64,000 nt of DNA from Qipengyuania sp. HL-TH1. Its GTDB lineage: Bacteria; Pseudomonadota; Alphaproteobacteria; Sphingomonadales; Sphingomonadaceae. Numbering within the stretch: position 1 is the stretch's first letter; every line of letters starts with the position of its first letter. Positions 1-64,000 of this stretch are shown here, piece after piece. The DNA lies in NCBI RefSeq assembly GCF_036365825.1, contig NZ_CP142675.1, forward strand, positions 2,488,501-2,552,500. Direction: 5' to 3'. The notes beneath the pieces were generated by a model that worked only from the letters and a program-made list of their open reading frames with translations, ran no database searches and was not told where the DNA came from. The translations under genes and the position numbers were made by a program.

Positions 1-1
1 C

Positions 2-904
<903 letters not shown>

Positions 905-935
905 GCCCCGCCCCGACCGACAGGTCACATGTAGA

Positions 936-968
936 GGCCCGGCAGGAGCGATCCTGCCGGGCCTTTTT
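936..968 (+). terminator. Rho-independent terminator of groEL
   Basis: A perfect 12-bp GC-rich stem (936-947 pairing with 952-963) with a four-base loop GCGA is followed at once by a run of five T (964-968). It lies 32 bases after the groEL stop codon. Confidence 0.93.
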
Positions 969-1000
969 ATTGGCTCACCGCGCGCTGGAGAAAGTGCGTC

Positions 1001-2062
1001 CTATAGCCCTTGTGCGGCGGGGGTTTCCGGCGCGAACAATCCCTCGATATCGGCATCGGCGGACATCGGATCGACGCAGACCCGTGCGATCAGCGGGAGG
1101 TGATCGGACCCGACATCGTCGCCGATCTCGAGCTCTTCCACCTTGACCCCGTCCTTGACGAAGATCTGGTCGAGCGGCCAGCCGACCCAGGCATAGTCGG
1201 CGGGGAAGGTCGCGAAGCTGCCCCGGCCTGCGCGCGGATCGCGATAGCCGCCTTCGCGGGCAAAGCGGGTCGTGGTTTTAGACCAGGGGACATCGTTGAA
1301 ATCGCCAATCGCGAGCACGTTCGAAAGGCCGTCGGGTGTGCGCGCACCCGCCTGCGCGATATTCGCATCGCGGCTCCGGGTCGATTGCCCCGGTAGCGGC
1401 GGGCGCGGATGCAGGCCGATCAGTTCGAACCGCGCGCCATCGTCCATGCGCAGAGTGGCATAGAGCGTCGGGGTATTGGAACTGGTGTTGGCGACCATTT
1501 CGGCGCGGTCCACCGTCAGCCGGGTGGCGAAGGCCATGCCGTATTTGTTATCGAGCGCCCGGTCGAGCTGGTAGCCATAGCGCGCCAATTGCGGCTCGAG
1601 CGCGTCGAGCCACGGTTGGTGGGTTTCCATCAGCAACAGGATATCGGGATCGACCCGCTCGATCAGCTTCGCGGTTTCATCATAGCGGTCGTTGTCCTGC
1701 AGCACATTGAACGACAGCAGCCGCGCGCAGCTCATCCCGTCGACCTCGTCGGGCAGGGGAACCTGCGCAGTGGCGAGGAAAGTATAGGGCCACAAACGCC
1801 ACATATTGATGCCGATGGTGATCGCCGCGAGACCCAGCACCATTGCCCGCCTGTGCGACAGGATCAGGCCGACCACCGCCAGCGCGGCAGCCAGATAGAC
1901 CGACGGCTCGCGCAGCATGTCGAGCATGCGCACCGAACCGCGGTTGGTATCGAGCAGCGATATCAGCGCTGCGATGGCGAGCAGCGCGAGCAGCCCGATG
2001 ACAAGCCTCGTCCCGATCGTCCGGCTGCGGGAGCGGTCTCCGCTTCGCTGATCGATAGCCAT
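1001..2062 (-). CDS. Membrane-anchored endonuclease/exonuclease/phosphatase (EEP) family protein
   Basis: 353 residues. The N-terminal third carries about three hydrophobic segments (roughly residues 19-37, 55-70 and 74-96), so the catalytic part is held at the membrane, probably facing the periplasm. The rest is an EEP-fold domain: LSFNV (Asn119), LLLMET (Glu146), a GLHPRPP segment, the AIGDFND metal-site motif and a SDHLPL motif near the C-terminus. EEP enzymes cut phosphodiester or phosphoester bonds using Mg2+. The substrate cannot be told from sequence; nucleic acid or lipid headgroups are both possible. The start codon lies one base after the stop of the upstream DUF305/LVIVD gene, so the two are probably co-transcribed. 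The ATG at 2062 is preceded by a plausible AAGGGCGG site. Confidence 0.85.
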   Translation of the reverse strand: MAIDQRSGDRSRSRTIGTRLVIGLLALLAIAALISLLDTNRGSVRMLDMLREPSVYLAAALAVVGLILSHRRAMVLGLAAITIGINMWRLWPYTFLATAQVPLPDEVDGMSCARLLSFNVLQDNDRYDETAKLIERVDPDILLLMETHQPWLDALEPQLARYGYQLDRALDNKYGMAFATRLTVDRAEMVANTSSNTPTLYATLRMDDGARFELIGLHPRPPLPGQSTRSRDANIAQAGARTPDGLSNVLAIGDFNDVPWSKTTTRFAREGGYRDPRAGRGSFATFPADYAWVGWPLDQIFVKDGVKVEELEIGDDVGSDHLPLIARVCVDPMSADADIEGLFAPETPAAQGL

Positions 2063-2063
2063 C

Positions 2064-4286
2064 TCAACCGCCCTTGCGGCTGGCCTCCGCCGCCGCGGCG
2101 ACTTCTGCCGGCCAGGTCACCTGCGTCTGCGTCTGCGGATTGAACAGCTCGCCTTCATAACGTGCCGCCTCCGCCGCGGCGATCTCCTCGGCGGCGAGGA
2201 ACTCGCTCGGCTCGAGCGCGAAGACATCGAGCCCGCGGGTAATCTCGGTCGCGTAAATGCGGCCATTGTACCAGTAGGCCGACCAGTAACCGCCGGTCAC
2301 CAGCTGGTCCGCATCGACCGGCCCGCGGTCGAAATAGGCGATCTCGAACGGGTTCTCCGCATCGGTGAAGTCGATCACCGAAATGCCGCCCTGATACCAC
2401 GCCTGGACGAAGATATCGCGTCCCGGCACCGGGATGATCGAGCCATTGTGCGCGACGCAGTTTTCCTTGTCGGTCTGCGGTGCGGGCAGCTTGTAGAGGC
2501 TGCGGAAGTCGAGCTTGCCATCCTCGATCGCGTAAATCGCATTGGCGCCCCAGGTCACCGGATCCCCCGCCTGGCAGCGCGGCCGCCCGCCGCCGCCCCA
2601 TTCATCGGTGAACAGCACTTTGGTGCCGTCATTGTTGAAGGTGGCCGAGTGCCAATAGGCAAAGCCCTGGTCGGTCACATCGTCGATCCGCTGCGGTTTG
2701 AGCGGGTCGGCAATGTCGAGGATGATGCCATTGCCCGAACAGGCGCCCGCCGCAAGGTTGAGCGACGGGAAGACGGTGATGTCGTGGCACTGATCGGTGA
2801 CGCGGGTGTCCTGCGTGCCCTCGCCATGGTCGCCGCCGCGCCACAGGCCCGCGATCTGCCCATCCTGCGCGAAGATGCGCGGGCTGTCGACGATCCGCGC
2901 CCCGCCCGGATCGTTTACGGGGATCGCGATCACATCGATGCTGAACAGCGCGGTGCTGTCGCCGCCGCTTTCGAAACAGCCCGCCAGTTCCTTGCCATCG
3001 CGAACGTAGCTGGTGCCCGAATTATAGACCACCACGCGGTCCGCATCGGCGCTGACGACCGAATGCGTATGGCTGCCGCGGCAGGTCTGCACCTGCCCGA
3101 CCTGGCGCGGGCGGGTGGCGTCCGAAATGTCGAAGATCCTGAGGCCGCGAAACCGTTCGTCACTGACATTGTCGACAATGCCCTGCAGCCCGCAATCCTT
3201 GCGTGCCCGGCTGTCCTGCACGCTCATCAGCAAGAGGTCACCGACGATCGAGACATCGCCCTGTCCGCCGGGGCAGACGGTCGAACTGACCAGTTGCGGA
3301 GCGCCGTCCGCGCCCAGCCGGTAGGTGTTGAACCCGTGGTAATTGCCCGCCACCAGCAGGTCGCGGCTGAACGCCATGTCGGTATTGGCAAAGCTCAGCA
3401 GCGAGCCGCGCTCGCCAAAGCGGGGCTGGCCGTCCTCGTCTTCCTCGTCGCGAATATCGGCGCGCGACGCATCGACCAGCTCTGCCTTGTCTTCGGTTTC
3501 CTCGTCTTCCTCGATCAGCGGCGCGAGCTGGGCCGGGTTCTCGGGATCGAAGAAGCCGGTCGGCTTGGGCAGTGCGGTCACGAGGCGCAGATTGCTGATC
3601 GCTTCCTCTGCATCGCGGAAACCCGCTGCAAGGCTGGCGCGCGGATCGCTCGACAGCGCCGCGAGGATGCCGTTCATCCGGTCGATCTCCGCTTTCTGTT
3701 CCTTGACCACATCGTTGCTGAATTCGAACATCACCGGGTCGTAGGCGGTCCCGGGCTGGCGATGCAGCGCCTCGACCATGTCGATCGCGCCCTCGTGATG
3801 GCGCACCATCAGCTGCAGGAACATGCGGTCGAACGCAGTTCCTTCGAGCGTTGCCAGTTCCGCCATCTGTTCGGGCGTCGCCATGCCCATCATCAAGTGA
3901 TGCGCGGAATGGTCCATTCCCGCGTGCTGCATTGCCGCGGCGGGCTGCCTACGTTCGGCCAGCCAGTCGCGCATGAAGGTGATCTCGTCCGCCTGGCTCG
4001 CGTCGATGCGGCCGGCGATCTTGGCCAGATCGGCGTAGTTGCTGCGGCCCTCGACCAGCGCGGCCAGATCGACCGCCTGCTGGTGATGGACGATCATGTC
4101 CTGCATGAACTTGACGTCGGCAGGCGAGAACCGCGTGTCGGACAGGCGGATCGCCTCATCCTCGTCGATCACCCGTGAAGCCGTGCCCGGCGCGCCGGGC
4201 AGCACGATCGGCGCAGGCTGGGCAAGGGCCGCAGCCGAGGTGGACAGCAGCAGGCCGGTCGCCAGCGCCCGAAGCGTGATTTTCAT
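2064..4286 (-). CDS. Exported DUF305 / LVIVD-repeat fusion protein
   Basis: 740 residues with a clear signal peptide (residues 1-22, ending ALAQ), so periplasmic or exported. Residues about 50-212 form a DUF305 (ferritin-like, CopM-type) helical domain with the two hallmark motifs containing His67-His68 and His163-His164. A Met/His-rich stretch lies between them (about 121-135) and could bind copper. From about residue 280 to the end there are LVIVD-type beta-propeller repeats. The ATG at 4286 is chosen because it begins the signal peptide and has AGGGA upstream; the open frame runs further upstream but would overlap the acyl-CoA dehydrogenase gene. DUF305 proteins are linked to metal handling in some bacteria. 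The function of this fusion is not known. Confidence 0.85.
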   Translation of the reverse strand: MKITLRALATGLLLSTSAAALAQPAPIVLPGAPGTASRVIDEDEAIRLSDTRFSPADVKFMQDMIVHHQQAVDLAALVEGRSNYADLAKIAGRIDASQADEITFMRDWLAERRQPAAAMQHAGMDHSAHHLMMGMATPEQMAELATLEGTAFDRMFLQLMVRHHEGAIDMVEALHRQPGTAYDPVMFEFSNDVVKEQKAEIDRMNGILAALSSDPRASLAAGFRDAEEAISNLRLVTALPKPTGFFDPENPAQLAPLIEEDEETEDKAELVDASRADIRDEEDEDGQPRFGERGSLLSFANTDMAFSRDLLVAGNYHGFNTYRLGADGAPQLVSSTVCPGGQGDVSIVGDLLLMSVQDSRARKDCGLQGIVDNVSDERFRGLRIFDISDATRPRQVGQVQTCRGSHTHSVVSADADRVVVYNSGTSYVRDGKELAGCFESGGDSTALFSIDVIAIPVNDPGGARIVDSPRIFAQDGQIAGLWRGGDHGEGTQDTRVTDQCHDITVFPSLNLAAGACSGNGIILDIADPLKPQRIDDVTDQGFAYWHSATFNNDGTKVLFTDEWGGGGRPRCQAGDPVTWGANAIYAIEDGKLDFRSLYKLPAPQTDKENCVAHNGSIIPVPGRDIFVQAWYQGGISVIDFTDAENPFEIAYFDRGPVDADQLVTGGYWSAYWYNGRIYATEITRGLDVFALEPSEFLAAEEIAAAEAARYEGELFNPQTQTQVTWPAEVAAAAEASRKGG

Positions 4287-4374
4287 AATGTCGATCCCTA
4301 AATTTGCTGTCCCAAAAGGCCCTGCGATCCGCAGCCGGTCAAGCGCCAATTTCGGGAACCGCCCGCGCGCCCGG

Positions 4375-5667
4375 TCAGGCTGCGGAGAACTTCCCGCGGC
4401 GCGGACCGAGATAGCCGAACAGATAGGCCCCGACCTTGCGCATCTGGATTTCCTCCGCCCCTTCGGTGATACGGTAGCGGCGGTGGTGGCGATAGATATG
4501 CTCGAACGGCTTGTGCCGCGAATAGCCGATCCCGCCATGCACCTGCATCGCCCGGTCGGCAGCCTCGCACACCAACCGGTTCGCCCAGTAATTGCACATT
4601 GAGACCTTGTCCGAGATCGTCTTCTCGATCTCTTCATGCGGCATGTTGTCCATGTCCCAGGCGGTCTTGTAGATCAGCAGCCGCAGCATTTCGCATTGCG
4701 TCGCGAGCTCGACCAGGGGGAACTGGATCGCCTGGTTGCGCGCCAGCTCCTCGCCGAACGGCTTGCGGGTCCGCGCGTATTTGACGCTTTCTTCCACGCA
4801 ATATTGCGCCGCGCCAAGGCTCGATGCGGCCTGCCGGATGCGGTTCTGGTGGACGAAGCTCTGCGCCAGCGCGAGCCCGCGTCCCTCGACCCCGAGGATC
4901 GCCTCGTCGGGCACCCAGACATTGTTGACCGACAGGCGCGGGTGATCGGTGGGCATGTTGAAGGTCCACATCCATTCCTCGATCTCGAGGCCCGGCGTGG
5001 GATTGGGGACGAGGAAGCAGGTGATCCCGCTGGCATCGCCATTCTCGCCGCCGGTGCGCGCGAACATCGCGCAATGCGTGGCGACATGCATGCCGGTGAT
5101 CCACATCTTCTCGCCATCGATGCGCCAGCCGGAAACCCCTTCACGCGTCTCGCGCACCGCCCTGGTTTCCATCCAGGTGGCGTCGGAACCGTGGTCGGGC
5201 TCGGTCAGGCCGAAGGCGACCCTGCGCGTGCCTTCGAAGCCGCCGGTAATGAATTCCTCCTTCTGGGCCTCGGTGCCGAAGGTCTCGAACATCGCGACGA
5301 AGGGGAAATTGCCGACGATCGAGTGCTCGTTCTGCAGATCGTTGTGCAGCCCCAGCCCGCGCTGCGCGAAGCGGTCGCGGATCACTGCCATCCACAGGTT
5401 CGAGCCATCCTTGCCCCCGTATTTCTTCGGCGCGGAGAAGCGCCAGTGGCCTGCCTCGTCGGCGGCCTTGCGGCATTCGCGCAGCAGGTTTTCCCAATCG
5501 TGGCTCGGCAGGCCGCCGCGATCCCAGTCGGTGCGCGCATCCTCGCGGCGGTGATCGAAAAAGCGGATGTTGTCGTCGCGCGCCACCAGCGGCGCGATTG
5601 TGCTGTCGATGAAGCCTTCCAGCTCGGCGTAATAGTCCTCCAGGTCCTGCGGTATCGCGAAGTCCAT
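4375..5667 (-). CDS. Acyl-CoA dehydrogenase family protein (LvaC/ACAD11-like)
   Basis: 430 residues, full length for a soluble FAD-dependent acyl-CoA dehydrogenase. Seen are the FGLTEPDHGSDATW flavin/substrate segment, the KMWITG motif, the NRIRQAASSLG helix and the C-terminal VHGGIGYSRHKPFEHIYR region. The ATG at 5667 is preferred over one six codons upstream: it has AGGAGAGG at the right distance and overlaps the stop of the upstream kinase gene as TGATG, which implies translational coupling. That partner suggests a LvaC/ACAD10-11-type role, in which the ACAD removes phosphate from a 4-phosphoacyl-CoA instead of oxidising an ordinary acyl-CoA. The alternative is a plain fatty acyl-CoA dehydrogenase. 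Confidence 0.9.
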   Translation of the reverse strand: MDFAIPQDLEDYYAELEGFIDSTIAPLVARDDNIRFFDHRREDARTDWDRGGLPSHDWENLLRECRKAADEAGHWRFSAPKKYGGKDGSNLWMAVIRDRFAQRGLGLHNDLQNEHSIVGNFPFVAMFETFGTEAQKEEFITGGFEGTRRVAFGLTEPDHGSDATWMETRAVRETREGVSGWRIDGEKMWITGMHVATHCAMFARTGGENGDASGITCFLVPNPTPGLEIEEWMWTFNMPTDHPRLSVNNVWVPDEAILGVEGRGLALAQSFVHQNRIRQAASSLGAAQYCVEESVKYARTRKPFGEELARNQAIQFPLVELATQCEMLRLLIYKTAWDMDNMPHEEIEKTISDKVSMCNYWANRLVCEAADRAMQVHGGIGYSRHKPFEHIYRHHRRYRITEGAEEIQMRKVGAYLFGYLGPRRGKFSAA

Positions 5668-7016
5668 CAATCCTCTCCTGTCCATTTGGCCTGCGCGAGC
5701 GCGAGCATCGGGTATTTGGGCACGTCGGCGGCCAGCTTGTCGAGCGCGGCGCGCCGCAGCATCGCCAGCAGGCCGGGGGTTGCCAGCGTTGCCTTGCCGT
5801 CGAGCAGATCCTGCGCAAGCATGGCATCTTCGCTCTGCGTAGCGGCCGCGTCATTGCGCGCAATCATGCCCAGCGCATTGCGCGCGACTGCCAGCTGGAA
5901 GCGGTCGTGCCCCTCCATCCGGTCCTTCACCGTGCCGAGCCATTCGGCGATGGCAGTGGCGATTTCGCCGACGCTCGCCTCGCCTTCGGGTTCGAGCGGA
6001 TCGTCGGCAGGAGGCACGGGCCGAGCCTGTTCGGCGGCCGGGGCATCCTCTTCGAGCAGCAGGAGCAGATCGAGCTCCTGCTCGCTCGTCCGCCGCGAGA
6101 TTACCACCCGTTCGAGCATGCGATCATCGCCGCTGCGCCAGAAGCTCGCCATGCGCAGGCAGCCGAGCGCCCACCACACCGTGCGATAGACCAGCCAGAA
6201 GCGGAACCGCCCGGCATCCACCTGCGCGCCGCTTTCGGCCTGATAGGCATCGACATAGTCCTGCAGCGATCCCAGTCCGAGCGCGGGCCGGTCGACGCGG
6301 GCAAAGCGCCACACCGCCATGCAGCCGAAGGCGAGGTCCTCGTGCCGGTCGCCGAAATGCGCCAGCTCCCAGTCGAGCACGCCGGTCAGCTGCGAATCCG
6401 CAGCGAGCAGATTTCCCAGCCGGTAGTCGCCATGGTTGAGCACCGGTTCGACACGCTCGGGCAGGTTGTCGCGCAGCCAGCGCAGGCCGAGCGCGATGAT
6501 CGGGCGATCGGCGCCGGCCTCGTCGAATTGCGCGGCGAGGCCGTCGACTGCCTCGGCATAATCCATTTCGGGCACATCTCCGGGCAGCGCGGCGCGCGGC
6601 AGCGAATGGATTTTTGCCAGGTCGCGCGCCACCTGACGGAGCAATTGCGCGGGCTCGTCCATCGCCAGGATCGCGCGCGGATCGGGCGTCCCGGGCAAGG
6701 CGCGCATCACGAAACCGCTGCCGATGCCGTCACCGGGCTGCAATTCGACCAGCACTTCGGGGGCAGTGACGCCTGCGCCATGCGCGGCGCGGATGATCGC
6801 GGCCTCGGTATCGTGTCCGAAGGGCCGGTCTTCCATGAACGACAGGCTGGGCGCGCGGCGCAGGACATAATCCCCGTCGCCGCTCGCAAAGCGCCAGCTT
6901 TCCATGGTGGCCCCGCCAGTCAGCCGCGTGATCCCCTCGGGTGCGGCCATACCGGCGCGTGCGAGCGCCTGCGCCAGTCCCTGCTCCAGCGCGCCCGCGC
7001 TTTCCGTCTCTCCCAT
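5667..7016 (-). CDS. APH-family phosphotransferase with C-terminal DUF6285-like domain (LvaA-LvaB fusion-like)
   Basis: 449 residues. Residues about 15-310 are an aminoglycoside-phosphotransferase-fold kinase: LTGGATMESWRF loop, LNHGDYRLGNLL catalytic loop (the HGDxxxxN signature) and VLDWELAHFGD metal-binding motif. The last 110 residues or so (AIAEWLGTVKDRM, FQLAVARNALGMIAR, PKYPML) look like a separate small domain of the DUF6285/LvaB type. In Pseudomonas putida LvaA and LvaB together phosphorylate 4-hydroxyvaleryl-CoA, and LvaC then eliminates the phosphate. Here kinase and LvaB-like part are one chain and the ACAD gene overlaps the stop codon. Substrate assignment is inference from this pairing. 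The ATG at 7016 is chosen; a second ATG lies 12 codons upstream. Confidence 0.85.
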   Translation of the reverse strand: MGETESAGALEQGLAQALARAGMAAPEGITRLTGGATMESWRFASGDGDYVLRRAPSLSFMEDRPFGHDTEAAIIRAAHGAGVTAPEVLVELQPGDGIGSGFVMRALPGTPDPRAILAMDEPAQLLRQVARDLAKIHSLPRAALPGDVPEMDYAEAVDGLAAQFDEAGADRPIIALGLRWLRDNLPERVEPVLNHGDYRLGNLLAADSQLTGVLDWELAHFGDRHEDLAFGCMAVWRFARVDRPALGLGSLQDYVDAYQAESGAQVDAGRFRFWLVYRTVWWALGCLRMASFWRSGDDRMLERVVISRRTSEQELDLLLLLEEDAPAAEQARPVPPADDPLEPEGEASVGEIATAIAEWLGTVKDRMEGHDRFQLAVARNALGMIARNDAAATQSEDAMLAQDLLDGKATLATPGLLAMLRRAALDKLAADVPKYPMLALAQAKWTGED

Positions 7017-7113
7017 GGAATGAGTTGTGCATTGAAACGGGCCGTTGCTCAAGCCCGGACCTCATCGCGATCTCGAACGTTGTCAGGGCAAGCAACAATC
7101 CAGAGGAGAATCC

Positions 7114-7521
7114 ATGCGCCTTCCCACCAATGCCCATGTCGCCATCGTCGACGGCGAGAACTTCATCGTGATGCGCAACAGCGGCCAGCCGCTCGAACCC
7201 AAGCTTGGGGCAGCCGAAAAACCCGATCTGTCGGCGACCAATTTCAGCGCCGGGGTGAAGCATCAGGACGCGGGTGGCCAGCAGCATGGGCGCACCGATC
7301 TCAACGAGCTCGCGCATGGCGCCGCCGCCAGTGAATGGCTCAACGCCAAGGCAGTCGCAGGAGAGATCGACAATGTACTGGTGATCGCGGATCCCAAGAC
7401 TTTGGGCGAAATGCGCCGCCACTATCATTCCGAACTGGAAAAGCGGCTGGTCGGCGAGATCGACAAGACCATGTCGGGCGAACCGACCGAGCGGATCGAA
7501 CAGGTGATTGCAAACGCTTGA
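7114..7521 (+). CDS. Host attachment protein (Host_attach family)
   Basis: 135 residues resembling the 'protein required for attachment to host cells' family (pfam Host_attach, first noted in agrobacteria and widespread in alphaproteobacteria). Features are VAIVDGENFIVMRN near the start, a variable middle, and the conserved HGAAASEWLNAKAVAGEIDNVLVIADPKTLGEMRRHYHSELEKRLVGEI core. The fold resembles release-factor eRF1 domain 2, but the biochemical role is unknown and the name should not be read literally. The ATG at 7114 has GAGGAG seven bases upstream. The gene is divergent from the kinase/ACAD pair. Confidence 0.85.
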   Translation: MRLPTNAHVAIVDGENFIVMRNSGQPLEPKLGAAEKPDLSATNFSAGVKHQDAGGQQHGRTDLNELAHGAAASEWLNAKAVAGEIDNVLVIADPKTLGEMRRHYHSELEKRLVGEIDKTMSGEPTERIEQVIANA

Positions 7522-7660
7522 CCGATGCTCCCCGCATCAAAGTAACGCGGCGATCATCGAACCTGTCGCGCGCGCAACACTTTTCATCGCGGCGCCCTTG
7601 TCTGGCCCCAATCGATCAGCATTAAGCTTCGCCTAACCTTGAAAGGTATACAGGGTCAGT

Positions 7661-8677
7661 ATGGGTAACAGACTTTTCGGACGACTGCTGGCGATTGCGG
7701 CGATGGCATGCGGCACGCCCGCGCTGGCGCAGGGCAATGGCTTCGAATCCCAGTTCGACACTGTTCTGGGGACCGAGGTTCGGACCCCGCCAAGCTATGA
7801 CGCGCTGTATGCGACCCCGCTCGAGCGCCAGATCGCGCAATTAGCGGAAGGGTCGAACGGGCGGATTGGCGTCTATGCGATCGATCTGTCGACCGGGCGC
7901 GAGGTCGGCGTGTTGGCCGACCAGCGTTTCCCGATGGCCAGCACCAGCAAGGTCGCAATTGCCGCGACCTATCTGGCCGGTGTCGATGCGGGCAAGTGGA
8001 GCCTGACGAGCGAGTTTCGCCTGCCGCGTCCTGGCGGAGCCTATATGCCCGCCTACCGTCATCTCAGCCTGATGATCAGCAAGAGCTGCAACGATTGCAC
8101 CGACGCGCTGCTTGCCGCAGTCGGCGGCCCGCGCGCGGTCAACAAGTGGATGGAAGATGCCGGGATCGAAGGGTTCCAGCTGACCCGCGATATCGCCACG
8201 CTTATCCGCGAAGATGGCCGCATCGACCCCGCCTGGAGCGTCGATACCAAGGATAGTGCGACCCCGCGCGCCATGGGCCAGCTGCTCGCCGGGATTTACC
8301 AGGGCAAATGGCTGAGCGATTATTCGCGCCGCGTCCTGCTCGATGCGATGGAAGAAACCACGACTGGCAAGAAGCGCATGCGCTCGGCGCTGCCGCTCAG
8401 CGCCAATCTGGCGCACAAGACCGGGACGCTTGCGCGGACCGCGAGCGATATCGGTATTTTCCATACGCCCGATGGGCGCGCAATTGCCGCTGCGATCTAT
8501 GTCACCGGGCAAAGCCCGTCGATGGCGGTGGAAAACGGCAGCCGCACACGCAAGCTCGAGGCGCGCTACAATCGCGATTCGCGGATCTCGACCATTACCC
8601 AGGCGCTGTATGACGGCTTTGGCCGCGAAGCGCAGGACGGCCGCAACTGGGCCACGGCGGACTACGGCGGGGATTGA
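7661..8677 (+). CDS. Periplasmic serine hydrolase, class A beta-lactamase-like
   Basis: 338 residues with a signal peptide (about 1-24, ending ALAQ). The order of motifs is that of class A penicillin-recognising enzymes: STSK with nucleophile Ser94 and Lys97, SCN at 142-144 in the place of SDN, and HKTGT at 252-256. The stretch DTKDSATPRAM matches the segment after the omega loop. No clear ExxLN motif is visible ahead of it, so the general base Glu166 of true class A beta-lactamases may be absent or replaced by the acidic pair near residues 184-185. It could be a real beta-lactamase, a D,D-peptidase-like enzyme or an esterase; resistance should not be assumed. Confidence 0.8.
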   Translation: MGNRLFGRLLAIAAMACGTPALAQGNGFESQFDTVLGTEVRTPPSYDALYATPLERQIAQLAEGSNGRIGVYAIDLSTGREVGVLADQRFPMASTSKVAIAATYLAGVDAGKWSLTSEFRLPRPGGAYMPAYRHLSLMISKSCNDCTDALLAAVGGPRAVNKWMEDAGIEGFQLTRDIATLIREDGRIDPAWSVDTKDSATPRAMGQLLAGIYQGKWLSDYSRRVLLDAMEETTTGKKRMRSALPLSANLAHKTGTLARTASDIGIFHTPDGRAIAAAIYVTGQSPSMAVENGSRTRKLEARYNRDSRISTITQALYDGFGREAQDGRNWATADYGGD

Positions 8678-8700
8678 CCCCCTACCATTGTAACAAACAA

Positions 8701-8730
8701 AAAGGGCGGTGCCGTGAGGCACCGCCCTTT
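8701..8730. terminator. Bidirectional intrinsic terminator
   Basis: A perfect 13-bp stem (8701-8713 with 8718-8730) with a GTGA loop lies between the convergent serine hydrolase and lipoprotein genes. On the - strand it is followed by a T-rich stretch (rc of 8691-8700), the better terminator direction; on the + strand the T run is only three bases. Confidence 0.88.
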
Positions 8731-8770
8731 CTGTTCGTGAACGTGAAACCGTTCGCGAAGCGAAATCGAC

Positions 8771-9025
8771 TTAGTCGGCTTCGGCTTCAGCGGCAGTCTC
8801 GTCGCCTTCGACAGCAGCTTCGACTTCAGCAACAGCCGCATCGGCGTCAGCAGCGATTTCGTCAGCGCCGGCTTCCATGGCTTCACCAGTGGCTTCCATG
8901 TTGGTTTCAGCGTCGGCAGCCATCGAATCGGCGGTTGCTTCGGCGCTGTCTTCGGTAGCTTCCGAGCAAGCGGCGAGGGTCAGGGCAGCGGCCGAAGCAG
9001 CAGCGAAAAGAGCGATCTTGCGCAT
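8771..9025 (-). CDS. Small acidic Ala-rich lipoprotein
   Basis: 84 residues. The first 20 form a lipoprotein signal peptide ending in the lipobox LAAC (Cys20). The mature part is almost only Ala, Glu, Asp, Met and Thr, strongly acidic, probably alpha-helical and without recognisable domain. It would be anchored in the cytoplasmic or outer membrane by lipidation of Cys20. The ATG at 9025 is taken because it starts the signal sequence and has AAGGA upstream. A strong terminator lies 41 bases after the stop, so this is a single-gene transcript. No function can be assigned; low-complexity acidic lipoproteins of this kind are common in sphingomonads. Confidence 0.8.
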   Translation of the reverse strand: MRKIALFAAASAAALTLAACSEATEDSAEATADSMAADAETNMEATGEAMEAGADEIAADADAAVAEVEAAVEGDETAAEAEAD

Positions 9026-9271
9026 AGTTCTAAATCCTTGAACAGCGAGTGTTGGGTGCGGTGCAAGGCCAGTGGCCCCTCCCGCGCGAAACCCCGTTGG
9101 GGCCTCACAGCGTCTGAATAATGGCAGAAATGGGGCACGGCAAGCGGATTCACCGCAATCTTGCCACATTGTGGTCTCATTTTGGCCAAAATCGACAGAA
9201 TTCCGCGACTTGTGGGGATGGGCGAAAATCGCGCTCCCCATTGTGCCAAGCCGTTGCTAAGCCGCTTGGCC

Positions 9272-12106
9272 ATGGCTGAAACACCGCATCTCTACCTCGT
9301 CGATGGCTCGGCCTATATCTTCCGTGCCTATCATCGCCTCCCCCCGCTGACCGACCCCGAAGGGACACCGGTGGGCGCGGTCTATGGCTATACCACCATG
9401 CTGTGGAAGCTGGCCGACGATCTGCACAAGGCCGATGGGCCGACGCATCTGGCAGTGATTCTCGACAAGTCGAGCCGCAGCTTCCGCAACGAGATCTACG
9501 ACAAGTACAAGGCCAACCGGCCCCCGCCGCCGGAGGATCTGGTGCCCCAGTTCCCGCTGATCCGCGACGCCACCCGCGCCTTCAGCCTGCCGTGCATCGA
9601 GGAACCCGATGTCGAGGCGGACGACATGATCGCATCCTACGCACGCGAAGCGCAGCGGCAGGGGTGGAACGTCACGATCGTCTCCTCCGACAAGGATCTT
9701 ATGCAGCTTGTCGGCGAGCAGGACGGCGCGCGGATCGACATGCTCGACACGATGAAGAACGCGCGCATCTATATCGAGGAGGTCGAGGAGAAATTCGGCG
9801 TCCCGCCCGAAAAGGTCGGCGATGTCCTCGCGCTGATGGGCGATTCGGTCGACAACATCCCCGGCATCTTCGGCGTCGGGCCCAAGACAGCCAGCCGCCT
9901 GATCGCCGAACATGGCGGACTGACCGCCGCGCTCGATGCGGCAGAGGGCATGAAGAAAAGCAAGCTCAAGGAACGCCTGCTCGAATATCGCGCCGATGCC
10001 GAGCTCAGCCGCGTGCTGGTGACGCTGCGCGAGGATTGCGGCCTGCCCGTGTCGCTCGACGACATGAAGCTCGACCAGGTCCCCAGCGAACCGCTCGCCG
10101 CCTTCCTCGGCAAGCATGGCTTCTCCAGCCTGCTCAAACGGCTCGAGGCAGGCAATGGCAGCCCCTCGCGCACCACCGATCTCGACCCGGCGAAGCGCGA
10201 CACGGCCGGTGCGCCCGCCAATGCGGCGGGCAATCGCCAGCCGCTGCCCGATTTTCCCGCGGTCGATCGCAGCACCTATGAATGCGTCCAGACGCTCGAC
10301 CGGCTCGAGGCGTGGGCCGAACGCGCGCAGGCCGCACGGCTGGTCGCGGTCGATACCGAAACCAGCTCGCTCGATTGCATGCAGTGCGATTTGGTCGGCA
10401 TCAGCCTGGCGCTGGGCGCCAATGATGCCTGCTATATCCCGCTCGGTCATGGCGGCAGCGACATGTTTGCCGAGAAGCCGGTGCAGATCGACAAGGCTGC
10501 CGCGCTGAAGGCGCTCGCACCGCTGCTGGCAAATGATGCCGTGCTCAAGGTGTTCCACAACGGCAAATACGATCTCAACGTACTCGCGCGCAACGGCGTG
10601 GCGGTATCGCCGGTCGACGATACGATGATCATCAGCTTCGATCTCGATGCCGGGCGCCAGCTCGACGGGATCGGCGGCGGTCACGGGATGGACGAACTGG
10701 CCGAACGCCATCTCGGCCATACCTGCCTCACCTTCAAGGAATTGTGCGGCACCGGGCGCAAGGCGATCCCCTTTGGCGAAGTGCCGCTCGACAAGGCCAC
10801 CGAATATGCCGCCGAGGATGCCGATGTCACCTGGCGGCTCTACCAGCAGCTGAAACCACGGCTCGCGACCGAAGGCGGGACGAAGATCTACGAGCGGGTC
10901 GACCGCCCGCTGGTCCCGGTGGTGGCGCAGATGGAACGGCACGGGATCAAGGTCGACCGCGCGCGGCTGGCCAGATTGTCCGAGGAATTCGCCGGCGAAA
11001 CCGCCCGGCTGGAGAAGGAAATCCACGCGATTGCGGGGACCGAATTCACCGTCGGCAGCCCCAAGCAATTGGGCGAAGTGCTGTTCGTCACGCTCGGCTA
11101 CAAGGGCGGCAAGAAGGGCAAGAGCGGACAGTATTCGACCGACCAGAGCGTGCTCGAACGCCTGTCGGGCGAAGGCGCGCCGATTGCGGCCAAAATACTC
11201 GAATGGCGCCAGCTCGCCAAGCTCAAGAGCACTTATACCGATGCGCTGCAGGAAGCGATCAACCCGCAGACGGGCCGCGTGCATACCAGCTACAGCCTGG
11301 TCGGCGCGCAGACCGGGCGGCTGAGCTCGACCGATCCCAACCTGCAGAACATCCCGATCCGCACCGAGATTGGCCGCCAGATCCGCGAGGCCTTCGTGGC
11401 CGAGGAGGGCCATGTCCTGCTCGCCGCCGATTACAGCCAGATCGAGCTGCGGCTGGCGGCGCATATGGCCGACGTGCCGAGTTTGAAGGAAGCCTTCGCG
11501 CAGGGCGAGGACATCCACGCGCGCACCGCAATCGAGATGTTCGGCGAGGTCAATCGTGACACCCGCGGACGCGCCAAGACGATCAATTTCGCCATCCTCT
11601 ACGGCATCTCGCGCTGGGGCCTGGGCGGACGGCTTGGGGTCGAGGCGGATGAGGCGCAGGCGATGATCGACACCTATTTCCAGCGCTTTCCCGGCATCCA
11701 GAAATATATCGTCCGTACGCTCGAGGAAGTCCGCGAACGCGGCTATTCGGAAACGCTCTTCGGGCGCAAGACCTGGTTCCCGCGGATCGGTTCGAAGAAC
11801 CAGGCCGAACGGCAGGGCAGCGAGCGCGCGGCGATCAATGCGCCGATCCAGGGGACCAGCGCCGACATCATCAAGCGCGCGATGGTCCGCATGATGCCCG
11901 CCCTGCAGGAAGCCGGGCTGGGCCATGTCCGCATGCTGCTGCAGGTGCATGACGAACTGGTGTTCGAATTGCCCGAAGCCGATGTCGCCGCCGCCTCTGC
12001 GGTTATCGAGCGGGTCATGGCGGGCGCCGCCGAACCTGCGGTGTCGCTCGATGTGCCGCTGGGTGTCGATATCGGCACCGGCACCAGTTGGGGAGCGGCA
12101 CACTGA
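9272..12106 (+). CDS. polA: DNA polymerase I
   Basis: 944 residues with all three classical domains. The 5'-3' exonuclease domain covers about 1-290 (YLVDGSAYIFRAYH, VEADDMIASYA, SSDKDLMQL, GDSVDNIPGIFGVGPKTA). The 3'-5' proofreading domain covers about 330-540 and keeps the catalytic acids of motif Exo I (Asp361, Glu363 in VDTETS) and the YAAEDADVTWRLY motif. The polymerase domain has motif A ADYSQIELR (Asp720), motif B RGRAKTINFAILYGIS and motif C VHDELVFE (Asp894). It repairs gaps and removes Okazaki primers. The ATG at 9272 is chosen because the family motif begins nine residues later; there is no obvious ribosome-binding site. The histidine kinase gene begins inside its 3' end. Confidence 0.97.
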   Translation: MAETPHLYLVDGSAYIFRAYHRLPPLTDPEGTPVGAVYGYTTMLWKLADDLHKADGPTHLAVILDKSSRSFRNEIYDKYKANRPPPPEDLVPQFPLIRDATRAFSLPCIEEPDVEADDMIASYAREAQRQGWNVTIVSSDKDLMQLVGEQDGARIDMLDTMKNARIYIEEVEEKFGVPPEKVGDVLALMGDSVDNIPGIFGVGPKTASRLIAEHGGLTAALDAAEGMKKSKLKERLLEYRADAELSRVLVTLREDCGLPVSLDDMKLDQVPSEPLAAFLGKHGFSSLLKRLEAGNGSPSRTTDLDPAKRDTAGAPANAAGNRQPLPDFPAVDRSTYECVQTLDRLEAWAERAQAARLVAVDTETSSLDCMQCDLVGISLALGANDACYIPLGHGGSDMFAEKPVQIDKAAALKALAPLLANDAVLKVFHNGKYDLNVLARNGVAVSPVDDTMIISFDLDAGRQLDGIGGGHGMDELAERHLGHTCLTFKELCGTGRKAIPFGEVPLDKATEYAAEDADVTWRLYQQLKPRLATEGGTKIYERVDRPLVPVVAQMERHGIKVDRARLARLSEEFAGETARLEKEIHAIAGTEFTVGSPKQLGEVLFVTLGYKGGKKGKSGQYSTDQSVLERLSGEGAPIAAKILEWRQLAKLKSTYTDALQEAINPQTGRVHTSYSLVGAQTGRLSSTDPNLQNIPIRTEIGRQIREAFVAEEGHVLLAADYSQIELRLAAHMADVPSLKEAFAQGEDIHARTAIEMFGEVNRDTRGRAKTINFAILYGISRWGLGGRLGVEADEAQAMIDTYFQRFPGIQKYIVRTLEEVRERGYSETLFGRKTWFPRIGSKNQAERQGSERAAINAPIQGTSADIIKRAMVRMMPALQEAGLGHVRMLLQVHDELVFELPEADVAAASAVIERVMAGAAEPAVSLDVPLGVDIGTGTSWGAAH

Positions 12107-13383
12107 CCGAGATCGAGGAATTCGTCGCGCGCACGCGCGATCCGCGCTGGATGAATGTCGCGCTGCTCGGCGTCATTGCCGCGGCAATGTTCGCGACCCT
12201 GTTCCTGGTCTACCAGACGGTCGAGTCCGAACGCGCCCAGCGCGAACAGGTCCGCCGCACCGTCGAGGTGCTCGAGGAACTGCGCCAGGTGAACCGCTCG
12301 GTGCTGAGCGGCGAGACCGGCCAGCGCGGTTACCTGATCACGCTCGATCGCCGCTATCTCGCCCCCTACCAGGCTGGCAGGGAACAGATCGATCCGGCGC
12401 TCGACCGCATTCGCACGCTGATCGGCGAGGAAGCGACTGCGCGCCAGATCGAGCTGATCGACCAGATCGACGCGCTTGCCCGCGCCAAGTTCGACGAGAT
12501 GGCCGAGAGTGTTGAACTGCTCGAAGACGGTCGGCTGCTCGATGCGCGCCGTGCAGTGCTGACCGACGAAGGCATTGAATCGATGGAACGGCTCGTCCGC
12601 GCGATTGCCGAGATGGAGGACATCGAGAACGAGATTCTCGCCGATCACAGCGCCGAGGCCGCACGGTCCGAAGCCCGCGTGTTGCCGCTGCTCGGCGCTC
12701 TGCTGGTCTTGCTGGTGCTCGCCATGTTCGCCGGGACGCGGCTCGTCGGGCGTGCGGCACGCGCCGAGGCCGAGGCGGCGCAGGCGGCCATCGTCAGCGA
12801 AGCGCGCGACCGCGCCGACCTGCTGGCGCGCGAACTCAATCACCGGGTGAAGAACCTCTTCGCGGTGATCCTCGCGATCGTGCAGATGAGCGCACGCGAC
12901 AAGCCCGAAGCCAAGGAAGTGACCGACAGCATCGCGCAGCGCATCCGCGCCCTGCTGACCGCGCATGAGGTGAGCCAGGGCGAGCTTGAGCGTCCCGTCG
13001 CCTCGCTCCGCGCGCTGGTCGAGACCTCGCTCGCGCCCTATCGGTCGAGCAAGCATCCGGCACAGATCGACGGGCCCGAAATCCTGCTGCCCGCCAAGCA
13101 GGTCACCCCGCTCGGCCTCGTGCTGCACGAACTCACCACCAATGCAGTCAAATATGGCGCGTGGAAAAACGAGGGCACGGTGCATGTCAGCTGGACCCAG
13201 CAGGATGGCACTGTCATCCTGAGCTGGCGCGAAAGCGGGGCTGAACTGACGGAGATGCCCGAACGCAAGGGCTTCGGCAGTCTGCTGATGACCAGCGCGG
13301 CGCGCCAGTTCGGTGGCACGTTCGACCGCAGCTTTGCAGACGACGGTCTGCAGGTCACGATCGAGCTTCCCACCGACGACTAG
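12088..13383 (+). CDS. CHASE3-HWE sensor histidine kinase
   Basis: About 430 residues. A transmembrane segment (about 23-42) is followed by a periplasmic CHASE3-like helical sensor (SGETGQRGYLIT at about 74-85), a second membrane segment (about 191-212), a short coiled coil and a HWE-type kinase core. The phosphorylated His is in LARELNHRVKNLFAVI; the ATPase part has HELTTNAVKYGAW and ERKGFGSLL. HWE kinases often feed general-stress (PhyR/EcfG) circuits in alphaproteobacteria, but no response regulator is adjacent. The start is uncertain: TTG at 12088 overlaps polA by 19 bases, a CTG at 12103 has GGGAG upstream, and the first ATG is at 12151 just inside the first membrane helix. Confidence 0.85.
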   Translation: MGSGTLTEIEEFVARTRDPRWMNVALLGVIAAAMFATLFLVYQTVESERAQREQVRRTVEVLEELRQVNRSVLSGETGQRGYLITLDRRYLAPYQAGREQIDPALDRIRTLIGEEATARQIELIDQIDALARAKFDEMAESVELLEDGRLLDARRAVLTDEGIESMERLVRAIAEMEDIENEILADHSAEAARSEARVLPLLGALLVLLVLAMFAGTRLVGRAARAEAEAAQAAIVSEARDRADLLARELNHRVKNLFAVILAIVQMSARDKPEAKEVTDSIAQRIRALLTAHEVSQGELERPVASLRALVETSLAPYRSSKHPAQIDGPEILLPAKQVTPLGLVLHELTTNAVKYGAWKNEGTVHVSWTQQDGTVILSWRESGAELTEMPERKGFGSLLMTSAARQFGGTFDRSFADDGLQVTIELPTDD

Positions 13384-13421
13384 CTTGCGTTAACCCGCCT
13401 GCACCCATACTCCCGCCGCAG

Positions 13422-14504
13422 ATGCTCGAACGCTACGATCCGCGCAATTGGCCCATTTCCTACGACGGCCTGATTCACACGCTTATCGTGCTGGGCGGGG
13501 CGGTCGTGGTCGCGTTGATCGCGCATTGGATCATCTTCGCCATCCTGCGCCGCCTGGCGCGCGCTTCGGAAAGCACGCTCGACGACGTGGTGGTCGAAGC
13601 GGTGCGCAGGCCTCTGCGCTGGGCCGCGATTGCCTTCGCGATTACCGCCGCCGCGGAAAACGATGCGCTGGTCGGACGCGGCTGGGACCTGTTCGCCAAA
13701 TTCCTCACCCCGGCAGTGATCGGCTGGGTCACCTATGCGGTCGTGCGCGGCCTGGCACGCGGGTATGAAGCGCAGATCGGGGAAGCCGACGACCCGGTGG
13801 CGCAACGCGGACGATTGACCCGGATCGCGATCCTGTCGCGCACGGTGAAGGTGGGGATCATCATCATCACCGTCTCGCTGATCATGCTCAACATCCCCGG
13901 CGTGCGCGATGTCGGGACGACCATGCTCGCTTCGGCGGGCCTTGCCGCGCTCGCGGTCGGTGCCGCCGCCCAGCCCGCGCTGAAATCGCTGATCGCGGGC
14001 CTGCAGATGGCGACCACCCAGCCGCTGCGGATCGGTGATCTGGTCAAGGTCGATGATCAGGCGGGGCGGGTGGAGGAAATCCGCATGAGCTTTGTCACCG
14101 TGCGGACCTGGGACGAGCGGGTGCTGGTGGTGCCGACCATGCGCTTCCTCGACGAGAGTTTCGAGAACTGGTCGCGGGTCGACGAGAAGCTGACCGGCCC
14201 GGTCATGCTCAATCTCGACCCGATCGCCGATATCGAGCCGATCCGCGCCGAATTCGAGCGTTACGTCCAGGCCCACCCGTTGTGGGACGGGCGCAACCTC
14301 CAATTGCTGATGACCGAAGCGCACCCCGAAAGCGTCGAGCTGCGCCTGTCGATGAGCGCGGAGACGATCGGCGATCTGTGGACGCTGCGCTGCGCGGTGC
14401 GCGAACACATGCTGGGCTGGCTGAAGACCAACCAGCCCGAGGCATTGATCCGCCACCGGCTCGAGGTGGAGGCCGCCAACGCGCGCGCCGCAGACGGCGG
14501 CTAG
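13422..14504 (+). CDS. Small-conductance mechanosensitive channel (MscS family)
   Basis: 360 residues. Membrane helices are near 17-42, 65-85 (weaker), 95-112 and 133-152; the pore-lining TM3 equivalent is the Gly/Ala-rich segment VGTTMLASAGLAALAVGAAAQPALKSLIAG at about 166-195, followed by the beta domain (PLRIGDLVKVDDQAGRVEEI) and a C-terminal alpha/beta part. MscS channels open under membrane tension and release solutes during hypo-osmotic shock. It sits 38 bases after the kinase gene with a GTTAACC sequence between them. Its stop overlaps the stop of the convergent CDC48-type gene: the palindrome CTAG at 14501-14504 provides TAG on both strands. Confidence 0.93.
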   Translation: MLERYDPRNWPISYDGLIHTLIVLGGAVVVALIAHWIIFAILRRLARASESTLDDVVVEAVRRPLRWAAIAFAITAAAENDALVGRGWDLFAKFLTPAVIGWVTYAVVRGLARGYEAQIGEADDPVAQRGRLTRIAILSRTVKVGIIIITVSLIMLNIPGVRDVGTTMLASAGLAALAVGAAAQPALKSLIAGLQMATTQPLRIGDLVKVDDQAGRVEEIRMSFVTVRTWDERVLVVPTMRFLDESFENWSRVDEKLTGPVMLNLDPIADIEPIRAEFERYVQAHPLWDGRNLQLLMTEAHPESVELRLSMSAETIGDLWTLRCAVREHMLGWLKTNQPEALIRHRLEVEAANARAADGG

Positions 14505-16828
14505 CCTTCGGTTTCGGGCCCGTGCTTCGCGTCGCGGGTGCTTTCGACCATGCCGTCGTAGAGAAAGCCGATCGGGCGCACTTCGGCCGCACGCTTCTTC
14601 AGTTCGCCGCGCATCTTCTTGTACTCGGCTTCCATCTTCGAAGTGACCGTCGCGCGGCTATCCTTGAGCGCTTCGGTGAAGTCGACTCCCGCCACTTCCT
14701 GCACATCGCCGCCCGCGCGGTGGAGCGCGTTGAGACCCGCGCGGCGAACGACATCCTCGAGATCGGCGCCGGTGAAGCGCGCGGTCTTGCCCGCCACATC
14801 ACCCAGATCGACATCGTCGGCCAGCGGCATGTCCTGCGTATGGATGCCGAGGATCTGTTCGCGGCCCGGCCGGTCGGGCGTACCGACATAGACCAGTTCG
14901 TCGAAGCGACCCGGACGAAGCAGTGCGGGATCGACCAAAGTGGGGCGGTTGGTAGCGCCGATCACCACGACCGACTGCAATTCCTCCAGCCCGTCCATTT
15001 CGGCGAGGATCGTATTGACCACGCGTCCGGTAACCTGCGGTTCGCCCTGCCCCGACCCGCGTGCGGGAACGAGGCTGTCGATTTCGTCGATGAACAGGAC
15101 GCAGGGTGCCACCGCGCGCGCGCGCTTGAACATGCGCGCGATCTGCTGCTCGCTTTCGCCATACCATTTGGACAGCAGGTCCGAACTCTTCATCGAGATG
15201 AAATTGGCTTTGGCCTCGCGCGCCACCGCCTTGGCGAGCAGCGTCTTGCCGGTGCCCGGGGGGCCATAGAGCAGGAAGCCCTTGGCCGGGCGGATGCCGA
15301 GACGATGGAACGCCTCGGGATTCTTCATCGGCAGTTCGATGCCTTCCTTGAGCTTGCCGATGGCATCGCCGACGCCGCCGATGTCGGACCAGCCGACCTT
15401 GGGCATCTGGACCATGACTTCGCGCATGGCGGACGGCTGGATCCGCTTGAGCGCGGAAAGGAAGTCCTCGCGCCCGACGTAAAGCTCGTCGAGCACTTCG
15501 GGCGGAATGGTCCGCTCGTCGAGATCGATCTTGGGCATGATCCGCCGCACCGCGTCGATCGCCGCTTCGCGCGCCAGCGCCGCGATGTCGGCGCCGACGA
15601 AACCGTAGGTCGCCTTGGCCAGTTCATCGAGATCGACCTTGTCGCCCAGCGGCATGCCGCGGGTATGGATGCCGAGAATTTCGCGGCGGCCCTGTTCGTC
15701 GGGCACGCCGATCACGATTTCGCGGTCGAAACGGCCGGGGCGGCGCAATGCCTCGTCGATCGCGTCGGGGCGATTGGTCGCTGCGATCACCACCAAGTTC
15801 GAGCGCGCTTCGAGCCCGTCCATCAGCGTCAGCAGCTGCGCCACGAGGCGCTTTTCGGCTTCGCCGGGCACGCGGTCGCGCTTGGGGGCGATCGAATCGA
15901 TTTCGTCGATGAAGACGATCGCAGGGGCGGACTTACCCGCCTGTTCGAACACCTCGCGCAGCGCCTTCTCGCTCTCGCCATAGCCCGAGCCCATGATTTC
16001 GGGACCGTTGATGGTGAAGAAATTGGCGTCGCTTTCATTGGCGACCGCTTGCGCCAGGCGGGTCTTGCCGGTCCCCGGCGGGCCATGCAGCAACACGCCC
16101 TTGGGCGGGTCGACACCCAGCCGGGTGAACAGTTCGGGATAGCGCAGCGGCAGTTCGACCATCTCGCGCAGTTGCTGGATGGTATCCTCCATCCCGCCGA
16201 CATCGTCGTAATTCACCACCGCGCGGGCATCGCGCGGGGCTTCGAATTCGGCGCGCAGTTCGACCTCGGTATCCTCGTCGATATGGACGATGCCCTTGGG
16301 CGTGGTCGATACGACGCTGAGGCGGATCTGGGTCAGCGCATAAGCGGGGGCATTGAACATGCGGCGCACTTCGGGCGGCATGTTCTGCACCGGCTGCTGC
16401 CCGGTGGTGGCGACCAGATCGCCCGCGACCAGCGGCTTGCGGAAGAAATTGCGCTTGAGCGCCTGCGCCGGGCCCTGCAGGCGCATTTCGCGCTGCGCGG
16501 GGGCGAAGACGACGCGCGTCGCGGGGCGCGATTGGCCTACTGCGATCTTTACATGTTCGCCCGAACCGACCTCGGCATTGCCGCGCTGCAGCCCGTCGAG
16601 CCGCACCACGTCGAGGCTCTGGTCCTCGTCATAGGCGGCCATGGCAATCGCCGCGGTGGCACGCTTGCCGGTTATCTCGACCACATCGCCTTCGGTAATG
16701 CCAAGCGTCTGGAAGGCCGAGCGCGGCATGCGCGCGATGCCTTGCCCGCTTTCGTCCTGGCGCGCCGCTGCAACCTGCAGTCTGACGGTGGTTTCTTCTG
16801 CTGCTGTTGAAGCGTCCGCGTCGGGCAT
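14501..16828 (-). CDS. CDC48/VCP-like AAA ATPase
   Basis: 775 residues with the full CDC48 layout. The N-domain (double-psi barrel plus second half, about 1-190) has LQVAAARQDESGQGIARM. D1 has GPPGTGKTRLAQA (Walker A), VFIDEIDSIAPKR (Walker B) and an RPGRFDREI arginine-finger region. D2 has GPPGTGKTLLAKA, LFIDEIDSLVPAR and RPGRFDELV. Such hexameric unfoldases are universal in eukaryotes and archaea but patchy in bacteria; in sphingomonads a copy is often present. Substrates are unknown. ATG at 16828 is preferred; a GTG 14 codons upstream (16870) is possible. It is convergent with the MscS gene with no terminator between them. Confidence 0.93.
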   Translation of the reverse strand: MPDADASTAAEETTVRLQVAAARQDESGQGIARMPRSAFQTLGITEGDVVEITGKRATAAIAMAAYDEDQSLDVVRLDGLQRGNAEVGSGEHVKIAVGQSRPATRVVFAPAQREMRLQGPAQALKRNFFRKPLVAGDLVATTGQQPVQNMPPEVRRMFNAPAYALTQIRLSVVSTTPKGIVHIDEDTEVELRAEFEAPRDARAVVNYDDVGGMEDTIQQLREMVELPLRYPELFTRLGVDPPKGVLLHGPPGTGKTRLAQAVANESDANFFTINGPEIMGSGYGESEKALREVFEQAGKSAPAIVFIDEIDSIAPKRDRVPGEAEKRLVAQLLTLMDGLEARSNLVVIAATNRPDAIDEALRRPGRFDREIVIGVPDEQGRREILGIHTRGMPLGDKVDLDELAKATYGFVGADIAALAREAAIDAVRRIMPKIDLDERTIPPEVLDELYVGREDFLSALKRIQPSAMREVMVQMPKVGWSDIGGVGDAIGKLKEGIELPMKNPEAFHRLGIRPAKGFLLYGPPGTGKTLLAKAVAREAKANFISMKSSDLLSKWYGESEQQIARMFKRARAVAPCVLFIDEIDSLVPARGSGQGEPQVTGRVVNTILAEMDGLEELQSVVVIGATNRPTLVDPALLRPGRFDELVYVGTPDRPGREQILGIHTQDMPLADDVDLGDVAGKTARFTGADLEDVVRRAGLNALHRAGGDVQEVAGVDFTEALKDSRATVTSKMEAEYKKMRGELKKRAAEVRPIGFLYDGMVESTRDAKHGPETEG

Positions 16829-17230
16829 CTGGGTGGGGCTCCGCTTACCTGTGGTCTGGTGAGGCCCCACTTGGGGACCGGTTGCCGCCGATGCAATGCA
16901 CGAGCGCGGGCAGCGGGTCTGCCGCAGACAGAAAAAAGCCCGGCTGGCGAACCAACCGGGCTTGGAAGTCTTGGGAGAGGATGCCTAAAAGGCACGAGGA
17001 GATATGCGCGGCATCCGGATATTGTGCAAGTGCGAAAAGAACAAGTTTTGTTGCATGAACCGCAACATATGAGGTTCCAGATATCGTAAACCCTTGATTT
17101 ACCGTCGCTCGGAAGTGCGCGTGCTTCACATTTTTCATATTGCGCCGCACAATCGCACTGCCGATCGCGGCGCACGCAGCGAGGTGACAGCCCCTCTTCG
17201 GCGGATTAGGCAGGACGCGAGGAGAATGCC
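16829..17230. other. 402-base intergenic region between divergent genes
   Basis: This region separates the CDC48-type gene (-) from the NTF2-like gene (+). It holds the candidate small RNA (16931-17016, -) and must hold promoters for both flanking genes. No convincing protein-coding frame is seen; short open frames on both strands lack ribosome-binding sites and codon bias. Confidence 0.6.
16931..17016 (-). ncRNA. Candidate trans-acting small RNA with anti-Shine-Dalgarno loop
   Basis: On the - strand, a 7-bp stem (17010-17016 pairing with 16979-16985) closes a 24-base loop that exposes CTCCTC (17001-16996), complementary to a ribosome-binding site. A C/U-rich linker with a second TCCTCTCC stretch follows. 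Then comes a strong intrinsic terminator: an 11-bp stem with one G-U pair (16963-16952 with 16947-16937), a UUCG tetraloop and a run of T. No gene on this strand lies upstream that would need the terminator. A weak promoter (CTTGTT, then AATATC about 16 bases on) would start transcription near 17016. The layout matches alphaproteobacterial CUCCUC-loop sRNAs (the alpha-r14/suhB sort); family membership is not established. Confidence 0.55.
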
Positions 17231-17674
17231 ATGTCTGACACCGCCGCCGCGATCGAGCAGCTGGTCACCGATGCTTATGCAGTCATCTCCGGTCCCGCTG
17301 GTGCGGAACGTGACTGGGCGGCGATGCGCGCACTGTACTGGCCCGAAGCGCGGATGACCGCGCTGCGCCCAACCGGCAGCGAAAGCTGTACGATCGACGA
17401 ATATATCGCCGGCAAGCGCGCCTTTCTCACCGATAACGGCTTTGGCGAGACCGCGCTGGTCAACCGCGTGGAGGTTTATGGCGACATCGGCCATGCATGG
17501 TCATCCTATGATGGCGCATGGACCGAAGCGGACGGCACCACGGGGGCGACTCGCGGCATCAACTCGTTCCAGGTAAGGCGCGACCAAACCGGACGCTGCC
17601 GAATCCATTCGCTGCTCTGGCTGGTCGAAACGCCCGCCTGCCCCCTTCCCGCCGATATGGAGACCCGCCGATGA
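17231..17674 (+). CDS. SnoaL/NTF2-like protein
   Basis: 147 residues with the length and pattern of a cone-shaped NTF2-like (SnoaL or DUF4440) domain: a first helix AIEQLVTDAYAVISG, then DWAAMRALYWPEARMTALRP, a central helix TIDEYIAGKRAFL, and beta strands ending RCRIHSLLWLVET. No catalytic residues can be named. These small proteins act as ketosteroid-isomerase-like enzymes or as ligand-binding subunits. No signal peptide is seen, so it is likely cytoplasmic. ATG at 17231 follows a GAGGAGAAT site. The stop overlaps the start of the acid-phosphatase lipoprotein as ATGA (17671-17674), which implies coupled translation. Confidence 0.8.
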   Translation: MSDTAAAIEQLVTDAYAVISGPAGAERDWAAMRALYWPEARMTALRPTGSESCTIDEYIAGKRAFLTDNGFGETALVNRVEVYGDIGHAWSSYDGAWTEADGTTGATRGINSFQVRRDQTGRCRIHSLLWLVETPACPLPADMETRR

Positions 17675-18597
17675 CCCGCTTTTTCCTGCTTGCCGCCAGC
17701 ACCATTGCGCTTGCCGGTTGTGCAACCGTGGAGGCGGCCCCGATCGCCGCTGCTCCCGCTGCAGTCACGGGCGAGGACCAGCCCGCCCCCGATACGATGC
17801 GCTGGCTCTATGGTTCGGGCGAAGCTGCGGGGGCATCGATCCAGACATGGCGCCAGCTGGCCGATTACACCATCGCGGTGTCGCGCCAGCGCAGCGCGCC
17901 GCGTTCGGTGCCGCTAGGCCTGCCCGATGCGGCAGGCGGGATCGGCACGCCGTCATGTGTGGCCGAAGACGGGACGGCGAAGCCCTTTGCCGCGGTGTTC
18001 GATGTCGACGAGACCGTACTGCTCAACACCGGCTATGAATATTGGCAGGCGCTGACGGGCAAGGGTTTCGACCCGGACGAATGGAAACAATGGGCGGACG
18101 AGGGCGCAGGTATCGCCCCACCCGTCCCGGGTGCGGTCACCGGTCTCAGGCGGCTGCGCGAGGCGGGCATCACGGTGATCTTCAACACCAACCGCAATTC
18201 GGACACCGCGGCCGGAACGGTGGCCGCGCTCGAGGCGGCGGGCGCCGGGCCCGCGGTCCATCTCGAAACGCTCTATCTGCGCGGCGACGACGATATGGGC
18301 AGCCGGAAGGATGGCCGCCGCGCGATGATCGCCGAAACCTATTGCGTGATCGCCATGGCGGGCGACAATCTCGGCGACTTCGCCGACGTCTTCAATGCCG
18401 ACGAAAGCGCGATTGCCGCGCGCCGCGCGATGGTCGCCCGCGGTGAATATGCGCAGCTGTGGGGCAATGGCTGGTTCCTGATGCCGAACCCGGTCTACGG
18501 CGGCTGGCAGCACGGCAGCGTGGGCGAGGTCTTCCCGCCCGCCACCCGCTGGAAGCCCACGCCGGGCGCTGCGCCGGCAATCATGGAGCGCCAGTAA
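17671..18597 (+). CDS. Lipoprotein HAD acid phosphatase, 5'-nucleotidase e(P4)-like
   Basis: 308 residues. A lipoprotein signal ends with LAGC (Cys17), so the protein is membrane anchored, probably at the outer membrane. The HAD phosphatase core has the nucleophile/acid pair Asp111 and Asp113 in FDVDETVLLN, a TNRNSDTA motif (motif II, Thr) and GDNLGDFAD (motif IV). This is the pattern of class C acid phosphatases such as Haemophilus e(P4), which remove phosphate from nucleoside monophosphates or NMN so the nucleoside can be taken up. It overlaps the upstream NTF2-like gene by four bases. Exact substrate is not visible. Confidence 0.87.
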   Translation: MTRFFLLAASTIALAGCATVEAAPIAAAPAAVTGEDQPAPDTMRWLYGSGEAAGASIQTWRQLADYTIAVSRQRSAPRSVPLGLPDAAGGIGTPSCVAEDGTAKPFAAVFDVDETVLLNTGYEYWQALTGKGFDPDEWKQWADEGAGIAPPVPGAVTGLRRLREAGITVIFNTNRNSDTAAGTVAALEAAGAGPAVHLETLYLRGDDDMGSRKDGRRAMIAETYCVIAMAGDNLGDFADVFNADESAIAARRAMVARGEYAQLWGNGWFLMPNPVYGGWQHGSVGEVFPPATRWKPTPGAAPAIMERQ

Positions 18598-18653
18598 CGC
18601 GCGCTTGCGCCGGCGCGGCTTGCGGATAGGGTGGCCTGCGAGAGGAGACACCA

Positions 18654-19793
18654 ATGCCGATGAACCGCGTATGCGAAATGACGGGGGCCGAGTTCCCGCT
18701 ATTCGCCTTCAGTCACTGCCGCGATGTCGTTGCCGCAGTCAGCAAGGCGGGGGGCTTCGGCGTACTCGGTGCGACGCGGTTCAGCCCCGACCAGCTCGAG
18801 GAAGAACTCGCCTGGATCGATGCGCATGTCGATGGCGCCCCCTACGGCGTTGACGTCCTCGTCCCCGAAGTCGTCGACCCGCGTGTCCGCGAACTGGCCG
18901 ACAACAAGAGCCGGGCCGCGATGATCGACCCGTCCTACCAGGGCTTCGTCAATTCGGTGCTGGGCGAATATGGCATCGCCCCCGAAGCGGACCTGCCGAT
19001 CCTGCGCGAACGAATGGGCATCACGCCCGAAAACGGGCTCGCGCTGATGGAAGTCGCCTTCCGCCATCCGATCAGGCTGATCGCCAATGCGCTGGGCATC
19101 GCCCCGCCCGCGATGATCGAGGAAGGCAAGCAGCGCGGCGTGCCCGTATCGGCGCTGGTCGGCGCCAAGGAACACGCGATCCGCCAGGCCGAGGCCGGAG
19201 TCGACATCATCGTGGCGCAGGGCACCGAAGCGGGTGGGCACTGCGGCGAAGTCTCGACATTGGTGCTGATCCCAGAGGTCGTCCGCGAACTGGCGCGCGC
19301 GGGCCACGATATTCCGGTGCTGGCCGCGGGCGGGATCATGACCGGCGGACAGATGGCGGGGATGATGGCGGCAGGCGCGCAAGGCGCCTGGACCGGATCG
19401 ATCTGGCTCGCCACGCCCGAAGCCGAAACCAGCGACGCGTTCCGCGAGAAGATGGTCGCCGCGCGCAGCCGCGATACGGTGCGTTCGCGCAGCCGCACCG
19501 GCAAGCCTGCGCGCCAGCTCGGGACGCCGTGGCACGCCGCCTGGGATGCCCCCGAAGGGCCGGGCACCTTGCCGATGCCGCTGATGGGCATGGTCTCCGA
19601 ACCCGCCTTCGCGCGGATCGAGCGCGAGGCAGCCGCGGGCAATGCAGGCGCGCGTGAACTGGTCAGCTATTTCGTCGGCCAGGGGGTCGGGTTGGTCGAG
19701 CAGGTGCGTTCGAGCCGGCAGGTGGTGCAGGATTTTCGCGAGGAGTTTATCGACGCGGTAAGCGGGCTGATGGCGGCGATGGACACGCAGTGA
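18654..19793 (+). CDS. Nitronate monooxygenase / NPD-family FMN enzyme
   Basis: 379 residues forming a TIM barrel of the 2-nitropropane dioxygenase family. Landmarks are the N-terminal GAEFPLFAFSHCRDVVAAVSKAGGFGVLG segment, VPVSALVGAKEHA, the GTEAGGHCG motif that holds the catalytic His (around residue 196), and the FMN phosphate-binding VLAAGGIMTGGQMAGMMAAGAQGAWTGS region. The family oxidises alkyl nitronates such as propionate-3-nitronate; some members are enoyl reductases or of unknown use. The ATG at 18654 has GAGGAGA upstream. The CoA-transferase gene follows within 40 bases, so the two may act on the same acyl substrate; this is inference. Confidence 0.88.
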   Translation: MPMNRVCEMTGAEFPLFAFSHCRDVVAAVSKAGGFGVLGATRFSPDQLEEELAWIDAHVDGAPYGVDVLVPEVVDPRVRELADNKSRAAMIDPSYQGFVNSVLGEYGIAPEADLPILRERMGITPENGLALMEVAFRHPIRLIANALGIAPPAMIEEGKQRGVPVSALVGAKEHAIRQAEAGVDIIVAQGTEAGGHCGEVSTLVLIPEVVRELARAGHDIPVLAAGGIMTGGQMAGMMAAGAQGAWTGSIWLATPEAETSDAFREKMVAARSRDTVRSRSRTGKPARQLGTPWHAAWDAPEGPGTLPMPLMGMVSEPAFARIEREAAAGNAGARELVSYFVGQGVGLVEQVRSSRQVVQDFREEFIDAVSGLMAAMDTQ

Positions 19794-19830
19794 CTTGACC
19801 GCGGGGTCAGGGCTGCGCAAGCCGCGGGCC

Positions 19831-20970
19831 ATGTGGCTCGATCAACCGCGCAACCCGCAGGCTCCTCTCGCCGGACTGAAGGTCCTCGAACTCGCGCGCG
19901 TCCTGGCAGGGCCGTGGGCCGGACAGATTCTCGCCGATCTCGGCGCGGATGTAATCAAGGTCGAAAGCCCCGAGGGGGACGGGACGCGGCTATGGGGGCC
20001 GCCATGGATCGAACGCGAGAATGGCGAGCGTGAAGCCGCCTATTACCATGCCACCAATCGCGGGAAGCGCTCGATCGTCGCCGATTTCAGGGACGAGCAG
20101 GATCTTGCGCGAGTGCGCGATCTCGCCGCTTCGGCCGATGTGGTGCTCGAAAATTTCAAGACCGGGACGCTGGCCAAATTCGGGCTCGATTACGCCAGCC
20201 TTGCGGCGGCCAACCAGCGCCTCGTTTATTGCTCGATCACCGGTTTCGGCCAGACGGGGCCGCGCGCGCATGAGGCGGGGTACGATTTCGTCGTCCAGGC
20301 GATGAGCGGCTTCATGGCGCTGACCGGCGAACCTGCGGGCCAGCCGATGAAGATGGGTATTTCGATCTCGGACCTGACCTGCGGGCTCTATGCCGTCATC
20401 GGCATCCAGGCCGCGCTGGCGATGCGCGAACGCACCGGGCGCGGCCAGCATGTCGATATGGCGCTGCTCGATTGTTCGGTCGGCCTGCTCGCCAGCCAGG
20501 CGACGCATTTCTTCACTACTGGCGAGAACCCGCCACGGATGGGCAATGAGCATGCGCAGGTGAGCGCCTATGGCGTCTTCCCCGTGGCCGATGGCGAAGT
20601 GGTGCTGGCGCCCGCCAATGACGGGCTGTTCCGGCGGCTGCTGGCGCTATTGGGGCGCGACGACCTGCTGGGCGACGCGCGCTTCGCCACCAATGAAAGC
20701 CGCCTCGCCAACCGCGCCGAACTCGACGCAATGATCGCCGACGAGACGCGCAAGTGGGAACTCACGGAATTGCTCGGCGCATGCGGCGAAGCGGGAATTC
20801 CCGCCGGGCCGATCAATCCGATCGACGCGGTGTTCGCCGATCCGCAAGTGCGCGCCCGCGGCATGCGGATAGAACTCGACGGCATTGCAGGGGTGCGCAG
20901 CCCGTTCACCTTCTCCCAAGCCGAACTCGCGCTCGACCACCCCAGCCCGCGCAAGGGCGAACACGGCTAG
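19831..20970 (+). CDS. CaiB/BaiF family III CoA-transferase
   Basis: 379 residues, the usual length. Seen are the N-terminal LAGLKVLELARVLAGPWAGQILADLGADVIKVE signature, RGKRSIVADF, the GYDFVVQAMSG segment that includes the catalytic Asp of the family, and the QHVDMALLDCSVGLLA region. These enzymes move CoA between carboxylic acids in the cytosol. The ATG at 19831 is chosen because it sits 15 residues or so before the signature; a TTG frame start 12 codons earlier directly abuts the upstream stop. It follows the nitronate-monooxygenase-like gene and is convergent with metK. Confidence 0.9.
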   Translation: MWLDQPRNPQAPLAGLKVLELARVLAGPWAGQILADLGADVIKVESPEGDGTRLWGPPWIERENGEREAAYYHATNRGKRSIVADFRDEQDLARVRDLAASADVVLENFKTGTLAKFGLDYASLAAANQRLVYCSITGFGQTGPRAHEAGYDFVVQAMSGFMALTGEPAGQPMKMGISISDLTCGLYAVIGIQAALAMRERTGRGQHVDMALLDCSVGLLASQATHFFTTGENPPRMGNEHAQVSAYGVFPVADGEVVLAPANDGLFRRLLALLGRDDLLGDARFATNESRLANRAELDAMIADETRKWELTELLGACGEAGIPAGPINPIDAVFADPQVRARGMRIELDGIAGVRSPFTFSQAELALDHPSPRKGEHG

Positions 20971-21035
20971 CGCACCGGCCGCGTTCGAAATCCGTAATGG
21001 CAGAGCGGGTAGGCGATCCTGCTCGCCCGACCGGG

Positions 21036-22274
21036 TCAGGCGAGCGCCGCCTTGAGATCTTCGACCAGATCGGTCCGTTCCCACGGGAAGAACGCGCCTT
21101 CGGCCTGGCGCCCGAAATGGCCATAAGCGGCGCTCTTGCGGTAGATCGGCTGGTTGAGGCCGAGATGCGTGCGGATCCCGCGCGGGGTCAGTCCGCCGAG
21201 CTTTTCGATCCCGCGGATGGCATCCTCGAGCGCTTCGTCGGTCACTCCCGCGGCGCTGGTGCCGTGCGTGTCGACATAGAGCGACAGCGGCTGCGACACG
21301 CCGATCGCATAGGCCAGCTGGATGGTGCAGCGCCGGGCGAGGCCTGCCGCGACGATGTTCTTGGCGAGGTAGCGGGTGATATAAGCGGCCGAGCGATCGA
21401 CCTTGGTCGGGTCCTTGCCGCTGAACGCGCCGCCACCATGCGGCGCGGCGCCGCCATAGGTATCGACGATGATCTTGCGCCCCGTCAGCCCTGCGTCGCC
21501 ATCGGGGCCCCCGATCTCGAACGCCCCCGTGGGGTTGATATGCCATTGTGTATCATCATCGATCCAACCTTCGGGCAGCAGCTCGGTGACGACGCCTTTT
21601 ACATAGGCCTTGAGCTCGGCTTCCTTGGCTCCCTCGTGATAGCCCTTGGCGTGCTGGGTGGAGACAACCACCGCAGTGCAGGCCACCGGCGTGCCGTTTT
21701 CATAGCGCAGTGTGACCTGGCTCTTGGCATCGGGTTCAAGGAAAGGCGCCGCGCCGCTCTTGCGATCCGCCGCCAGCCGTTCGAGGATCTTGTGGCTGTA
21801 GTCGATCGTCGCCGGCATGAGGTCGGGGGTCTCGTCGCAGGCAAAGCCGAACATGATGCCCTGGTCGCCCGCGCCTTCGTCCTTATTGCCATTGGCATCG
21901 ACGCCCTGCGCGATTTCGGCGGACTGGCCATGCAGGTGGTTTTCGAAGGTCAGCGTCTTCCAGTGGAAGCCGTCCTGTTCATAGCCGATTTCGCGCACCG
22001 TACGGCGCACGGCCTTCTCGATTTCTTCCTTTGCGCCCGGCGCCCAGCCCGCGTTTTCGGCCCAGTCGAGGTTCTTCGCATCATACATCGGCGCACAGCG
22101 GATTTCACCCGAGAGGATGACGCGCTGCGTCGTGGTCATGGTTTCGCAGGCAACCCGCGCCTCGGGATCCTTGGCCAGCATCAGATCGACGATGGCATCG
22201 GAAATCTGGTCGGAAACCTTGTCCGGATGGCCTTCCGAAACGCTCTCGGAAGTGAAGAGGAAACTGGCGCGCAT
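21036..22274 (-). CDS. metK: S-adenosylmethionine synthase
   Basis: 412 residues, full length. It makes S-adenosylmethionine from ATP and methionine. Signatures are [22 protein letters not shown] at the start, the ATP-binding [15 protein letters not shown] hexa-motif, the P-loop-like [19 protein letters not shown], and the C-terminal region PFFPWE-like FFPWERTD. The ATG at 22274 begins the family's conserved N-terminus. There is no clear ribosome-binding site; the leader carries a perfect palindrome that overlaps the stop codon of lnt. It lies 30 bases downstream of lnt on the same strand. Confidence 0.97.
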
Positions 22275-22292
22275 GAAGGTCGAATTCCCGAT

Positions 22293-22308
22293 ATAAAGAA
22301 ATCTTTAT
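22293..22308. promoter_or_regulatory. Palindrome in the metK leader, candidate operator
   Basis: ATAAAGAAATCTTTAT is a 7-bp inverted repeat with a two-base centre, 19 bases upstream of the metK start codon and overlapping the lnt stop codon. Its position and AT-rich symmetry fit an operator. In several proteobacteria ArsR-type SahR regulators control metK and related genes through AT-rich palindromes; whether this is such a site was not checked. Confidence 0.5.
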
Positions 22309-23900
22309 GTGTTCTTTGCGGGGTAGCCTCCCGAACGACGCATGGCAACCAGCGATAGCGTCAGCAGGGCGATCGCCCAGAGCAGCGTGAGCCAGTGACC
22401 CATCCGCGCAAACCAAGTGGGCGCATGCGGCGGGGGGACGAGCGTATCGATCCGGTCGGCGACATTGCGTCCGATATGTTCGCGTACCACACCGCGCGCA
22501 TCGATGACCGCGCTGATCCCCGTGGTGGTCGAGCGCAGCACGGGCAGGCCTTCCTCGGCCGCGCGCATCCGCGCTTGCGCCAGATGCTGCGGCGGGCCCC
22601 ACATGCCGAACCAGCCGTCATTCGAGGGATTGAAGATGTAATCGGGCCGGTTCGCCCGGTCGACGGTCTCGCCCGAGAAGACGATCTCGTAGCAAATCTG
22701 CATGCCCGCGGTACCGTGATCGCCCAGATCGTAGCTTTGCGGTCCCGGGCCCGGAATGAAATCGAGCGTGCCTGCAACCAGCCGCGACAGGCCCAGCGGT
22801 TCGAGCCATGTGCGCAGTGGCAGATATTCGCCATAGGGCACCAGATGCGCCTTGGCATAGCGCGCACCCAGCCGTCCCGCGGGGTCGATCGAGGTGATGG
22901 CGTTATAGGCGCCCACCGCGCGCTCGCGCCCGTCGACCGTAGCAATTTCCAGATCGACCACGCCGGTCAGCAGCAGGCTGCCCTCGCCGATCGTCTGGCC
23001 GATGCGCGCGCGGGCGAAGGCAGGATCGCCGGCTGCGGTCATCTGGGTGTAATAGCGCTGCGGATAGCCATCGCGCAGGTAATCGGGGATGCCGCTTTCG
23101 GGCCACAGGACGAGGCGGTGGCTTTGCGGTTTCAGCGGCCTGCTCAGCCGCGCGGTGCGCTGGAATTGTTCCTCGAACCGCGAGGCGTCGTTAATCTCGT
23201 CCTGCCCGAGATTGGGCTGGACCAGCGTCAGCGGCAGCGTGCCCTCGCGCCCCGCACCGGCGGGCAGGTAGAGCAGCGCGGCAAGCGCGACGGTGGCGAG
23301 CCCTAAACCTGTCCAGCGGCGGTTGCGCACGAAATCTGCGAGCAGGATGGCGAACCCCGCGGTAAGACCCGACAGCGCATAGCTGCCGACGAAGGGCAGC
23401 GCCATCGCCAGACCCGGCCGGTCCCACGGGCCCAGCAGCATCATCGACAGCGGTCCCCAGGCATATCCGCTGAAGACCCAGCTACGGAACCACTCGGCGG
23501 CAATCCACATCGCGGCAAAGGCCAGCGCAAAAGCGAACAGGCTGCCACGCCGCGCCACCAGCCACGCGGCGCAGGTCGCCAGCGCGGGCCATAGCGCGAG
23601 GTAGAGCGAGACCAGGGGCACCGCCGCCCAGCCGAGGACGGCGGGCATTTCGGCCTGATAGGTGAAGGCAGTCGCGATCCAATTGTTCGCGACCGTGAAA
23701 TGCGCCACGCCGAACAGCCAGCCGGCGAGCAGCGCGCGCTGCCAGCTGGGCATACGCCACGCGAGCCAGCCGAACGCGCCCACTGCGGCGAGGCCGAGCG
23801 GCCACAAATGGAAGGGCTGGAAGCCGAAAGCCGACAACACGCCCAACAGGAGGGCAGCGATGTTCGGGTGGGTGCGGGCCAGGCCGGGGATTCTCTCCAT
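22305..23900 (-). CDS. lnt: Apolipoprotein N-acyltransferase
   Basis: 531 residues. An inner-membrane enzyme that adds the third acyl chain to the N-terminal Cys of lipoproteins, the last maturation step. The first 215 residues hold about six to seven membrane helices; the periplasmic nitrilase-like domain follows (about 220-495) with the catalytic triad Glu268 (WPES), Lys350 (YAKAHLVPYGEY) and Cys403 (QICYE). A final helix lies near 505-522. The FNPSNDGWFG motif of the family is present. It is upstream of metK on the same strand. Several lipoproteins in the window would be its substrates. Confidence 0.96.
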   Translation of the reverse strand: MERIPGLARTHPNIAALLLGVLSAFGFQPFHLWPLGLAAVGAFGWLAWRMPSWQRALLAGWLFGVAHFTVANNWIATAFTYQAEMPAVLGWAAVPLVSLYLALWPALATCAAWLVARRGSLFAFALAFAAMWIAAEWFRSWVFSGYAWGPLSMMLLGPWDRPGLAMALPFVGSYALSGLTAGFAILLADFVRNRRWTGLGLATVALAALLYLPAGAGREGTLPLTLVQPNLGQDEINDASRFEEQFQRTARLSRPLKPQSHRLVLWPESGIPDYLRDGYPQRYYTQMTAAGDPAFARARIGQTIGEGSLLLTGVVDLEIATVDGRERAVGAYNAITSIDPAGRLGARYAKAHLVPYGEYLPLRTWLEPLGLSRLVAGTLDFIPGPGPQSYDLGDHGTAGMQICYEIVFSGETVDRANRPDYIFNPSNDGWFGMWGPPQHLAQARMRAAEEGLPVLRSTTTGISAVIDARGVVREHIGRNVADRIDTLVPPPHAPTWFARMGHWLTLLWAIALLTLSLVAMRRSGGYPAKNT

Positions 23901-23942
23901 CGGCCTGCCCCTTAGATCGTCAGGTCAGCGGTGCAAGCGCGA

Positions 23943-24638
23943 TCAGCCGACCGCACTCACTTCGCTGTCGTCTTCCTGCTTGCGCTTGCGCCGACGCGGG
24001 GCGGGCTTGGCATCCCCATCGGCGTCATTCGCGCCGATCGAGGGCGGCAGGACCGTCGCATCGATTTCGCCTTCGCTGCCGGGTGTGCCTTCCTCGTCCT
24101 TCTTCGCCTTGCGCGGAGCGCGGCGCTTCTTGGGCGCTTCGCTTTCTTCCTCGCGCGTGAAGGGATTGTCCGAGGATTCGAAATCATTGGCGTCGCCGTC
24201 ATCGCCAGTGCGCGGCTTGCGCGCCCGCGGTTTGCGATTGCCGTCATCCTGGTCATCGCGGCGGCTCCGCTGACGATTGCCGCCTTCCTGATCGTCGCCG
24301 CGACTGCGCGGACGACGGTTGCTGCGGCGATCGTCGCCGGCATCCTCATCGTCGTCATCGTCCGACTGGTTCTGGCCGCGATCGTCGCCGCGCTTGCCCT
24401 TGGATTCTTCCTGGCGGGCCTTGTTGTCGGCGATCACGCGCAGATAGTGGTCGGCGAACTGCAGGTAGTATTCGGCCTGCACGCGGTCGCCATTGTGCTG
24501 GGCGTCCTGTGCAAGCTTCTTGTACTTGTCGAGCAGCTGCGGGGCATTGCCGCGCGCGCGGCTGTCGATGCGGTTGGCCGAATTGGCGCCGCCCTGATTT
24601 CGGTTACCGCGTCCACGACGACGGTTATTGCGATTCAT
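23943..24638 (-). CDS. DUF4167 domain protein, charged
   Basis: 231 residues. The N-terminal 80 residues match the alphaproteobacterial DUF4167 domain: an Arg/Asn/Gly-rich start (MNRNNRRRGRGNRNQ), then DSRARGNAPQLLDKYKKLAQDAQHNGDRVQAEYYLQFADHYLRVIADNKAR. The remaining part is a low-complexity run of Arg, Asp, Lys and Glu, probably disordered. RNA binding is plausible from the RGG-like start, but the role is unknown. The ATG at 24638 gives the family's usual beginning; the ribosome-binding site is weak. Confidence 0.85.
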   Translation of the reverse strand: MNRNNRRRGRGNRNQGGANSANRIDSRARGNAPQLLDKYKKLAQDAQHNGDRVQAEYYLQFADHYLRVIADNKARQEESKGKRGDDRGQNQSDDDDDEDAGDDRRSNRRPRSRGDDQEGGNRQRSRRDDQDDGNRKPRARKPRTGDDGDANDFESSDNPFTREEESEAPKKRRAPRKAKKDEEGTPGSEGEIDATVLPPSIGANDADGDAKPAPRRRKRKQEDDSEVSAVG

Positions 24639-24673
24639 GTTCAAGGGTAGTTGGTCCTCATACAAAGCGCGGC

Positions 24674-24693
24674 GCGAACCGTATCCGGTTCGC
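24674..24693. promoter_or_regulatory. Stem-loop upstream of the DUF4167 gene
   Basis: A 7-bp stem (GCGAACC with GGTTCGC) and a 6-base loop lie between prmC and the DUF4167 gene. Without a T run on either strand it is not a classic terminator; it may be a leader structure. Confidence 0.35.
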
Positions 24694-24884
24694 AAATGGC
24701 CGCGTGACCCCTTGCGCGCCTGCGCTTGTCGCAGCTCGCGTGCTCCGGTTTGTGCATGGTATGCGTAGCGGTAGGCTGCGCACCGTAACTGCAATGTCGG
24801 AGCTGGAACCGGCGGGGTGGCGTTAGCCGTACACCGCAGGCCTGTGGCCACGATTAAGGGTTCCAATCGACTTTGCCAAGTCTT

Positions 24885-25715
24885 TTATCGCAGGACCAGT
24901 GCGCGCGGGCGTCCCGCCAGATCGCGCCGCAGGGTTACGGCAAAGCCCGATTCGCGCGCAAGCGCGCTGACCGCCGCGTCCTGCGTGGCCCCGATCTCGA
25001 GTACTGCGACCCCGCCAGGCAGCAGCAACTGGACAAGTTGCGGAATGATCACGCGATAATCGTCCAGCCCGGCAGGCCCGGCGAAAAGCGCGGAGGCCGG
25101 CTCGAAGTCGCGCACATCGGGATCGAGCTCGGCATCCGCCTCGACATAGGGCGGGTTGCACAGGACCAGGCCGAACTGGCCCAGCCCCTCGTTCCAGCCG
25201 GGCATGGTCCAGTCGGCGGTCAGCAGGCGCACCTGCTGCGACAGCCCGATCGCAGCCGCGTTTTCCGCCGCCACCGCGATGGCAGCCGCGCTGCGGTCGA
25301 TGCCCACCCCTTCGCCGCCCCGTTCCGCCAACAGCGTCAGGAGCAGCGCGCCGGTGCCGGTGCCCATGTCGAGCACACGGCCCGGCCCGGTGCCTGCTTC
25401 AAGCGCGGCCTCGACCACCGCCTCGCTGTCCGAGCGCGGGATCAGGGTGTCGCGGGTGACGCGGAATTCGCGACCGTAGAATTCCTGGTGCCCGAGGATA
25501 TAGGCGACGGGTTCATGCGCGGCACGGCGGTCGAGCAGATCGTCGATGCCGGCGGGCGCGCCCTCGCCCATGCGCTGCAGCAGCATTTGCGAGCGCGATA
25601 CGCCAAGCGCCTGCGCCATGAGCAATTCGGCATCGAGCCGCGGGGTCGGGCTGGTTGCGCCAAGCCGGGTCGCGGCAGCGCGCAGCGCATCGGCGACGGT
25701 CTGTCCGTCGCTCAC
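24885..25715 (-). CDS. prmC: Peptide chain release factor N5-glutamine methyltransferase
   Basis: 276 residues. It methylates the Gln of the GGQ motif in release factors RF1 and RF2, using S-adenosylmethionine. The N-terminal helical substrate domain (about 1-75, with [17 protein letters not shown]) is followed by the methyltransferase fold: [13 protein letters not shown] (SAM site) and the diagnostic NPPY motif in [15 protein letters not shown]. The GTG start overlaps the prfA stop codon (GTGA at 25715-25712), so it is coupled to its own substrate gene, a conserved arrangement. Confidence 0.96.
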
Positions 25716-26779
25716 TCGGTCATCGCCGCGAGGCGCTTGGCTTCGTCTTCGGCGATCAGCGCATCGACCAGTTCGCCCAGCCCGGTCCCGGCGAGGATCT
25801 CGGGCAGCTTGTGCAGCGTCAACCCGATCCGGTGGTCGGTCACGCGCCCTTGCGGGAAATTGTAGGTACGGATGCGTTCGGACCGGTCGCCCGAGCCGAC
25901 CATCGCCTTGCGTGCTTCGGCTTCGGCGCCCTCGGTCGCCTCGCGCTGCTGTTCGAACAATCGTGCGCGCAGCACCTGCATCGCCTTCTCGCGGTTCTTG
26001 TGCTGGCTGCGGCCATCTTGGCAGGTGACCACGGTGTTGGTCGGCAGATGGGTGATGCGGATCGCGCTGTCGGTGGTGTTGACGTGCTGCCCGCCCGCGC
26101 CGCTGGCGCGGTAGGTATCGATCTTGAGATCGCCCGCATCGATCTGCACATCGACCTCGTCGGGTTCGGGCAGCACGGCCACGGTTGCCGCGCTGGTATG
26201 GATGCGCCCGCCGCTTTCGGTTTCGGGCACACGCTGTACGCGGTGGACCCCGCTTTCGAACTTGAGCCGTGCAAACACGCCCGTGCCGGCAATATTGGCG
26301 ACGACTTCCTTGAAGCCGCCGACCTCGGACGCGCTCATGCTGACCGGTTCGACCTTCCAGCCCTGCTCGGCGGCGAAGCGTTCGTACATGCGATAGAGAT
26401 CGCCCGCGAACAGCGCCGCCTCGTCGCCGCCAGTGCCCGCGCGGATTTCGAGCATGGCGGGCTTGGCATCGGCGCTGTCGCGGGGAAGCATGGCGATGGC
26501 CAGTTCGCGCTCGGCCTCGGGCAGGCGCTGGCGCAACTCGGCCAGCTCTTCCTCGGCCATCGCTTTCATCTCTGGATCGGCAAGCATCTCCTCGAGGCTG
26601 GCGATCTCCTCGCGCGCCGCCTTTACCTCGGCAGCGACCTTGGCCACCGGTTCGAGTTCGGCATAGTCGCGGCTCGCCTGGACGAAGGCATCGCCCACGA
26701 GCTGGCCCGACGCCATGCGCGCCTCGAGCTCGGCGAAGCGATGGGCGATCTGGTCAAGGCGTTCGGCGGGTATGGTCAT
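25712..26779 (-). CDS. prfA: Peptide chain release factor 1
   Basis: 355 residues. It reads UAA and UAG and triggers hydrolysis of the finished peptide on the ribosome. The GGQ motif is in [17 protein letters not shown]; the PxT-type anticodon region and the domain-1 coiled coil (about 30-95) are in place, as is [24 protein letters not shown] at 26779. prmC overlaps its end by four bases. Confidence 0.96.
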
Positions 26780-27092
26780 GCGTGTTCGGGCGATAGATGG
26801 GCGACAAAGGCGACAGTGTGTCGCCCGCGATTCTTCAGCCTAACCCTTTCTTTCGTAATTGTAATTCTTCAAAGATGCCGGGCGGCGCCTGAGTGGGGAG
26901 CCCCCCGGGGGTCGATCCCGCAGCCTGCATTTAGCGCTGTAGCCAAGGAGGCGCCCTGTAGGAAAGTCTTTCGCTCAGCCGATGATCCGGCGACGAGAAC
27001 CTCCGACGTCATCCCGGACTTGATCCGGGATCGTGCTGTTCTTCCGGCGCACCCGAAGCAGCACCGACCCCGGATCAAGTCCGGGGCGACAG
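26780..27092. other. 313-base intergenic region between hisS and prfA
   Basis: No protein-coding gene is seen. The prfA-proximal side has an 8-bp stem-loop (26799-26806 with 26819-26826), possibly in the prfA leader. The hisS-proximal side has a pair of 24-base inverted repeats, listed separately. The middle is a mixed GC-rich stretch with no recognised motif. Confidence 0.6.
27008..27090. repeat. Intergenic inverted repeat of Sphingomonadales type, after hisS
   Basis: Two 24-base copies (27008-27031 and 27067-27090) are inverted to each other with three differences. Each contains CCCGGACTTGATCCGGG or its complement and can also fold on itself. Repeats built on this kernel recur between genes in many sphingomonad genomes. 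It ends two bases from the hisS stop codon and may stabilise or end the hisS transcript. Confidence 0.75.
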
Positions 27093-28373
27093 CTAGTTCA
27101 GTGATGCAAGCAGGCCTTCCCTGACCGCTCCAAGAATTCGGTCGCCTTCGCCATTGAGGGCCTTCATGCCCACGTCTTCCACACCATTGATGACATTCAA
27201 CGATACAACGACGGCAGGCTCCATTTTGATAGCCTTGTCGTAGCGCTTGCGCGGCGATCCCGTCGCCAACATTTCCGAGGCGAACCCATCCGCCCGGAAG
27301 CTAGCCATGAGTTTTTGCGCGGTGGGAAGCATCTGATCGTTCTCGACGACGAACATGACTACGGGGGTCGCATCACTACGCTCCCCCACCAGCATCGCCA
27401 GCCGCTCGATCCCCGCGGCCCAGCCGACCGCAGGCGTCGGCGCGCCGCCGAGGCTTTCCATCAGCCCGTCATAGCGCCCGCCGCCCAGGATCGTGCTCTG
27501 GCTGCCGAGCTTGCCCGCGGCCTCGCTGCCCTCGTCGGGAATGAATTCGAACGCGGTGTGGCGATAATAGTCGAGCCCGCGGACGAGGCTTTCGGCGCGC
27601 TGCCACTTGACCCCTGCCGCCTCCAGCCCGCTGGTGACCGCGTCGAAGAAGGCGCGCGCATCATCCGACAGGAACTGGTCGATCTTGGGCGCATCGGCGA
27701 CGAAGGCCCGGTCGCGGCGATCCTTGCTGTCGAGGATGCGCAGCGGGTTCTTCTCCAGCCGCTCCTGCGAATCCTCCGACAATTCATCCTTCACGCCAAG
27801 GAAATACTCGACCAGTGCAGCGCGCCAGGCTTCGCGGCTGTCGCCGTCGCCCAGCGTGTTGAGATGCAGCGTCACCCCGGTGATGCCCAGTTCCTTGAGC
27901 AGCTGGTCGGCCATGGCGAGCAGTTCGACATCGGCCTGCGGTTCACCCGCGCCGATGATTTCCGCATCGATCTGGTGGAACTGGCGATAGCGGCCTTTTT
28001 GCGGGCGTTCGTAACGGAACAGAGGGCCATGCGTCGCCAGCTTGACCGGCGCGTGCTGCTGCCACCCGTTCGACAGGAAGGCGCGCGCGATCCCGGCGGT
28101 GAATTCGGGGCGCAGCGTCAGGCTTTCGCCGCCGCGATCGTCGAAGGAGTACATTTCCTTGCTGACCACGTCGGTCGTTTCGCCGATCGCGCGGCTGAAA
28201 ACTTCGGTCTTTTCGAACACGGGCATTTCGACGCGGCGGAAGCGATAGAGCTTGCGCACGCGCTCGAAGGTTTCGACCACGAATGCGAATGCCTCGGCGT
28301 CGGCGCCGAAAATGTCCTGCGTGCCGCGGATTGCCTGGGGTGTCTTTGCCATGGTGCGCGCGATTAGGGCCAT
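27093..28373 (-). CDS. hisS: Histidine--tRNA ligase
   Basis: 426 residues. A class II aminoacyl-tRNA synthetase that charges tRNA-His. Motif 2 is in [23 protein letters not shown]; the histidine-specific [15 protein letters not shown] segment and motif 3 ([12 protein letters not shown]) are present; the C-terminal anticodon-binding domain ends the protein. ATG at 28373 is chosen for its strong GGAAGGGGG upstream. An ATG at 28352 (MAKTPQ) matches the more common family start and is the alternative. It is divergent from ppa with about 90 bases between. Confidence 0.96.
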
Positions 28374-28463
28374 CGTCCCCCTTCCGCAATGCTTCACAAG
28401 CCGCTATCGGCGCCGCGAAGTCTTTCCGGGAGAGGGGCTGACCGCAAAGAGAGAAGACACACA

Positions 28464-28997
28464 ATGCGCATCGACATGATCCCCACGGGCGACAATCCGC
28501 CCGAAAGCCTCAACGTCATCATCGAAGTCCCCACCGGCGGCGAACCGGTGAAATACGAATTCGACAAGGATTCGGGCGCGCTGTTCGTCGACCGTATCCT
28601 GCACACGCCGATGCGCTATCCGGCCAATTACGGCTTTGTCCCGCACACGCTGAGCCCCGACGGCGATCCGCTCGACGCGCTGGTCATCGCGCGGTCGTCC
28701 TTTGTCCCCGGCTGCGTCGTGCGCACCCGCCCGATCGGCGTGCTCAACCTCGAAGACGAGCATGGCGGCGACGAGAAGCTGATCTGTGTGCCCGTGGACA
28801 CGACCTTCCCCTATTATTCGGACATCGCCGAAACCAAGGACCTGCCGAGCATCATCTTCCAGCAGATCGAGCACTTCTTCACCCACTACAAGGATCTCGA
28901 AAGCGAGAAATGGGTGCGGATCGGCAATTGGGGCGATGCCGCCGAAGCGCGCGACATCGTGCTCGAAAGCATCGAGCGGTACAACGCCGCGAAGTAA
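28464..28997 (+). CDS. ppa: Inorganic pyrophosphatase
   Basis: 177 residues, the usual size of a family I soluble pyrophosphatase. It splits pyrophosphate and so drives biosynthetic reactions forward. The signature DGDPLDALV with its metal-binding Asp residues is present, along with the VKYEFDKDSGALFVDR and YPANYGFVPHT segments. The ATG at 28464 is chosen because it begins the family N-terminus; GAGAAG is upstream. The convergent MscS/BON gene begins three bases after its stop. Confidence 0.96.
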   Translation: MRIDMIPTGDNPPESLNVIIEVPTGGEPVKYEFDKDSGALFVDRILHTPMRYPANYGFVPHTLSPDGDPLDALVIARSSFVPGCVVRTRPIGVLNLEDEHGGDEKLICVPVDTTFPYYSDIAETKDLPSIIFQQIEHFFTHYKDLESEKWVRIGNWGDAAEARDIVLESIERYNAAK

Positions 28998-29000
28998 CGG

Positions 29001-30374
29001 TTATTCGACCGGGCGGGAGGGGTCGAGCAGGTCGGTTTCCTGCTCCCCTCCGGTCCGGCGTTCTTCCTCGACCATGGCGGCGATCTCGTCGGAGGGCCGC
29101 ACATCCTCGTCGGCTTGCGCGGCGGCGATGGTCTGGACGGGGCGCGGCTTTTCCGGCGCAGCCGTATCGGCCACGGCGCTGGCCTCGGTCGCGAAAGGAA
29201 CGCTGGCCGAGCGCGGGTCGAAGCGCAGCCGGTAGATCGGCTCGGGCAGGCCGAACCCGGCATCTTCCAGCGCTTGCTTGACCGCCGGGATCGCCTGGCT
29301 TTGCGCCTTCCACCAATCGGTCTCGCGCTGGTCGATCCAGCCGAGGAACCGGATCACTACATTGGAATCGCCCACTTCCATGATCCGCGCCTCGGGTGGC
29401 GGATCGGCGAGCACGAATTCGAGCCCGGCCAGCGTATCGCGGCCCAGCTGGCGCGCCGCGCGGGCATCGTCATCGGCATCGACGCCAAGGTCGAATTCGA
29501 AGCGGCGCTGCGGGTTGCGCGTGTAATTGAGGATTACCGCGCGAAACACCTGCCCGTTGGGGATGCGCAAATGATTGCCGTCGAGCGTCATCAGCACGGT
29601 AGCGCGGCTGGTCAGCCGGATCACGCGGCCGTCGAAAGTGTCGATCCGCACCCAGTCATTGGCGCGGAAGGGCTGGCGCAGGCTGAGCATGAGCGAGGCA
29701 ACGTAGTTCTCGATCGTGTCGCGCATGGCAAAACCGAGCGCGATGCCGATCACCCCCGCCCCGCCGAGCACCGCGCCCAGCAGCGCGGTCGCGCCGATCA
29801 TGTCGAGCGCCACCACCAGCCCGCCGACCACGAACACGAAACGGATCGCGCTGGCGATCAGTTCGGCGAGGAAATTGTTCGGCGCGACGCGCTTCCACAA
29901 CCGCCCGAGCCCCGCGATGAGATAGCCGATCGCGGCGATGACCAGCCACACGCCCAGCGCCGCAGCGATCAGCGGCAGCATGCGGACGAAGGAGTTCCAG
30001 CGTTCGGCGAGGCTCGAAATGCCCGCGCTGTCGGCGGAGAGCGACAAGTCGCGCTCGAGCCCGTTCTCGACCGTCACCACGCCCGTGACGCGGTTCACGA
30101 TGGCTTCCGCGCGGGCGATATCGCTGGGTTTGGGCACAGTGCCCGTAAGCGAGACCACACCTTCGCTGACCGCCACTTCGACCGCGGCGAAGGCGGGCAG
30201 TTCGGCGAAAATGCCAGAAATCCGCTCGGCGATACGCTCGTCGTCGCCCGCATCCTGCGTCGCGGCGATGGTCTGGACCGGGGTTGGAGTCGCGGCAGGT
30301 TCGGCGGTGGTTTCAAGCTGCGCCGCCAGCGGCATCGCCCACAGCAGGGCAAGCGCGGCGAGCAGAGCCCTCAC
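29001..30374 (-). CDS. MscS-family channel with N-terminal signal peptide and BON domain
   Basis: 457 residues. A signal peptide (about 1-18) is followed by a linker and a BON domain (about 45-110; AVEVAVSEGVVSLTGTVPKPSDIARAEA region), then membrane helices near 133-152 and 170-200. The MscS pore segment lies near 195-225 (LLGAVLGGAGVIGIALGFAMRDTIENY), followed by the beta domain (FRANDWVRIDTFDGRVIRLTSRATVL) and a long C-terminal tail rich in Ala, Pro and Glu. The BON part would lie in the periplasm and may contact lipid or cell wall. Its start overlaps the pmbA stop as ATGA. Confidence 0.92.
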   Translation of the reverse strand: MRALLAALALLWAMPLAAQLETTAEPAATPTPVQTIAATQDAGDDERIAERISGIFAELPAFAAVEVAVSEGVVSLTGTVPKPSDIARAEAIVNRVTGVVTVENGLERDLSLSADSAGISSLAERWNSFVRMLPLIAAALGVWLVIAAIGYLIAGLGRLWKRVAPNNFLAELIASAIRFVFVVGGLVVALDMIGATALLGAVLGGAGVIGIALGFAMRDTIENYVASLMLSLRQPFRANDWVRIDTFDGRVIRLTSRATVLMTLDGNHLRIPNGQVFRAVILNYTRNPQRRFEFDLGVDADDDARAARQLGRDTLAGLEFVLADPPPEARIMEVGDSNVVIRFLGWIDQRETDWWKAQSQAIPAVKQALEDAGFGLPEPIYRLRFDPRSASVPFATEASAVADTAAPEKPRPVQTIAAAQADEDVRPSDEIAAMVEEERRTGGEQETDLLDPSRPVE

Positions 30375-31717
30375 TGGCCCGCCACCGACATGCCGTCGAT
30401 GCGCAAGGTCGGCACGTCGATCCCGCGCTGCAGCTCGAGGTCGTCGGCGGGCACCAGCGCGCGGAACATCTCGGGCAGCGTGCCCGCTATGGTGATCTCG
30501 GCCACCGGCCCCGCCAGCTCGCCATTGCGGATGCGCAGCCCGCTGGCGCCGCGGCTGTAATCGCCGGTGACGAGGTTGACGCCCTGGCCGAACAGGTCGG
30601 TGACGAAGACGCCGTCCTCGATATCCGCGATCAGCTCGGCGACGCTGGGGCCGCCCGCTTCCATATAGACATTGCCCGGCGCAATCCCCGGCGCGCCGCC
30701 GCCGCCGCGGCTGGCATGGCCGGTCAGGCCGAGATCGAGCTGCGCCGCGCTGGCCACATTGGTCAGCCAGCCGGTGATCCGGCCTTCCTCGACCAGCGCG
30801 CGCGGCACGCTTGCCGTGCCTTCGCCATCGTAATGGCGCGAGCGCAGGCCGCGCAGGCGGTGCGGGTCCTCGACGATCCGCAGCGCGCTGTCGAACAGCT
30901 GGTCCTGCTCGCGGCCGATCAGGAAGCTCGCCTTGCGCGCAATCGAGGGGGCAGCCATTGCGCCCAGCAGATGACCCAGGATCCCGCCGCCCACGCGCGG
31001 GTCGAACACCACGGGCATTTTGGCGGAGGGAATCGAGCCGGGTCCGACCTTGCGCACCGCGCGCTCGCCCGCCTCGCGGCCGATCCCCGCAGGATCGGGC
31101 AGATCGCTGCGATGCCGCTGCGTGCGATAGGCGTAATCGGTCTGCTTGTCCCCGCCCTCGCCCGCGACGACGCTGGCCGAAAGCGTGTGCGCCCCGCCCG
31201 CATGGCCGCGCGCAAAGCCATTGCTGGTGACCAATGCGAAAACCGAGCGCGAACTGGACGCGCTGCCGCCGTTGGAGTTGGTCACGCCGGCCACCGCCCG
31301 CGCGGCGTCCTCGGTCGCCAGCGCGGCCTCGCGCAATTCGCCGGGCGACGGTTCACCGCCATCGGACAGATCGAGATCGGTACCGTCACCGCTGAACAGC
31401 GCCTCGCGCGGTACCAGCCCGCCATAGGGGTCCTCGGGGGCGAGCCGCGCCATTTCGACTGCACGCTGCGCCAGCGTCCTCAGCCCCTCGGGCGCGAAAT
31501 CGCTGGTGTTGATCGAAGCGGAGCGGCGGCCGACGAAGACGCGCAGACCGATCTCCTCGCTTTCGGACCGCTCGACCTCCTCCAGCGCGCCGAGCCTGAC
31601 GCTGACGCTTTCGGAAGAGGAGGCACGGGCAACCGCATCGGCTTCATCCGCGCCCATCTGGCGCGCGAGATCGACGAGGTCCTGGCAGCGGGCAAGCGCC
31701 GCGTCGGAAGTGATCAT
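30371..31717 (-). CDS. pmbA: TldD/PmbA-family metalloprotease subunit PmbA
   Basis: 448 residues of the PmbA (TldE) subunit type. In Escherichia coli TldD and TldE form a heterodimeric protease that trims leader peptides such as that of microcin B17 and degrades CcdA; TldD carries the metal site and PmbA does not. Seen are the N-terminal DLARQMGADEADAVARASSSESVSVR, SEEIGLRVFVG, VVFDPRVGGGILGHLLGAM, and the C-terminal GIAPGNVYMEAG and DLFGQGVNLVTGDYSRGASG motifs. No tldD is in the window. Co-transcribed with the MscS/BON gene. Confidence 0.93.
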   Translation of the reverse strand: MITSDAALARCQDLVDLARQMGADEADAVARASSSESVSVRLGALEEVERSESEEIGLRVFVGRRSASINTSDFAPEGLRTLAQRAVEMARLAPEDPYGGLVPREALFSGDGTDLDLSDGGEPSPGELREAALATEDAARAVAGVTNSNGGSASSSRSVFALVTSNGFARGHAGGAHTLSASVVAGEGGDKQTDYAYRTQRHRSDLPDPAGIGREAGERAVRKVGPGSIPSAKMPVVFDPRVGGGILGHLLGAMAAPSIARKASFLIGREQDQLFDSALRIVEDPHRLRGLRSRHYDGEGTASVPRALVEEGRITGWLTNVASAAQLDLGLTGHASRGGGGAPGIAPGNVYMEAGGPSVAELIADIEDGVFVTDLFGQGVNLVTGDYSRGASGLRIRNGELAGPVAEITIAGTLPEMFRALVPADDLELQRGIDVPTLRIDGMSVAGQ

Positions 31718-31790
31718 GGCAAGGTCCGGGAGTGGGCAGTCATGCGCGCGAGGTAGGCCCCGCGCCGCCGGCTGGCAACCGCCCGGCCGG

Positions 31791-32165
31791 TCAGGAAAAG
31801 ATCAGCTTGAAGATGAGCGTAAGCACGACCGGAAGCCCGATCGCCAGCACCCACAGCATGATCTGGTCGCGGCGGAAGGCGGGCTTGAGCGCGAGGTCGG
31901 CGGCTTCGTCGTCCGACAGATCGGACCAGCGACGTTCGAACCAGCGACAGGCGGGGATAATCCCGGCGACCAGGATGACCAGCGCGAGATAGGGCACGAT
32001 GGAGGAAACGCCCTGTTTCATCGCCCCCACGGTCATGAAGATCTGGAGGCCGGTATAGACCAGCAGCGCGAGCGCGACATTGTCGCTCATGGCCTTGCGC
32101 CAGTCGCGCCTGCGTTCGGTCATCGGACCGCTGACGATATCGTTTTCCCGGAGCGCCTTGTTCAA
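31791..32165 (-). CDS. Small three-helix membrane protein, function unknown
   Basis: 124 residues with hydrophobic segments near 32-50, 56-74 and 105-123 and a conserved-looking acidic loop (WSDLSDDEAADLALKPAFRRDQ). The TTG at 32165 is chosen as start because a strong AAGGAG lies eight bases upstream; the first ATG candidates (32123 and a later one) have none. It lies between pmbA and lptB, divergent from lptB. It has no recognised domain; similar small membrane proteins are common as unnamed genes in this order. Confidence 0.72.
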   Translation of the reverse strand: MNKALRENDIVSGPMTERRRDWRKAMSDNVALALLVYTGLQIFMTVGAMKQGVSSIVPYLALVILVAGIIPACRWFERRWSDLSDDEAADLALKPAFRRDQIMLWVLAIGLPVVLTLIFKLIFS

Positions 32166-32372
32166 CGCGTCTCTCCTTGCTCTCTCCAACCCGAATCGTA
32201 TTGTTTCAAAATTGCTTCCGTGTGGCAAGCAATCCTGCGTAATTGCGATACGCGGCGTCCTTTTGCGGCACATGCCCTCCTCGACTGCCGCCCATGCACA
32301 AATCCTGCCAGATTAACGAAAAGGCGTGCCTGCGGGGTTTTCACGCGCAGTTGGCATGCTATGTCGCCGCGC

Positions 32373-33158
32373 ATGGCCGATATCGCAACCGACCCGGACC
32401 ACGCTGCGCTGCACGATGCCGCCCCGCCGATCCCGCAGGGCGGGCTCGAGGTAATCTCGATCGCCAAGAGTTATGACAAGCGTGCAGTCCTGACCGATAT
32501 CTCGTTATCGGTGGGCAAGGGCGAAGTGCTCGGCCTGCTCGGCCCCAATGGCGCGGGCAAGACCACCTGCTTCTATTCGATCATGGGGCTGGTGCGCCCT
32601 GACGCCGGACGCATCCTGATGGACGGCGAGGATGTCACCAATCTGCCGATGTACCGCCGCGCGATCCTGGGGCTGGGCTATCTGCCGCAGGAAACCAGCA
32701 TCTTCCGCGGCATGACGGTCGAGCAGAACATCAATTGCGTGCTCGAAATGGTCGAGCCCGACAAGGACACGCGCGCCGCGGAGCTGGAGCGCCTGCTCGG
32801 CGAATTCGGCCTTACCCGCCTGCGCGCGAGCCCGGCGATGGCACTGTCGGGGGGTGAACGCCGCCGCTGCGAGATTGCCCGCGCGCTTGCCGCCAAGCCT
32901 TCGATCATGCTGCTCGACGAACCCTTTGCGGGGATCGATCCGCTGTCGATCAGCGACATCCGCGACCTCGTCAAGGATCTGCGCACGCGCGGGATCGGCG
33001 TGCTGATCACCGATCACAATGTCCGCGAAACGCTCGAGATCGTCGACCGCGCCTGCATCATCTATGGCGGGCAGGTGCTGTTCGCCGGGACGCCCGAAGC
33101 GCTGGTCGCCGACGAGAACGTGCGCCGCCTCTATCTCGGCGAGAGTTTCACACTGTGA
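32373..33158 (+). CDS. lptB: LPS export ABC transporter ATP-binding protein LptB
   Basis: 261 residues. The cytoplasmic ATPase that powers LptFG in pulling lipopolysaccharide from the inner membrane. Walker A is GPNGAGKTT, the Q-loop is LGYLPQETSIFRGMT, the ABC signature is LSGGERRRCEIARAL, Walker B is IMLLDEPFAGIDP and the switch His is in ITDHNVRE. The N-terminal extension before EVISIAKSY is about 20 residues longer than usual. ATG at 32373 is used; an in-frame ATG at 32361 is possible. rpoN follows 26 bases downstream, a conserved neighbourhood. Confidence 0.95.
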   Translation: MADIATDPDHAALHDAAPPIPQGGLEVISIAKSYDKRAVLTDISLSVGKGEVLGLLGPNGAGKTTCFYSIMGLVRPDAGRILMDGEDVTNLPMYRRAILGLGYLPQETSIFRGMTVEQNINCVLEMVEPDKDTRAAELERLLGEFGLTRLRASPAMALSGGERRRCEIARALAAKPSIMLLDEPFAGIDPLSISDIRDLVKDLRTRGIGVLITDHNVRETLEIVDRACIIYGGQVLFAGTPEALVADENVRRLYLGESFTL

Positions 33159-33184
33159 TGCCGACAGTCACGGGGAACTGATCA

Positions 33185-34630
33185 ATGGCGCTGGGTCCGC
33201 GCCTCGATCTGCGGCAAACCCAGTCGCTGGTGATGACGCCGCAGCTGCAGCAGGCGATCAAGCTGCTGGCGCTGTCCAATCTGGAAATCGAGACCTTCGT
33301 CGGCGACGCGCTGGAGTCGAACCCTCTGCTGGAAATGGGCGAAGTCCAGCGCGAAGCGGGCGAGGATAGCGCCCCCGAACCGCAGGAACACGACAGCGCG
33401 CCCGATTTCGATGGCGATAACGCGCTCGATATCGCCGACCACGCGATCGACCCCGAAGCCGCACCCGGCGACATGGGCGACTGGAGCCGCGGCGATATCG
33501 GTAGTGGCAGCGCCGAACTGCCCGATCTCGAAAACCGCTCCGCCAACGGGCCGACGCTGGCCGAACACCTGTCCAACCAGGTTGGCGCGGTGGCGCATGA
33601 CAATCGCGAGGCGCTGGTCGCGCAGCGCATCATCGGCGATCTCGACGAAGCCGGCTATCTGCTCGGCGAGCTGCGGCTGATTGCCGAGGAAATGGGCGTC
33701 CCGCTGGCCGAAGCCGAGCGGGCGCTGGCCACGGTGCAGTCGCTCGACCCGACCGGCGTGGGTGCGCGCTCGCTGGCCGAGTGCCTCGCGCTGCAGGCGC
33801 AGGAGGCGGATCGCTACGATCCGTGCATGGCGCGCCTGATCGACAATCTCGATCTGGTGGTGACGGGCGATATCGCCCGGCTCAAACGGATGTGCGAAGT
33901 CGACGACGAGGATTTTGCCGGCATGCTCGGCGAATTGCGCGGCTACGACCCCAAGCCGGGGCTGGCTTTCGGCGGCAGCGCCGAATCCGCCATCGTGCCC
34001 GATGTGCTGATCACGCCGAGCGCGGATGGCTGGGATATCCGCCTCAATGAAGCGAGCCTGCCGCGACTGGTGGTCAACCGCGACTATTATCTCGAGCTCA
34101 AGACCGGCGCGCGCGACAAGGCCTCGCACAGCTGGCTCAACGAACAATTGGGCGAGGCCGACTGGTTGATCCGCGCGCTCGACCAGCGCCAGAAGACGAT
34201 CCTCAAGACCGCTGCCGAAATCGTCAAGAAGCAGGAAGGCTTCTTCCGCGAAGGTGTGACCGCGATGCGCCCGCTCACGCTGCGCGAGGTCGCCGAACAG
34301 ATCGAGATGCACGAAAGCACCGTCAGCCGCGTCACGAGCAACAAATATCTCGCCTGCCCGCGCGGCACCTTCGAACTGAAGTATTTCTTCTCCAGCGGGG
34401 TTTCGGCAGCCGATGGCGAAGGCGCATCCTCCGAAGCGATCAAGGCGCATATCAAGACGCTGTGCGACGCCGAGGATCCCAAGAAGGTCCTGTCCGACCA
34501 GAAGCTCGCCGATCTGCTCAAGCAAGAGGGCTTCGACCTCGCGCGGCGCACCGTGGCCAAGTATCGCGAGGCCATCGGCATCGGCTCGAGCGCGCAGCGA
34601 CGGCGCCAGAAAAAGCTCGCAGCGATTTGA
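33185..34630 (+). CDS. rpoN: RNA polymerase sigma-54 factor
   Basis: 481 residues. It directs RNA polymerase to -24/-12 promoters that need an AAA activator. Region I at the N-terminus is Gln/Leu-rich (LDLRQTQSLVMTPQLQQAIKLLALSNLEIETF), the acidic region II follows (about 50-110), and the C-terminal part has the helix-turn-helix and the RpoN box ARRTVAKYRE. Downstream of lptB, as in most proteobacteria. No sigma-54 activator is in the window. Confidence 0.96.
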   Translation: MALGPRLDLRQTQSLVMTPQLQQAIKLLALSNLEIETFVGDALESNPLLEMGEVQREAGEDSAPEPQEHDSAPDFDGDNALDIADHAIDPEAAPGDMGDWSRGDIGSGSAELPDLENRSANGPTLAEHLSNQVGAVAHDNREALVAQRIIGDLDEAGYLLGELRLIAEEMGVPLAEAERALATVQSLDPTGVGARSLAECLALQAQEADRYDPCMARLIDNLDLVVTGDIARLKRMCEVDDEDFAGMLGELRGYDPKPGLAFGGSAESAIVPDVLITPSADGWDIRLNEASLPRLVVNRDYYLELKTGARDKASHSWLNEQLGEADWLIRALDQRQKTILKTAAEIVKKQEGFFREGVTAMRPLTLREVAEQIEMHESTVSRVTSNKYLACPRGTFELKYFFSSGVSAADGEGASSEAIKAHIKTLCDAEDPKKVLSDQKLADLLKQEGFDLARRTVAKYREAIGIGSSAQRRRQKKLAAI

Positions 34631-34654
34631 TTTTCCACGATCCCTGCAGAAAAA

Positions 34655-34708
34655 GTTAACGGCCTTTACCTCGCGTTAACCTTTTCCATTCAGATGTTGT
34701 GTGGTTAA
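34655..34708 (+). promoter_or_regulatory. ctrA upstream region with TTAA half-sites
   Basis: Two GTTAAC sequences (34655-34660 and 34675-34680) and a third TTAA (34705-34708) lie in the 143 bases between rpoN and ctrA. CtrA binds TTAA-N7-TTAA or TTAACC half-sites and often regulates its own gene. None of the TTAA pairs has the seven-base spacing, so these are half-sites only. A stem-loop with GGAGTT arms follows at about 34717-34736. Confidence 0.45.
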
Positions 34709-34773
34709 TACATGGCAACTCCTCCCACCCGGGAGTTACCGCGAGACACTAGGGGCCAGACAGGGGAGTTCCC

Positions 34774-35469
34774 ATGCGTGTACTGCTGATCGAAGACGAG
34801 CCGACAACCGCCAAGGCGATCGAGCTCATGCTCACGACCGAAGGGTTCAATGTCTACTCGACCGACCTCGGCGAGGAAGGCCTCGATCTGGGCAAGCTGT
34901 ATGATTACGATATCATCCTGCTCGACCTGAACCTGCCCGACATGCATGGCTACGACGTGCTCAAGAAGCTGCGCGTCGCCAAGGTGCAGACCCCGGTCCT
35001 GATCCTCTCGGGCATTGCCGAAATGGACAGCAAGATCCGCAGCTTCGGCTTCGGCGCCGACGATTACGTGACTAAGCCGTTCCACCGCGAGGAACTGGTC
35101 GCCCGCATCCACGCCGTGGTGCGCCGTTCGAAGGGCCACAGCCAGTCGATCATCCGCACCGGCAAGCTGGCGGTGAACCTCGACGCCAAGACCGTCGAAG
35201 TCGACGGCGCCCGGGTCCACCTGACCGGCAAGGAATATGCGATGCTCGAGCTGCTCAGCTTGCGCAAGGGCACCACGCTGACCAAGGAAATGTTCCTCAA
35301 CCACCTCTATGGCGGGATGGACGAACCCGAACTCAAGATCATCGACGTCTTCATCTGCAAGCTGCGCAAGAAGCTCAGCCATGCTTGCGGCGGCGAGAAC
35401 TACATCGAGACCGTCTGGGGCCGCGGCTATGTGCTGCGCGACCCGAACGAAGAGGCCGAAGCGGCCTGA
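34774..35469 (+). CDS. ctrA: Cell-cycle response regulator CtrA
   Basis: 231 residues. An OmpR-class regulator conserved across alphaproteobacteria that controls cell cycle or, in many lineages, motility and surface structures. The receiver domain has acidic pocket residues (IEDE), phosphorylation site Asp51 in ILLDLNLPD, and the KPF motif; the winged helix has the CtrA-specific [38 protein letters not shown] and [16 protein letters not shown] at 34774 after a GGGGAG site. A single-gene transcript: a hairpin with a UUCG loop follows. Confidence 0.97.
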
Positions 35470-35498
35470 TCCAGCTGCCCTGGACGGGATAGCAAGCG

Positions 35499-35528
35499 AC
35501 GCCCGGAGCTTCGGCTACCGGGCGTTTC
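35499..35528 (+). terminator. Probable ctrA terminator
   Basis: An 8-bp GC-rich stem (35499-35506 with 35518-35525) continues through a bulge into a 3-bp stem closed by a TTCG tetraloop. The T run after it is short (GTTTCGCTT), so it is a modest terminator. Confidence 0.65.
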
Positions 35529-35586
35529 GCTTATGCGGGACAGACCAGGCAGATGAATCGGCGGTGACGACCGGGGTCGCTGCGTG

Positions 35587-36801
35587 TCACCCTGGCGTGG
35601 CCAGGCCCTGCAAATCCAGCCCGCTCGGCTGCTGGAACACGCGCAGCCCGAATTCGGGCAGGATCGCCAGCATGTGGTCGAAGATATCGGCCTGGATCGC
35701 TTCGTATTCGGCCCAGTCGATCGTGTTCGCAAAGCAATAGATTTCGAGCGGCAGGCCCTGCGGACTGGGCGGTAGCTGGCGCACCATCAGCGTGAAGCCC
35801 TCGTCCGCAATCCGCGGATGGCTTTGCAGATAGGCGATCACATAGGCGCGCAGCGTGCCGATATTGGTGATCCGGCGGGCGTTGATGGCATCCGTATCGC
35901 TCGCCAGTTCATGGCGGTTCCATTCGGCGATCTCGTCCTGCTTGCGCGCCAGATACGTCTCGAGCAGGCGGAACCGCTTGAGCCCGGCGACCTCGTCTTC
36001 GTCCAGGAACCGGACCGAATTCTGGTCGAGCACCAGCGCCCGCTTGATCCGCCGGCCACCGCTGTCGCTCATCCCGCGCCAGTTGCGGAAGCTGTCGGCG
36101 ATCAGCTTGTGCGTCGGGATGGTGGTGATGGTCTTGTCGAAATTCTGCACCTTCACCGTGTGCAGCGCGATATCGATGACATCGCCATCGGCATCCATGC
36201 TCGGCATTTCGATCCAGTCGCCCACGCGCAGCATGTCGTTGCTGGTCAGCTGGACGCTGGCGACGAGGCTGAGGATAGTGTCCTTGAACACCAGCAGCAG
36301 GACCGCCGCCATCGCGCCCAGCCCCGACAGCAGCAGCAGCGGGGATTGTTCGATCAGCACCGCGATCATCAAGATCGCCGCACCGCAGAACATCGCGATC
36401 TTGACCACCTGGACATAGCCCTTGATCGGGCGGCTGCGCGCTTCGGGGCGGCGCGCATAAAGCTCGTTGGCGTAATCGAGCGCCCCGCTGATCGCCATCG
36501 CCACCGACAGCACGATCAACGCGCGCACGACATTGACCGTGACCGTGACCAGTTCGGGCGGCAGGTTGGGCACCCAATCGATCCCGCGCGACACCACCAG
36601 CAGCGGGATAACCGTCGCCAGCCATGCCACCGCGCGATCGGCAGTATCGCTGCGCCGGTCGAGATAGGGCGCTGCGGCGCGCAGCAGCACGCGCTTGATC
36701 AGCCAGTTCACTGCCAGCGCCACCACCACCAGGCCGGCGAGGGCGATCAGCGACTGGAGCCACAGTGCGAGGCCGGCGTAGCGGTCGAGAAGTCCGTCCA
36801 T
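35587..36801 (-). CDS. MscS-family channel, YbdG/MscM-like
   Basis: 404 residues with five membrane segments in the first 190 residues. The MscS pore region is degenerate (LLLSGLGAMAAVLLLVFKDTILSLVASVQL), followed by MLRVGDWIEMPSMDADGDVIDIALHTVKVQNFDKTITTIPTHKLI. The extended C-terminal domain with GGRRIKRALVLDQNSVRFLDEDE matches the YbdG (MscM-type) branch, where it acts as a tension or osmotic sensor with low conductance. It is convergent with ctrA and divergent from the TSUP gene. The third MscS-family gene of this window. Confidence 0.92.
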   Translation of the reverse strand: MDGLLDRYAGLALWLQSLIALAGLVVVALAVNWLIKRVLLRAAAPYLDRRSDTADRAVAWLATVIPLLVVSRGIDWVPNLPPELVTVTVNVVRALIVLSVAMAISGALDYANELYARRPEARSRPIKGYVQVVKIAMFCGAAILMIAVLIEQSPLLLLSGLGAMAAVLLLVFKDTILSLVASVQLTSNDMLRVGDWIEMPSMDADGDVIDIALHTVKVQNFDKTITTIPTHKLIADSFRNWRGMSDSGGRRIKRALVLDQNSVRFLDEDEVAGLKRFRLLETYLARKQDEIAEWNRHELASDTDAINARRITNIGTLRAYVIAYLQSHPRIADEGFTLMVRQLPPSPQGLPLEIYCFANTIDWAEYEAIQADIFDHMLAILPEFGLRVFQQPSGLDLQGLATPG

Positions 36802-36930
36802 GGCGCGCTGCCTAGCCGCAGGCGGGAGCCCGCTTCAACCCCCGAGACCGGCAGAGATTTTCTATCTCGCGCGGTTTCGCGAATCGCTGTAGATGCCGCT
36901 GGTATCAACAGCGAAAGGCCCGCCCCCGCA

Positions 36931-37695
36931 ATGGAGGTGTTCGGTTTCGATCTGGGGCCCATCGTCCCATTCATCCTGATCGGTTTTGCAGCACAAATGG
37001 TCGACGGCGCACTGGGGATGGCCTTTGGGGTCATCACCAATACGCTGATGGTCGGTCTGCTTGGCGTGCCTCCCGCGCTCGCCTCGCAGCGCGTGCATCT
37101 GGTCGAATGCTTCACCACCGCGACGTCGGGCATCAGCCATCTGCTGCACGGCAATATCGACAAAGGGCTGTTCTTCCGCCTGCTCGTCCCCGGCGTGATC
37201 GGGGGCCTGCTGGGGACCTATCTGATCACTTCGATCGACGGCGATACGATCAAGCCCTTCGTGCTGATCTATCTCGCCGGGATCGGCGTGTGGCTGCTGA
37301 TCCGCGGCCTGCTCTACCCGCCCAAGCTGCGCCAGGCGAAGCATGTCGCGCCGCTGGGGCTGGTCGGCGGCTTCCTCGATGCGGCAGGCGGCGGCGGCTG
37401 GGGACCGGTGGTAACCTCCAACCTGCTGGTCCAGGGGGCCGAACCGCGCAAGGTCGTGGGCACGGTCAATTCGGTCGAGTTCTTCCTCACACTGAGCATT
37501 TCAGCGAGCTTCATCTATCACCTTGGCATCTCGCATATCGCGGGCGCGACGCTGGGCCTGATCATCGGCGGGATCACTGCCGCGCCCTTCGGCGCTATGG
37601 CGGCCAAGCATTTCAGCCCCAAGCTGATGCTGGTCCTTGTCGGCATCGCGCTGAGCGTGACCAGCGCCTACGGCATCTGGACGGCGTGGGGGTAG
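36931..37695 (+). CDS. TSUP (TauE/SafE) family anion exporter
   Basis: 254 residues with about seven to eight membrane helices. The family mark is the repeated pattern in FAAQMVDGALGMAFG near the start and GGFLDAAGGGGWGPV in the second half. TSUP proteins export sulfite or organosulfonates or take up small anions; the substrate here is not visible. ATG at 36931, 20 bases before trmB's neighbourhood ends at 37695. trmB follows 19 bases downstream on the same strand. Confidence 0.9.
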   Translation: MEVFGFDLGPIVPFILIGFAAQMVDGALGMAFGVITNTLMVGLLGVPPALASQRVHLVECFTTATSGISHLLHGNIDKGLFFRLLVPGVIGGLLGTYLITSIDGDTIKPFVLIYLAGIGVWLLIRGLLYPPKLRQAKHVAPLGLVGGFLDAAGGGGWGPVVTSNLLVQGAEPRKVVGTVNSVEFFLTLSISASFIYHLGISHIAGATLGLIIGGITAAPFGAMAAKHFSPKLMLVLVGIALSVTSAYGIWTAWG

Positions 37696-37714
37696 GCTTG
37701 TAGGCGGCCGCGCC

Positions 37715-38416
37715 ATGAGCGCGTTTAAAGAAGGCGACCCCACCACCCTCAACCGGCTGTACGGCCGCAGCCAGGGCAAGCCGCTGCGCGCGTCGCAGCA
37801 GGAACTGGTCGACAAATTGCTGCCGCAGATCGCAGTGCCGGCAGATGGTCCGGTGACGGCGGAACGCCTGTTCGGCTTCGATCGCCCGCTGCATTTCGAA
37901 ATCGGCTTTGGCGGCGGCGAACATATGGCCGAGCGCGCCGACATGCTGCCCGACCACGGCTTCATCGGCGCCGAGCCTTTCGTCAACGGCGTGGCGCAGG
38001 CGCTGACCCATGTGCGCGACCGGACGCTGGCCAATATCCGGATCCAGCATGGCGATGCGCTGGAGGTGCTGCGCCGCGTACCCGATGGCGCGCTGACGAT
38101 GGTCTATCTGCTCCACCCCGATCCCTGGCCCAAGAACAAGCATGCCAAGCGGCGGATGATGAACGACGGGCCGGTGCGGATGATTGCCGACAAGCTGAAG
38201 CCCGGCGGCGAGTTCCGCTTCGGCACCGATCACGCGGTCTATCTGCGCCACGCGCTGATGGTGATGCGCCGTTTTACCGACGAGTTCGAATGGGTCGTCG
38301 ATGGCCCGGCGAGCTGGCAGAACCGTCCCTCGGGCTGGCCCGAAACGCGCTACGAGCACAAGGCGCGCACGGTCTATAACCACGAAGTCTGGTACTTTCG
38401 ATTCAGACGACGCTAA
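37715..38416 (+). CDS. trmB: tRNA (guanine-N7)-methyltransferase
   Basis: 233 residues. It methylates G46 of tRNA with S-adenosylmethionine. Motifs are FEIGFGGGEHMAERA (SAM site), LHPDPWPKNKHAKRRM (family signature) and GTDHAVYLRHAL. An N-terminal extension of about 50 residues is usual for alphaproteobacteria. It is the last core gene before the accessory region; the integrase gene begins about 130 bases downstream, after a stem-loop that may end the trmB transcript. Confidence 0.95.
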   Translation: MSAFKEGDPTTLNRLYGRSQGKPLRASQQELVDKLLPQIAVPADGPVTAERLFGFDRPLHFEIGFGGGEHMAERADMLPDHGFIGAEPFVNGVAQALTHVRDRTLANIRIQHGDALEVLRRVPDGALTMVYLLHPDPWPKNKHAKRRMMNDGPVRMIADKLKPGGEFRFGTDHAVYLRHALMVMRRFTDEFEWVVDGPASWQNRPSGWPETRYEHKARTVYNHEVWYFRFRRR

Positions 38417-38500
38417 AGTACGAAATCATTGTAAAACAATGTACTTAGCAGATTCACCTTACGCTAGAATTGCCTCCATTTCGCCCCTTTTTCCGCTTGC

Positions 38501-38520
38501 GTGATTGCCCGGTGATTGCC
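38501..38520 (+). repeat. Tandem 10-bp repeat beside the integrase, candidate arm-type site
   Basis: Two adjoining decamers (GTGATTGCCC, GGTGATTGCC) lie 24 bases before the integrase start codon. A diverged pair with the same layout lies at 58859-58878, close to the tRNA-Gly at the other end of the accessory region. Integrases of this class bind short direct repeats next to their crossover site; the assignment is inference. Confidence 0.45.
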
Positions 38521-38543
38521 AGAAAAGGGACACGAGGTTTCGG

Positions 38544-39755
38544 ATGGCAACAGGAAAAATCACGAAAAAATCGATAGATGCGCTGGAGCCGAGCAGCTCG
38601 AGCCAGCTCCTTTGGGATACGGACCTCAAAGGATTCGGTGCAAAAATCACTCCAGCCGGCTCGATATCCTATGTGCTGCAGTTCCGAATGGGCGGCCGTG
38701 AAGCTCGAACAAGACGCTATACTATCGGGGCGCACGGGTCGCCGTGGACACCGACGACAGCGAGAGTGGAGGCCGAGCGCCTTCAGTTATTAGTTGCGCA
38801 AGGTATCGACCCTGTAGACGATGATAAGCAGAGGCGCCGCGACGCCGTCGATCTTGCATTCGACAACTATGCGTCGCATTTCGCTCGGTCCTGCAAGGGT
38901 GTTGGCTGGGCGAGACTCGTTGAACGCGTCATCCGGCTTTACCTCGAACCGGTTATCGGAAAAAAGCCGCTTCCCCGAATTTCGAGGCCGGACATCGTAG
39001 CCGTCCTGGACAATATGCCCGAGCAGCAGGTTGCCAATCGCCGGAATGTCTTTGCGGTGATGCGGCGCCTATTCCGATGGGCTGTCAGTCGTGGCGATAT
39101 CGAGCGCAGTCCTATGGAGGGAATGGAAGCACCACCGCCGGTAAGACCGCGGGATCGTTGGCTGCAGGACGACGAGCTTCGACACATCTGGGAAGCAGCT
39201 CCCGATTGCTATCTTTGCTTTGGTCCAATTGTCCGCTTGCTCATTGCGACAGGGCAACGCCGCGAAGAGGTTTCAGGAATACATTGGCAAGAGGTTGATC
39301 GGAAAGGCCGGTTCTGGACGCTGCCCGGTTCACGAACAAAGAATAGTGAGCCAAACGCGATCCCGCTGAACGACCTTGCCGTTGCCGAACTCGATCGGCA
39401 GGCAGGCGGCGCGAACTGGCCGAAGAAAGGACGCGTTTTTGCCACGTCAAGCGGGGCAGGCTTTACCGGCTACGCCAAGGGCAAGAAGAAACTGGACGAT
39501 CTCATAGAGCAAAAGCTTGGTGAGCCATTGCAACCCTGGCGCCTGCACGATCTTCGGCGCACGCTTGCGACCAACTTCCAGCGCCTCGGCGTTCGCTTCG
39601 AGGTTACAGAGGCAGTCCTGAACCATGTCAGCGGCTCAAGAGCAGGCGTTGCAGGAATCTACCAGCGCCACGACTGGAAAGACGAGAAGAGAGAAGCGCT
39701 CAATGATTGGAATGAGCATCTGGTCAAGATCCTGAACGGCGCCGAACAGGCATGA
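38544..39755 (+). CDS. Tyrosine-type site-specific integrase (DUF4102 arm-binding type)
   Basis: 403 residues. The N-terminal arm-binding domain (about 4-90) begins KITKKSIDALEPSS; a core-binding domain follows (about 100-185); the catalytic domain has Arg239 (ATGQRREE), His335 and Arg338 (HDLRR), His361 (LNHVSG) and the nucleophile Tyr373 (GIYQRH). All catalytic residues are present, so the enzyme may be active. Prophage P4-type integrases of this kind insert islands, often into tRNA genes. It reads away from trmB into the accessory region. ATG at 38544 is chosen; an in-frame ATG at 38505 adds a poor extension. Confidence 0.94.
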   Translation: MATGKITKKSIDALEPSSSSQLLWDTDLKGFGAKITPAGSISYVLQFRMGGREARTRRYTIGAHGSPWTPTTARVEAERLQLLVAQGIDPVDDDKQRRRDAVDLAFDNYASHFARSCKGVGWARLVERVIRLYLEPVIGKKPLPRISRPDIVAVLDNMPEQQVANRRNVFAVMRRLFRWAVSRGDIERSPMEGMEAPPPVRPRDRWLQDDELRHIWEAAPDCYLCFGPIVRLLIATGQRREEVSGIHWQEVDRKGRFWTLPGSRTKNSEPNAIPLNDLAVAELDRQAGGANWPKKGRVFATSSGAGFTGYAKGKKKLDDLIEQKLGEPLQPWRLHDLRRTLATNFQRLGVRFEVTEAVLNHVSGSRAGVAGIYQRHDWKDEKREALNDWNEHLVKILNGAEQA

Positions 39756-39788
39756 AGCATACGCTTGAGGAGCCATGGCTTGCAAATC

Positions 39789-40394
39789 TCAGGTCGATCC
39801 CTGGTCCGCGAGCACCGCAATCAGCCGGGAGACGTTCGCGAGGCATTGGTCATGATATCGCCTTAGTGCTTGGACGCGCTTTGACGGAGTCGCCAAAGCA
39901 CTGTCCTCCAGCTCCGCAAGCGCCTCCAGAGCGTTTGGCAGGACGTCAGGCTCCAGCCTCCTTACGATGTGCAATCGGTCGCTGATCAGGTCGACCGTCT
40001 GCCTCAGGAACCTGTTTTCCGAACCCAAGGCAAAAATCGAGAAGACATCGCCAACGCGGTCAGCGTATGTTGCGATCGGTGCCGGTAAATCATCTTCATC
40101 GATCGTCTGTGGTACTGGATCGACTACGCTTTCCAAGAGAAGAGCATTTACTGCGAGCATGTCGCGCAACGAATGTTCGGTCAGGAGCGTGACCCGGTAC
40201 CCCTCGCCAGGGGTCAGATCGACAAGACCTTCGCCGACAAGTTGATTGAGGCTATCTCGCACGGGCGTCATGCTGACACCGAACTCGTCTGCCAATCGCA
40301 TCGCTTCGAGTTTCTGGCCGATCGGCCAAGTACCTTCCATCAATGCCCTTTTCAGGCGGCGATAGGTCGGTTCCAGGACGTGTGCCGGGCTCAT
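39789..40394 (-). CDS. GntR-family transcriptional regulator (FadR/FCD-like)
   Basis: 201 residues. The winged helix-turn-helix (about 8-75; LEPTYRRLKRALMEGTWPIGQKLEAMRLADEFGVSMTPVRDSLNQLVGEGLV) is typical of GntR. The C-terminal half is helical and shaped like a shortened FCD ligand domain. It is the third gene of a tight operon after the AHL synthase and the dioxygenase (ATGA overlap at 40391-40394), so it may respond to a product or substrate of the dioxygenase. This last point is inference. Confidence 0.87.
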   Translation of the reverse strand: MSPAHVLEPTYRRLKRALMEGTWPIGQKLEAMRLADEFGVSMTPVRDSLNQLVGEGLVDLTPGEGYRVTLLTEHSLRDMLAVNALLLESVVDPVPQTIDEDDLPAPIATYADRVGDVFSIFALGSENRFLRQTVDLISDRLHIVRRLEPDVLPNALEALAELEDSALATPSKRVQALRRYHDQCLANVSRLIAVLADQGST

Positions 40395-41257
40395 CTCTTG
40401 GAACGACGAGCTTCCGCAAATTCATGGACAGCTGCAAGCTGCTCGGGCCGAAGCGCATCGGTAGCCTGCGGATAATTGGCTACATCTTCACGGAGCAGAA
40501 TGGATGGACACTGACCTTCGTAGTTCCCAAGATTGGGCCGGTGCTGCGCATAGCCTGCCAATTCAGCAAGTTCGGGCGGAAAATTTCGCGCGACCTCTGG
40601 CGGATAGGCCAGCCAAAGGTTCTCGTAGGGCTTGAGCCAACCAAGACTATAGCCGATCACAACACCGCGCCGCACGTCTTCGGTCGAGTTTGGCCCAGCA
40701 CCGTGCACGGTCGAACCAAGAAAGCAGATCGCATCACCCGGTCTGCTTTCCGCGACCATCGGATCACCGAGCTGATCGAGGCTCTCGACAGGACGTTTAT
40801 GTGTCCCGGGATAGATGCGGGTCGCGCCGTTGGATGAGCTGAAGTCGGTTAGCGGCCAAATGACATTGAGCAGATATTCGTGTTCACCCTTGGCACCTTC
40901 CCACATGTCGTGATCGCAATGCGGGAACTGTTCGATCTCGCCGGGATGAATGGCGATTGCCTGGGCAACGTTAAGCTGAATTCGGTCGCAAGCCTTACCG
41001 AGGACTTCGCGGGCCAGCGAAAGGATGAGAGGCTGCAGAACAAGATCACAGGCCCAGCGTGAGCGGCGCAACAGACTACCGAAACGCTTCGTGCGAAACC
41101 CGTAGAAATCGCCGTGACCCATAGGGGTTTCGGTAAAATCCCGTTCAAGATCTGCATCGAGCGCCGCGATGCTGCTCTGAGGAAGGAGGTCCGGAATGAT
41201 GCAATAGCCATCCTTCTGCAGCCGTTCGAGCCAATCGATTGATTTGATATCGCTCAT
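40391..41257 (-). CDS. Phytanoyl-CoA dioxygenase (PhyH) family protein
   Basis: 288 residues. An Fe(II)/2-oxoglutarate oxygenase of the PhyH family: the metal triad is His113 and Asp115 in FPHCDHD plus His185 in STVHGAGPN; an Arg suitable for 2-oxoglutarate lies nearby (VRRG). Genes of this family sit beside luxI in several sphingomonads, which suggests a link to acyl-homoserine lactone production or modification, but no reaction is established. ATG at 41257 overlaps the luxI stop (ATGA), so it is translated with luxI. Confidence 0.87.
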   Translation of the reverse strand: MSDIKSIDWLERLQKDGYCIIPDLLPQSSIAALDADLERDFTETPMGHGDFYGFRTKRFGSLLRRSRWACDLVLQPLILSLAREVLGKACDRIQLNVAQAIAIHPGEIEQFPHCDHDMWEGAKGEHEYLLNVIWPLTDFSSSNGATRIYPGTHKRPVESLDQLGDPMVAESRPGDAICFLGSTVHGAGPNSTEDVRRGVVIGYSLGWLKPYENLWLAYPPEVARNFPPELAELAGYAQHRPNLGNYEGQCPSILLREDVANYPQATDALRPEQLAAVHEFAEARRSKR

Positions 41258-41880
41258 GACACCACCTCCGATGCCGCCTCGGCGACCCGATAGGCACCTT
41301 TTCGATAGATACCGCCGCGAGCGAGATCGTCCGGCGTGTCGCAATCTATATCGATCTGCAAGGCGACAAGGTCCTCACCGTCGATTCTGCAGCCGCCACC
41401 AAGTGTGCGACATTGCCAGCCGAAGCTTTCGATTTGGCGGGACCAAGCTCTATTGGCCACAGCGGTGTAGCCCGACAGGCCGGTCTTCAGGGCATGGTCG
41501 GCAAGCGCGGTCACAAGTTGGTCGCGTGCCGAGCGGCGCTCAAACCGCGAGAGCGTGGGTTCGATGCAGAAACGCGTGATCTCGCGAAAATCGGACCGAG
41601 AGGGTATCGGACCATCGCACAGACAGGGAAATAGCTCCCCGAGAATGTGAGCGCCGTCAGTCCGCAACAGGCGCGCTGAAGCGCGATGACGGCCTTCTCC
41701 GTCGGTCAGCACCAAATAGCTCGCATCGGGCGTATCGAACTGGTCGATCTCGTATGCATCATCCAAAACGGGAACATCCCATTTGAGGAGATCGACGAAG
41801 ACCCGCTTGCGCGCCTCGAACATTGCGCGAAGCGCTGGATCCGAAGGGCAAGCTTGGAGAGAAACTGGGGGGTGTTGCAT
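41254..41880 (-). CDS. luxI: Acyl-homoserine-lactone synthase (LuxI family)
   Basis: 208 residues. It makes an N-acyl-homoserine lactone signal from S-adenosylmethionine and an acyl carrier. The invariant residues are present in order: Arg25, Phe28, Trp34, Glu44, Asp46, Asp49, Arg70, Phe84, Glu100 and Arg103 (segments ARKRVFVDLLKWDVPV, YEIDQFDTPDASYLV, LGELFP, REITRFCI). ATG at 41880 has AGGTAG upstream and is preferred over a GTG 13 codons earlier. It leads a three-gene operon with the PhyH-type gene and gntR. The likely partner LuxR is 6.5 kb upstream on the same strand, beyond the mercury cassette. No convincing lux box is seen. Confidence 0.9.
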   Translation of the reverse strand: MQHPPVSLQACPSDPALRAMFEARKRVFVDLLKWDVPVLDDAYEIDQFDTPDASYLVLTDGEGRHRASARLLRTDGAHILGELFPCLCDGPIPSRSDFREITRFCIEPTLSRFERRSARDQLVTALADHALKTGLSGYTAVANRAWSRQIESFGWQCRTLGGGCRIDGEDLVALQIDIDCDTPDDLARGGIYRKGAYRVAEAASEVVS

Positions 41881-42082
41881 GGCGGCTACCTGGCGATTTG
41901 AAGACAGGTCGCCTTTCACCAGATCGGGGCGATCGCAGACATACCAAGAACTGGGGATGCTGCGACTTTGAGGTACTCATAATCGTGCTATTGGATGTAA
42001 CCGCACCGGCGACCTAGCTCTGTTCTGCTCCTTTCTTCAAATCTCAAATCAGCCAATTTACGGGCTTTGGCGACGTGAAACC

Positions 42083-42508
42083 TCAATTGGGCGCAATGAC
42101 CTTATGCCCGTAAAGCGCGTCGATGATGGGGCACTCGGGAACGTCGCCGCCTTCGCACTGAGCCGAGACATCGGCAAGCGTTCGCTCGAGCTTCTTCAGG
42201 TCAATAATTTTCTGCCGAATGCTCGTTAGATGGTCACGCGTCAAATCGAAAACTTCGCCGCAGCTATAGCCGTGAGAATCGACGAGACTGAGCAGACTCT
42301 TTAGTTCTTCAATTGAGAAACCCAGCTCGCGCCCGCGCAAAATGAAGCCAAGCCGGGCCTGATCATCCTTGGAATAGAGCCGGTGACCGCTATCCGTGCG
42401 CTCCGGGGGTCTAAGAAGACCTATGTTTTCATAGTAGCGGATAGTCTCCAGATTGCAGCCTGACCGAATGGCTAGCTCGCCTCGTTTTATCATCTGTGTT
42501 TGGCTCAT
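42083..42508 (-). CDS. merR: Mercury-responsive regulator MerR
   Basis: 141 residues. The N-terminal MerR helix-turn-helix reads KRGELAIRSGCNLETIRYYENIGLL; a dimerisation helix follows. The three mercury-binding cysteines are Cys83 (YSCGE), Cys118 (SAQCEGG) and Cys126 (PECPII), nearly the spacing of Tn501 MerR (82, 117, 126). It represses merTPFA without Hg(II) and activates on binding it, by untwisting the 19-bp spacer of the divergent promoter. Divergent from merT, with the operator between. Confidence 0.93.
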   Translation of the reverse strand: MSQTQMIKRGELAIRSGCNLETIRYYENIGLLRPPERTDSGHRLYSKDDQARLGFILRGRELGFSIEELKSLLSLVDSHGYSCGEVFDLTRDHLTSIRQKIIDLKKLERTLADVSAQCEGGDVPECPIIDALYGHKVIAPN

Positions 42509-42531
42509 TCAAAAAATCCTGAAAATAGTGC

Positions 42532-42562
42532 TTGAACCTGTAGGTACTACAGAGATTATATC
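42532..42562 (+). promoter_or_regulatory. mer operator-promoter with 19-bp spacer
   Basis: A -35 box TTGAAC (42532-42537) and a -10 box TATATC (42557-42562) are separated by 19 bp, the long spacer that marks MerR-family promoters. The spacer holds the dyad CTGTAG-GTA-CTACAG. It reads towards merT and lies next to merR. Confidence 0.92.
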
Positions 42563-42597
42563 CATTTTTGACGATGTTCAATGATGAGAAAATTCGC

Positions 42598-42984
42598 ATG
42601 ACCGCAGTGAAGCGTCAGAACCAAATGCCCGCACAGCCGCCTGAAAAGCGCAGTTGGTGGGCTATGGGGGGTATAACCGGGGCCGTGGTTGCATCGTCCT
42701 GCTGCATTCTGCCGCTTGTTCTGGTCACGCTTGGCATAAGCGGAGCATGGATTGGTAACCTGACCGCTCTCGAACCCTACAAGTGGTATTTTGTTGCGCT
42801 TACCGTCGGATTTCTGGCTGCAGGTTTTTGGCACGTGTATTTTAGCGCACCTCCCGCCTGCGAAGACGGCTCATATTGTGCGCGTCCACAATCGTCCATC
42901 ATCACAAAAAGCTTCCTTTGGGCCGGAACAATACTCATTGCTCTATCGATCACGATCGATTGGTGGGCACCATTTTTCTACTAG
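42598..42984 (+). CDS. merT: Mercuric ion transporter MerT
   Basis: 128 residues with three membrane helices. The vicinal pair Cys35-Cys36 lies in the first helix (VVASSCCILPLVL) and a second pair, Cys88 and Cys94, in the cytoplasmic loop (PPACEDGSYCA). It carries Hg(II) from MerP across the inner membrane. ATG at 42598 is chosen: an earlier in-frame ATG (42574) would start only about five bases after the transcription start expected from the -10 box. Confidence 0.92.
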   Translation: MTAVKRQNQMPAQPPEKRSWWAMGGITGAVVASSCCILPLVLVTLGISGAWIGNLTALEPYKWYFVALTVGFLAAGFWHVYFSAPPACEDGSYCARPQSSIITKSFLWAGTILIALSITIDWWAPFFY

Positions 42985-42994
42985 GAGACCGATC

Positions 42995-43339
42995 ATGAAA
43001 CGCGCTTCAATCATATTTTCAGCAGTTATTGCCCTCGGAGCAGGTGGCCTCGGTACGATGGCTCTGTTGCCGACTTCCGGAGCTCTGGCAGGTTCGGAAG
43101 CTACGCCCCAAAATGCCCTTGAACGTCAGACATTTGCGATTGAAAACATGACCTGTGCGACGTGCCCGATCACTGTCAAGAAGGCCATGAGCAATGTCGA
43201 CGGTGTCTCCTCGGTTGAGGTTGATTTCGAATCGAAGACCGCGACAGTCCTGTTCGATCCGCGCCAAACAACGATCTCTGCGATCGCCGCAGCTTCAACC
43301 AACGCCGGATATCCTGCGCGTTCGACCGCATCGCGCTAA
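42995..43339 (+). CDS. merP: Periplasmic mercury-binding protein MerP
   Basis: 114 residues. A signal peptide (about 1-32) is followed by a heavy-metal-associated domain with the motif NMTCATCPITVKKAM (Cys54 and Cys57), which binds Hg(II) in the periplasm and hands it to MerT or MerF. ATG at 42995 has AGGAGA upstream. Ten bases after merT. Confidence 0.94.
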   Translation: MKRASIIFSAVIALGAGGLGTMALLPTSGALAGSEATPQNALERQTFAIENMTCATCPITVKKAMSNVDGVSSVEVDFESKTATVLFDPRQTTISAIAAASTNAGYPARSTASR

Positions 43340-43341
43340 AG

Positions 43342-43560
43342 GTGAACGATCGAACACTGCTGCGTCTAGGTATTGTCGGCACAATCATTGTCGCTCTGTG
43401 CTGCTTCACACCGGTGTTGGTAATTCTAGTAGCTGCGGTCGGTCTGTCCGCGCTGACGGGTTATCTGGATTATGTGCTGATACCGGCGCTGCTCATATTT
43501 CTTGGACTTACTGTTTATGCAGTTCGTCGGCGCAGTAAGCGCTCCGACACTGCTGTTTGA
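43342..43560 (+). CDS. merF: Mercury transporter MerF, shortened C-terminus
   Basis: 72 residues with two membrane helices. Cys20-Cys21 in the first helix (VALCCFTPVLVIL) and SALTGYLDYVLIPALLIFLGLTVYA match MerF closely. Other MerF proteins carry a second Cys pair (ACCTP) in a C-terminal tail of about ten more residues; here the protein ends RRRSKRSDTAV and that pair is absent. A similar CCTP occurs at the N-terminus of the MerA encoded just downstream. GTG start at 43342, two bases after merP. Confidence 0.92.
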   Translation: MNDRTLLRLGIVGTIIVALCCFTPVLVILVAAVGLSALTGYLDYVLIPALLIFLGLTVYAVRRRSKRSDTAV

Positions 43561-43571
43561 TTGGAAGCTTA

Positions 43572-44999
43572 ATGAATGATTGTTGCACGCCAGGTAGTGG
43601 CAGGCGCTACGACCTTGTCGTCGTGGGTGCTGGGTCGGCAGGGTTTTCCGCCGCTATCACGGCTGCCGGTGCGGGAGCCAAGGTTGCTTTGATAGGGCAT
43701 GGCACGATCGGCGGCACCTGTGTCAATGTCGGCTGTGTCCCATCCAAGGCAATGATACGCGCGGCAGAGTCAATCCATGGCGCCAAATCGGCGAACCGCT
43801 TTCCCGGTGTTACCGGCAGCGCCAAAGTCAAGAATTGGACCCAGCTGATCGCCGCGAAGGACAATCTCGTTGAGGGGTTGCGACAAAAAAAATATGCCGA
43901 TCTGCTGCCCGAATATGAAAATATCAACTATTTCGATGAGGGGTCGGCGCGCGTTGTCGAAGGCGGCGTTCAAATTGGCGAGCGCGTTATTGTGGCTCCA
44001 AAAATCATTGTCGCAACGGGCGGTCGCCCCTCGCTCCCTCCGATCAAGGGAATTGACGAGGTTTCCACACTCGACAGCACCGAACTGCTCGACCTGAAAA
44101 CATTACCAAAAAGTCTGATCTTCATCGGCGCCGGCTATATCGGTTCCGAGCTCGCACTGATGATGGCGAGAATGGGTGTCGAAGTAACGATTATCTGCCG
44201 TTCACGCCTATTACCGGGCGCCGAGCCGGAGATTTCTGAGGCATTGACTGAATCCTTCCGCGCGGAAGGTGTCGCCATGTATTGCGGAAGCACCTATGAT
44301 GCTTGCCACCAGGATCATTCCGGGGTCACGATCTGTATCGAGCACGAAGGCGAACGGCTCGAACTTACCGCCGAAAGCCTTGCAGTTATGACCGGTCGGA
44401 CACCAAACACGGAGGGGTTAGGTCTCGAGAATGCCGGCGTTGCGCTCGATAGTCGCGGCGCGATTGTCGTTGGCGACAATATGCAAACCAGCAACCCCGC
44501 TATCTATGCCGCAGGCGATGTGACCAACCGCGACCAGTTTGTCTATATGGCGGCGTACGGTGCTAAGCTTGCGGCCAGGAATGCTGTCGCATCGGGGGCG
44601 GAAGTCTATGACAAATCGGCAATGCCATGGGTCGTCTTTACAGATCCCCAAGTTGCGGGCGTCGGCTTGAGTGAAGCCGAGGCGCGGCAAGCCGGCTTTG
44701 AAGTAAAGACTTCAATTGTCCCGTTAGACCAAGTGCCTCGTGCATTGGCTGCGCGCGATACGAGGGGCCTGATCAAGCTCGTCGCCGACAGGAACACCGA
44801 CAAGTTACTCGGCGGCCAGATCATGGCACCCGAAGGTTCGGACAGCATCCAGACACTGGCTATGGCCCTTAAATTCGAGATGACGGCAAAGGCATTGGGA
44901 GAAACGATTTTTCCGTATCTGACAACTGTCGAAGGTTTAAAACTTGCGGCCCAGACATTCGACAAGGACGTAACCAAACTTTCGTGCTGTGCGGGCTAA
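43572..44999 (+). CDS. merA: Mercuric reductase MerA, without N-terminal HMA domain
   Basis: 475 residues. An FAD- and NADPH-dependent enzyme of the cytosol that reduces Hg(II) to Hg(0). The redox-active pair is Cys50 and Cys55 in GGTCVNVGCVPSKA; the C-terminal pair Cys472-Cys473 (LSCCAG) carries Hg(II) to the active site of the dimer partner. The NmerA (HMA) domain of long MerA forms is absent; instead there is a short leader MNDCCTPGSG with Cys4-Cys5. ATG at 43572 has GGAAG upstream. It follows merF by 11 bases. Confidence 0.95.
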   Translation: MNDCCTPGSGRRYDLVVVGAGSAGFSAAITAAGAGAKVALIGHGTIGGTCVNVGCVPSKAMIRAAESIHGAKSANRFPGVTGSAKVKNWTQLIAAKDNLVEGLRQKKYADLLPEYENINYFDEGSARVVEGGVQIGERVIVAPKIIVATGGRPSLPPIKGIDEVSTLDSTELLDLKTLPKSLIFIGAGYIGSELALMMARMGVEVTIICRSRLLPGAEPEISEALTESFRAEGVAMYCGSTYDACHQDHSGVTICIEHEGERLELTAESLAVMTGRTPNTEGLGLENAGVALDSRGAIVVGDNMQTSNPAIYAAGDVTNRDQFVYMAAYGAKLAARNAVASGAEVYDKSAMPWVVFTDPQVAGVGLSEAEARQAGFEVKTSIVPLDQVPRALAARDTRGLIKLVADRNTDKLLGGQIMAPEGSDSIQTLAMALKFEMTAKALGETIFPYLTTVEGLKLAAQTFDKDVTKLSCCAG

Positions 45000-45038
45000 C
45001 AAAAGTTAGCCGAGAAGAACTATAGAGAGGCAAGTGTA

Positions 45039-45413
45039 GTGAACGTTAAAATTTGCCCGAGCTGCGGATGTTCTTTGGTGCGGCTTGGAATTGCCGAAGT
45101 TCAGGCGGTACAACTTGACCATGCTGGGTCTACGTATTTTTTCTGTTGCCAGGGATGCGCCGATATTTTCCAAGAACAGCCCGATCATTTTGTCGAAGAG
45201 GTTAAGGACATGCATGTTTGCCCTTCATGCCTTGCTGAAAAACCATCCGCCTACACGGTTCCTGTAGCGCATAATGGACAGGAACTTCGGTTCTGTCGCT
45301 GCCCCCATTGCGCAGAGGTTTTTGCAAAAGACCCGGACTTCTATCTCGATCGCTTGACCGGAAAAACTGACTTCAAGGGCCTGTTTAGTGAGTCAGGATC
45401 GGCATGTTGTTAG
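45039..45413 (+). CDS. Double TRASH/YHS-like cysteine-rich metal-binding protein in the mer operon
   Basis: 124 residues, with 15 Cys. Two treble-clef-like units of the TRASH type are in tandem. Unit 1 (about 6-53) has CPSCGC (Cys6, 9, 11), FFCCQGC (Cys36, 37, 40), Phe44 and Pro48. Unit 2 (about 61-103) has CPSC (61, 64), FCRCPHC (86, 88, 91), Phe95 and Pro99. The protein ends with Cys123-Cys124, as MerA does. TRASH units bind soft metals and serve as sensors or chaperones; here a cytoplasmic Hg(II) carrier is a reasonable guess from position, 40 bases after merA. GTG start at 45039 with AGAGAGG upstream. No mer name is known to me for it. Confidence 0.75.
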   Translation: MNVKICPSCGCSLVRLGIAEVQAVQLDHAGSTYFFCCQGCADIFQEQPDHFVEEVKDMHVCPSCLAEKPSAYTVPVAHNGQELRFCRCPHCAEVFAKDPDFYLDRLTGKTDFKGLFSESGSACC

Positions 45414-45518
45414 CTCAATTCCAAGACAGCGGCGTGAGGCGTTCGAACCAACGCAGTCTTTGCTCACCCCGATCTTAGCACTCTAGGCCGACGACAAAGA
45501 TTAAGGAAAACCACTGCG

Positions 45519-46820
45519 ATGACAGATTCCATTCGAATATCCAGCCAGCAGCAATCCCGATTGGAGATAGTGTTCGATCATTTGGAAGCCTCGGAAGATG
45601 CTCGGCGAAGATTGGCGCAACCCAAACAGACCATCACCGTGAACATTCCAGTGCGAATGGATGACGGTTCACTAAAAGTAGTTCAAGGCTGGCGCGTTCA
45701 ATATGATGACACGCGCGGCCCGAGCAAAGGTGGGATCCGGTTCCATGAGGACGTTACAGCCAAAGAAGTGACCGCGCTAAGTTTCTGGATGACCATCAAA
45801 TGTGCTGTCGTCGATTTGCCCTTTGGTGGCGCAAAGGGCGGTGTTTGTGTCGATCCGAAGACTTTGTCTCGGCTCGAACTGGAGCAGCTGTCTCGCGGTT
45901 ATATGCGCGCAGTTTATGATGTTGTTGGGCCTGACCGCGACATACCTGCACCCGACGTCAATACCAATGCGACTGTAATGGGATGGATGGCCGACGAATT
46001 TACTCAGATTGAGCGCCGTCAAGTTCCGGCGGTCATCACAGGAAAACCGTTGGGGCTTGGCGGCTCCCAGGGGCGTGAGGCGGCGACAGGACAAGGCGCG
46101 CTACAGGTTCTGAATATATGGGCCCAGCGAGCAGGAAAGTCGCCGGAAGATCTAACGGTCGCTGTGCAAGGGTTTGGCAACGCAGGATACCATTTCGCCC
46201 GTCTTGCCCATGAAGCAGGATACAAGGTCGTTGCAGTCTCCGATTCGAAGGGAGCCATCTATTCCAACGACGGATTAGATCCCGAACCGATCTGGCGCCA
46301 CAAGCACAAAACGCGTGAGCTTAAAGGTATGGTCTACTGCGACACCTCCGTATGCGAAGAAGCAGACTTCGATCAGCTTACAAATGACGAGCTACTTGAG
46401 CTCGATGTAGATGTGCTGGTGCTGGCCGCCTTGGAAAATGCCATTACTCAAGAAAATGCCGAAGGCGTCAGATCGGCATTAATTCTGGAGATCGCCAATG
46501 GCCCGATCAGCCCGGAAGCCGACTCAATTCTGAGCGACTGCAACATCGAGATCCTGCCCGACGTTCTTGTGAATTCGGGCGGCGTAATCGTTAGCTATCT
46601 GGAATGGGTTCAGAACCGGTCCGGCGATTACTGGGCTGAAGAAGCCGTGGAACACCGATTGGCTGAGCGTCTCGACCGTGAAGCCAAGTCGTGTTTTCAG
46701 CTAGCTGACGATGAAGGCGTTTCAATGCGCATCGCGGCTTATATGCAAGGTATTGGCCGCATTGCCCAAGCGATGGATCATCGCGGATCTCAAGACTTCT
46801 TCAACAGCGCATCCAGCTAG
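45519..46820 (+). CDS. Glu/Leu/Phe/Val dehydrogenase, GDH-like
   Basis: 433 residues, the usual length of a hexameric NAD(P)-dependent glutamate dehydrogenase. Seen are GWRVQYDDTRGPSKGGIRFH, the active-site PFGGAKGGVCVDP with its catalytic Lys, TGKPLGLGGSQGREAATGQG, the nucleotide-binding VQGFGNAGYHFARLAHEAG and SGGVIVSYLEWVQN. It interconverts glutamate with 2-oxoglutarate and ammonia. It lies in the AT-richer cassette after the mer genes, on the same strand. The link to mercury is not obvious; supply of reducing power or glutamate for thiol synthesis is speculation. Confidence 0.92.
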   Translation: MTDSIRISSQQQSRLEIVFDHLEASEDARRRLAQPKQTITVNIPVRMDDGSLKVVQGWRVQYDDTRGPSKGGIRFHEDVTAKEVTALSFWMTIKCAVVDLPFGGAKGGVCVDPKTLSRLELEQLSRGYMRAVYDVVGPDRDIPAPDVNTNATVMGWMADEFTQIERRQVPAVITGKPLGLGGSQGREAATGQGALQVLNIWAQRAGKSPEDLTVAVQGFGNAGYHFARLAHEAGYKVVAVSDSKGAIYSNDGLDPEPIWRHKHKTRELKGMVYCDTSVCEEADFDQLTNDELLELDVDVLVLAALENAITQENAEGVRSALILEIANGPISPEADSILSDCNIEILPDVLVNSGGVIVSYLEWVQNRSGDYWAEEAVEHRLAERLDREAKSCFQLADDEGVSMRIAAYMQGIGRIAQAMDHRGSQDFFNSASS

Positions 46821-46841
46821 ATTCTCCGTGAAGGAATACTT

Positions 46842-48197
46842 ATGAATAAATCTTTCGATCTTATCGTACTCGGCGTCGGAATGGCGGCGGTGAATGCCGC
46901 GAACAAATGCGCCGATGCTGGTTGGTCAGTCGCAGTGGTCGACGAACTTCCCTATGGCGGCACCTGCGCACTGCGCGGCTGCGACCCCAAGAAGATGCTG
47001 CGGCGAGGCGCTGAAATCATCGATAGTGCTCGCCTGATGCAGGGCAAGGGTATTGAACCGAATGATCTCGCGATCAACTGGCCTGATCTCATTGCCTTCG
47101 CCCAGACCTTTACCGGCAGAATGCCTGAGAAGATCGAGGGTGGTCTCGAGAGAAATGGCGTCACCACGCTTCACGGCACGGCGCAATTCGTTGGCGAAGA
47201 CACGATCGAAATCGAGGGGCAAGGGCGGTTTCAAGCCAACCATATCCTGATCGCTACTGGCGCCAAGCCCCGCCCGGTGGATGTTCCAGGTGCCGAACAC
47301 CTCACCAACAGCACCGAATTCATGCGGATGGACGCCCTCCCGAAGCGTATATTGTTTATCGGCGGCGGGTTCGTCTCGTTCGAGTTCGGTCATATCGCTG
47401 CACGAGCTGGCAGCGAGGTGCAGATCATTGATCGCGGTGACAGGCCATTGAAGGCCTTTGACACAAACCTCGTCGAAAAGCTTGTAGCACGAGGTGAGGA
47501 AATTGGGGTGGGATTGCGTCGGCGCACATCGCTGAAATCGATCGCCACTGACGGCGTCGAATTCATCGTCACTGTCGAAAAGAATGGTGAAACCGAAGAC
47601 TTGCACGCCGATCTGGTCGTGCACGGTGCGGGACGCGTGCCTGAAATCGATCGCCTGAACCTGAGCGCTGCCAATATCGAGGCGGGAGACAAGGGAATAG
47701 CAGTCAATGAATATTTGCAGAGCCTGTCCAACCCGAAAATCTACGCCGCAGGCGATGCGGCCAACACGCACGGGCCTCCGTTGACACCTGTCGCAGTATT
47801 CGAAGGCAAGGTCGCTGCCTCCAACATGCTCAAGGGCAATCAGACCAAGCCAGACTATCGCGGCGTGCCCAGCGCTGTGTTTACAATTCCGGAATTAACC
47901 CGCGTCGGAATGCTCGAAGAAGAAGCAGAGGAAGCCGGTTACAATATCCGCGTCGCGGAAAACGACACAGGCAATTGGTATTCCAATCTTCGCGTTGGCG
48001 AGACCTGTGCTGCCACCAGAATTATCATCGATAAAGACACCGACACTATCCTCGGCGCGCATCTGCTTGGACCCGAATACGGGGAGATCATCAATTTCTT
48101 CGGCCTTGCAATGAGATTGTCACTGACAACTCGAGATCTGAAGAAATTGGTCGCGGCCTACCCCTCGGTTGGCTCGGATTTAGGGTCCATGCTGTAA
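46842..48197 (+). CDS. Glutathione-reductase-like FAD/NAD(P) disulfide oxidoreductase
   Basis: 451 residues. The FAD-binding start is VLGVGMAAVNAANKCADAG; the redox pair is Cys42 and Cys47 in GGTCALRGCDPKK; the NAD(P) site is RILFIGGGFVSFEFGHIAARAG; GDAANTH completes the FAD site. The C-terminal active-site motif of glutathione and lipoamide reductases (HPT.SE) is replaced by AYPSVGSDL, so the usual His-Glu base pair is missing. The substrate is therefore unknown. It follows the GDH gene by 21 bases and is the last gene of the cassette. Confidence 0.9.
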   Translation: MNKSFDLIVLGVGMAAVNAANKCADAGWSVAVVDELPYGGTCALRGCDPKKMLRRGAEIIDSARLMQGKGIEPNDLAINWPDLIAFAQTFTGRMPEKIEGGLERNGVTTLHGTAQFVGEDTIEIEGQGRFQANHILIATGAKPRPVDVPGAEHLTNSTEFMRMDALPKRILFIGGGFVSFEFGHIAARAGSEVQIIDRGDRPLKAFDTNLVEKLVARGEEIGVGLRRRTSLKSIATDGVEFIVTVEKNGETEDLHADLVVHGAGRVPEIDRLNLSAANIEAGDKGIAVNEYLQSLSNPKIYAAGDAANTHGPPLTPVAVFEGKVAASNMLKGNQTKPDYRGVPSAVFTIPELTRVGMLEEEAEEAGYNIRVAENDTGNWYSNLRVGETCAATRIIIDKDTDTILGAHLLGPEYGEIINFFGLAMRLSLTTRDLKKLVAAYPSVGSDLGSML

Positions 48198-48351
48198 TCT
48201 GCTCGATACCAGCTGTTGATCGTCGGCTTCTGGTGAAGACTTTAGCTGCTTGCATGGTTTGGGGCGTAGAATATTCACTTTCCATCGAGCGTGATGGTCA
48301 GCAATTGACGGTCTCCGAGCGGTTCCGGCCTTAGAGCTTCTGTTTCGCCAT

Positions 48352-49104
48352 TCATCCCGCATCGCGCCATCGGATGATATCGGAAAACCCGATCAGACCA
48401 TCGAACAGCGCCGAAACGATCAAAGATTGCTTACAGTGAACCTGATAGCGTTCTCGCGCCATTTTGAGATGCTGGATTACTGTTTCGGTCGCAATCCCAA
48501 GGATCATGGCCGTCTCGGCTGAGGTTTTGCCTCGTGCGACCCACAGAAGACATTCGCGCTGCCGATCGCTCAGGACCGGTACCGATTCCTCGGATTGAGC
48601 TGAGCCCAGTCCCAGTGCACAGCTCAGCGCGAGCGTACCGACCATTTCTGCGACCGCAAAGCGACTGTGTGGCAGGTCTCGGTCGGGGCAGACCGCAAAT
48701 GTACACGTTCCGCGCGCAAGACCGGGCAAATGTCGCGGGACAGTGTAGCCATCACCGATTCCGCATTCGCGCCCCACCGCCAGCATCTGGCGATCACCGC
48801 GAGTTAGCGGGATCAGTTCGCCCAGTGAGCCCCACGCAAAGCCGACAAACGACTTGTCGCAGGCTCGCCGGACCGGATCCTGTCCGGCCAGATCGAACCC
48901 GACATACACCTTGGCCCATTCGTCGGGATAATCATGCAGGAGCAAACCGGGAGCCTCGCACGATCCTGAACGCAGCTCGAGGCTCAAGGCGAAGTGGTCG
49001 AAGCCAAGCCGCCGAGAGACTTGCTTCAGCGCCTCGTCGAGTTCCTCGTCTGACTGGACATTGACCAGTTCGGATGCGAATTCCTCCGCGAAATAAGCCT
49101 GCAT
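48352..49104 (-). CDS. luxR: LuxR-family quorum-sensing regulator
   Basis: 250 residues. The autoinducer-binding domain has YPDEWAKVYVGFDLAGQDPVRRACDKSFVGFAW, matching the conserved W-x3-Y and D-P-V positions (Trp63, Tyr67, Asp71, Pro77, Trp91). The C-terminal GerE-type helix-turn-helix is LSDRQRECLLWVARGKTSAETAMILGIATETVIQHLKMA. It would bind the acyl-homoserine lactone made by LuxI. It is on the same strand as luxI and would be directly upstream of it if the mercury cassette were removed. Confidence 0.9.
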   Translation of the reverse strand: MQAYFAEEFASELVNVQSDEELDEALKQVSRRLGFDHFALSLELRSGSCEAPGLLLHDYPDEWAKVYVGFDLAGQDPVRRACDKSFVGFAWGSLGELIPLTRGDRQMLAVGRECGIGDGYTVPRHLPGLARGTCTFAVCPDRDLPHSRFAVAEMVGTLALSCALGLGSAQSEESVPVLSDRQRECLLWVARGKTSAETAMILGIATETVIQHLKMARERYQVHCKQSLIVSALFDGLIGFSDIIRWRDAG

Positions 49105-49383
49105 AGCCCTGCCCGTCCGATCGGCAGGGCGCTATCCAACACGCCGCCGTCCGATCGCTGCTGGTGGCCAGTCCCGGCGCTTCCATTGCACCGGTTCCGG
49201 CTGCTGCAGTTGCGCCCCCGAAGGTCGGGTTCCTTGCGGCGTCGGTCGCGAGATGCAGATCGCGCCACAAGGAGAGGCATAACGACTTCAGCGAATTTGG
49301 GAAGTCTTTGCAAGGACGTAGGCCTGATATTCGTCTGGCCTGTGACTGGTAGGCCAGCCGGGCGAATACGATTTCGACGCCAG

Positions 49384-50179
49384 TTAATTCGCACAACGCT
49401 TGCCCCGTGAGGGATTGAGCAATTCACGATAACCCTCAGCCGCCATGCGATGCGCTTCAGCGACGAGACGCTGTGTCTGCCGGCGATGCGATGATGTTTT
49501 CCAGTCGATCGCGCGGCCGACTTTAAGGCCGGGATAGATCAGTGCTTTGGCGACCTCTTGCAATGTCACCTGCTTGGGTGAAGCGTCTTCGAGCAGATCG
49601 AGAATGGCGAGCAGGATGCTCAGCCTGTAGCTTTTGTAAGCAGATGGCTTGAGGAGCCGATGGTGCGCCTTTGTCGCCGCGCCTTCTTTCGACCGGTCGA
49701 ATTCACTGAGAGCTGCTACGCGGACACCAAGATCGGCATCGTCGGGGACGACATAGCCATCAATGCCGGGAGATGGCTCGCGCGCCAACAGGACGCGGTG
49801 ACGATTTCGCGTATCGGAAACCACCATGTGCTGTCCGGCATCGTTCTCGTGCTGGGCAATCACCTTGCACTCAGCCAATGTGCCTCTGATTCCGGCAAGG
49901 TCCCGGGCGCCGCCAGCCACGATAACGACGCTTGCATTGGCATCGCTTCTCCAGATCGCCGGGCTGTCTGTGGCCGAAACACTCGGATCGAACGGGAAAT
50001 TCTAGGCCCCATGACCGAGCCATTCGCCGCGCGGCGGATGGTTTCTTGTCGCCGGTATCGCGCAAATGAAGTCCGGCATATTGATCCTTGTACGCCGGAT
50101 TGCGTCGCAGGAATTCCTGCGCGAAGTCCGAAAAATCGAAGTCGCCTGTACCAGTATCGTCGGCAGATGATCGAGCCAT
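49384..50179 (-). pseudogene. DUF6499-DUF2285 conjugative-element protein, frameshifted
   Basis: Two reading frames together make one protein of about 265 residues. The first (50179 to about 49993) starts at an ATG with AGGAGGTG upstream and encodes a DUF6499-type N-terminus (FAQEFLRRNPAYKDQYAG, ARSWGLEFP). The second (from about 49992 to 49384) continues FDPSVSATDSPAIWRSDANA and ends in a DUF2285 domain (LSILLAILDLLED to TSSHRRQTQRLVAEAHRMAAEGYRELL). One extra base in TTTCCCG at 49993-49998 or so causes the shift. Such proteins are typical of integrative conjugative elements. It may be a true lesion, a sequencing error or, less likely, +1 programmed frameshifting at CCC-G. Confidence 0.72.
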
Positions 50180-50571
50180 AGAGCACCTCCTTTCGGCTCG
50201 GATGGCTAGCGCCGCGGGATAACAGCGGACATTCCAAGCATGTGGAGGAGCCCTCCCCAGTACTAGGCATGTGAGTGCCTTATATCGGCGCGACCGCAAC
50301 GCCGGGCGGGTATCATGCTGCCTCGAAAATGGAGGCACTTGCCCCTTGCAAGCTGCTTTTGTCTTGGGCACATTCGACCCGCGCGGTTTGAAACTCTGGC
50401 GCCGACCGCGTGGATATTTCCGCCAGCCATCATGCACGCCGGTCCGCTCAAGGCCCGGCGGCCCAACCGGTCAAGGGACGTCGATACGTCCTGAACGGCG
50501 GCACAGTTCTGGATCCCGCATTCGGCTTGCGATGAGGAGCCGCCGATTGCGGTTGCCTCCCAGTCCATTGC
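50180..50571. other. 392-base region without a recognised gene
   Basis: It lies between the divergent DUF6499/DUF2285 relic and the ECF sigma gene. Open frames exist on both strands but match nothing I recognise and lack good ribosome-binding sites. It may hold the ECF sigma promoter or remnants of the former element. Confidence 0.5.
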
Positions 50572-51153
50572 ATGAACCAGCTTTCTGCCGACACCCTGCG
50601 AGACGATCATCGACTATCGAGCTCCGCGCTGCGAACCCCGGCACCGCAAGCTCGGGTAAGCTCGCCCTGCCCGCTCGACGCCCTGTACCGCCGAGAGAGC
50701 GCATGCCTGCTTGCCTATTTTTCGCGCTGCGTCGGTCGTGAGCGAGCCCGCGATCTGGTTCAGGACGTTTTCGTGCGCGCTGCGACCAGCCCGCAACTGA
50801 CAGATCTCCGGAACCCGGCAGGATTTCTATTCCGGATCGCTCGCAATCTGCTGGTCGATGAAGCCCGCAGACAGAAATGCCGTATCAAGACGGTGCCACT
50901 GGTCGAAAACACCGATGCGCCGTGCTGCGCCAAGCAGGAAGACAGAATTGAGGTGGAAGAGACGACCGGGCGCTTCGAGGCCGCGTTGGCGCAGTTGCCC
51001 GACAAAACGGCGGGCATCTTCAGGATGAACCGCTTCGAGAAAAAATCCTACCGCCAGATCCACCAAGAGTTGGGCATCGCGCTGCCGACAGTCGATTATC
51101 ACATGATGAAAGCGCTCGCGCATCTTCGCACGGTTTTCGCTGATCGGGTCTGA
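50572..51153 (+). CDS. ECF-family RNA polymerase sigma factor (FecI-like)
   Basis: 193 residues. Region 2 is LDALYRRESACLLAYFSRCVGRERARDLVQDVFVRAAT with NPAGFLFRIARNLLVDEARR; region 4 is ALAQLPDKTAGIFRMNRFEKKSYRQIHQELGIALPTVDYHMMKALAHL. It lies directly upstream of the TonB-dependent receptor of the lasso locus and probably controls it. FecI-type sigmas usually come with a FecR anti-sigma gene; none is seen here. The N-terminal 30 residues are not conserved, so the true start could be later than the ATG at 50572. Confidence 0.88.
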   Translation: MNQLSADTLRDDHRLSSSALRTPAPQARVSSPCPLDALYRRESACLLAYFSRCVGRERARDLVQDVFVRAATSPQLTDLRNPAGFLFRIARNLLVDEARRQKCRIKTVPLVENTDAPCCAKQEDRIEVEETTGRFEAALAQLPDKTAGIFRMNRFEKKSYRQIHQELGIALPTVDYHMMKALAHLRTVFADRV

Positions 51154-51282
51154 ATGCGCGCGACAGATTTACCGCGCAAAGATCAGGCTCTGCAAATTTA
51201 ATTTCATTTGAAACTAAGGTGCTCGTGAATGCCTGCGTCATTCCCTGTGGCGACATAATCGCAACAGATCAGGGAGATGACA

Positions 51283-53640
51283 ATGCAATCGACAATCCGG
51301 ACAATTACGGCGCTCTTGGCAGGAACCGCCCTGGCAGGCTTTTCTTCGCCGCTTCTCGCCCAATCCGCAGGGCCGCCCCAGAGTGAAGTCGATGAAGTGC
51401 AGGACGATCATTCGGATGTCGCCAGCGGGGACAACGCGATCGTCGTTACAGGAACGCGGATCCGGGGCGCGCGGATCATTGGCGATACAATTTCGCTCGA
51501 CCGCGAGGCGATCGTCGAAGCGGGCCAGATCGATCTCGGCGAAGCGATCCGGACACTTCCGCAGAACTTTTCCGGCGGGCAAAATCCAGGTATTGGATCA
51601 GGCGCAGGGTTCGCCAACAGCAACGTAAACTCGGCCTCAAGCGCAAATCTGCGCGGTCTCGGACCAGATGCGACGCTGACACTCCTCAACGGCCACCGGC
51701 TACCCTATGATTCCGCTTTTGCAGGGGTCGACATTTCATCCATCCCGCTCGCGGCGGTCGACCGGATTGAAATCGTTCCGGACGGAGCCTCGGCCCTCTA
51801 CGGTTCAGATGCGGTCGCGGGCGTGGTCAATGTAATCCTTCGCCGCGATTTTGAAGGCATCACGACATCCGCGCAGATCGGCGCAAGCACGGATGGCGGC
51901 AATTTCCGCCAGCAGGCCGATATAGTGGCGGGCACGCGCTGGAGCGGGGGCGGGTTCTTCGTCGCTTACGATTTTGCAAACAATTCGGCGATCGAGGCTG
52001 GCCAGCGCTCCTATGCCAGCTCGCTTGATCCGGAGACCACGCTCTTCCCCTCGCAGCAACGCCATGCCGTTACGCTTTCGGCACATCACGAACTCGCGCC
52101 CGGCCTCGAGGCCAGTATCGACGCGCTTTATTCAAGCCGAAGCTCAACGCTCGTGGCCGCATCATCGGCATTTCGATCGGAAGCCGATCCGGAGGTGGAA
52201 TCCTATACGCTCGCCCCGTCACTGAAATTCGACGTCGCAGGAGACTGGCAGGCAACAGTGCTGGGAGTGTTCGGCCGCGACCGGACGCACTACCGAACCG
52301 CCTTCGCGCTGCAGGACGGGTCGTCGAGCGTGACCGAGGGATGTTTTTGCAATGAGGTTTTCTCACTCGAAGCGGGTCTGGAGGGTCCGCTGTTCACGCT
52401 TCCCGGAGGCGAGGCGCGTCTGGCTGTCGGCGGGGGTCTGCGAAACAACACGCTCGATTTCAGCCGCAGCGAAGCGGGAAATTTACTGATCGCTTTCGAC
52501 AAGACGCAGCGCGCGCGTTTCGCCTATGGCGAACTCTTCCTGCCGGTCGTTTCGCCGCGTAATGCAATCGATGGAGTCGCCGAGCTGACCCTTTCGGCGG
52601 CGGCGCGTCACGAAGATTATCCAGGCCTCGATCAACAGACGACGCCGCGCTTTGGTTTGAGCTACACACCGGTCGAAGGGCTGACGTTGCGCGGCAGCTG
52701 GGCGCGCTCGTTCAAGGCTCCGACCCTCTTTCAGCGTTTCATACCCTACCAGACCATTCTGCTGCCAGCGGCCGTATTCGGCGCCGGAACGGGGTCCGAC
52801 ACGGTGTTTTTCACAAGCGGCGGTAATCCGGACGTGACATCGGAACGCGCGCGCAGCTGGACCGCGGGTGTGGAACTGCAGCCGGTCGCCATTCCCGAAC
52901 TGACGTTTTCGGCCACCTGGTACGACATTCGCTATCAAGACCGGGTGGTGCGACCTATTGCGGGCTCGATTGCGGCTGCTTTCCGCGACCCGGGGTTTGC
53001 AAACCTGATCGATTTCTCTCCCGATCCGACAACTTTATCCGAGCTCATTGCTGGATCGCTATTCGGTCTCGAAAACTTCTCGGGCTCCCCCTACGATCCC
53101 GCCAATGTTGCCGCCTTTGTCGACAACCGGAACAGAAACGTTGCGGTTTGGGCCATCGAAGGCGTGGATGCGAGGATCGCCTGGAACCAGAACCTGGGCG
53201 ACGAACAGTCACTTTCCTTCGATCTCTCGGGCAGTTTTCTCGATAGCCAGCAACAGGTCACGCCCGATCTGCCCGAGGTTCAGCTCGCCGGAACGGTTTT
53301 CAATCCACCACGCTACCGTGCGCGAGGTACGGCACGCTATCAGTCTGGCGGGTTCGCGGCCAATATCGCCGCCAACTATATCGGCGCGCTGCGCGACCGC
53401 CGCTTCGAGGAAGAGCGCCGCCTTTCGCCCAGCGCCACGGTCGATCTCGGCCTGAGCTATGAAATTGTTCGCGGTGAGGGCCGCGAACCAGGCCTCGAAA
53501 TCTCGCTCACGATCCAGAACCTGTTCGACGACGAACCCGAAACGCTCGGCCAGACTGGGCCGACCGACACACCCTATGATTCAACCAATTATTCGCCGAT
53601 CGGGCGGTTCGTCACCTTCGGCATCCGGAGGCACTGGTGA
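51283..53640 (+). CDS. TonB-dependent outer-membrane receptor of the lasso locus
   Basis: 785 residues. A signal peptide (about 1-28) is followed directly by a plug domain (DNAIVVTGTRIRGARIIGDTISLDREAI, LRGLGPDATLTLLNGHRLP, IEIVPDGASALYGSDAVAGVVNVILRRDF) and a 22-strand barrel ending in a C-terminal aromatic strand (FVTFGIRRHW). No STN signalling domain is seen. It probably imports the lasso peptide, or a metal it may carry, across the outer membrane. ATG at 51283 is preferred because AGGGAG is six bases upstream; another ATG is six bases earlier. The isopeptidase GTG start overlaps its stop (GTGA at 53637-53640). Confidence 0.92.
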   Translation: MQSTIRTITALLAGTALAGFSSPLLAQSAGPPQSEVDEVQDDHSDVASGDNAIVVTGTRIRGARIIGDTISLDREAIVEAGQIDLGEAIRTLPQNFSGGQNPGIGSGAGFANSNVNSASSANLRGLGPDATLTLLNGHRLPYDSAFAGVDISSIPLAAVDRIEIVPDGASALYGSDAVAGVVNVILRRDFEGITTSAQIGASTDGGNFRQQADIVAGTRWSGGGFFVAYDFANNSAIEAGQRSYASSLDPETTLFPSQQRHAVTLSAHHELAPGLEASIDALYSSRSSTLVAASSAFRSEADPEVESYTLAPSLKFDVAGDWQATVLGVFGRDRTHYRTAFALQDGSSSVTEGCFCNEVFSLEAGLEGPLFTLPGGEARLAVGGGLRNNTLDFSRSEAGNLLIAFDKTQRARFAYGELFLPVVSPRNAIDGVAELTLSAAARHEDYPGLDQQTTPRFGLSYTPVEGLTLRGSWARSFKAPTLFQRFIPYQTILLPAAVFGAGTGSDTVFFTSGGNPDVTSERARSWTAGVELQPVAIPELTFSATWYDIRYQDRVVRPIAGSIAAAFRDPGFANLIDFSPDPTTLSELIAGSLFGLENFSGSPYDPANVAAFVDNRNRNVAVWAIEGVDARIAWNQNLGDEQSLSFDLSGSFLDSQQQVTPDLPEVQLAGTVFNPPRYRARGTARYQSGGFAANIAANYIGALRDRRFEEERRLSPSATVDLGLSYEIVRGEGREPGLEISLTIQNLFDDEPETLGQTGPTDTPYDSTNYSPIGRFVTFGIRRHW

Positions 53641-55787
53641 CAATCATACTGCTTGCCGCCGCTCTTTCGCAGACTATCGTGCCGACGGCATATATCGATC
53701 CTGGCGACCAGGACCCGTGTGCTTTGTTCGATGAAACGCCGAGCAGCGCGCAAGCGCAAAGATCGGCATTCACGCTCGACGACCAGGTCCGGATTGCGGA
53801 CATCGGCAGGACAGCTCCGACCGGCGCGCCTTCGGCGTTCGAAATCTCGCCCGATGGCGAACGGATCGCTTTTGTTGTGAAGCGCGCAAACCCGCAAGCC
53901 AATGCGTATTGCCTGAGGCTCATGGTGACCACGATGGATGGAAGCGAGACTGAAACCGAAATCGACAGGGGCGGTGAGTTTATCCGGGATGACTTTCCGC
54001 TCCGCGATTTTCCGACGATCATGGGTGGATGGGACAGGCCCAATGCGCCCCGCTGGTCTCCTGACGGCGCACGCATCGGCTATCTCAAGCGCATCGATGG
54101 TTCGACGCAGGTTTGGATTGCCGATCCAGCAGGCGGAAATCCAACGCATCGGGCAACGGCCATGCCCGACGATGTCGACCGCTTTGCCTGGACGGCTGAC
54201 GGCAATGGCCTCATCGTGCAAACACGTCCGGGCATTCGCCAGCAGGCAGAAGCGATTGCGCAAGAGGCTGCGCGAGGCTTCCTGTTTGACGATCGCTTCT
54301 CCCCGCAATTTGCCGACCGCCCGATCCCGACTGGTGAGATTGCCCCGGAATATGTCTTCGTGGCCCTCGGCGATGGCAGCGTCCGTCCGGCGACAGCCAG
54401 CGAGGCCGAGCTTCTCGTTGCCCACCGGCCTGCCACTCTGCCTGCGCAAGCACGCGAATATGCCGCAGGGCCGGATGGATATGCGGCGTGGCTTGAACCC
54501 AAGCATCCCGACCGGCTGATAAGTCCATCGCGCATCGCAGTGATGCAGCCCGGCGGCAGCCGGATCTCCTGCGATGCGGAGGCGTGCGAAGGGATCCGCC
54601 AACTGTGGTGGACAACCGCAGGCCAGACATTGCTTGCCCTCCAGGGAACGGGCTGGGCGAACAGCCAGATGGCGATCCTGCGCTGGGATATGGAGGAGGG
54701 CCAGCCCCGTTCGCTGCTGACAACCGATGACGTTCTGATCGGGTGCAGCCCTTTTGCAAACGAACTGATCTGCGCGCGCGAAGGGGCTGCGAGGCCCCGG
54801 CGCATCGTTGCCATCGATATCCGAACGGGCGCCGAGCGGGTGGTCTACGATCCCAACCCAGACCTGGCGAACGCAGTTTTCGGAACCGTACAGCGGCTCC
54901 GGTTTCGCAATGCATATGGTTCGGAAAGCTTCGCCGATCTTGTTCTGCCGCCCGATCACAGACCGGGGCAGCAACACCCATTGGTGGTCGTGCAATACAC
55001 CAGTGACGGCTTCCTGCGCGGCGGGACCGGCGACGAAGTGCCGATCCACCCGCTGGCAAACCGCGGCTTTGCTGTGCTCAGTTTTGATCGCCCGACCTTC
55101 TCGGCTGCAGCGCTCACCGCAACGAGTGAAGAGGAGCTTGTCCGCGCCAACCGCGCCGACTGGATCGACCGCCGCAGAGTGCAGTCGTCCCTGGAGATCG
55201 CGCTCGAGCTCGCCATCGAAACGGGTGCGGTCGATGCCGGGAGGATGGGCATCAGCGGATTCAGCGACGGCGGATCAACAGTGCAGTGGGCTCTTATCAA
55301 CTCCGACCTGTTCCAAGTGGCCTCTATGGGCTCATGCTGCGAAGATATGTATTCCTATCCGACGGCAGCCGGGCCCCGGTTTACAGACTTCGTTCGCGCG
55401 ATGGGCTACCGCCACTTCGAGGCCGGGACCGAAGAATTCTGGAGACCCATGTCGCTCATCCTCAATGTCGACACGGTAGATGTGCCGATCCTCATCCAGA
55501 CTGGCGACAGCGAATATGAAGGCGGCCTCGATGTGATAGAAACCTATTCGCATCGCGGGCGGGCCATCGAACTCTACGTGCTGGAGAACGAAACGCATGT
55601 GAAATGGCAGCCCGCCCACCGGCAGGCGATCTACGAGCGATCGACCGAATGGTTCGAATTCTGGCTGATGGATCGTATCAACTGCGATCCGGCACGGGTG
55701 CAGCAATACCGGCGGTGGAGCGAGATGGAAGGCGCCCCCTCTTCCGAAGAGTTGAAATGTTTCGACGGGCAATCCTTATTGCCATGA
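53637..55787 (+). CDS. Lasso-peptide isopeptidase (AtxE-like prolyl oligopeptidase family)
   Basis: 716 residues. A short hydrophobic start may be a signal peptide. The first 400 or so residues form a beta-propeller-like domain (IADIGRTAPTGAPSAFEISPDGERIAFVVKR); the C-terminal alpha/beta-hydrolase domain has Ser543 (GISGFSDGGS), Asp624 (QTGDSEY) and His654 (ENETHVKW). Enzymes of this type in Asticcacaulis (AtxE1/2) open the macrolactam of imported lasso peptides. It is translationally coupled to the receptor gene and converges on the cyclase gene with a 12-base overlap. A general serine peptidase is the alternative, but the setting argues against it. Confidence 0.9.
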   Translation: MTIILLAAALSQTIVPTAYIDPGDQDPCALFDETPSSAQAQRSAFTLDDQVRIADIGRTAPTGAPSAFEISPDGERIAFVVKRANPQANAYCLRLMVTTMDGSETETEIDRGGEFIRDDFPLRDFPTIMGGWDRPNAPRWSPDGARIGYLKRIDGSTQVWIADPAGGNPTHRATAMPDDVDRFAWTADGNGLIVQTRPGIRQQAEAIAQEAARGFLFDDRFSPQFADRPIPTGEIAPEYVFVALGDGSVRPATASEAELLVAHRPATLPAQAREYAAGPDGYAAWLEPKHPDRLISPSRIAVMQPGGSRISCDAEACEGIRQLWWTTAGQTLLALQGTGWANSQMAILRWDMEEGQPRSLLTTDDVLIGCSPFANELICAREGAARPRRIVAIDIRTGAERVVYDPNPDLANAVFGTVQRLRFRNAYGSESFADLVLPPDHRPGQQHPLVVVQYTSDGFLRGGTGDEVPIHPLANRGFAVLSFDRPTFSAAALTATSEEELVRANRADWIDRRRVQSSLEIALELAIETGAVDAGRMGISGFSDGGSTVQWALINSDLFQVASMGSCCEDMYSYPTAAGPRFTDFVRAMGYRHFEAGTEEFWRPMSLILNVDTVDVPILIQTGDSEYEGGLDVIETYSHRGRAIELYVLENETHVKWQPAHRQAIYERSTEWFEFWLMDRINCDPARVQQYRRWSEMEGAPSSEELKCFDGQSLLP

Positions 55788-57497
55788 CCGGGTCCAGGTT
55801 TCGGCCTCGGCCAGATCCAGAAGCCGGTAGATGGTCGATCCATCGAGCGACGTATCGAGTTCAAATGCGGCTTCAACACTTGCGCGGTCGAGCAATCCAT
55901 TCCGTGCAATCAGGCCATCGAGCAACAATTCGCGAAGGGCGCTTCGATGGTGGTGGAACGCGAGGCGGATGAAGCTGTCTGGTCCTGATTTGGAGGTGCG
56001 TGCCAACAGGCTCGGCGGAAGGTCAGCGGCAAAAGCGTCGCGCGCGAGCGCACGATTGCGACCGCCTTTGGCCCAAAGCCATGTGGGGATGTTCAGGCAC
56101 AATTCGAGCAAAGGCTGGCTCATCAGTGGTGAGAAGCGTTCAGGCCCGATGCCAAGCCCGTGAACATGGTGCTGGGCGCGCATAATCAGGGCAAGATGAT
56201 CGTGTTTCCCCCCATGGCGCCCCACATCGATATCGACCCAGGGTGTTACGGGGTCCAGCGGCTCATCCGATGCAAGATGATCGGCAAGCAAACGCCGGTC
56301 GCAAGGCCATTCGCCGCATGGGCGGCGCACCAAACGCTTTAGCGTCGCCTTGACCATGGCAGGCAAATCGCAGCCGGTAACCCGGCACATGTCCAGAATG
56401 GTTGCGACCGCACCGCGTCCGGGTCCCTCAACACGCAAGTGGTCGACGACCGGCGCCGCTGAATGAAGAAAGCAGAACAGATTGTCGCCGGCATTGCCAT
56501 CGAAGACGATCTGCGCTCCGAGGTCACCTGCGGCATCGGCGAGCAGCGCATCGATGGTCGACAGAAACGATCTGCGGCTCGGACGCGGAAGACCGGCCGA
56601 GGCGCTGATTTGGGGATCGAAACGCGCAGGATCGTAAATCCGCTCGGCATATTCTGCACCCAGGTGCTCCGCCAGAAGGCGAGCATAGTCCCGCTCGTCG
56701 CCGCTTCTGTCCGCTGTCGCGAGCGTGACGCAGGAAAACGGTTTTTGCGCCCTCGCAAGCGCGGCGCAGACGAGGGAAGAGTCGACGCCGCCCGACACCG
56801 CCACTGCTACGGGCCCAAGCTCGTCGACCCATGCGCCCATGACACGGATCGCCATTTCACGAAGGTGTGATCTCGCTTCATCATAGGAGAGCGATAGTCT
56901 GCCCGGCAGGAACTGCTGCGCGCGCCAGATTGGGAATTCTTCGGAATCGCAAGCAGCCGGATAGGTCAAGGCACCGGGCCGAAGCTCGTCGACACCGACG
57001 AGGCAGGTTTGTCTCGCGCGCAATTCGGAACACATCGAAAAGCGAGCCAGAGAATCCCAAGATATACTCATCCTCTTGCCGCAGGCCTGCTCGAAAAGTT
57101 TCGGATCAGAGGTGAGCACCACATGGGTTGTTGTCACCAGGCGGTAGATCGGAACCAGTCCGGAAGGATCCGGCAGTACAGCCAAATCGCTACGGTCCTG
57201 ATCGGGCAGAATTGCGATATAGGCACCCCAGAAGTTCGCGGCGAGTTTGGCGGCGAGGCATTTCGCAGAGCGAGCACCCACCTCTGGCAACTGAGAAACG
57301 CGATGCGCGGTGTCCCGGGAGAAGAGCGTGCCGATCACACATCCGGCAGAGCTAAGGTCCGCGACACGCGTGTCTCTCGCTGTCCAGAGCCGCGGGATAT
57401 CGCCGCACAGATCCTTCAGGCTTGGCATCGTCTGCAGCCGAGCAGACGCCCCCGATCTGAGGCGCGGCAATGCGAGAGCAAAGCGCAGTGTGGTCAT
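55776..57497 (-). CDS. Lasso-peptide cyclase (C protein, asparagine synthetase-like)
   Basis: 573 residues. The N-terminal 200 or so residues have the degenerate glutamine-amidotransferase fold; the synthetase part has the ATP pyrophosphatase loop SGGVDSSLVCAALARA (about 235-250) and ERDYARLLAEHLGAEY. It adenylates the side-chain carboxylate (Asp or Glu) of the precursor core and joins it to the amino group of residue 1, making the ring. ATG at 57497 overlaps the stop of the B gene as ATGA. Convergent with the isopeptidase gene; the two ends overlap by 12 bases. Confidence 0.92.
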   Translation of the reverse strand: MTTLRFALALPRLRSGASARLQTMPSLKDLCGDIPRLWTARDTRVADLSSAGCVIGTLFSRDTAHRVSQLPEVGARSAKCLAAKLAANFWGAYIAILPDQDRSDLAVLPDPSGLVPIYRLVTTTHVVLTSDPKLFEQACGKRMSISWDSLARFSMCSELRARQTCLVGVDELRPGALTYPAACDSEEFPIWRAQQFLPGRLSLSYDEARSHLREMAIRVMGAWVDELGPVAVAVSGGVDSSLVCAALARAQKPFSCVTLATADRSGDERDYARLLAEHLGAEYAERIYDPARFDPQISASAGLPRPSRRSFLSTIDALLADAAGDLGAQIVFDGNAGDNLFCFLHSAAPVVDHLRVEGPGRGAVATILDMCRVTGCDLPAMVKATLKRLVRRPCGEWPCDRRLLADHLASDEPLDPVTPWVDIDVGRHGGKHDHLALIMRAQHHVHGLGIGPERFSPLMSQPLLELCLNIPTWLWAKGGRNRALARDAFAADLPPSLLARTSKSGPDSFIRLAFHHHRSALRELLLDGLIARNGLLDRASVEAAFELDTSLDGSTIYRLLDLAEAETWTRSWQ

Positions 57498-58099
57498 ACA
57501 ACCAGTATCGGCGTGTACCGCAGCACTTCCTCGGCAGTGTCGTTGAGCACGGCCTCGCCGTGCTGGACCCAGCAATGAGCGCCGAACGGATCGCTTCTGA
57601 CGCCTATAACAATATGGGCGTGGATACCGCGCCGGGCCAGCCGCAGAGATAGCGCAATCGAGCGCGGCAAGCAGCGATCTGCTGCACTGCGCAGGAGCCG
57701 GGCGTGTTCAAAGGCGCGAAGCTCAATAGCCCGCTCGGTCTCACTTGTATCACTGGTCACCAGCGGACCTTTCAGGCGTTTCAGCTCCAGCAGGACTTCG
57801 CGGAAAGAACGCGCTTCAATTCGGCGCTCGACCCGGCGCTGGGTCCAGATTGCCGCAGAAACGCTGGCAAGCCGGAAGGGCCCCTCATGGATCTCGGGCG
57901 AAACAATACGCGGTCTGGTCCATTCAGGTGGGCGCGGGAAAGCGGTAGGTTGATACCAGTCTTGGCCCTCAACCTGGGCGCGAAAAGCCTCCTCGCGAGG
58001 CGCTGACAGCTGAAAGTAGCGATCTTGCGCAATGTCGAGAAAAACGAACCTGCCGCTGCATTCGGCCCAAGCGATATCGCTGTTGCTCAACTCGGTCAC
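57494..58099 (-). CDS. Lasso-peptide B protein: fused leader-recognition (RRE) and leader peptidase
   Basis: 201 residues. Residues about 1-85 form the PqqD-like leader-binding element (ISD-type start, then FVFLDIAQDRYFQLS); residues about 95-201 form the transglutaminase-like cysteine protease with Cys143 (DRCLPRS), His175 (FGAHCWVQHG) and Asp187 (AVLND). B proteins recognise the leader and cut it before cyclisation. The start is set at GTG 58099, where the family's N-terminus begins; a TTG at 58135 lies in the loop of the A-B stem-loop and is less likely. The stop overlaps the cyclase start. Confidence 0.9.
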   Translation of the reverse strand: MTELSNSDIAWAECSGRFVFLDIAQDRYFQLSAPREEAFRAQVEGQDWYQPTAFPRPPEWTRPRIVSPEIHEGPFRLASVSAAIWTQRRVERRIEARSFREVLLELKRLKGPLVTSDTSETERAIELRAFEHARLLRSAADRCLPRSIALSLRLARRGIHAHIVIGVRSDPFGAHCWVQHGEAVLNDTAEEVLRYTPILVV

Positions 58100-58119
58100 G
58101 GCGGTAGGATCGCGGCGAA

Positions 58120-58148
58120 GGGGCGCGCCCTGCAAGAACGCGCGCCCC
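58120..58148 (-). promoter_or_regulatory. Stem-loop between lasso precursor and B gene
   Basis: A 9-bp all-GC stem (58120-58128 with 58140-58148) and an 11-base loop lie 9 bases after the precursor stop and about 20 bases before the B start. There is no T run. Such structures in peptide clusters protect the short precursor mRNA or cut down read-through, so precursor outnumbers enzymes. Confidence 0.75.
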
Positions 58149-58156
58149 CGCGAGGC

Positions 58157-58294
58157 TCAGCCTTCGGCGAGGCCAGTCGCGTAAGACAGCCGGCCGCTGC
58201 TCACATCGATATCGAACAGGGCGTTGCCCTTGGTCTCCACCGAGGCCTTTCCGAGGTCAATGACCTCATTCTCATTATGTTCGAAATCCTTCAT
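58157..58294 (-). CDS. Lasso-peptide precursor (A peptide)
   Basis: A 45-residue peptide, MKDFEHNENEVIDLGKASVE followed by TKG and the rest of the core. Leader residues 1-22 carry the LGKASVET pattern seen in astexin-type leaders, with Thr21 at -2 and Gly23 as core residue 1. The core (23-45, 23 residues) has Asp30 at position 8, placing an 8-residue macrolactam between Gly1 and Asp8; Asp at position 6 would be too small a ring. The tail DVSSGRLSYATGLAEG aligns with the astexin-2 tail (DSVSG...GL). GAGGAG lies seven bases upstream of the ATG. It heads the A-B-C transcript. Confidence 0.88.
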   Translation of the reverse strand: MKDFEHNENEVIDLGKASVETKGNALFDIDVSSGRLSYATGLAEG

Positions 58295-58372
58295 CACTTA
58301 CTCCTCTTTCTGGATTCACGACTCATTGTGTCGCAACCCCAAGACTGAAGCTGAGCAAAGAAAACGGCCAAC

Positions 58373-58389
58373 TTATAATGCCATTATAA
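58373..58389. promoter_or_regulatory. Inverted repeat over the likely promoter of the lasso genes
   Basis: TTATAATG-C-CATTATAA is a perfect 8-bp inverted repeat with a one-base centre, 79 bases upstream of the precursor start. It contains TATAAT-like -10 sequences on both strands; on the - strand TTGCGG at -35 distance (17-18 bp) is present. It could be both promoter and operator. Confidence 0.5.
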
Positions 58390-58858
58390 ATCAGCCCGCA
58401 AATTGCGGATGTGACCGGGCGATGAAAACGCCCGTTGGCAGGCGCATCGATACCTTTAGCGTGCAGCCTGGACATACGCATCGACACCCGGTCGCGAATA
58501 ACAATGGCTCGCGGGTCTTTGATAAATCGTCAAGGTTGGAAGAAAATAGTCAGCAATACCTACTTTTCGGGACTCAAAGCAGTCGGTCATCTTCGGCCCG
58601 ATGCAGTACTTGTTGCCCGGCGCCGCGCTTTGGCGAATTCGCCAATGTAGGTGATGAAGGCGAGCGGGCATTCCGATCCACAATATGGCCAGCTAGTTGT
58701 CGGTAGTCTCGAAGAGATAACGAGCCGTGTCATGCTCCGCCTTTCGCACCGATGTCGCGAATCGCCAGTGCCCTCGCAGGATCGGCGGTGGGACGGGTTG
58801 GTACGCGTCTGGCGAATATCTAGCCGTCCGAGACGACCTGTTCTCCAGCGAAAAAGCG

Positions 58859-58878
58859 GTGGTCACCCGGTGGTCACC
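58859..58878 (+). repeat. Tandem 10-bp repeat near tRNA-Gly, partner of the one beside the integrase
   Basis: Two adjoining decamers, GTGGTCACCC and GGTGGTCACC. It has the same layout as the pair at 38501-38520, with the same three substitutions in each unit. It lies 66 bases from the tRNA 3' end. A candidate integrase arm site; not proven. Confidence 0.4.
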
Positions 58879-58944
58879 TGCCGTGAAAATCGCTAGTCAG
58901 CTTCAAGAACAGTTCTTTTAAACCGTTGAGTTGACTACGAAAGA

Positions 58945-59019
58945 TGGAGCGGGCGAGGCGATTCGAACGCCCGACCCCAACCTTGGCAAGGTTGTGCTCT
59001 ACCCCTGAGCTACGCCCGC
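58945..59019 (-). tRNA. tRNA-Gly (anticodon GCC)
   Basis: 75 bases with encoded CCA end (58947-58945). The acceptor stem is GCGGGCG with CGCCCGC, the D-loop has TAGCTCAGGGGTAGAGC, the anticodon loop is CTTGCCAA with anticodon GCC, and the T arm has GTTCGAATC. The 3' end faces the accessory region, the typical side for island insertion. Confidence 0.97.
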
Positions 59020-59204
59020 TCACTGGCGCTACCGGAAGCCGTAGGCCCGGTGGGGAGGCGGCCAACTAGCAGCGGTCCCTGAGTCCCGCAAGCCGAAAAA
59101 TGCAGAATTTTTGCGGCTCTTGCGGGTGGACCGGCGCTCCTTCACATTGGCGTGCGAATGCCCACATGGGGCAGACGCGATTTTCGAACGAAAGGTGGAT
59201 TTAC

Positions 59205-60134
59205 GTGGCGAGCATGGGTCTGAGCATCGATGAACAGAAAGCGGTCGAACGCTTCAAGACCGAGGTCGTCGAACCGTCGATGTCGCAGCTGGTCATTCTC
59301 GATTTCCATGCCGAATGGTGCGGCCCGTGCAAGGCGCTCGCGCCGATGCTCGAAAAGGTCGCGGCGGAATATGCCGACAAGGGCGTGATCCTCAGGAAGG
59401 TCGATGTCGACGAGGAAAAGTTCATCGCCGCGCAGTTCCAGGTCCAGTCGATCCCGACCGTCTATGCGCTGTTCCAGGGCCAGCCGGTCGCCGACCTGAC
59501 CAATGCGCGCAGCGAATCGCAGATGAAGCAGACGCTCGACCAGATCCTTGCGCAGCTGCCGATCCAGGCGGGCGGGGAGCAGGGCGCCGCGGGTGGACAG
59601 CCGCAGCAGGATGTCTCGCAATTCGTGACCATGGCCGAAGACGTGCTGGCCGAAGGCGATGCCGAACGCGCCGCGGGCATTTTCGCGCAGGTCGTGCAGA
59701 TGGCACCCGACAATGCCGCCGCGCATGCCGGACTGGTCCGCGCGCTGGTGCAGGCCGGGCATATCGAACAGGCACAGGCTGCGCTGGCGGCTGCCGAAGC
59801 CGATCCGGCGCTGGCCGCCGACCCGCAGGTAGAGCAGGCCAAGACCGCGCTCGAACTGGCCGGCAACCGCGTCGACGACAGCGAACTGGCAGCGCTCAAG
59901 GACAAGGCCGCCGGCGGCGACATGCAGGCGCGCTATGAATATGTCGAGGCGGCCTTCGCCGCGGGCGACCGCGATGCCGCAGCCGACGAGCTGCTGGGCA
60001 TGTTCGAAGCCGATCGCGAGTGGAACGAGAGCGCGGCCAAGGCCAAGCTGCTGCAGATCTTCGAAGCCGTCGGGCTGGAAGATCCGTGGGTGGTGAGCAC
60101 GCGCCGCCGCCTCTCCAGGCTCCTTTTCGGGTAA
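59205..60134 (+). CDS. ybbN: Thioredoxin-domain co-chaperone YbbN-like with TPR part
   Basis: 309 residues. The thioredoxin fold (about 8-115) has the active-site AEWCGPCKA (Cys39, Cys42) and the cis-Pro in QSIPTVYALF; the rest (about 135-300) is a helical tetratricopeptide-like region. In Escherichia coli YbbN (CnoX) protects clients from oxidation and passes them to GroEL; that protein lacks the full active site, whereas this one keeps CGPC. The GTG at 59205 is chosen for the AAGGTGG upstream; ATG at 59214 is possible. Followed closely by the LON-domain gene. Confidence 0.9.
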   Translation: MASMGLSIDEQKAVERFKTEVVEPSMSQLVILDFHAEWCGPCKALAPMLEKVAAEYADKGVILRKVDVDEEKFIAAQFQVQSIPTVYALFQGQPVADLTNARSESQMKQTLDQILAQLPIQAGGEQGAAGGQPQQDVSQFVTMAEDVLAEGDAERAAGIFAQVVQMAPDNAAAHAGLVRALVQAGHIEQAQAALAAAEADPALAADPQVEQAKTALELAGNRVDDSELAALKDKAAGGDMQARYEYVEAAFAAGDRDAAADELLGMFEADREWNESAAKAKLLQIFEAVGLEDPWVVSTRRRLSRLLFG

Positions 60135-60142
60135 GCGGCAGC

Positions 60143-60754
60143 TTGAGCGTCCGTCTCTCCATATTCCCGCTTCCCGGTGCGATCCTGTTTCCCGGCCTGC
60201 AGCTGCCGCTGCATGTCTTCGAACCGCGCTATCGCGACCTGGTCGGGCATGCGCTGGCCAAGGACCGGTTGATCGGGATCATCCAGCCGCAGAAGTCGAA
60301 GGACGGTGCCCCGCTCTACGAGATCGGCTGCGTAGGACGGATCGCGGATGTCGAGGCGCTCGAAGACGGGCGCTACAACATCGTCCTCGACGGCGAATCG
60401 CGCTTCCGCGTGCTGCGCGAAATCGATGTCGCAACCGCCTTTCGCCAGGTCGAGGCCGAGCTGATCGAGGAGCCCGAGGACGAAGTGCTTTCCAGCGTCG
60501 AGCGGGCCGGCTTCGAATTCGAGGCGCGCCGTTTTGCCGACATGCAGGGCTATTCGGTCGATTGGGACTCGGTCGCACGGCTCGACGACGAGACGCTGAT
60601 CAATGGCGTTGCGCAGATCGCCCCCTTCGACCCGGCCTCGAAACAGGCCCTGCTCGAAGTGCCCGACCTCAAGCAGCGCTGCGAATTGATGATCCAGCTG
60701 ATGCAGTTCTTCGCGCTGCGCGACGACGGCGACGAAATCGTTACCTTGCAGTAG
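60143..60754 (+). CDS. LON substrate-binding-domain protein
   Basis: 203 residues. It is the N-terminal (substrate-recognition) domain of Lon alone: IFPLPGAILFPGLQLPLHVFEPRYRDLV, GCVGRIADVEALEDGRYNIVLDGESRFRV. No ATPase or protease part. Stand-alone LON proteins are common in alphaproteobacteria next to ybbN; they may assist protein quality control, but the reaction is not known. TTG start at 60143, eight bases after the ybbN stop, fits the family N-terminus. Its end overlaps the convergent serine hydrolase by 14 bases. Confidence 0.87.
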   Translation: MSVRLSIFPLPGAILFPGLQLPLHVFEPRYRDLVGHALAKDRLIGIIQPQKSKDGAPLYEIGCVGRIADVEALEDGRYNIVLDGESRFRVLREIDVATAFRQVEAELIEEPEDEVLSSVERAGFEFEARRFADMQGYSVDWDSVARLDDETLINGVAQIAPFDPASKQALLEVPDLKQRCELMIQLMQFFALRDDGDEIVTLQ

Positions 60755-61787
60755 CCGCTTCGGGCGGCTCCAGGCTGGCGAGCAACGCTGCCAACGCGGT
60801 GAAGGCGTGCCGATCGGCATCCTCGCGATTGTAGTTTTCCGCCTGCACCACCAGCACCGCGTCGTAATCGCGCAGGATGGCGACCAAATTGCCGCCATTG
60901 CCCTTCATCATCCACGCCCCTTCATAGCCGCGCGGCGACCGGATCGGCGTGGACCACCACAGATGTCCGTAATAGACATGCTCGCCAAGCTGGTGACGCG
61001 GCGAGAGCATCGCGTCGATCCAGCTTTTGGGTAGCAGCTGCTCGCCCTTCCAGCGTCCGCCATCGAGGACCATGCGCCCGATCTTGAGCAGTGCATCCGA
61101 ACCAATGGTCAATTGCCCACCCGACTGGATTTCCCCGCTGCGCGAGTGCCGCCAGGCCAAGCCGTCGATCTCGAGCGGATCGAACAAGCGGCGCTGGACA
61201 TAGGCGTCGAAGCGCTCGCCCGTGGCGCGTTCGACCACCTGACCGAGCAGGAAGACCCCCGCGGTGCAGTAGGAGAATGTCCCTTCCCCTCGCTGGTCGC
61301 GCACATAGTCCCGCGCAGGCAAGGCGAGTGCGAAATCGCGCCATACGCGCGTGCGATACATGCGCTCTTCCTGCCCCGGCGACTTGCGATCCCAATCATT
61401 GCAATCGAGCGCGGACGACATGCCGAGCAAGTCCGCGACCGTAATCGAATTCCATGGTTCACCGCGGGGATGGCCGAGATAAGGCCAGACCGCGACATCC
61501 ACCCCTGCCAGCGCGCCGTCGGCAATCGCTGCGCCCACCGCCAGCGCGGTGAGTGACTTACCCGCGGACCGGATATCGATCGGCGTTCCCGCAGCTTCAC
61601 CATCGAAGCGCTTTTCATAGACCGTCTCGCCATGCTGTTCTGCGGCAAGCACGGCAATGCGATCGAGCTTGCCCGCAGCAATCGCCGCTTCGAGCTCGGC
61701 GATGGAATAGTCGGGCAGCGGCTGCGCCATCGCAGGAGACGCCGCCATGAACCAGACGAGCATCAGGAAGGAAGCGAAGCGGTGCAT
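60741..61787 (-). CDS. Exported serine hydrolase (class C beta-lactamase-like)
   Basis: 348 residues with a signal peptide (about 1-22). The nucleophile motif is SAGK (Ser74, Lys77) and FSYCTAGVFLLGQVVERATG carries the YxN-like YCT motif. The pattern fits the beta-lactamase-related serine hydrolases (esterases, D,D-peptidases or D-amino-acid peptidases) rather than a true AmpC. The natural substrate is not visible. It is convergent with the LON-domain gene, and the end of both overlaps. Confidence 0.85.
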   Translation of the reverse strand: MHRFASFLMLVWFMAASPAMAQPLPDYSIAELEAAIAAGKLDRIAVLAAEQHGETVYEKRFDGEAAGTPIDIRSAGKSLTALAVGAAIADGALAGVDVAVWPYLGHPRGEPWNSITVADLLGMSSALDCNDWDRKSPGQEERMYRTRVWRDFALALPARDYVRDQRGEGTFSYCTAGVFLLGQVVERATGERFDAYVQRRLFDPLEIDGLAWRHSRSGEIQSGGQLTIGSDALLKIGRMVLDGGRWKGEQLLPKSWIDAMLSPRHQLGEHVYYGHLWWSTPIRSPRGYEGAWMMKGNGGNLVAILRDYDAVLVVQAENYNREDADRHAFTALAALLASLEPPEAATAR

Positions 61788-61830
61788 GGGGTCTATCTAA
61801 GGCGCCGGACTGAACCGGCACGGAACCGCG

Positions 61831-62454
61831 TCACCCGACGAAAGTGCCCTTCAGCCCGTCGAGCACATATTGCGTCGCGAGCGCGGCGAGCAGGACGCCC
61901 AGCAGCCGCGTGATCACCGCTTCGACCCGGTCGCCCAGCACGCGGATCAGCGGACCCGCGGCAATCAGCGCCGCGGCGGTCAGCGCGAGCACGGCCAGCA
62001 TCGCGCCGAGCACGACCAGCGTTTCCTCGGTCCCGCGCGCTTCATTGGTCAGCAGCATGATCGCGGCGATCGCGCCGGGACCCGCCAGCATCGGCATCGC
62101 CATGGGGAACACCGAGACATCCTCGACCTCGGGCGTCGCAGCGACCTTCTCGGCCCGGTCTTCGCGCCGCTGGGTGCGCTTCTCGAACACCATTTCGAGC
62201 GCGATAAGGAACAGCATGATGCCGCCCGCAATGCGGAAGCTGTCGAGTTCGATATGCAGCGCGTCGAGCAGATCCTCGCCGAACAGCGCGAAGCCGATGA
62301 GGATGATGCCCGCGATGACCACCGCGCGGATCGCCATGCTGCGGCGCTCGGCAGGCGCCGCGCCCTTGGTCAGACCGGCATAGATCGGGGCGCAGCCGGG
62401 CGGATCGATAACGACGAACAGCGTAATGAAAGCCGAAAAGAACAGCGCGGTCAT
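61831..62454 (-). CDS. MarC-family integral membrane protein
   Basis: 207 residues with six hydrophobic helices. Family marks are FITLFVVIDPPGCAPIYAGLT at the start and PMAMPMLAGPGAIAAIMLLT in the middle. The once-proposed role in multiple antibiotic resistance was withdrawn for Escherichia coli MarC; the function is unknown, possibly an amino-acid exporter. It starts one base from the stop of the lipoprotein gene upstream, so they are co-transcribed. Confidence 0.9.
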   Translation of the reverse strand: MTALFFSAFITLFVVIDPPGCAPIYAGLTKGAAPAERRSMAIRAVVIAGIILIGFALFGEDLLDALHIELDSFRIAGGIMLFLIALEMVFEKRTQRREDRAEKVAATPEVEDVSVFPMAMPMLAGPGAIAAIMLLTNEARGTEETLVVLGAMLAVLALTAAALIAAGPLIRVLGDRVEAVITRLLGVLLAALATQYVLDGLKGTFVG

Positions 62455-62455
62455 G

Positions 62456-63157
62456 CTAATCCTCCGAAGGTGCGATTACGCTGCCTGTCATGGCGTCGAC
62501 CATCATGCCGTCGCGGTGCAGCATCAGTTTCCAGTTGCGCGACAGGTCGGGCGACACGACGAAGGTCAGGAACAGGCTGCTGTCCGCGCTGACCTGGTCG
62601 AAATAGGTACCGCCTGTCACCGGGCGCGATTGTTCGGCTTGTTCGCGCAGTTCGGCGGCGAGCCCGCGAGCGGGGCAGTCGGCGACATCGGTACGCACGA
62701 ATTCGGGGGCTTCGAGCGGTGTCTCGAGGCTATCGCCCTGGTCGAGCGTCCAGCGATATTCGCCATCGCGGCGGCGTTGCCAGACGGTAGTGAAATAGCC
62801 GTTTGAGCCATCGGGCCGCTGCCAGGCACCGCGCGTCACCGCGAGCGAGCCGTCGCAGCTCGACCAGACGTGATGCGGCTGCCAGCGCACGGCCTGCGCG
62901 GGGTCCGCCCGGCCCTTCAGCCAGTCGCGCGCGATGACCGGTTCGGGGACGAACATCACGCCGTCATCGGCGGCATATTCGCGAAAGGCGGTCCACTGCC
63001 CCTCGTCCTGCGCCATGCGCGCGAAGCCGAGTTCGGCGGCGACCACCTTCGAAGGATTGGCGGTCGGCTTGAGCATCCGTGCATAGCGATCGCGCGGGTT
63101 CGGGCCCGTGGAGCAAGCGGTCAGCGCCAGCGCCAGCAGGGCGATCGCCAGTCTCAC
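62456..63157 (-). CDS. Lipoprotein, NTF2/SnoaL-like
   Basis: 233 residues. The signal peptide ends in the lipobox LTAC (Cys15). The body (about 40-145) has the pattern of an NTF2-like cone ([43 protein letters not shown], then [33 protein letters not shown]). No catalytic residues can be named. Its start overlaps the folD stop by four bases, and marC follows; so folD, this gene and marC form one transcript. Confidence 0.75.
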
Positions 63158-64000
63158 AGCGCGCCTTCGGGCAGGTCGAGACCGGCGTTGCGATAGGCCG
63201 CAACCAGCGTGTTGCGCAGCAGCACCGCGATCGTCATCGGTCCGACCCCGCCGGGGACCGGCGTGATCGCCGCAGCGACGCCTTGCGCCCCGGTATAGTC
63301 GACATCACCGACCAACCGGCCCTTGTCCGCGCCCGGTTCGGGCGGCAAGCGGTTGATACCGACATCGATCACCGTCGCTTGCGGCTTGAGCCATTCGGCC
63401 TTGACCATTTCGGCACGGCCCACCGCCGCAACCACGATATCCGCGCGCCGGACCACTGCGGGCAGATCCCTGGTGCGGCTATGCGCGATGGTGACGGTGG
63501 CATTGGCATCGAGCAGCAGCTGCGCCATCGGCTTGCCGACGATATTCGAGCGGCCGATCACCACCGCCTCGAGGCCCGACAGATCGCCTAGCCGGTCGGT
63601 GAGCAACATCATGCAGCCCAGCGGCGTGCAGGGCACGAAGCCGCTCTGCCCGACCGCGAGGCGCCCGGCATTGGTCACGTGGAAGCCGTCGACATCCTTG
63701 TCGGGGCTGATCGCGGCAATCACCGCCTGTTCGTCGAGATGGTCGGGCAGCGGCAGCTGCACGAGGATACCGTCGACCGCCGGATCGGCGTTCAATTGCG
63801 CGACCAGCGCGAGCAGGTCGGCCTCCGCCGTATCGGCGGGCAAGCGGTGCTCGAAGCTTTCCATGTGCGCGGCCACGGTCGCCTTGTGCTTGCTGCGCAC
63901 ATAGACCTGGCTCGCCGCATCCTCGCCCACCAGCACCACCGCGAGGCCCGCCTTGCGGCCCGCCGCCTCCGCGAATTTCGCCGCCTCCTGGCCAACGCGC
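63154..64000 (-). CDS. folD: Bifunctional methylenetetrahydrofolate dehydrogenase/cyclohydrolase, 5' end outside window
   Basis: About 282 residues are visible; a few N-terminal residues lie beyond the window edge. It interconverts methylene-, methenyl- and formyl-tetrahydrofolate using NADP+. Family signatures are [19 protein letters not shown] (with the catalytic Lys), [40 protein letters not shown] and [18 protein letters not shown]. The lipoprotein gene overlaps its stop. Confidence 0.96.

Follow-up and report, generated by a model that had tools for sequence, protein, structure and literature searches.

A benenodin/subterisin-type lasso-peptide locus of Qipengyuania, probably on a genomic island, with linked quorum-sensing genes and without FecR and STN

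The window, a stretch of 64,000 nucleotides of contig NZ_CP142675.1 of Qipengyuania sp. HL-TH1 that was analysed as a whole, contains an isopeptidase-class lasso-peptide system. We hold with good confidence an explanation in which this system lies on a probable island, is tied to cell density and has a clade-specific sigma-factor wiring. The lasso part of this explanation is near-certain, and the tie to cell density, which is drawn from gene linkage, has about an even chance of being right. The peptide is chemically ordinary; what is unusual is the wiring. The lasso cluster contains the following features:

50572..51153, plus strand: ECF sigma factor (Sigma70_r2 and r4_2)
51209..51240, plus strand: ECF-type promoter-like element before T, TGAAACTAAGGT-N14-GCGTCA, conserved in the clade
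51277..53640, plus strand: T, TonB-dependent receptor without the STN signalling domain (Plug and beta-barrel only)
53637..55787, plus strand: E, AtxE2-family lasso isopeptidase (NF033523, 781.5 bits, cut-off 400)
55776..57497, minus strand: C, asparagine-synthetase-like lasso cyclase of 573 aa with SGGVDSS (PF00733, 93.2 bits)
57494..58099, minus strand: B, leader peptidase, 201 aa from an inferred start at GTG 58099 (PF13471, NF033537)
58157..58294, minus strand: A, lasso precursor of 45 aa (PF24178, NF033522, invariant Asp8)
58294-58229, minus strand: leader of A
58228-58160, minus strand: core of A, GNALFDIDVSSGRLSYATGLAEG, predicted ring Gly1-Asp8

Judged from its sequence, the 45-codon frame A is a genuine lasso precursor of the benenodin/subterisin type. 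The frame runs on the minus strand from an ATG at 58294 to 58157 behind the Shine-Dalgarno (SD) sequence AGAGGAG (58307-58301), and its translation consists of the leader MKDFEHNENEVIDLGKASVETK and the core. Its scores against the curated models PF24178 (47.8 bits, cut-off 27) and NF033522 (43.7 bits, cut-off 33), together with Thr at -2, Gly1, Asp8 and the genes B and C that follow, bear out the first-pass annotation, which had proposed this precursor; its description as overlooked is doubtful, since both public models catch the frame. Nine homologues were found in the database (top E 8.9e-20), and T21 (Thr -2), G23 (Gly1) and D30 (Asp8) are invariant in 13 aligned precursors. Related genomes carry the precursor as well: the isopeptidase is above its cut-off in 10 of 60 genus genomes, and the precursor is found at E<=0.01 in those same 10, above its own cut-off in 9 of them. 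Differences between relatives are mostly synonymous (pS 0.55 and pN 0.11 for the core of the window against that of locus L107). Strings from the A precursor, the relatives' leaders or the core had no match in the literature searched.

Acidic residues in the core of A are located at positions 6 and 8, with none at 7 or 9. Asp8 is likely the ring closer of this 23-residue core, as the first-pass annotation had suggested. Position 8 is acidic in 51 of 56 distinct cores, a count that is informative solely as to the preference for position 8, because the precursor regex itself required Thr -2 and an acidic residue between 7 and 9. A ring of 8 is thus the family norm rather than a peculiarity of this locus, and the ring of benenodin-1 is also described as having eight residues (PMC13352647). 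If Asp8 closes the ring, the tail begins with VSSG and not with DVSSG. The predicted product is a GNALFDID ring with a 15-residue tail (expected [M+2H]2+ 1148.066), or shorter C-terminal forms.

B matches PF13471 (72.6 bits) and NF033537 (77.2 bits, cut-off 33) on the frame beginning at 58117. Its residues Cys143, His175 and Asp187 were correctly numbered if B begins at GTG 58099, and in 18 B proteins the Cys and His are invariant and the Asp is at least 90% conserved. The N-terminus of the AlphaFold model (pLDDT 89.5) consists of three strands and a helix. Foldseek placed 39-40 columns of a putative N-terminal RRE half weakly on lasso B1 chains (probability 0.28-0.63, E of 2 or more) and returned nothing at E<=0.001, and all matches of B in a PDB sequence search had E values of 0.17 or worse. 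The cyclase is present as annotated, with a start better set at ATG 57497, overlapping the stop of B; the lasso-cyclase NCBIfam models NF033535 and NF033561 give it scores far below their cut-offs. The locus extends beyond 55776, where it had been taken as complete, because the isopeptidase, the receptor and the sigma factor lie past this position. E converges on C, their 3' ends sharing 12 bp. The best solved relative of E is AtxE2 (5txc, 439.5 bits, homologous over 44-698 of 716 residues), the astexin-2/-3 enzyme of Asticcacaulis excentricus. The proposed kinship with astexin-2/-3 is therefore fair at the level of the cluster but not for the precursor, which follows the benenodin/subterisin models and whose acids at 6 and 8 only do not fit the 9-residue astexin-2/-3 ring. 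Passages of a review give astexin-3 a ring one residue larger than that of a benenodin-1 chimera and benenodin-1 a cognate isopeptidase, BenE (PMC9266682).

A/B-C converge on E-T in all 77 loci, from 90 examined, that have B, C, E and T on record. In the mechanism that we propose, B would bind the 45-aa precursor and cut after Lys22, and C would activate Asp8 and shut the Gly1-Asp8 ring around the tail. The peptide would be exported and would re-enter through the neighbouring TonB-dependent receptor, after which E would linearise it. A linked luxR-luxI-phyH-gntR module probably makes peptide production dependent on cell density, and in the window's clade the ECF sigma factor encoded in the cluster is the probable driver of the receptor/isopeptidase operon.

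Comparisons of 51 non-redundant loci showed that the FecR anti-sigma factor and the STN domain of the receptor are each present in 0 of the 12 loci of the window's clade (support 100/99) versus 37 of the 39 others; the next relatives carry both. To obtain this set, 12 of the 90 loci without a regex precursor, 10 named duplicates and others missing B, C, E or T were dropped, leaving 60, from which 3 fragmented loci (including L041, a Q. pacifica copy) and 6 at 5% C distance were removed. In the window the receptor and the sigma factor are present, with no FecR-like gene between them and no FecR match anywhere on the locus record. The joint absence appears to be new here. In most relatives the lost parts seem to detect the peptide outside the cell, and with both gone the T-E operon would no longer be driven by peptide binding at the receptor. 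The clade still has the ECF sigma factor and a sharp sigma-type promoter element. All 12 clade loci carry this element with identical spacing, none with more than 3 mismatches; at 5 mismatches it occurs in 18 of 51 loci versus 0-2 of 51 in the shuffled control, its motif being derived from the very loci in which it was counted; in the window's own genome it is the single site at up to 3 mismatches. The window resembles FecI-FecR-FecA cell-surface signalling in having an ECF sigma gene adjoining a TonB-dependent receptor. FecR and STN are present in most of the related lasso loci; the window's clade has the sigma factor without either. The receptor/sigma/anti-sigma architecture is termed 'almost constant', not obligatory, in passages of a review (PMC9266682).

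The quorum-sensing module consists of four genes:

39789..40421, minus strand: GntR-type regulator, stop-to-stop frame (PF00392, 58 bits)
40391..41344, minus strand: PhyH-family dioxygenase adjoining luxI (PF05721, 93.8 bits)
41254..41976, minus strand: LuxI-type AHL synthase, the sole match in its own genome (PF00765)
48352..49104, minus strand: LuxR-type autoinducer-binding regulator (PF03472, 92.6 bits; PF00196, 40.3 bits)

By their domains, an Autoind_bind/GerE regulator and an Autoind_synth enzyme form a LuxR-LuxI unit with predicted AHL production; a strain-specific insertion separates luxR from luxI in the window. Among 397 family genomes, luxI is present in 62 of the 69 with a precursor versus 59 of the 328 without, and it lies within 20.5 kb of the precursor in 51 of the 69 (about 1.3 expected), counts that take related genomes as independent and a distance limit of our own choice. 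The luxR-luxI-phyH-gntR set is found repeatedly in one of two places, either past the sigma gene or, in 20 of 51 loci, upstream of A and in the same orientation. Such a family-wide lasso-luxI linkage appears to be new here, and no report of it was found in the titles and abstract openings searched, which covered few subscription journals.

The benenodin family (NF033522) of Asticcacaulis benevestitus shares the precursor model with A; the window differs in core sequence, in the clade's lack of the anti-sigma gene and the STN domain, and in the linked luxR-luxI-phyH-gntR genes. The sphingocin cluster of Sphingomonas BPH is described with a 45-aa precursor, the order A-B-C, an isopeptidase and a receptor on the opposite strand and no transporter, as in the window, and with a different core; the words 'quorum' and 'LuxR' are absent from the main text of that paper (PMC11006600). 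Within the same genus, one antiSMASH region of Qipengyuania pacifica NZ-96 (locus L060 of our set), reported as a hserlactone/lassopeptide cluster, holds B2, a cyclase, an Atxe2-type isopeptidase, a receptor and a Hse-lactone synthetase; the passages on it concern one strain, likened to Citromicrobium JL477, and mention neither a family-wide linkage nor a loss of FecR and STN (PMC9318849).

Extended to the Sphingomonadaceae, our reading would make isopeptidase-class lasso peptides an AHL quorum-sensing output, made at quorum and recaptured and linearised by kin, the window's clade having lost STN and FecR in one event and kept the ECF sigma factor and promoter. We advance this extension tentatively. 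With the sensing arm lost and the sigma factor and promoter kept, uptake would be constitutive or density-driven, the peptide would be a density-gated private good or a second signal, and the clade would be a natural test of the purpose of lasso isopeptidases. Nearly all known isopeptidase-class lasso peptides are described as without antimicrobial activity (PMC9266682), and their clusters encode an enzyme that undoes their own peptide. A tie between lasso peptides and AHL across the family is a concrete regulatory hypothesis, and a clade without the sensing half lets sensing and uptake be separated by comparison with its neighbours. The same tie frames together two reports from separate strains, quorum-sensing control of PAH degradation in Croceicoccus (PMC7432010) and loss of phenanthrene use upon Tn5 insertion in B of the Sphingomonas sphingocin cluster (PMC11006600).

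The phenanthrene phenotype and the siderophore-like layout of receptor, isopeptidase and sigma factor (PMC9266682) also fit a peptide that picks up a nutrient or a hydrophobic substrate outside the cell and is taken back by the receptor, its cargo being released once E opens the ring. We regard this scavenging role as possible, at less than even chances: no ligand is known, it is doubtful that the Tn5 mutant was complemented, since the word 'complement' is absent from the main text of PMC11006600, and the loss of ligand-sensing parts in the window's clade would be odd for an inducible uptake system. Scavenging is compatible with density control.

The lasso locus probably sits on a genomic island, as judged from synteny and the following features:

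38505..39755, plus strand: tyrosine integrase, immediately within the left island edge (PF00589, PF13356)
49384..50470, minus strand: two overlapping frames, RovC_DNA-bd (49384-50001, PF10074) and Trans_reg_dom (49871-50470, PF20109)
58945..59019, minus strand: tRNA-Gly(gcc), the right synteny edge

Synteny with genomes G043 and G007 stops at 38404 on the left (G032 is unusable there because its contig ends), and synteny with five genus genomes restarts on the right at 58941-58944, the 3' end of the tRNA-Gly. The two flanks are ~425 kb apart in G043, so a rearrangement must also have occurred. Similarity to L048 and L049 has a real right limit at 58495, the left figure of 50164 being the end of the compared records. 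The tRNA-Gly was rejected as a simple integration site, having no good copy of its end at the integrase side; two 45-bp copies of its 3' end lie elsewhere.

An island raises the alternative that the quorum-sensing genes serve the mobile element, LuxR and a DUF6499/DUF2285-like regulator controlling integrase-driven excision with the lasso cluster as passive cargo. TraR-FseA controls excision in Mesorhizobium ICEs. The integrase at the island edge, which also adjoins gntR in L208, L209, L210, L211 and L213, the PF20109/PF10074 pair adjoining luxR, the near-identical lasso clusters in different genera and the match of 40000-58941 to G043 by two stretches of 60 and 71 bases only are all consistent with it. 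However, the 20 loci with the module upstream of A on the same strand have no DUF2285 match above 23 bits, and phyH and gntR, not obviously needed for excision, accompany both layouts. We consider the excision role rather unlikely. An antimicrobial role, offered as the potential of such a cluster in an antiSMASH-based paper (PMC9318849), is very improbable: the frames that were run against Pfam include neither a transporter nor an immunity gene, and known isopeptidase-class peptides are described as inactive except for the narrow-spectrum astexin-1 (PMC9266682).

Partial Mantel tests on the 51 loci, to which loci with two precursors contributed the first one only, gave r values for core divergence of 0.18 (T given C), 0.21 (E given C) and 0.20 (C given T and E). 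Core divergence tracks C as closely as it tracks E and T, and the tests thus do not point to coevolution with uptake in particular. Core-specific recombination was likewise rejected. The window and L034 differ by 4.5 synonymous changes in the 23 core codons, 1 in C and 0 in E; the SNP map showed near identity from about 53.1 to 57.7 kb and a variable block at 57.8-58.2 kb rather than an effect on the core.

Three elements surround A on the minus strand:

58120..58148, minus strand: GC-rich hairpin between A and B
58319..58334, minus strand: stem-loop in the 5' leader of A, ahead of the SD site (58301-58307)
58368..58389, minus strand: inverted repeat TTATAAT-N3-ATTATAAGTTGG, candidate operator upstream of A

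Accessibility of the SD site is lower than in shuffled sequences for A, across 50 leaders, and also for T (33 of 51 leaders). As the T leaders, meant as a control, gave the same effect, 34 SD-bearing genes were used instead, and their SD accessibility is not below that of shuffles. The SD:anti-SD pairing P1 forms in 45 of 50 A leaders versus 61% of shuffles, which is suggestive only. Rfam gave no match at E<=1. The A-B gap folds into a strong hairpin of differing sequence in 15 of 15 folded loci, counted without a shuffle control. The inverted repeat occurs at up to 3 mismatches at this sole place in its own genome.

The 45-codon precursor frame (A) claimed in the first-pass annotation is present at 58294-58157 on the minus strand, where it encodes the leader MKDFEHNENEVIDLGKASVETK followed by the core GNALFDIDVSSGRLSYATGLAEG and has an AGAGGAG site upstream. 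Profile scoring placed it above the curated cut-offs of both PF24178 and NF033522. A search of ~5.8 billion proteins returned nine homologues, each of 45 aa, with LGxASxET, Gly1 and Asp8 in common. Profile searches of 60 genus genomes showed the isopeptidase above its cut-off in ten and a precursor at E<=0.01 in the same ten, nine of these precursors being above the cut-off. Given these homologues and genomes, the precursor is conserved in relatives, whose lack of one the first-pass annotation had named as an argument against its reading. Text searches of the literature with five strings from the precursor, the relatives' leaders and the core found no paper. The other genes of the locus are:
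57494-58099, minus strand, leader peptidase (B)
55776-57497, minus strand, cyclase (C)
53637-55787, plus strand, converging on A-B-C, isopeptidase (E; NF033523, 781.5 bits)
51277-53640, plus strand, converging on A-B-C, TonB-dependent receptor (T)
50572-51153, on the T-E operon side upstream of T, ECF sigma gene

The B residues named earlier (Cys143, His175 and Asp187) are right, with numbering from the GTG at 58099. The closest solved isopeptidase to E is AtxE2 (5txc/5txe). B, C, E and T are all on record in 77 of the 90 loci examined, with the convergent order in 77/77. No Pfam match to an ABC transporter family was found among the subset of frames scanned between 38.5 and 61.8 kb. The sphingocin cluster of Sphingomonas BPH has the same layout in the available text of its report (PMC11006600), and lasso clusters in several Erythrobacter were previously predicted by antiSMASH, according to the accessible part of another (PMC9723273).

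Family cores were collected with a regular expression requiring Thr at -2 and an acid at 7-9, under which 12 loci yielded no precursor. Position 8 is acidic in 51 of the 56 distinct cores; thus, the 8-residue ring, previously put forward as a special feature, is ordinary in this family. The C-terminal residue is Asp or Glu in 53/56, and the window core ends in Gly (58160-58162), the sole such end in the set. The cores of L136 and L125 are presumably those of sphingopyxin I and subterisin, respectively. The locus very likely produces a lasso peptide whose ring joins Gly1 to Asp8 and is opened later by the isopeptidase of the cluster itself. The calculated [M+2H]2+ is 1148.066 for a lasso of all 23 residues, and 1119.556, 1055.034, 1019.516 and 962.974 for forms shortened by one, two, three and four residues, respectively. 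The peptide alone is one further member of a known family.

A sigma/anti-sigma pair and a receptor are "almost constant" in isopeptidase clusters, as worded in the available part of a review (PMC9266682). No FecR-like (anti-sigma factor) ORF is on record in the window locus and 11 relatives, a clade of 12 among 51 non-redundant loci, and the sigma-T gap in these 12 is 27-106 bp. A FecR match is present in 37 of the 39 non-clade loci (all but L095 and L131). In 32 of the 39, the distance between the sigma gene and T is 0.5-1.3 kb, and the records of the remaining seven show no sigma ORF. Pfam confirmed FecR in 6/6 loci tested. The receptor signalling domain, STN, is found in 0/12 clade loci compared with 37/39 others, the L131 record ending within the gene. 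In a midpoint-rooted tree, a branch supported at 100/99 separates these 12 loci from the rest, and their closest relatives outside the clade, L144 and L057, retain both FecR and STN. The simplest reading is that FecR and STN, both halves of the signalling contact, were lost jointly once.

The sigma gene is retained in the clade, and TGAAACTAAGGT-N14-GCGTCAT precedes T in 12/12 loci with at most three mismatches and identical spacing. This element is a single occurrence in its own genome, and at five mismatches it appears in 18/51 loci compared with 0-2/51 after shuffling. A DUF2285/RovC-type gene adjoins the sigma gene in the eight clade members with a long enough record. In the window, the domains Trans_reg_dom and RovC_DNA-bd (DUF2285) are divided between two overlapping frames at 49384-50470 (minus strand), and in L035, L036 and L037 the RovC domain lies in one single frame of 281-316 aa. 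FseA of Mesorhizobium ICEs is frameshifted and resembles this arrangement. The two-frame state may be a mutation or a programmed shift.

The window also carries quorum-sensing neighbours:
48352-49104, LuxR
41254-41976, LuxI, the single match in the whole genome
40391-41344, PhyH
39789-40421, GntR

Adjoining phyH and luxI genes are already known in sphingomonads (PMC4288048), and a hserlactone/lassopeptide region of Q. pacifica has been likened to a Citromicrobium counterpart (PMC9318849), in the available text of both sources. A literature search for a family-wide lasso-luxI linkage found no paper among the matches listed. On the fetched records, luxI is present in 24/51 non-redundant loci. 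In 20 of these, the gene order is luxR-luxI-phyH-gntR-A-B-C, which places luxI upstream of A (with the module ~3 kb further away in L096), and in four luxI lies beyond the sigma gene. A Pfam run on the quorum modules of L106, L093 and L134 confirmed PhyH in L106 only. Extended regions, picked for a known nearby luxI, contained it in 14/14, raising the total to 33/51 loci.

Across genomes, luxI occurs in 62/69 with a precursor compared with 59/328 others (Fisher p 1.9e-30, genomes counted as independent). It lies within 20.5 kb of the precursor in 51/69, where ~1.3 would be expected, and within 5 kb in 28. The remaining 18 comprise seven without luxI among the matches listed, six with it on a different contig and five with it at 27 kb-1.2 Mb. 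This linkage count used precursors at E<=0.01 (45 genomes above the cut-off) and the best 120 of 121 luxI genomes. These statistics suggest that peptide production is under density control. What makes the locus a new, testable variant is its wiring, with quorum-sensing genes nearby and a receptor system that has lost its sensing contact.

The main rival explanation to density control of the peptide is that luxR-luxI serves the probable genomic island on which it lies. Left synteny with G043 and G007, two genomes without the cluster, stops at 38404, next to one further gene:
38505-39755, integrase, beside the left synteny end

Right synteny with five genus genomes restarts where tRNA-Gly has its 3' end (58941-58944), and G043 has only two matches to window 40000-58941, of 60 and 71 bases. 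The two flanks are non-adjacent in G043 and in G007; therefore, rearrangement was also involved. Two exact 45-bp copies of the tRNA-Gly(gcc) 3' part lie in G000 at C2:11493-11537 and C2:3178869-3178913 (L224, L225). ARAGORN calls no tRNA at either, and they are likely attachment-site remnants of other elements. Between luxR and luxI, a strain-specific insert (42562-46854), nearly missing from the same-species G023, encodes a heavy-metal-associated domain, a disulphide oxidoreductase that we take to be mercuric-reductase-like, a YHS domain and most of a glutamate dehydrogenase. Different DNA occupies this site in L208-L211.

TTATAAT-N3-ATTATAAGTTGG is located 93-95 nt upstream of A, with at most one mismatch in 10/12 clade loci, and occurs in one place only in the genome. 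A stem 5 bp or longer is present in the A leader in 48/50 loci compared with 50% of shuffles. Alignment of 14 A leaders showed that 98.8% of pair cells are kept and two pairs changed on both sides, with a covariation score reached by 16/500 shuffles, giving moderate support to the predicted stem. Shine-Dalgarno accessibility is 0.239 vs. 0.375 in shuffles for 50 A leaders, 0.172 vs. 0.328 for 33 T leaders with a recognisable site, and 0.398 vs. 0.418 for 34 control genes. A GC-rich hairpin follows A in 15/15 loci folded, without shuffle control; in the simplest reading, it would provide message stability and precursor excess.

L048, a record labelled Sphingopyxis MAG, is 95.7% identical to the window from 50164, the end of its fetched stretch, to 58495, where the similarity ends. 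Records of Erythrobacter, Tsuneonella, Aurantiacibacter, Novosphingobium and two further genomes share another lasso cluster with 98.7-99.9% identity over 9-15 kb, a match of which contaminated assemblies may be the source. A lasso cluster with core GAVGFYIDASGGQLANSPGLLDE is nearly unchanged in L036, L052, L053, L055, L114 and L115, from several genera, which points to very recent transfer if the assemblies are free of contamination. These lasso clusters are probably transferred as units. In L118, where the transferred cluster also occurs, the match to the cyclase is split over frames 6574-7614 and 7602-8315, and C appears broken. Comparison of the window with L034, of the same species, showed a near-identical tract at 53.1-57.7 kb between flanks that differ by ~2% or more, which is probably due to recombination.
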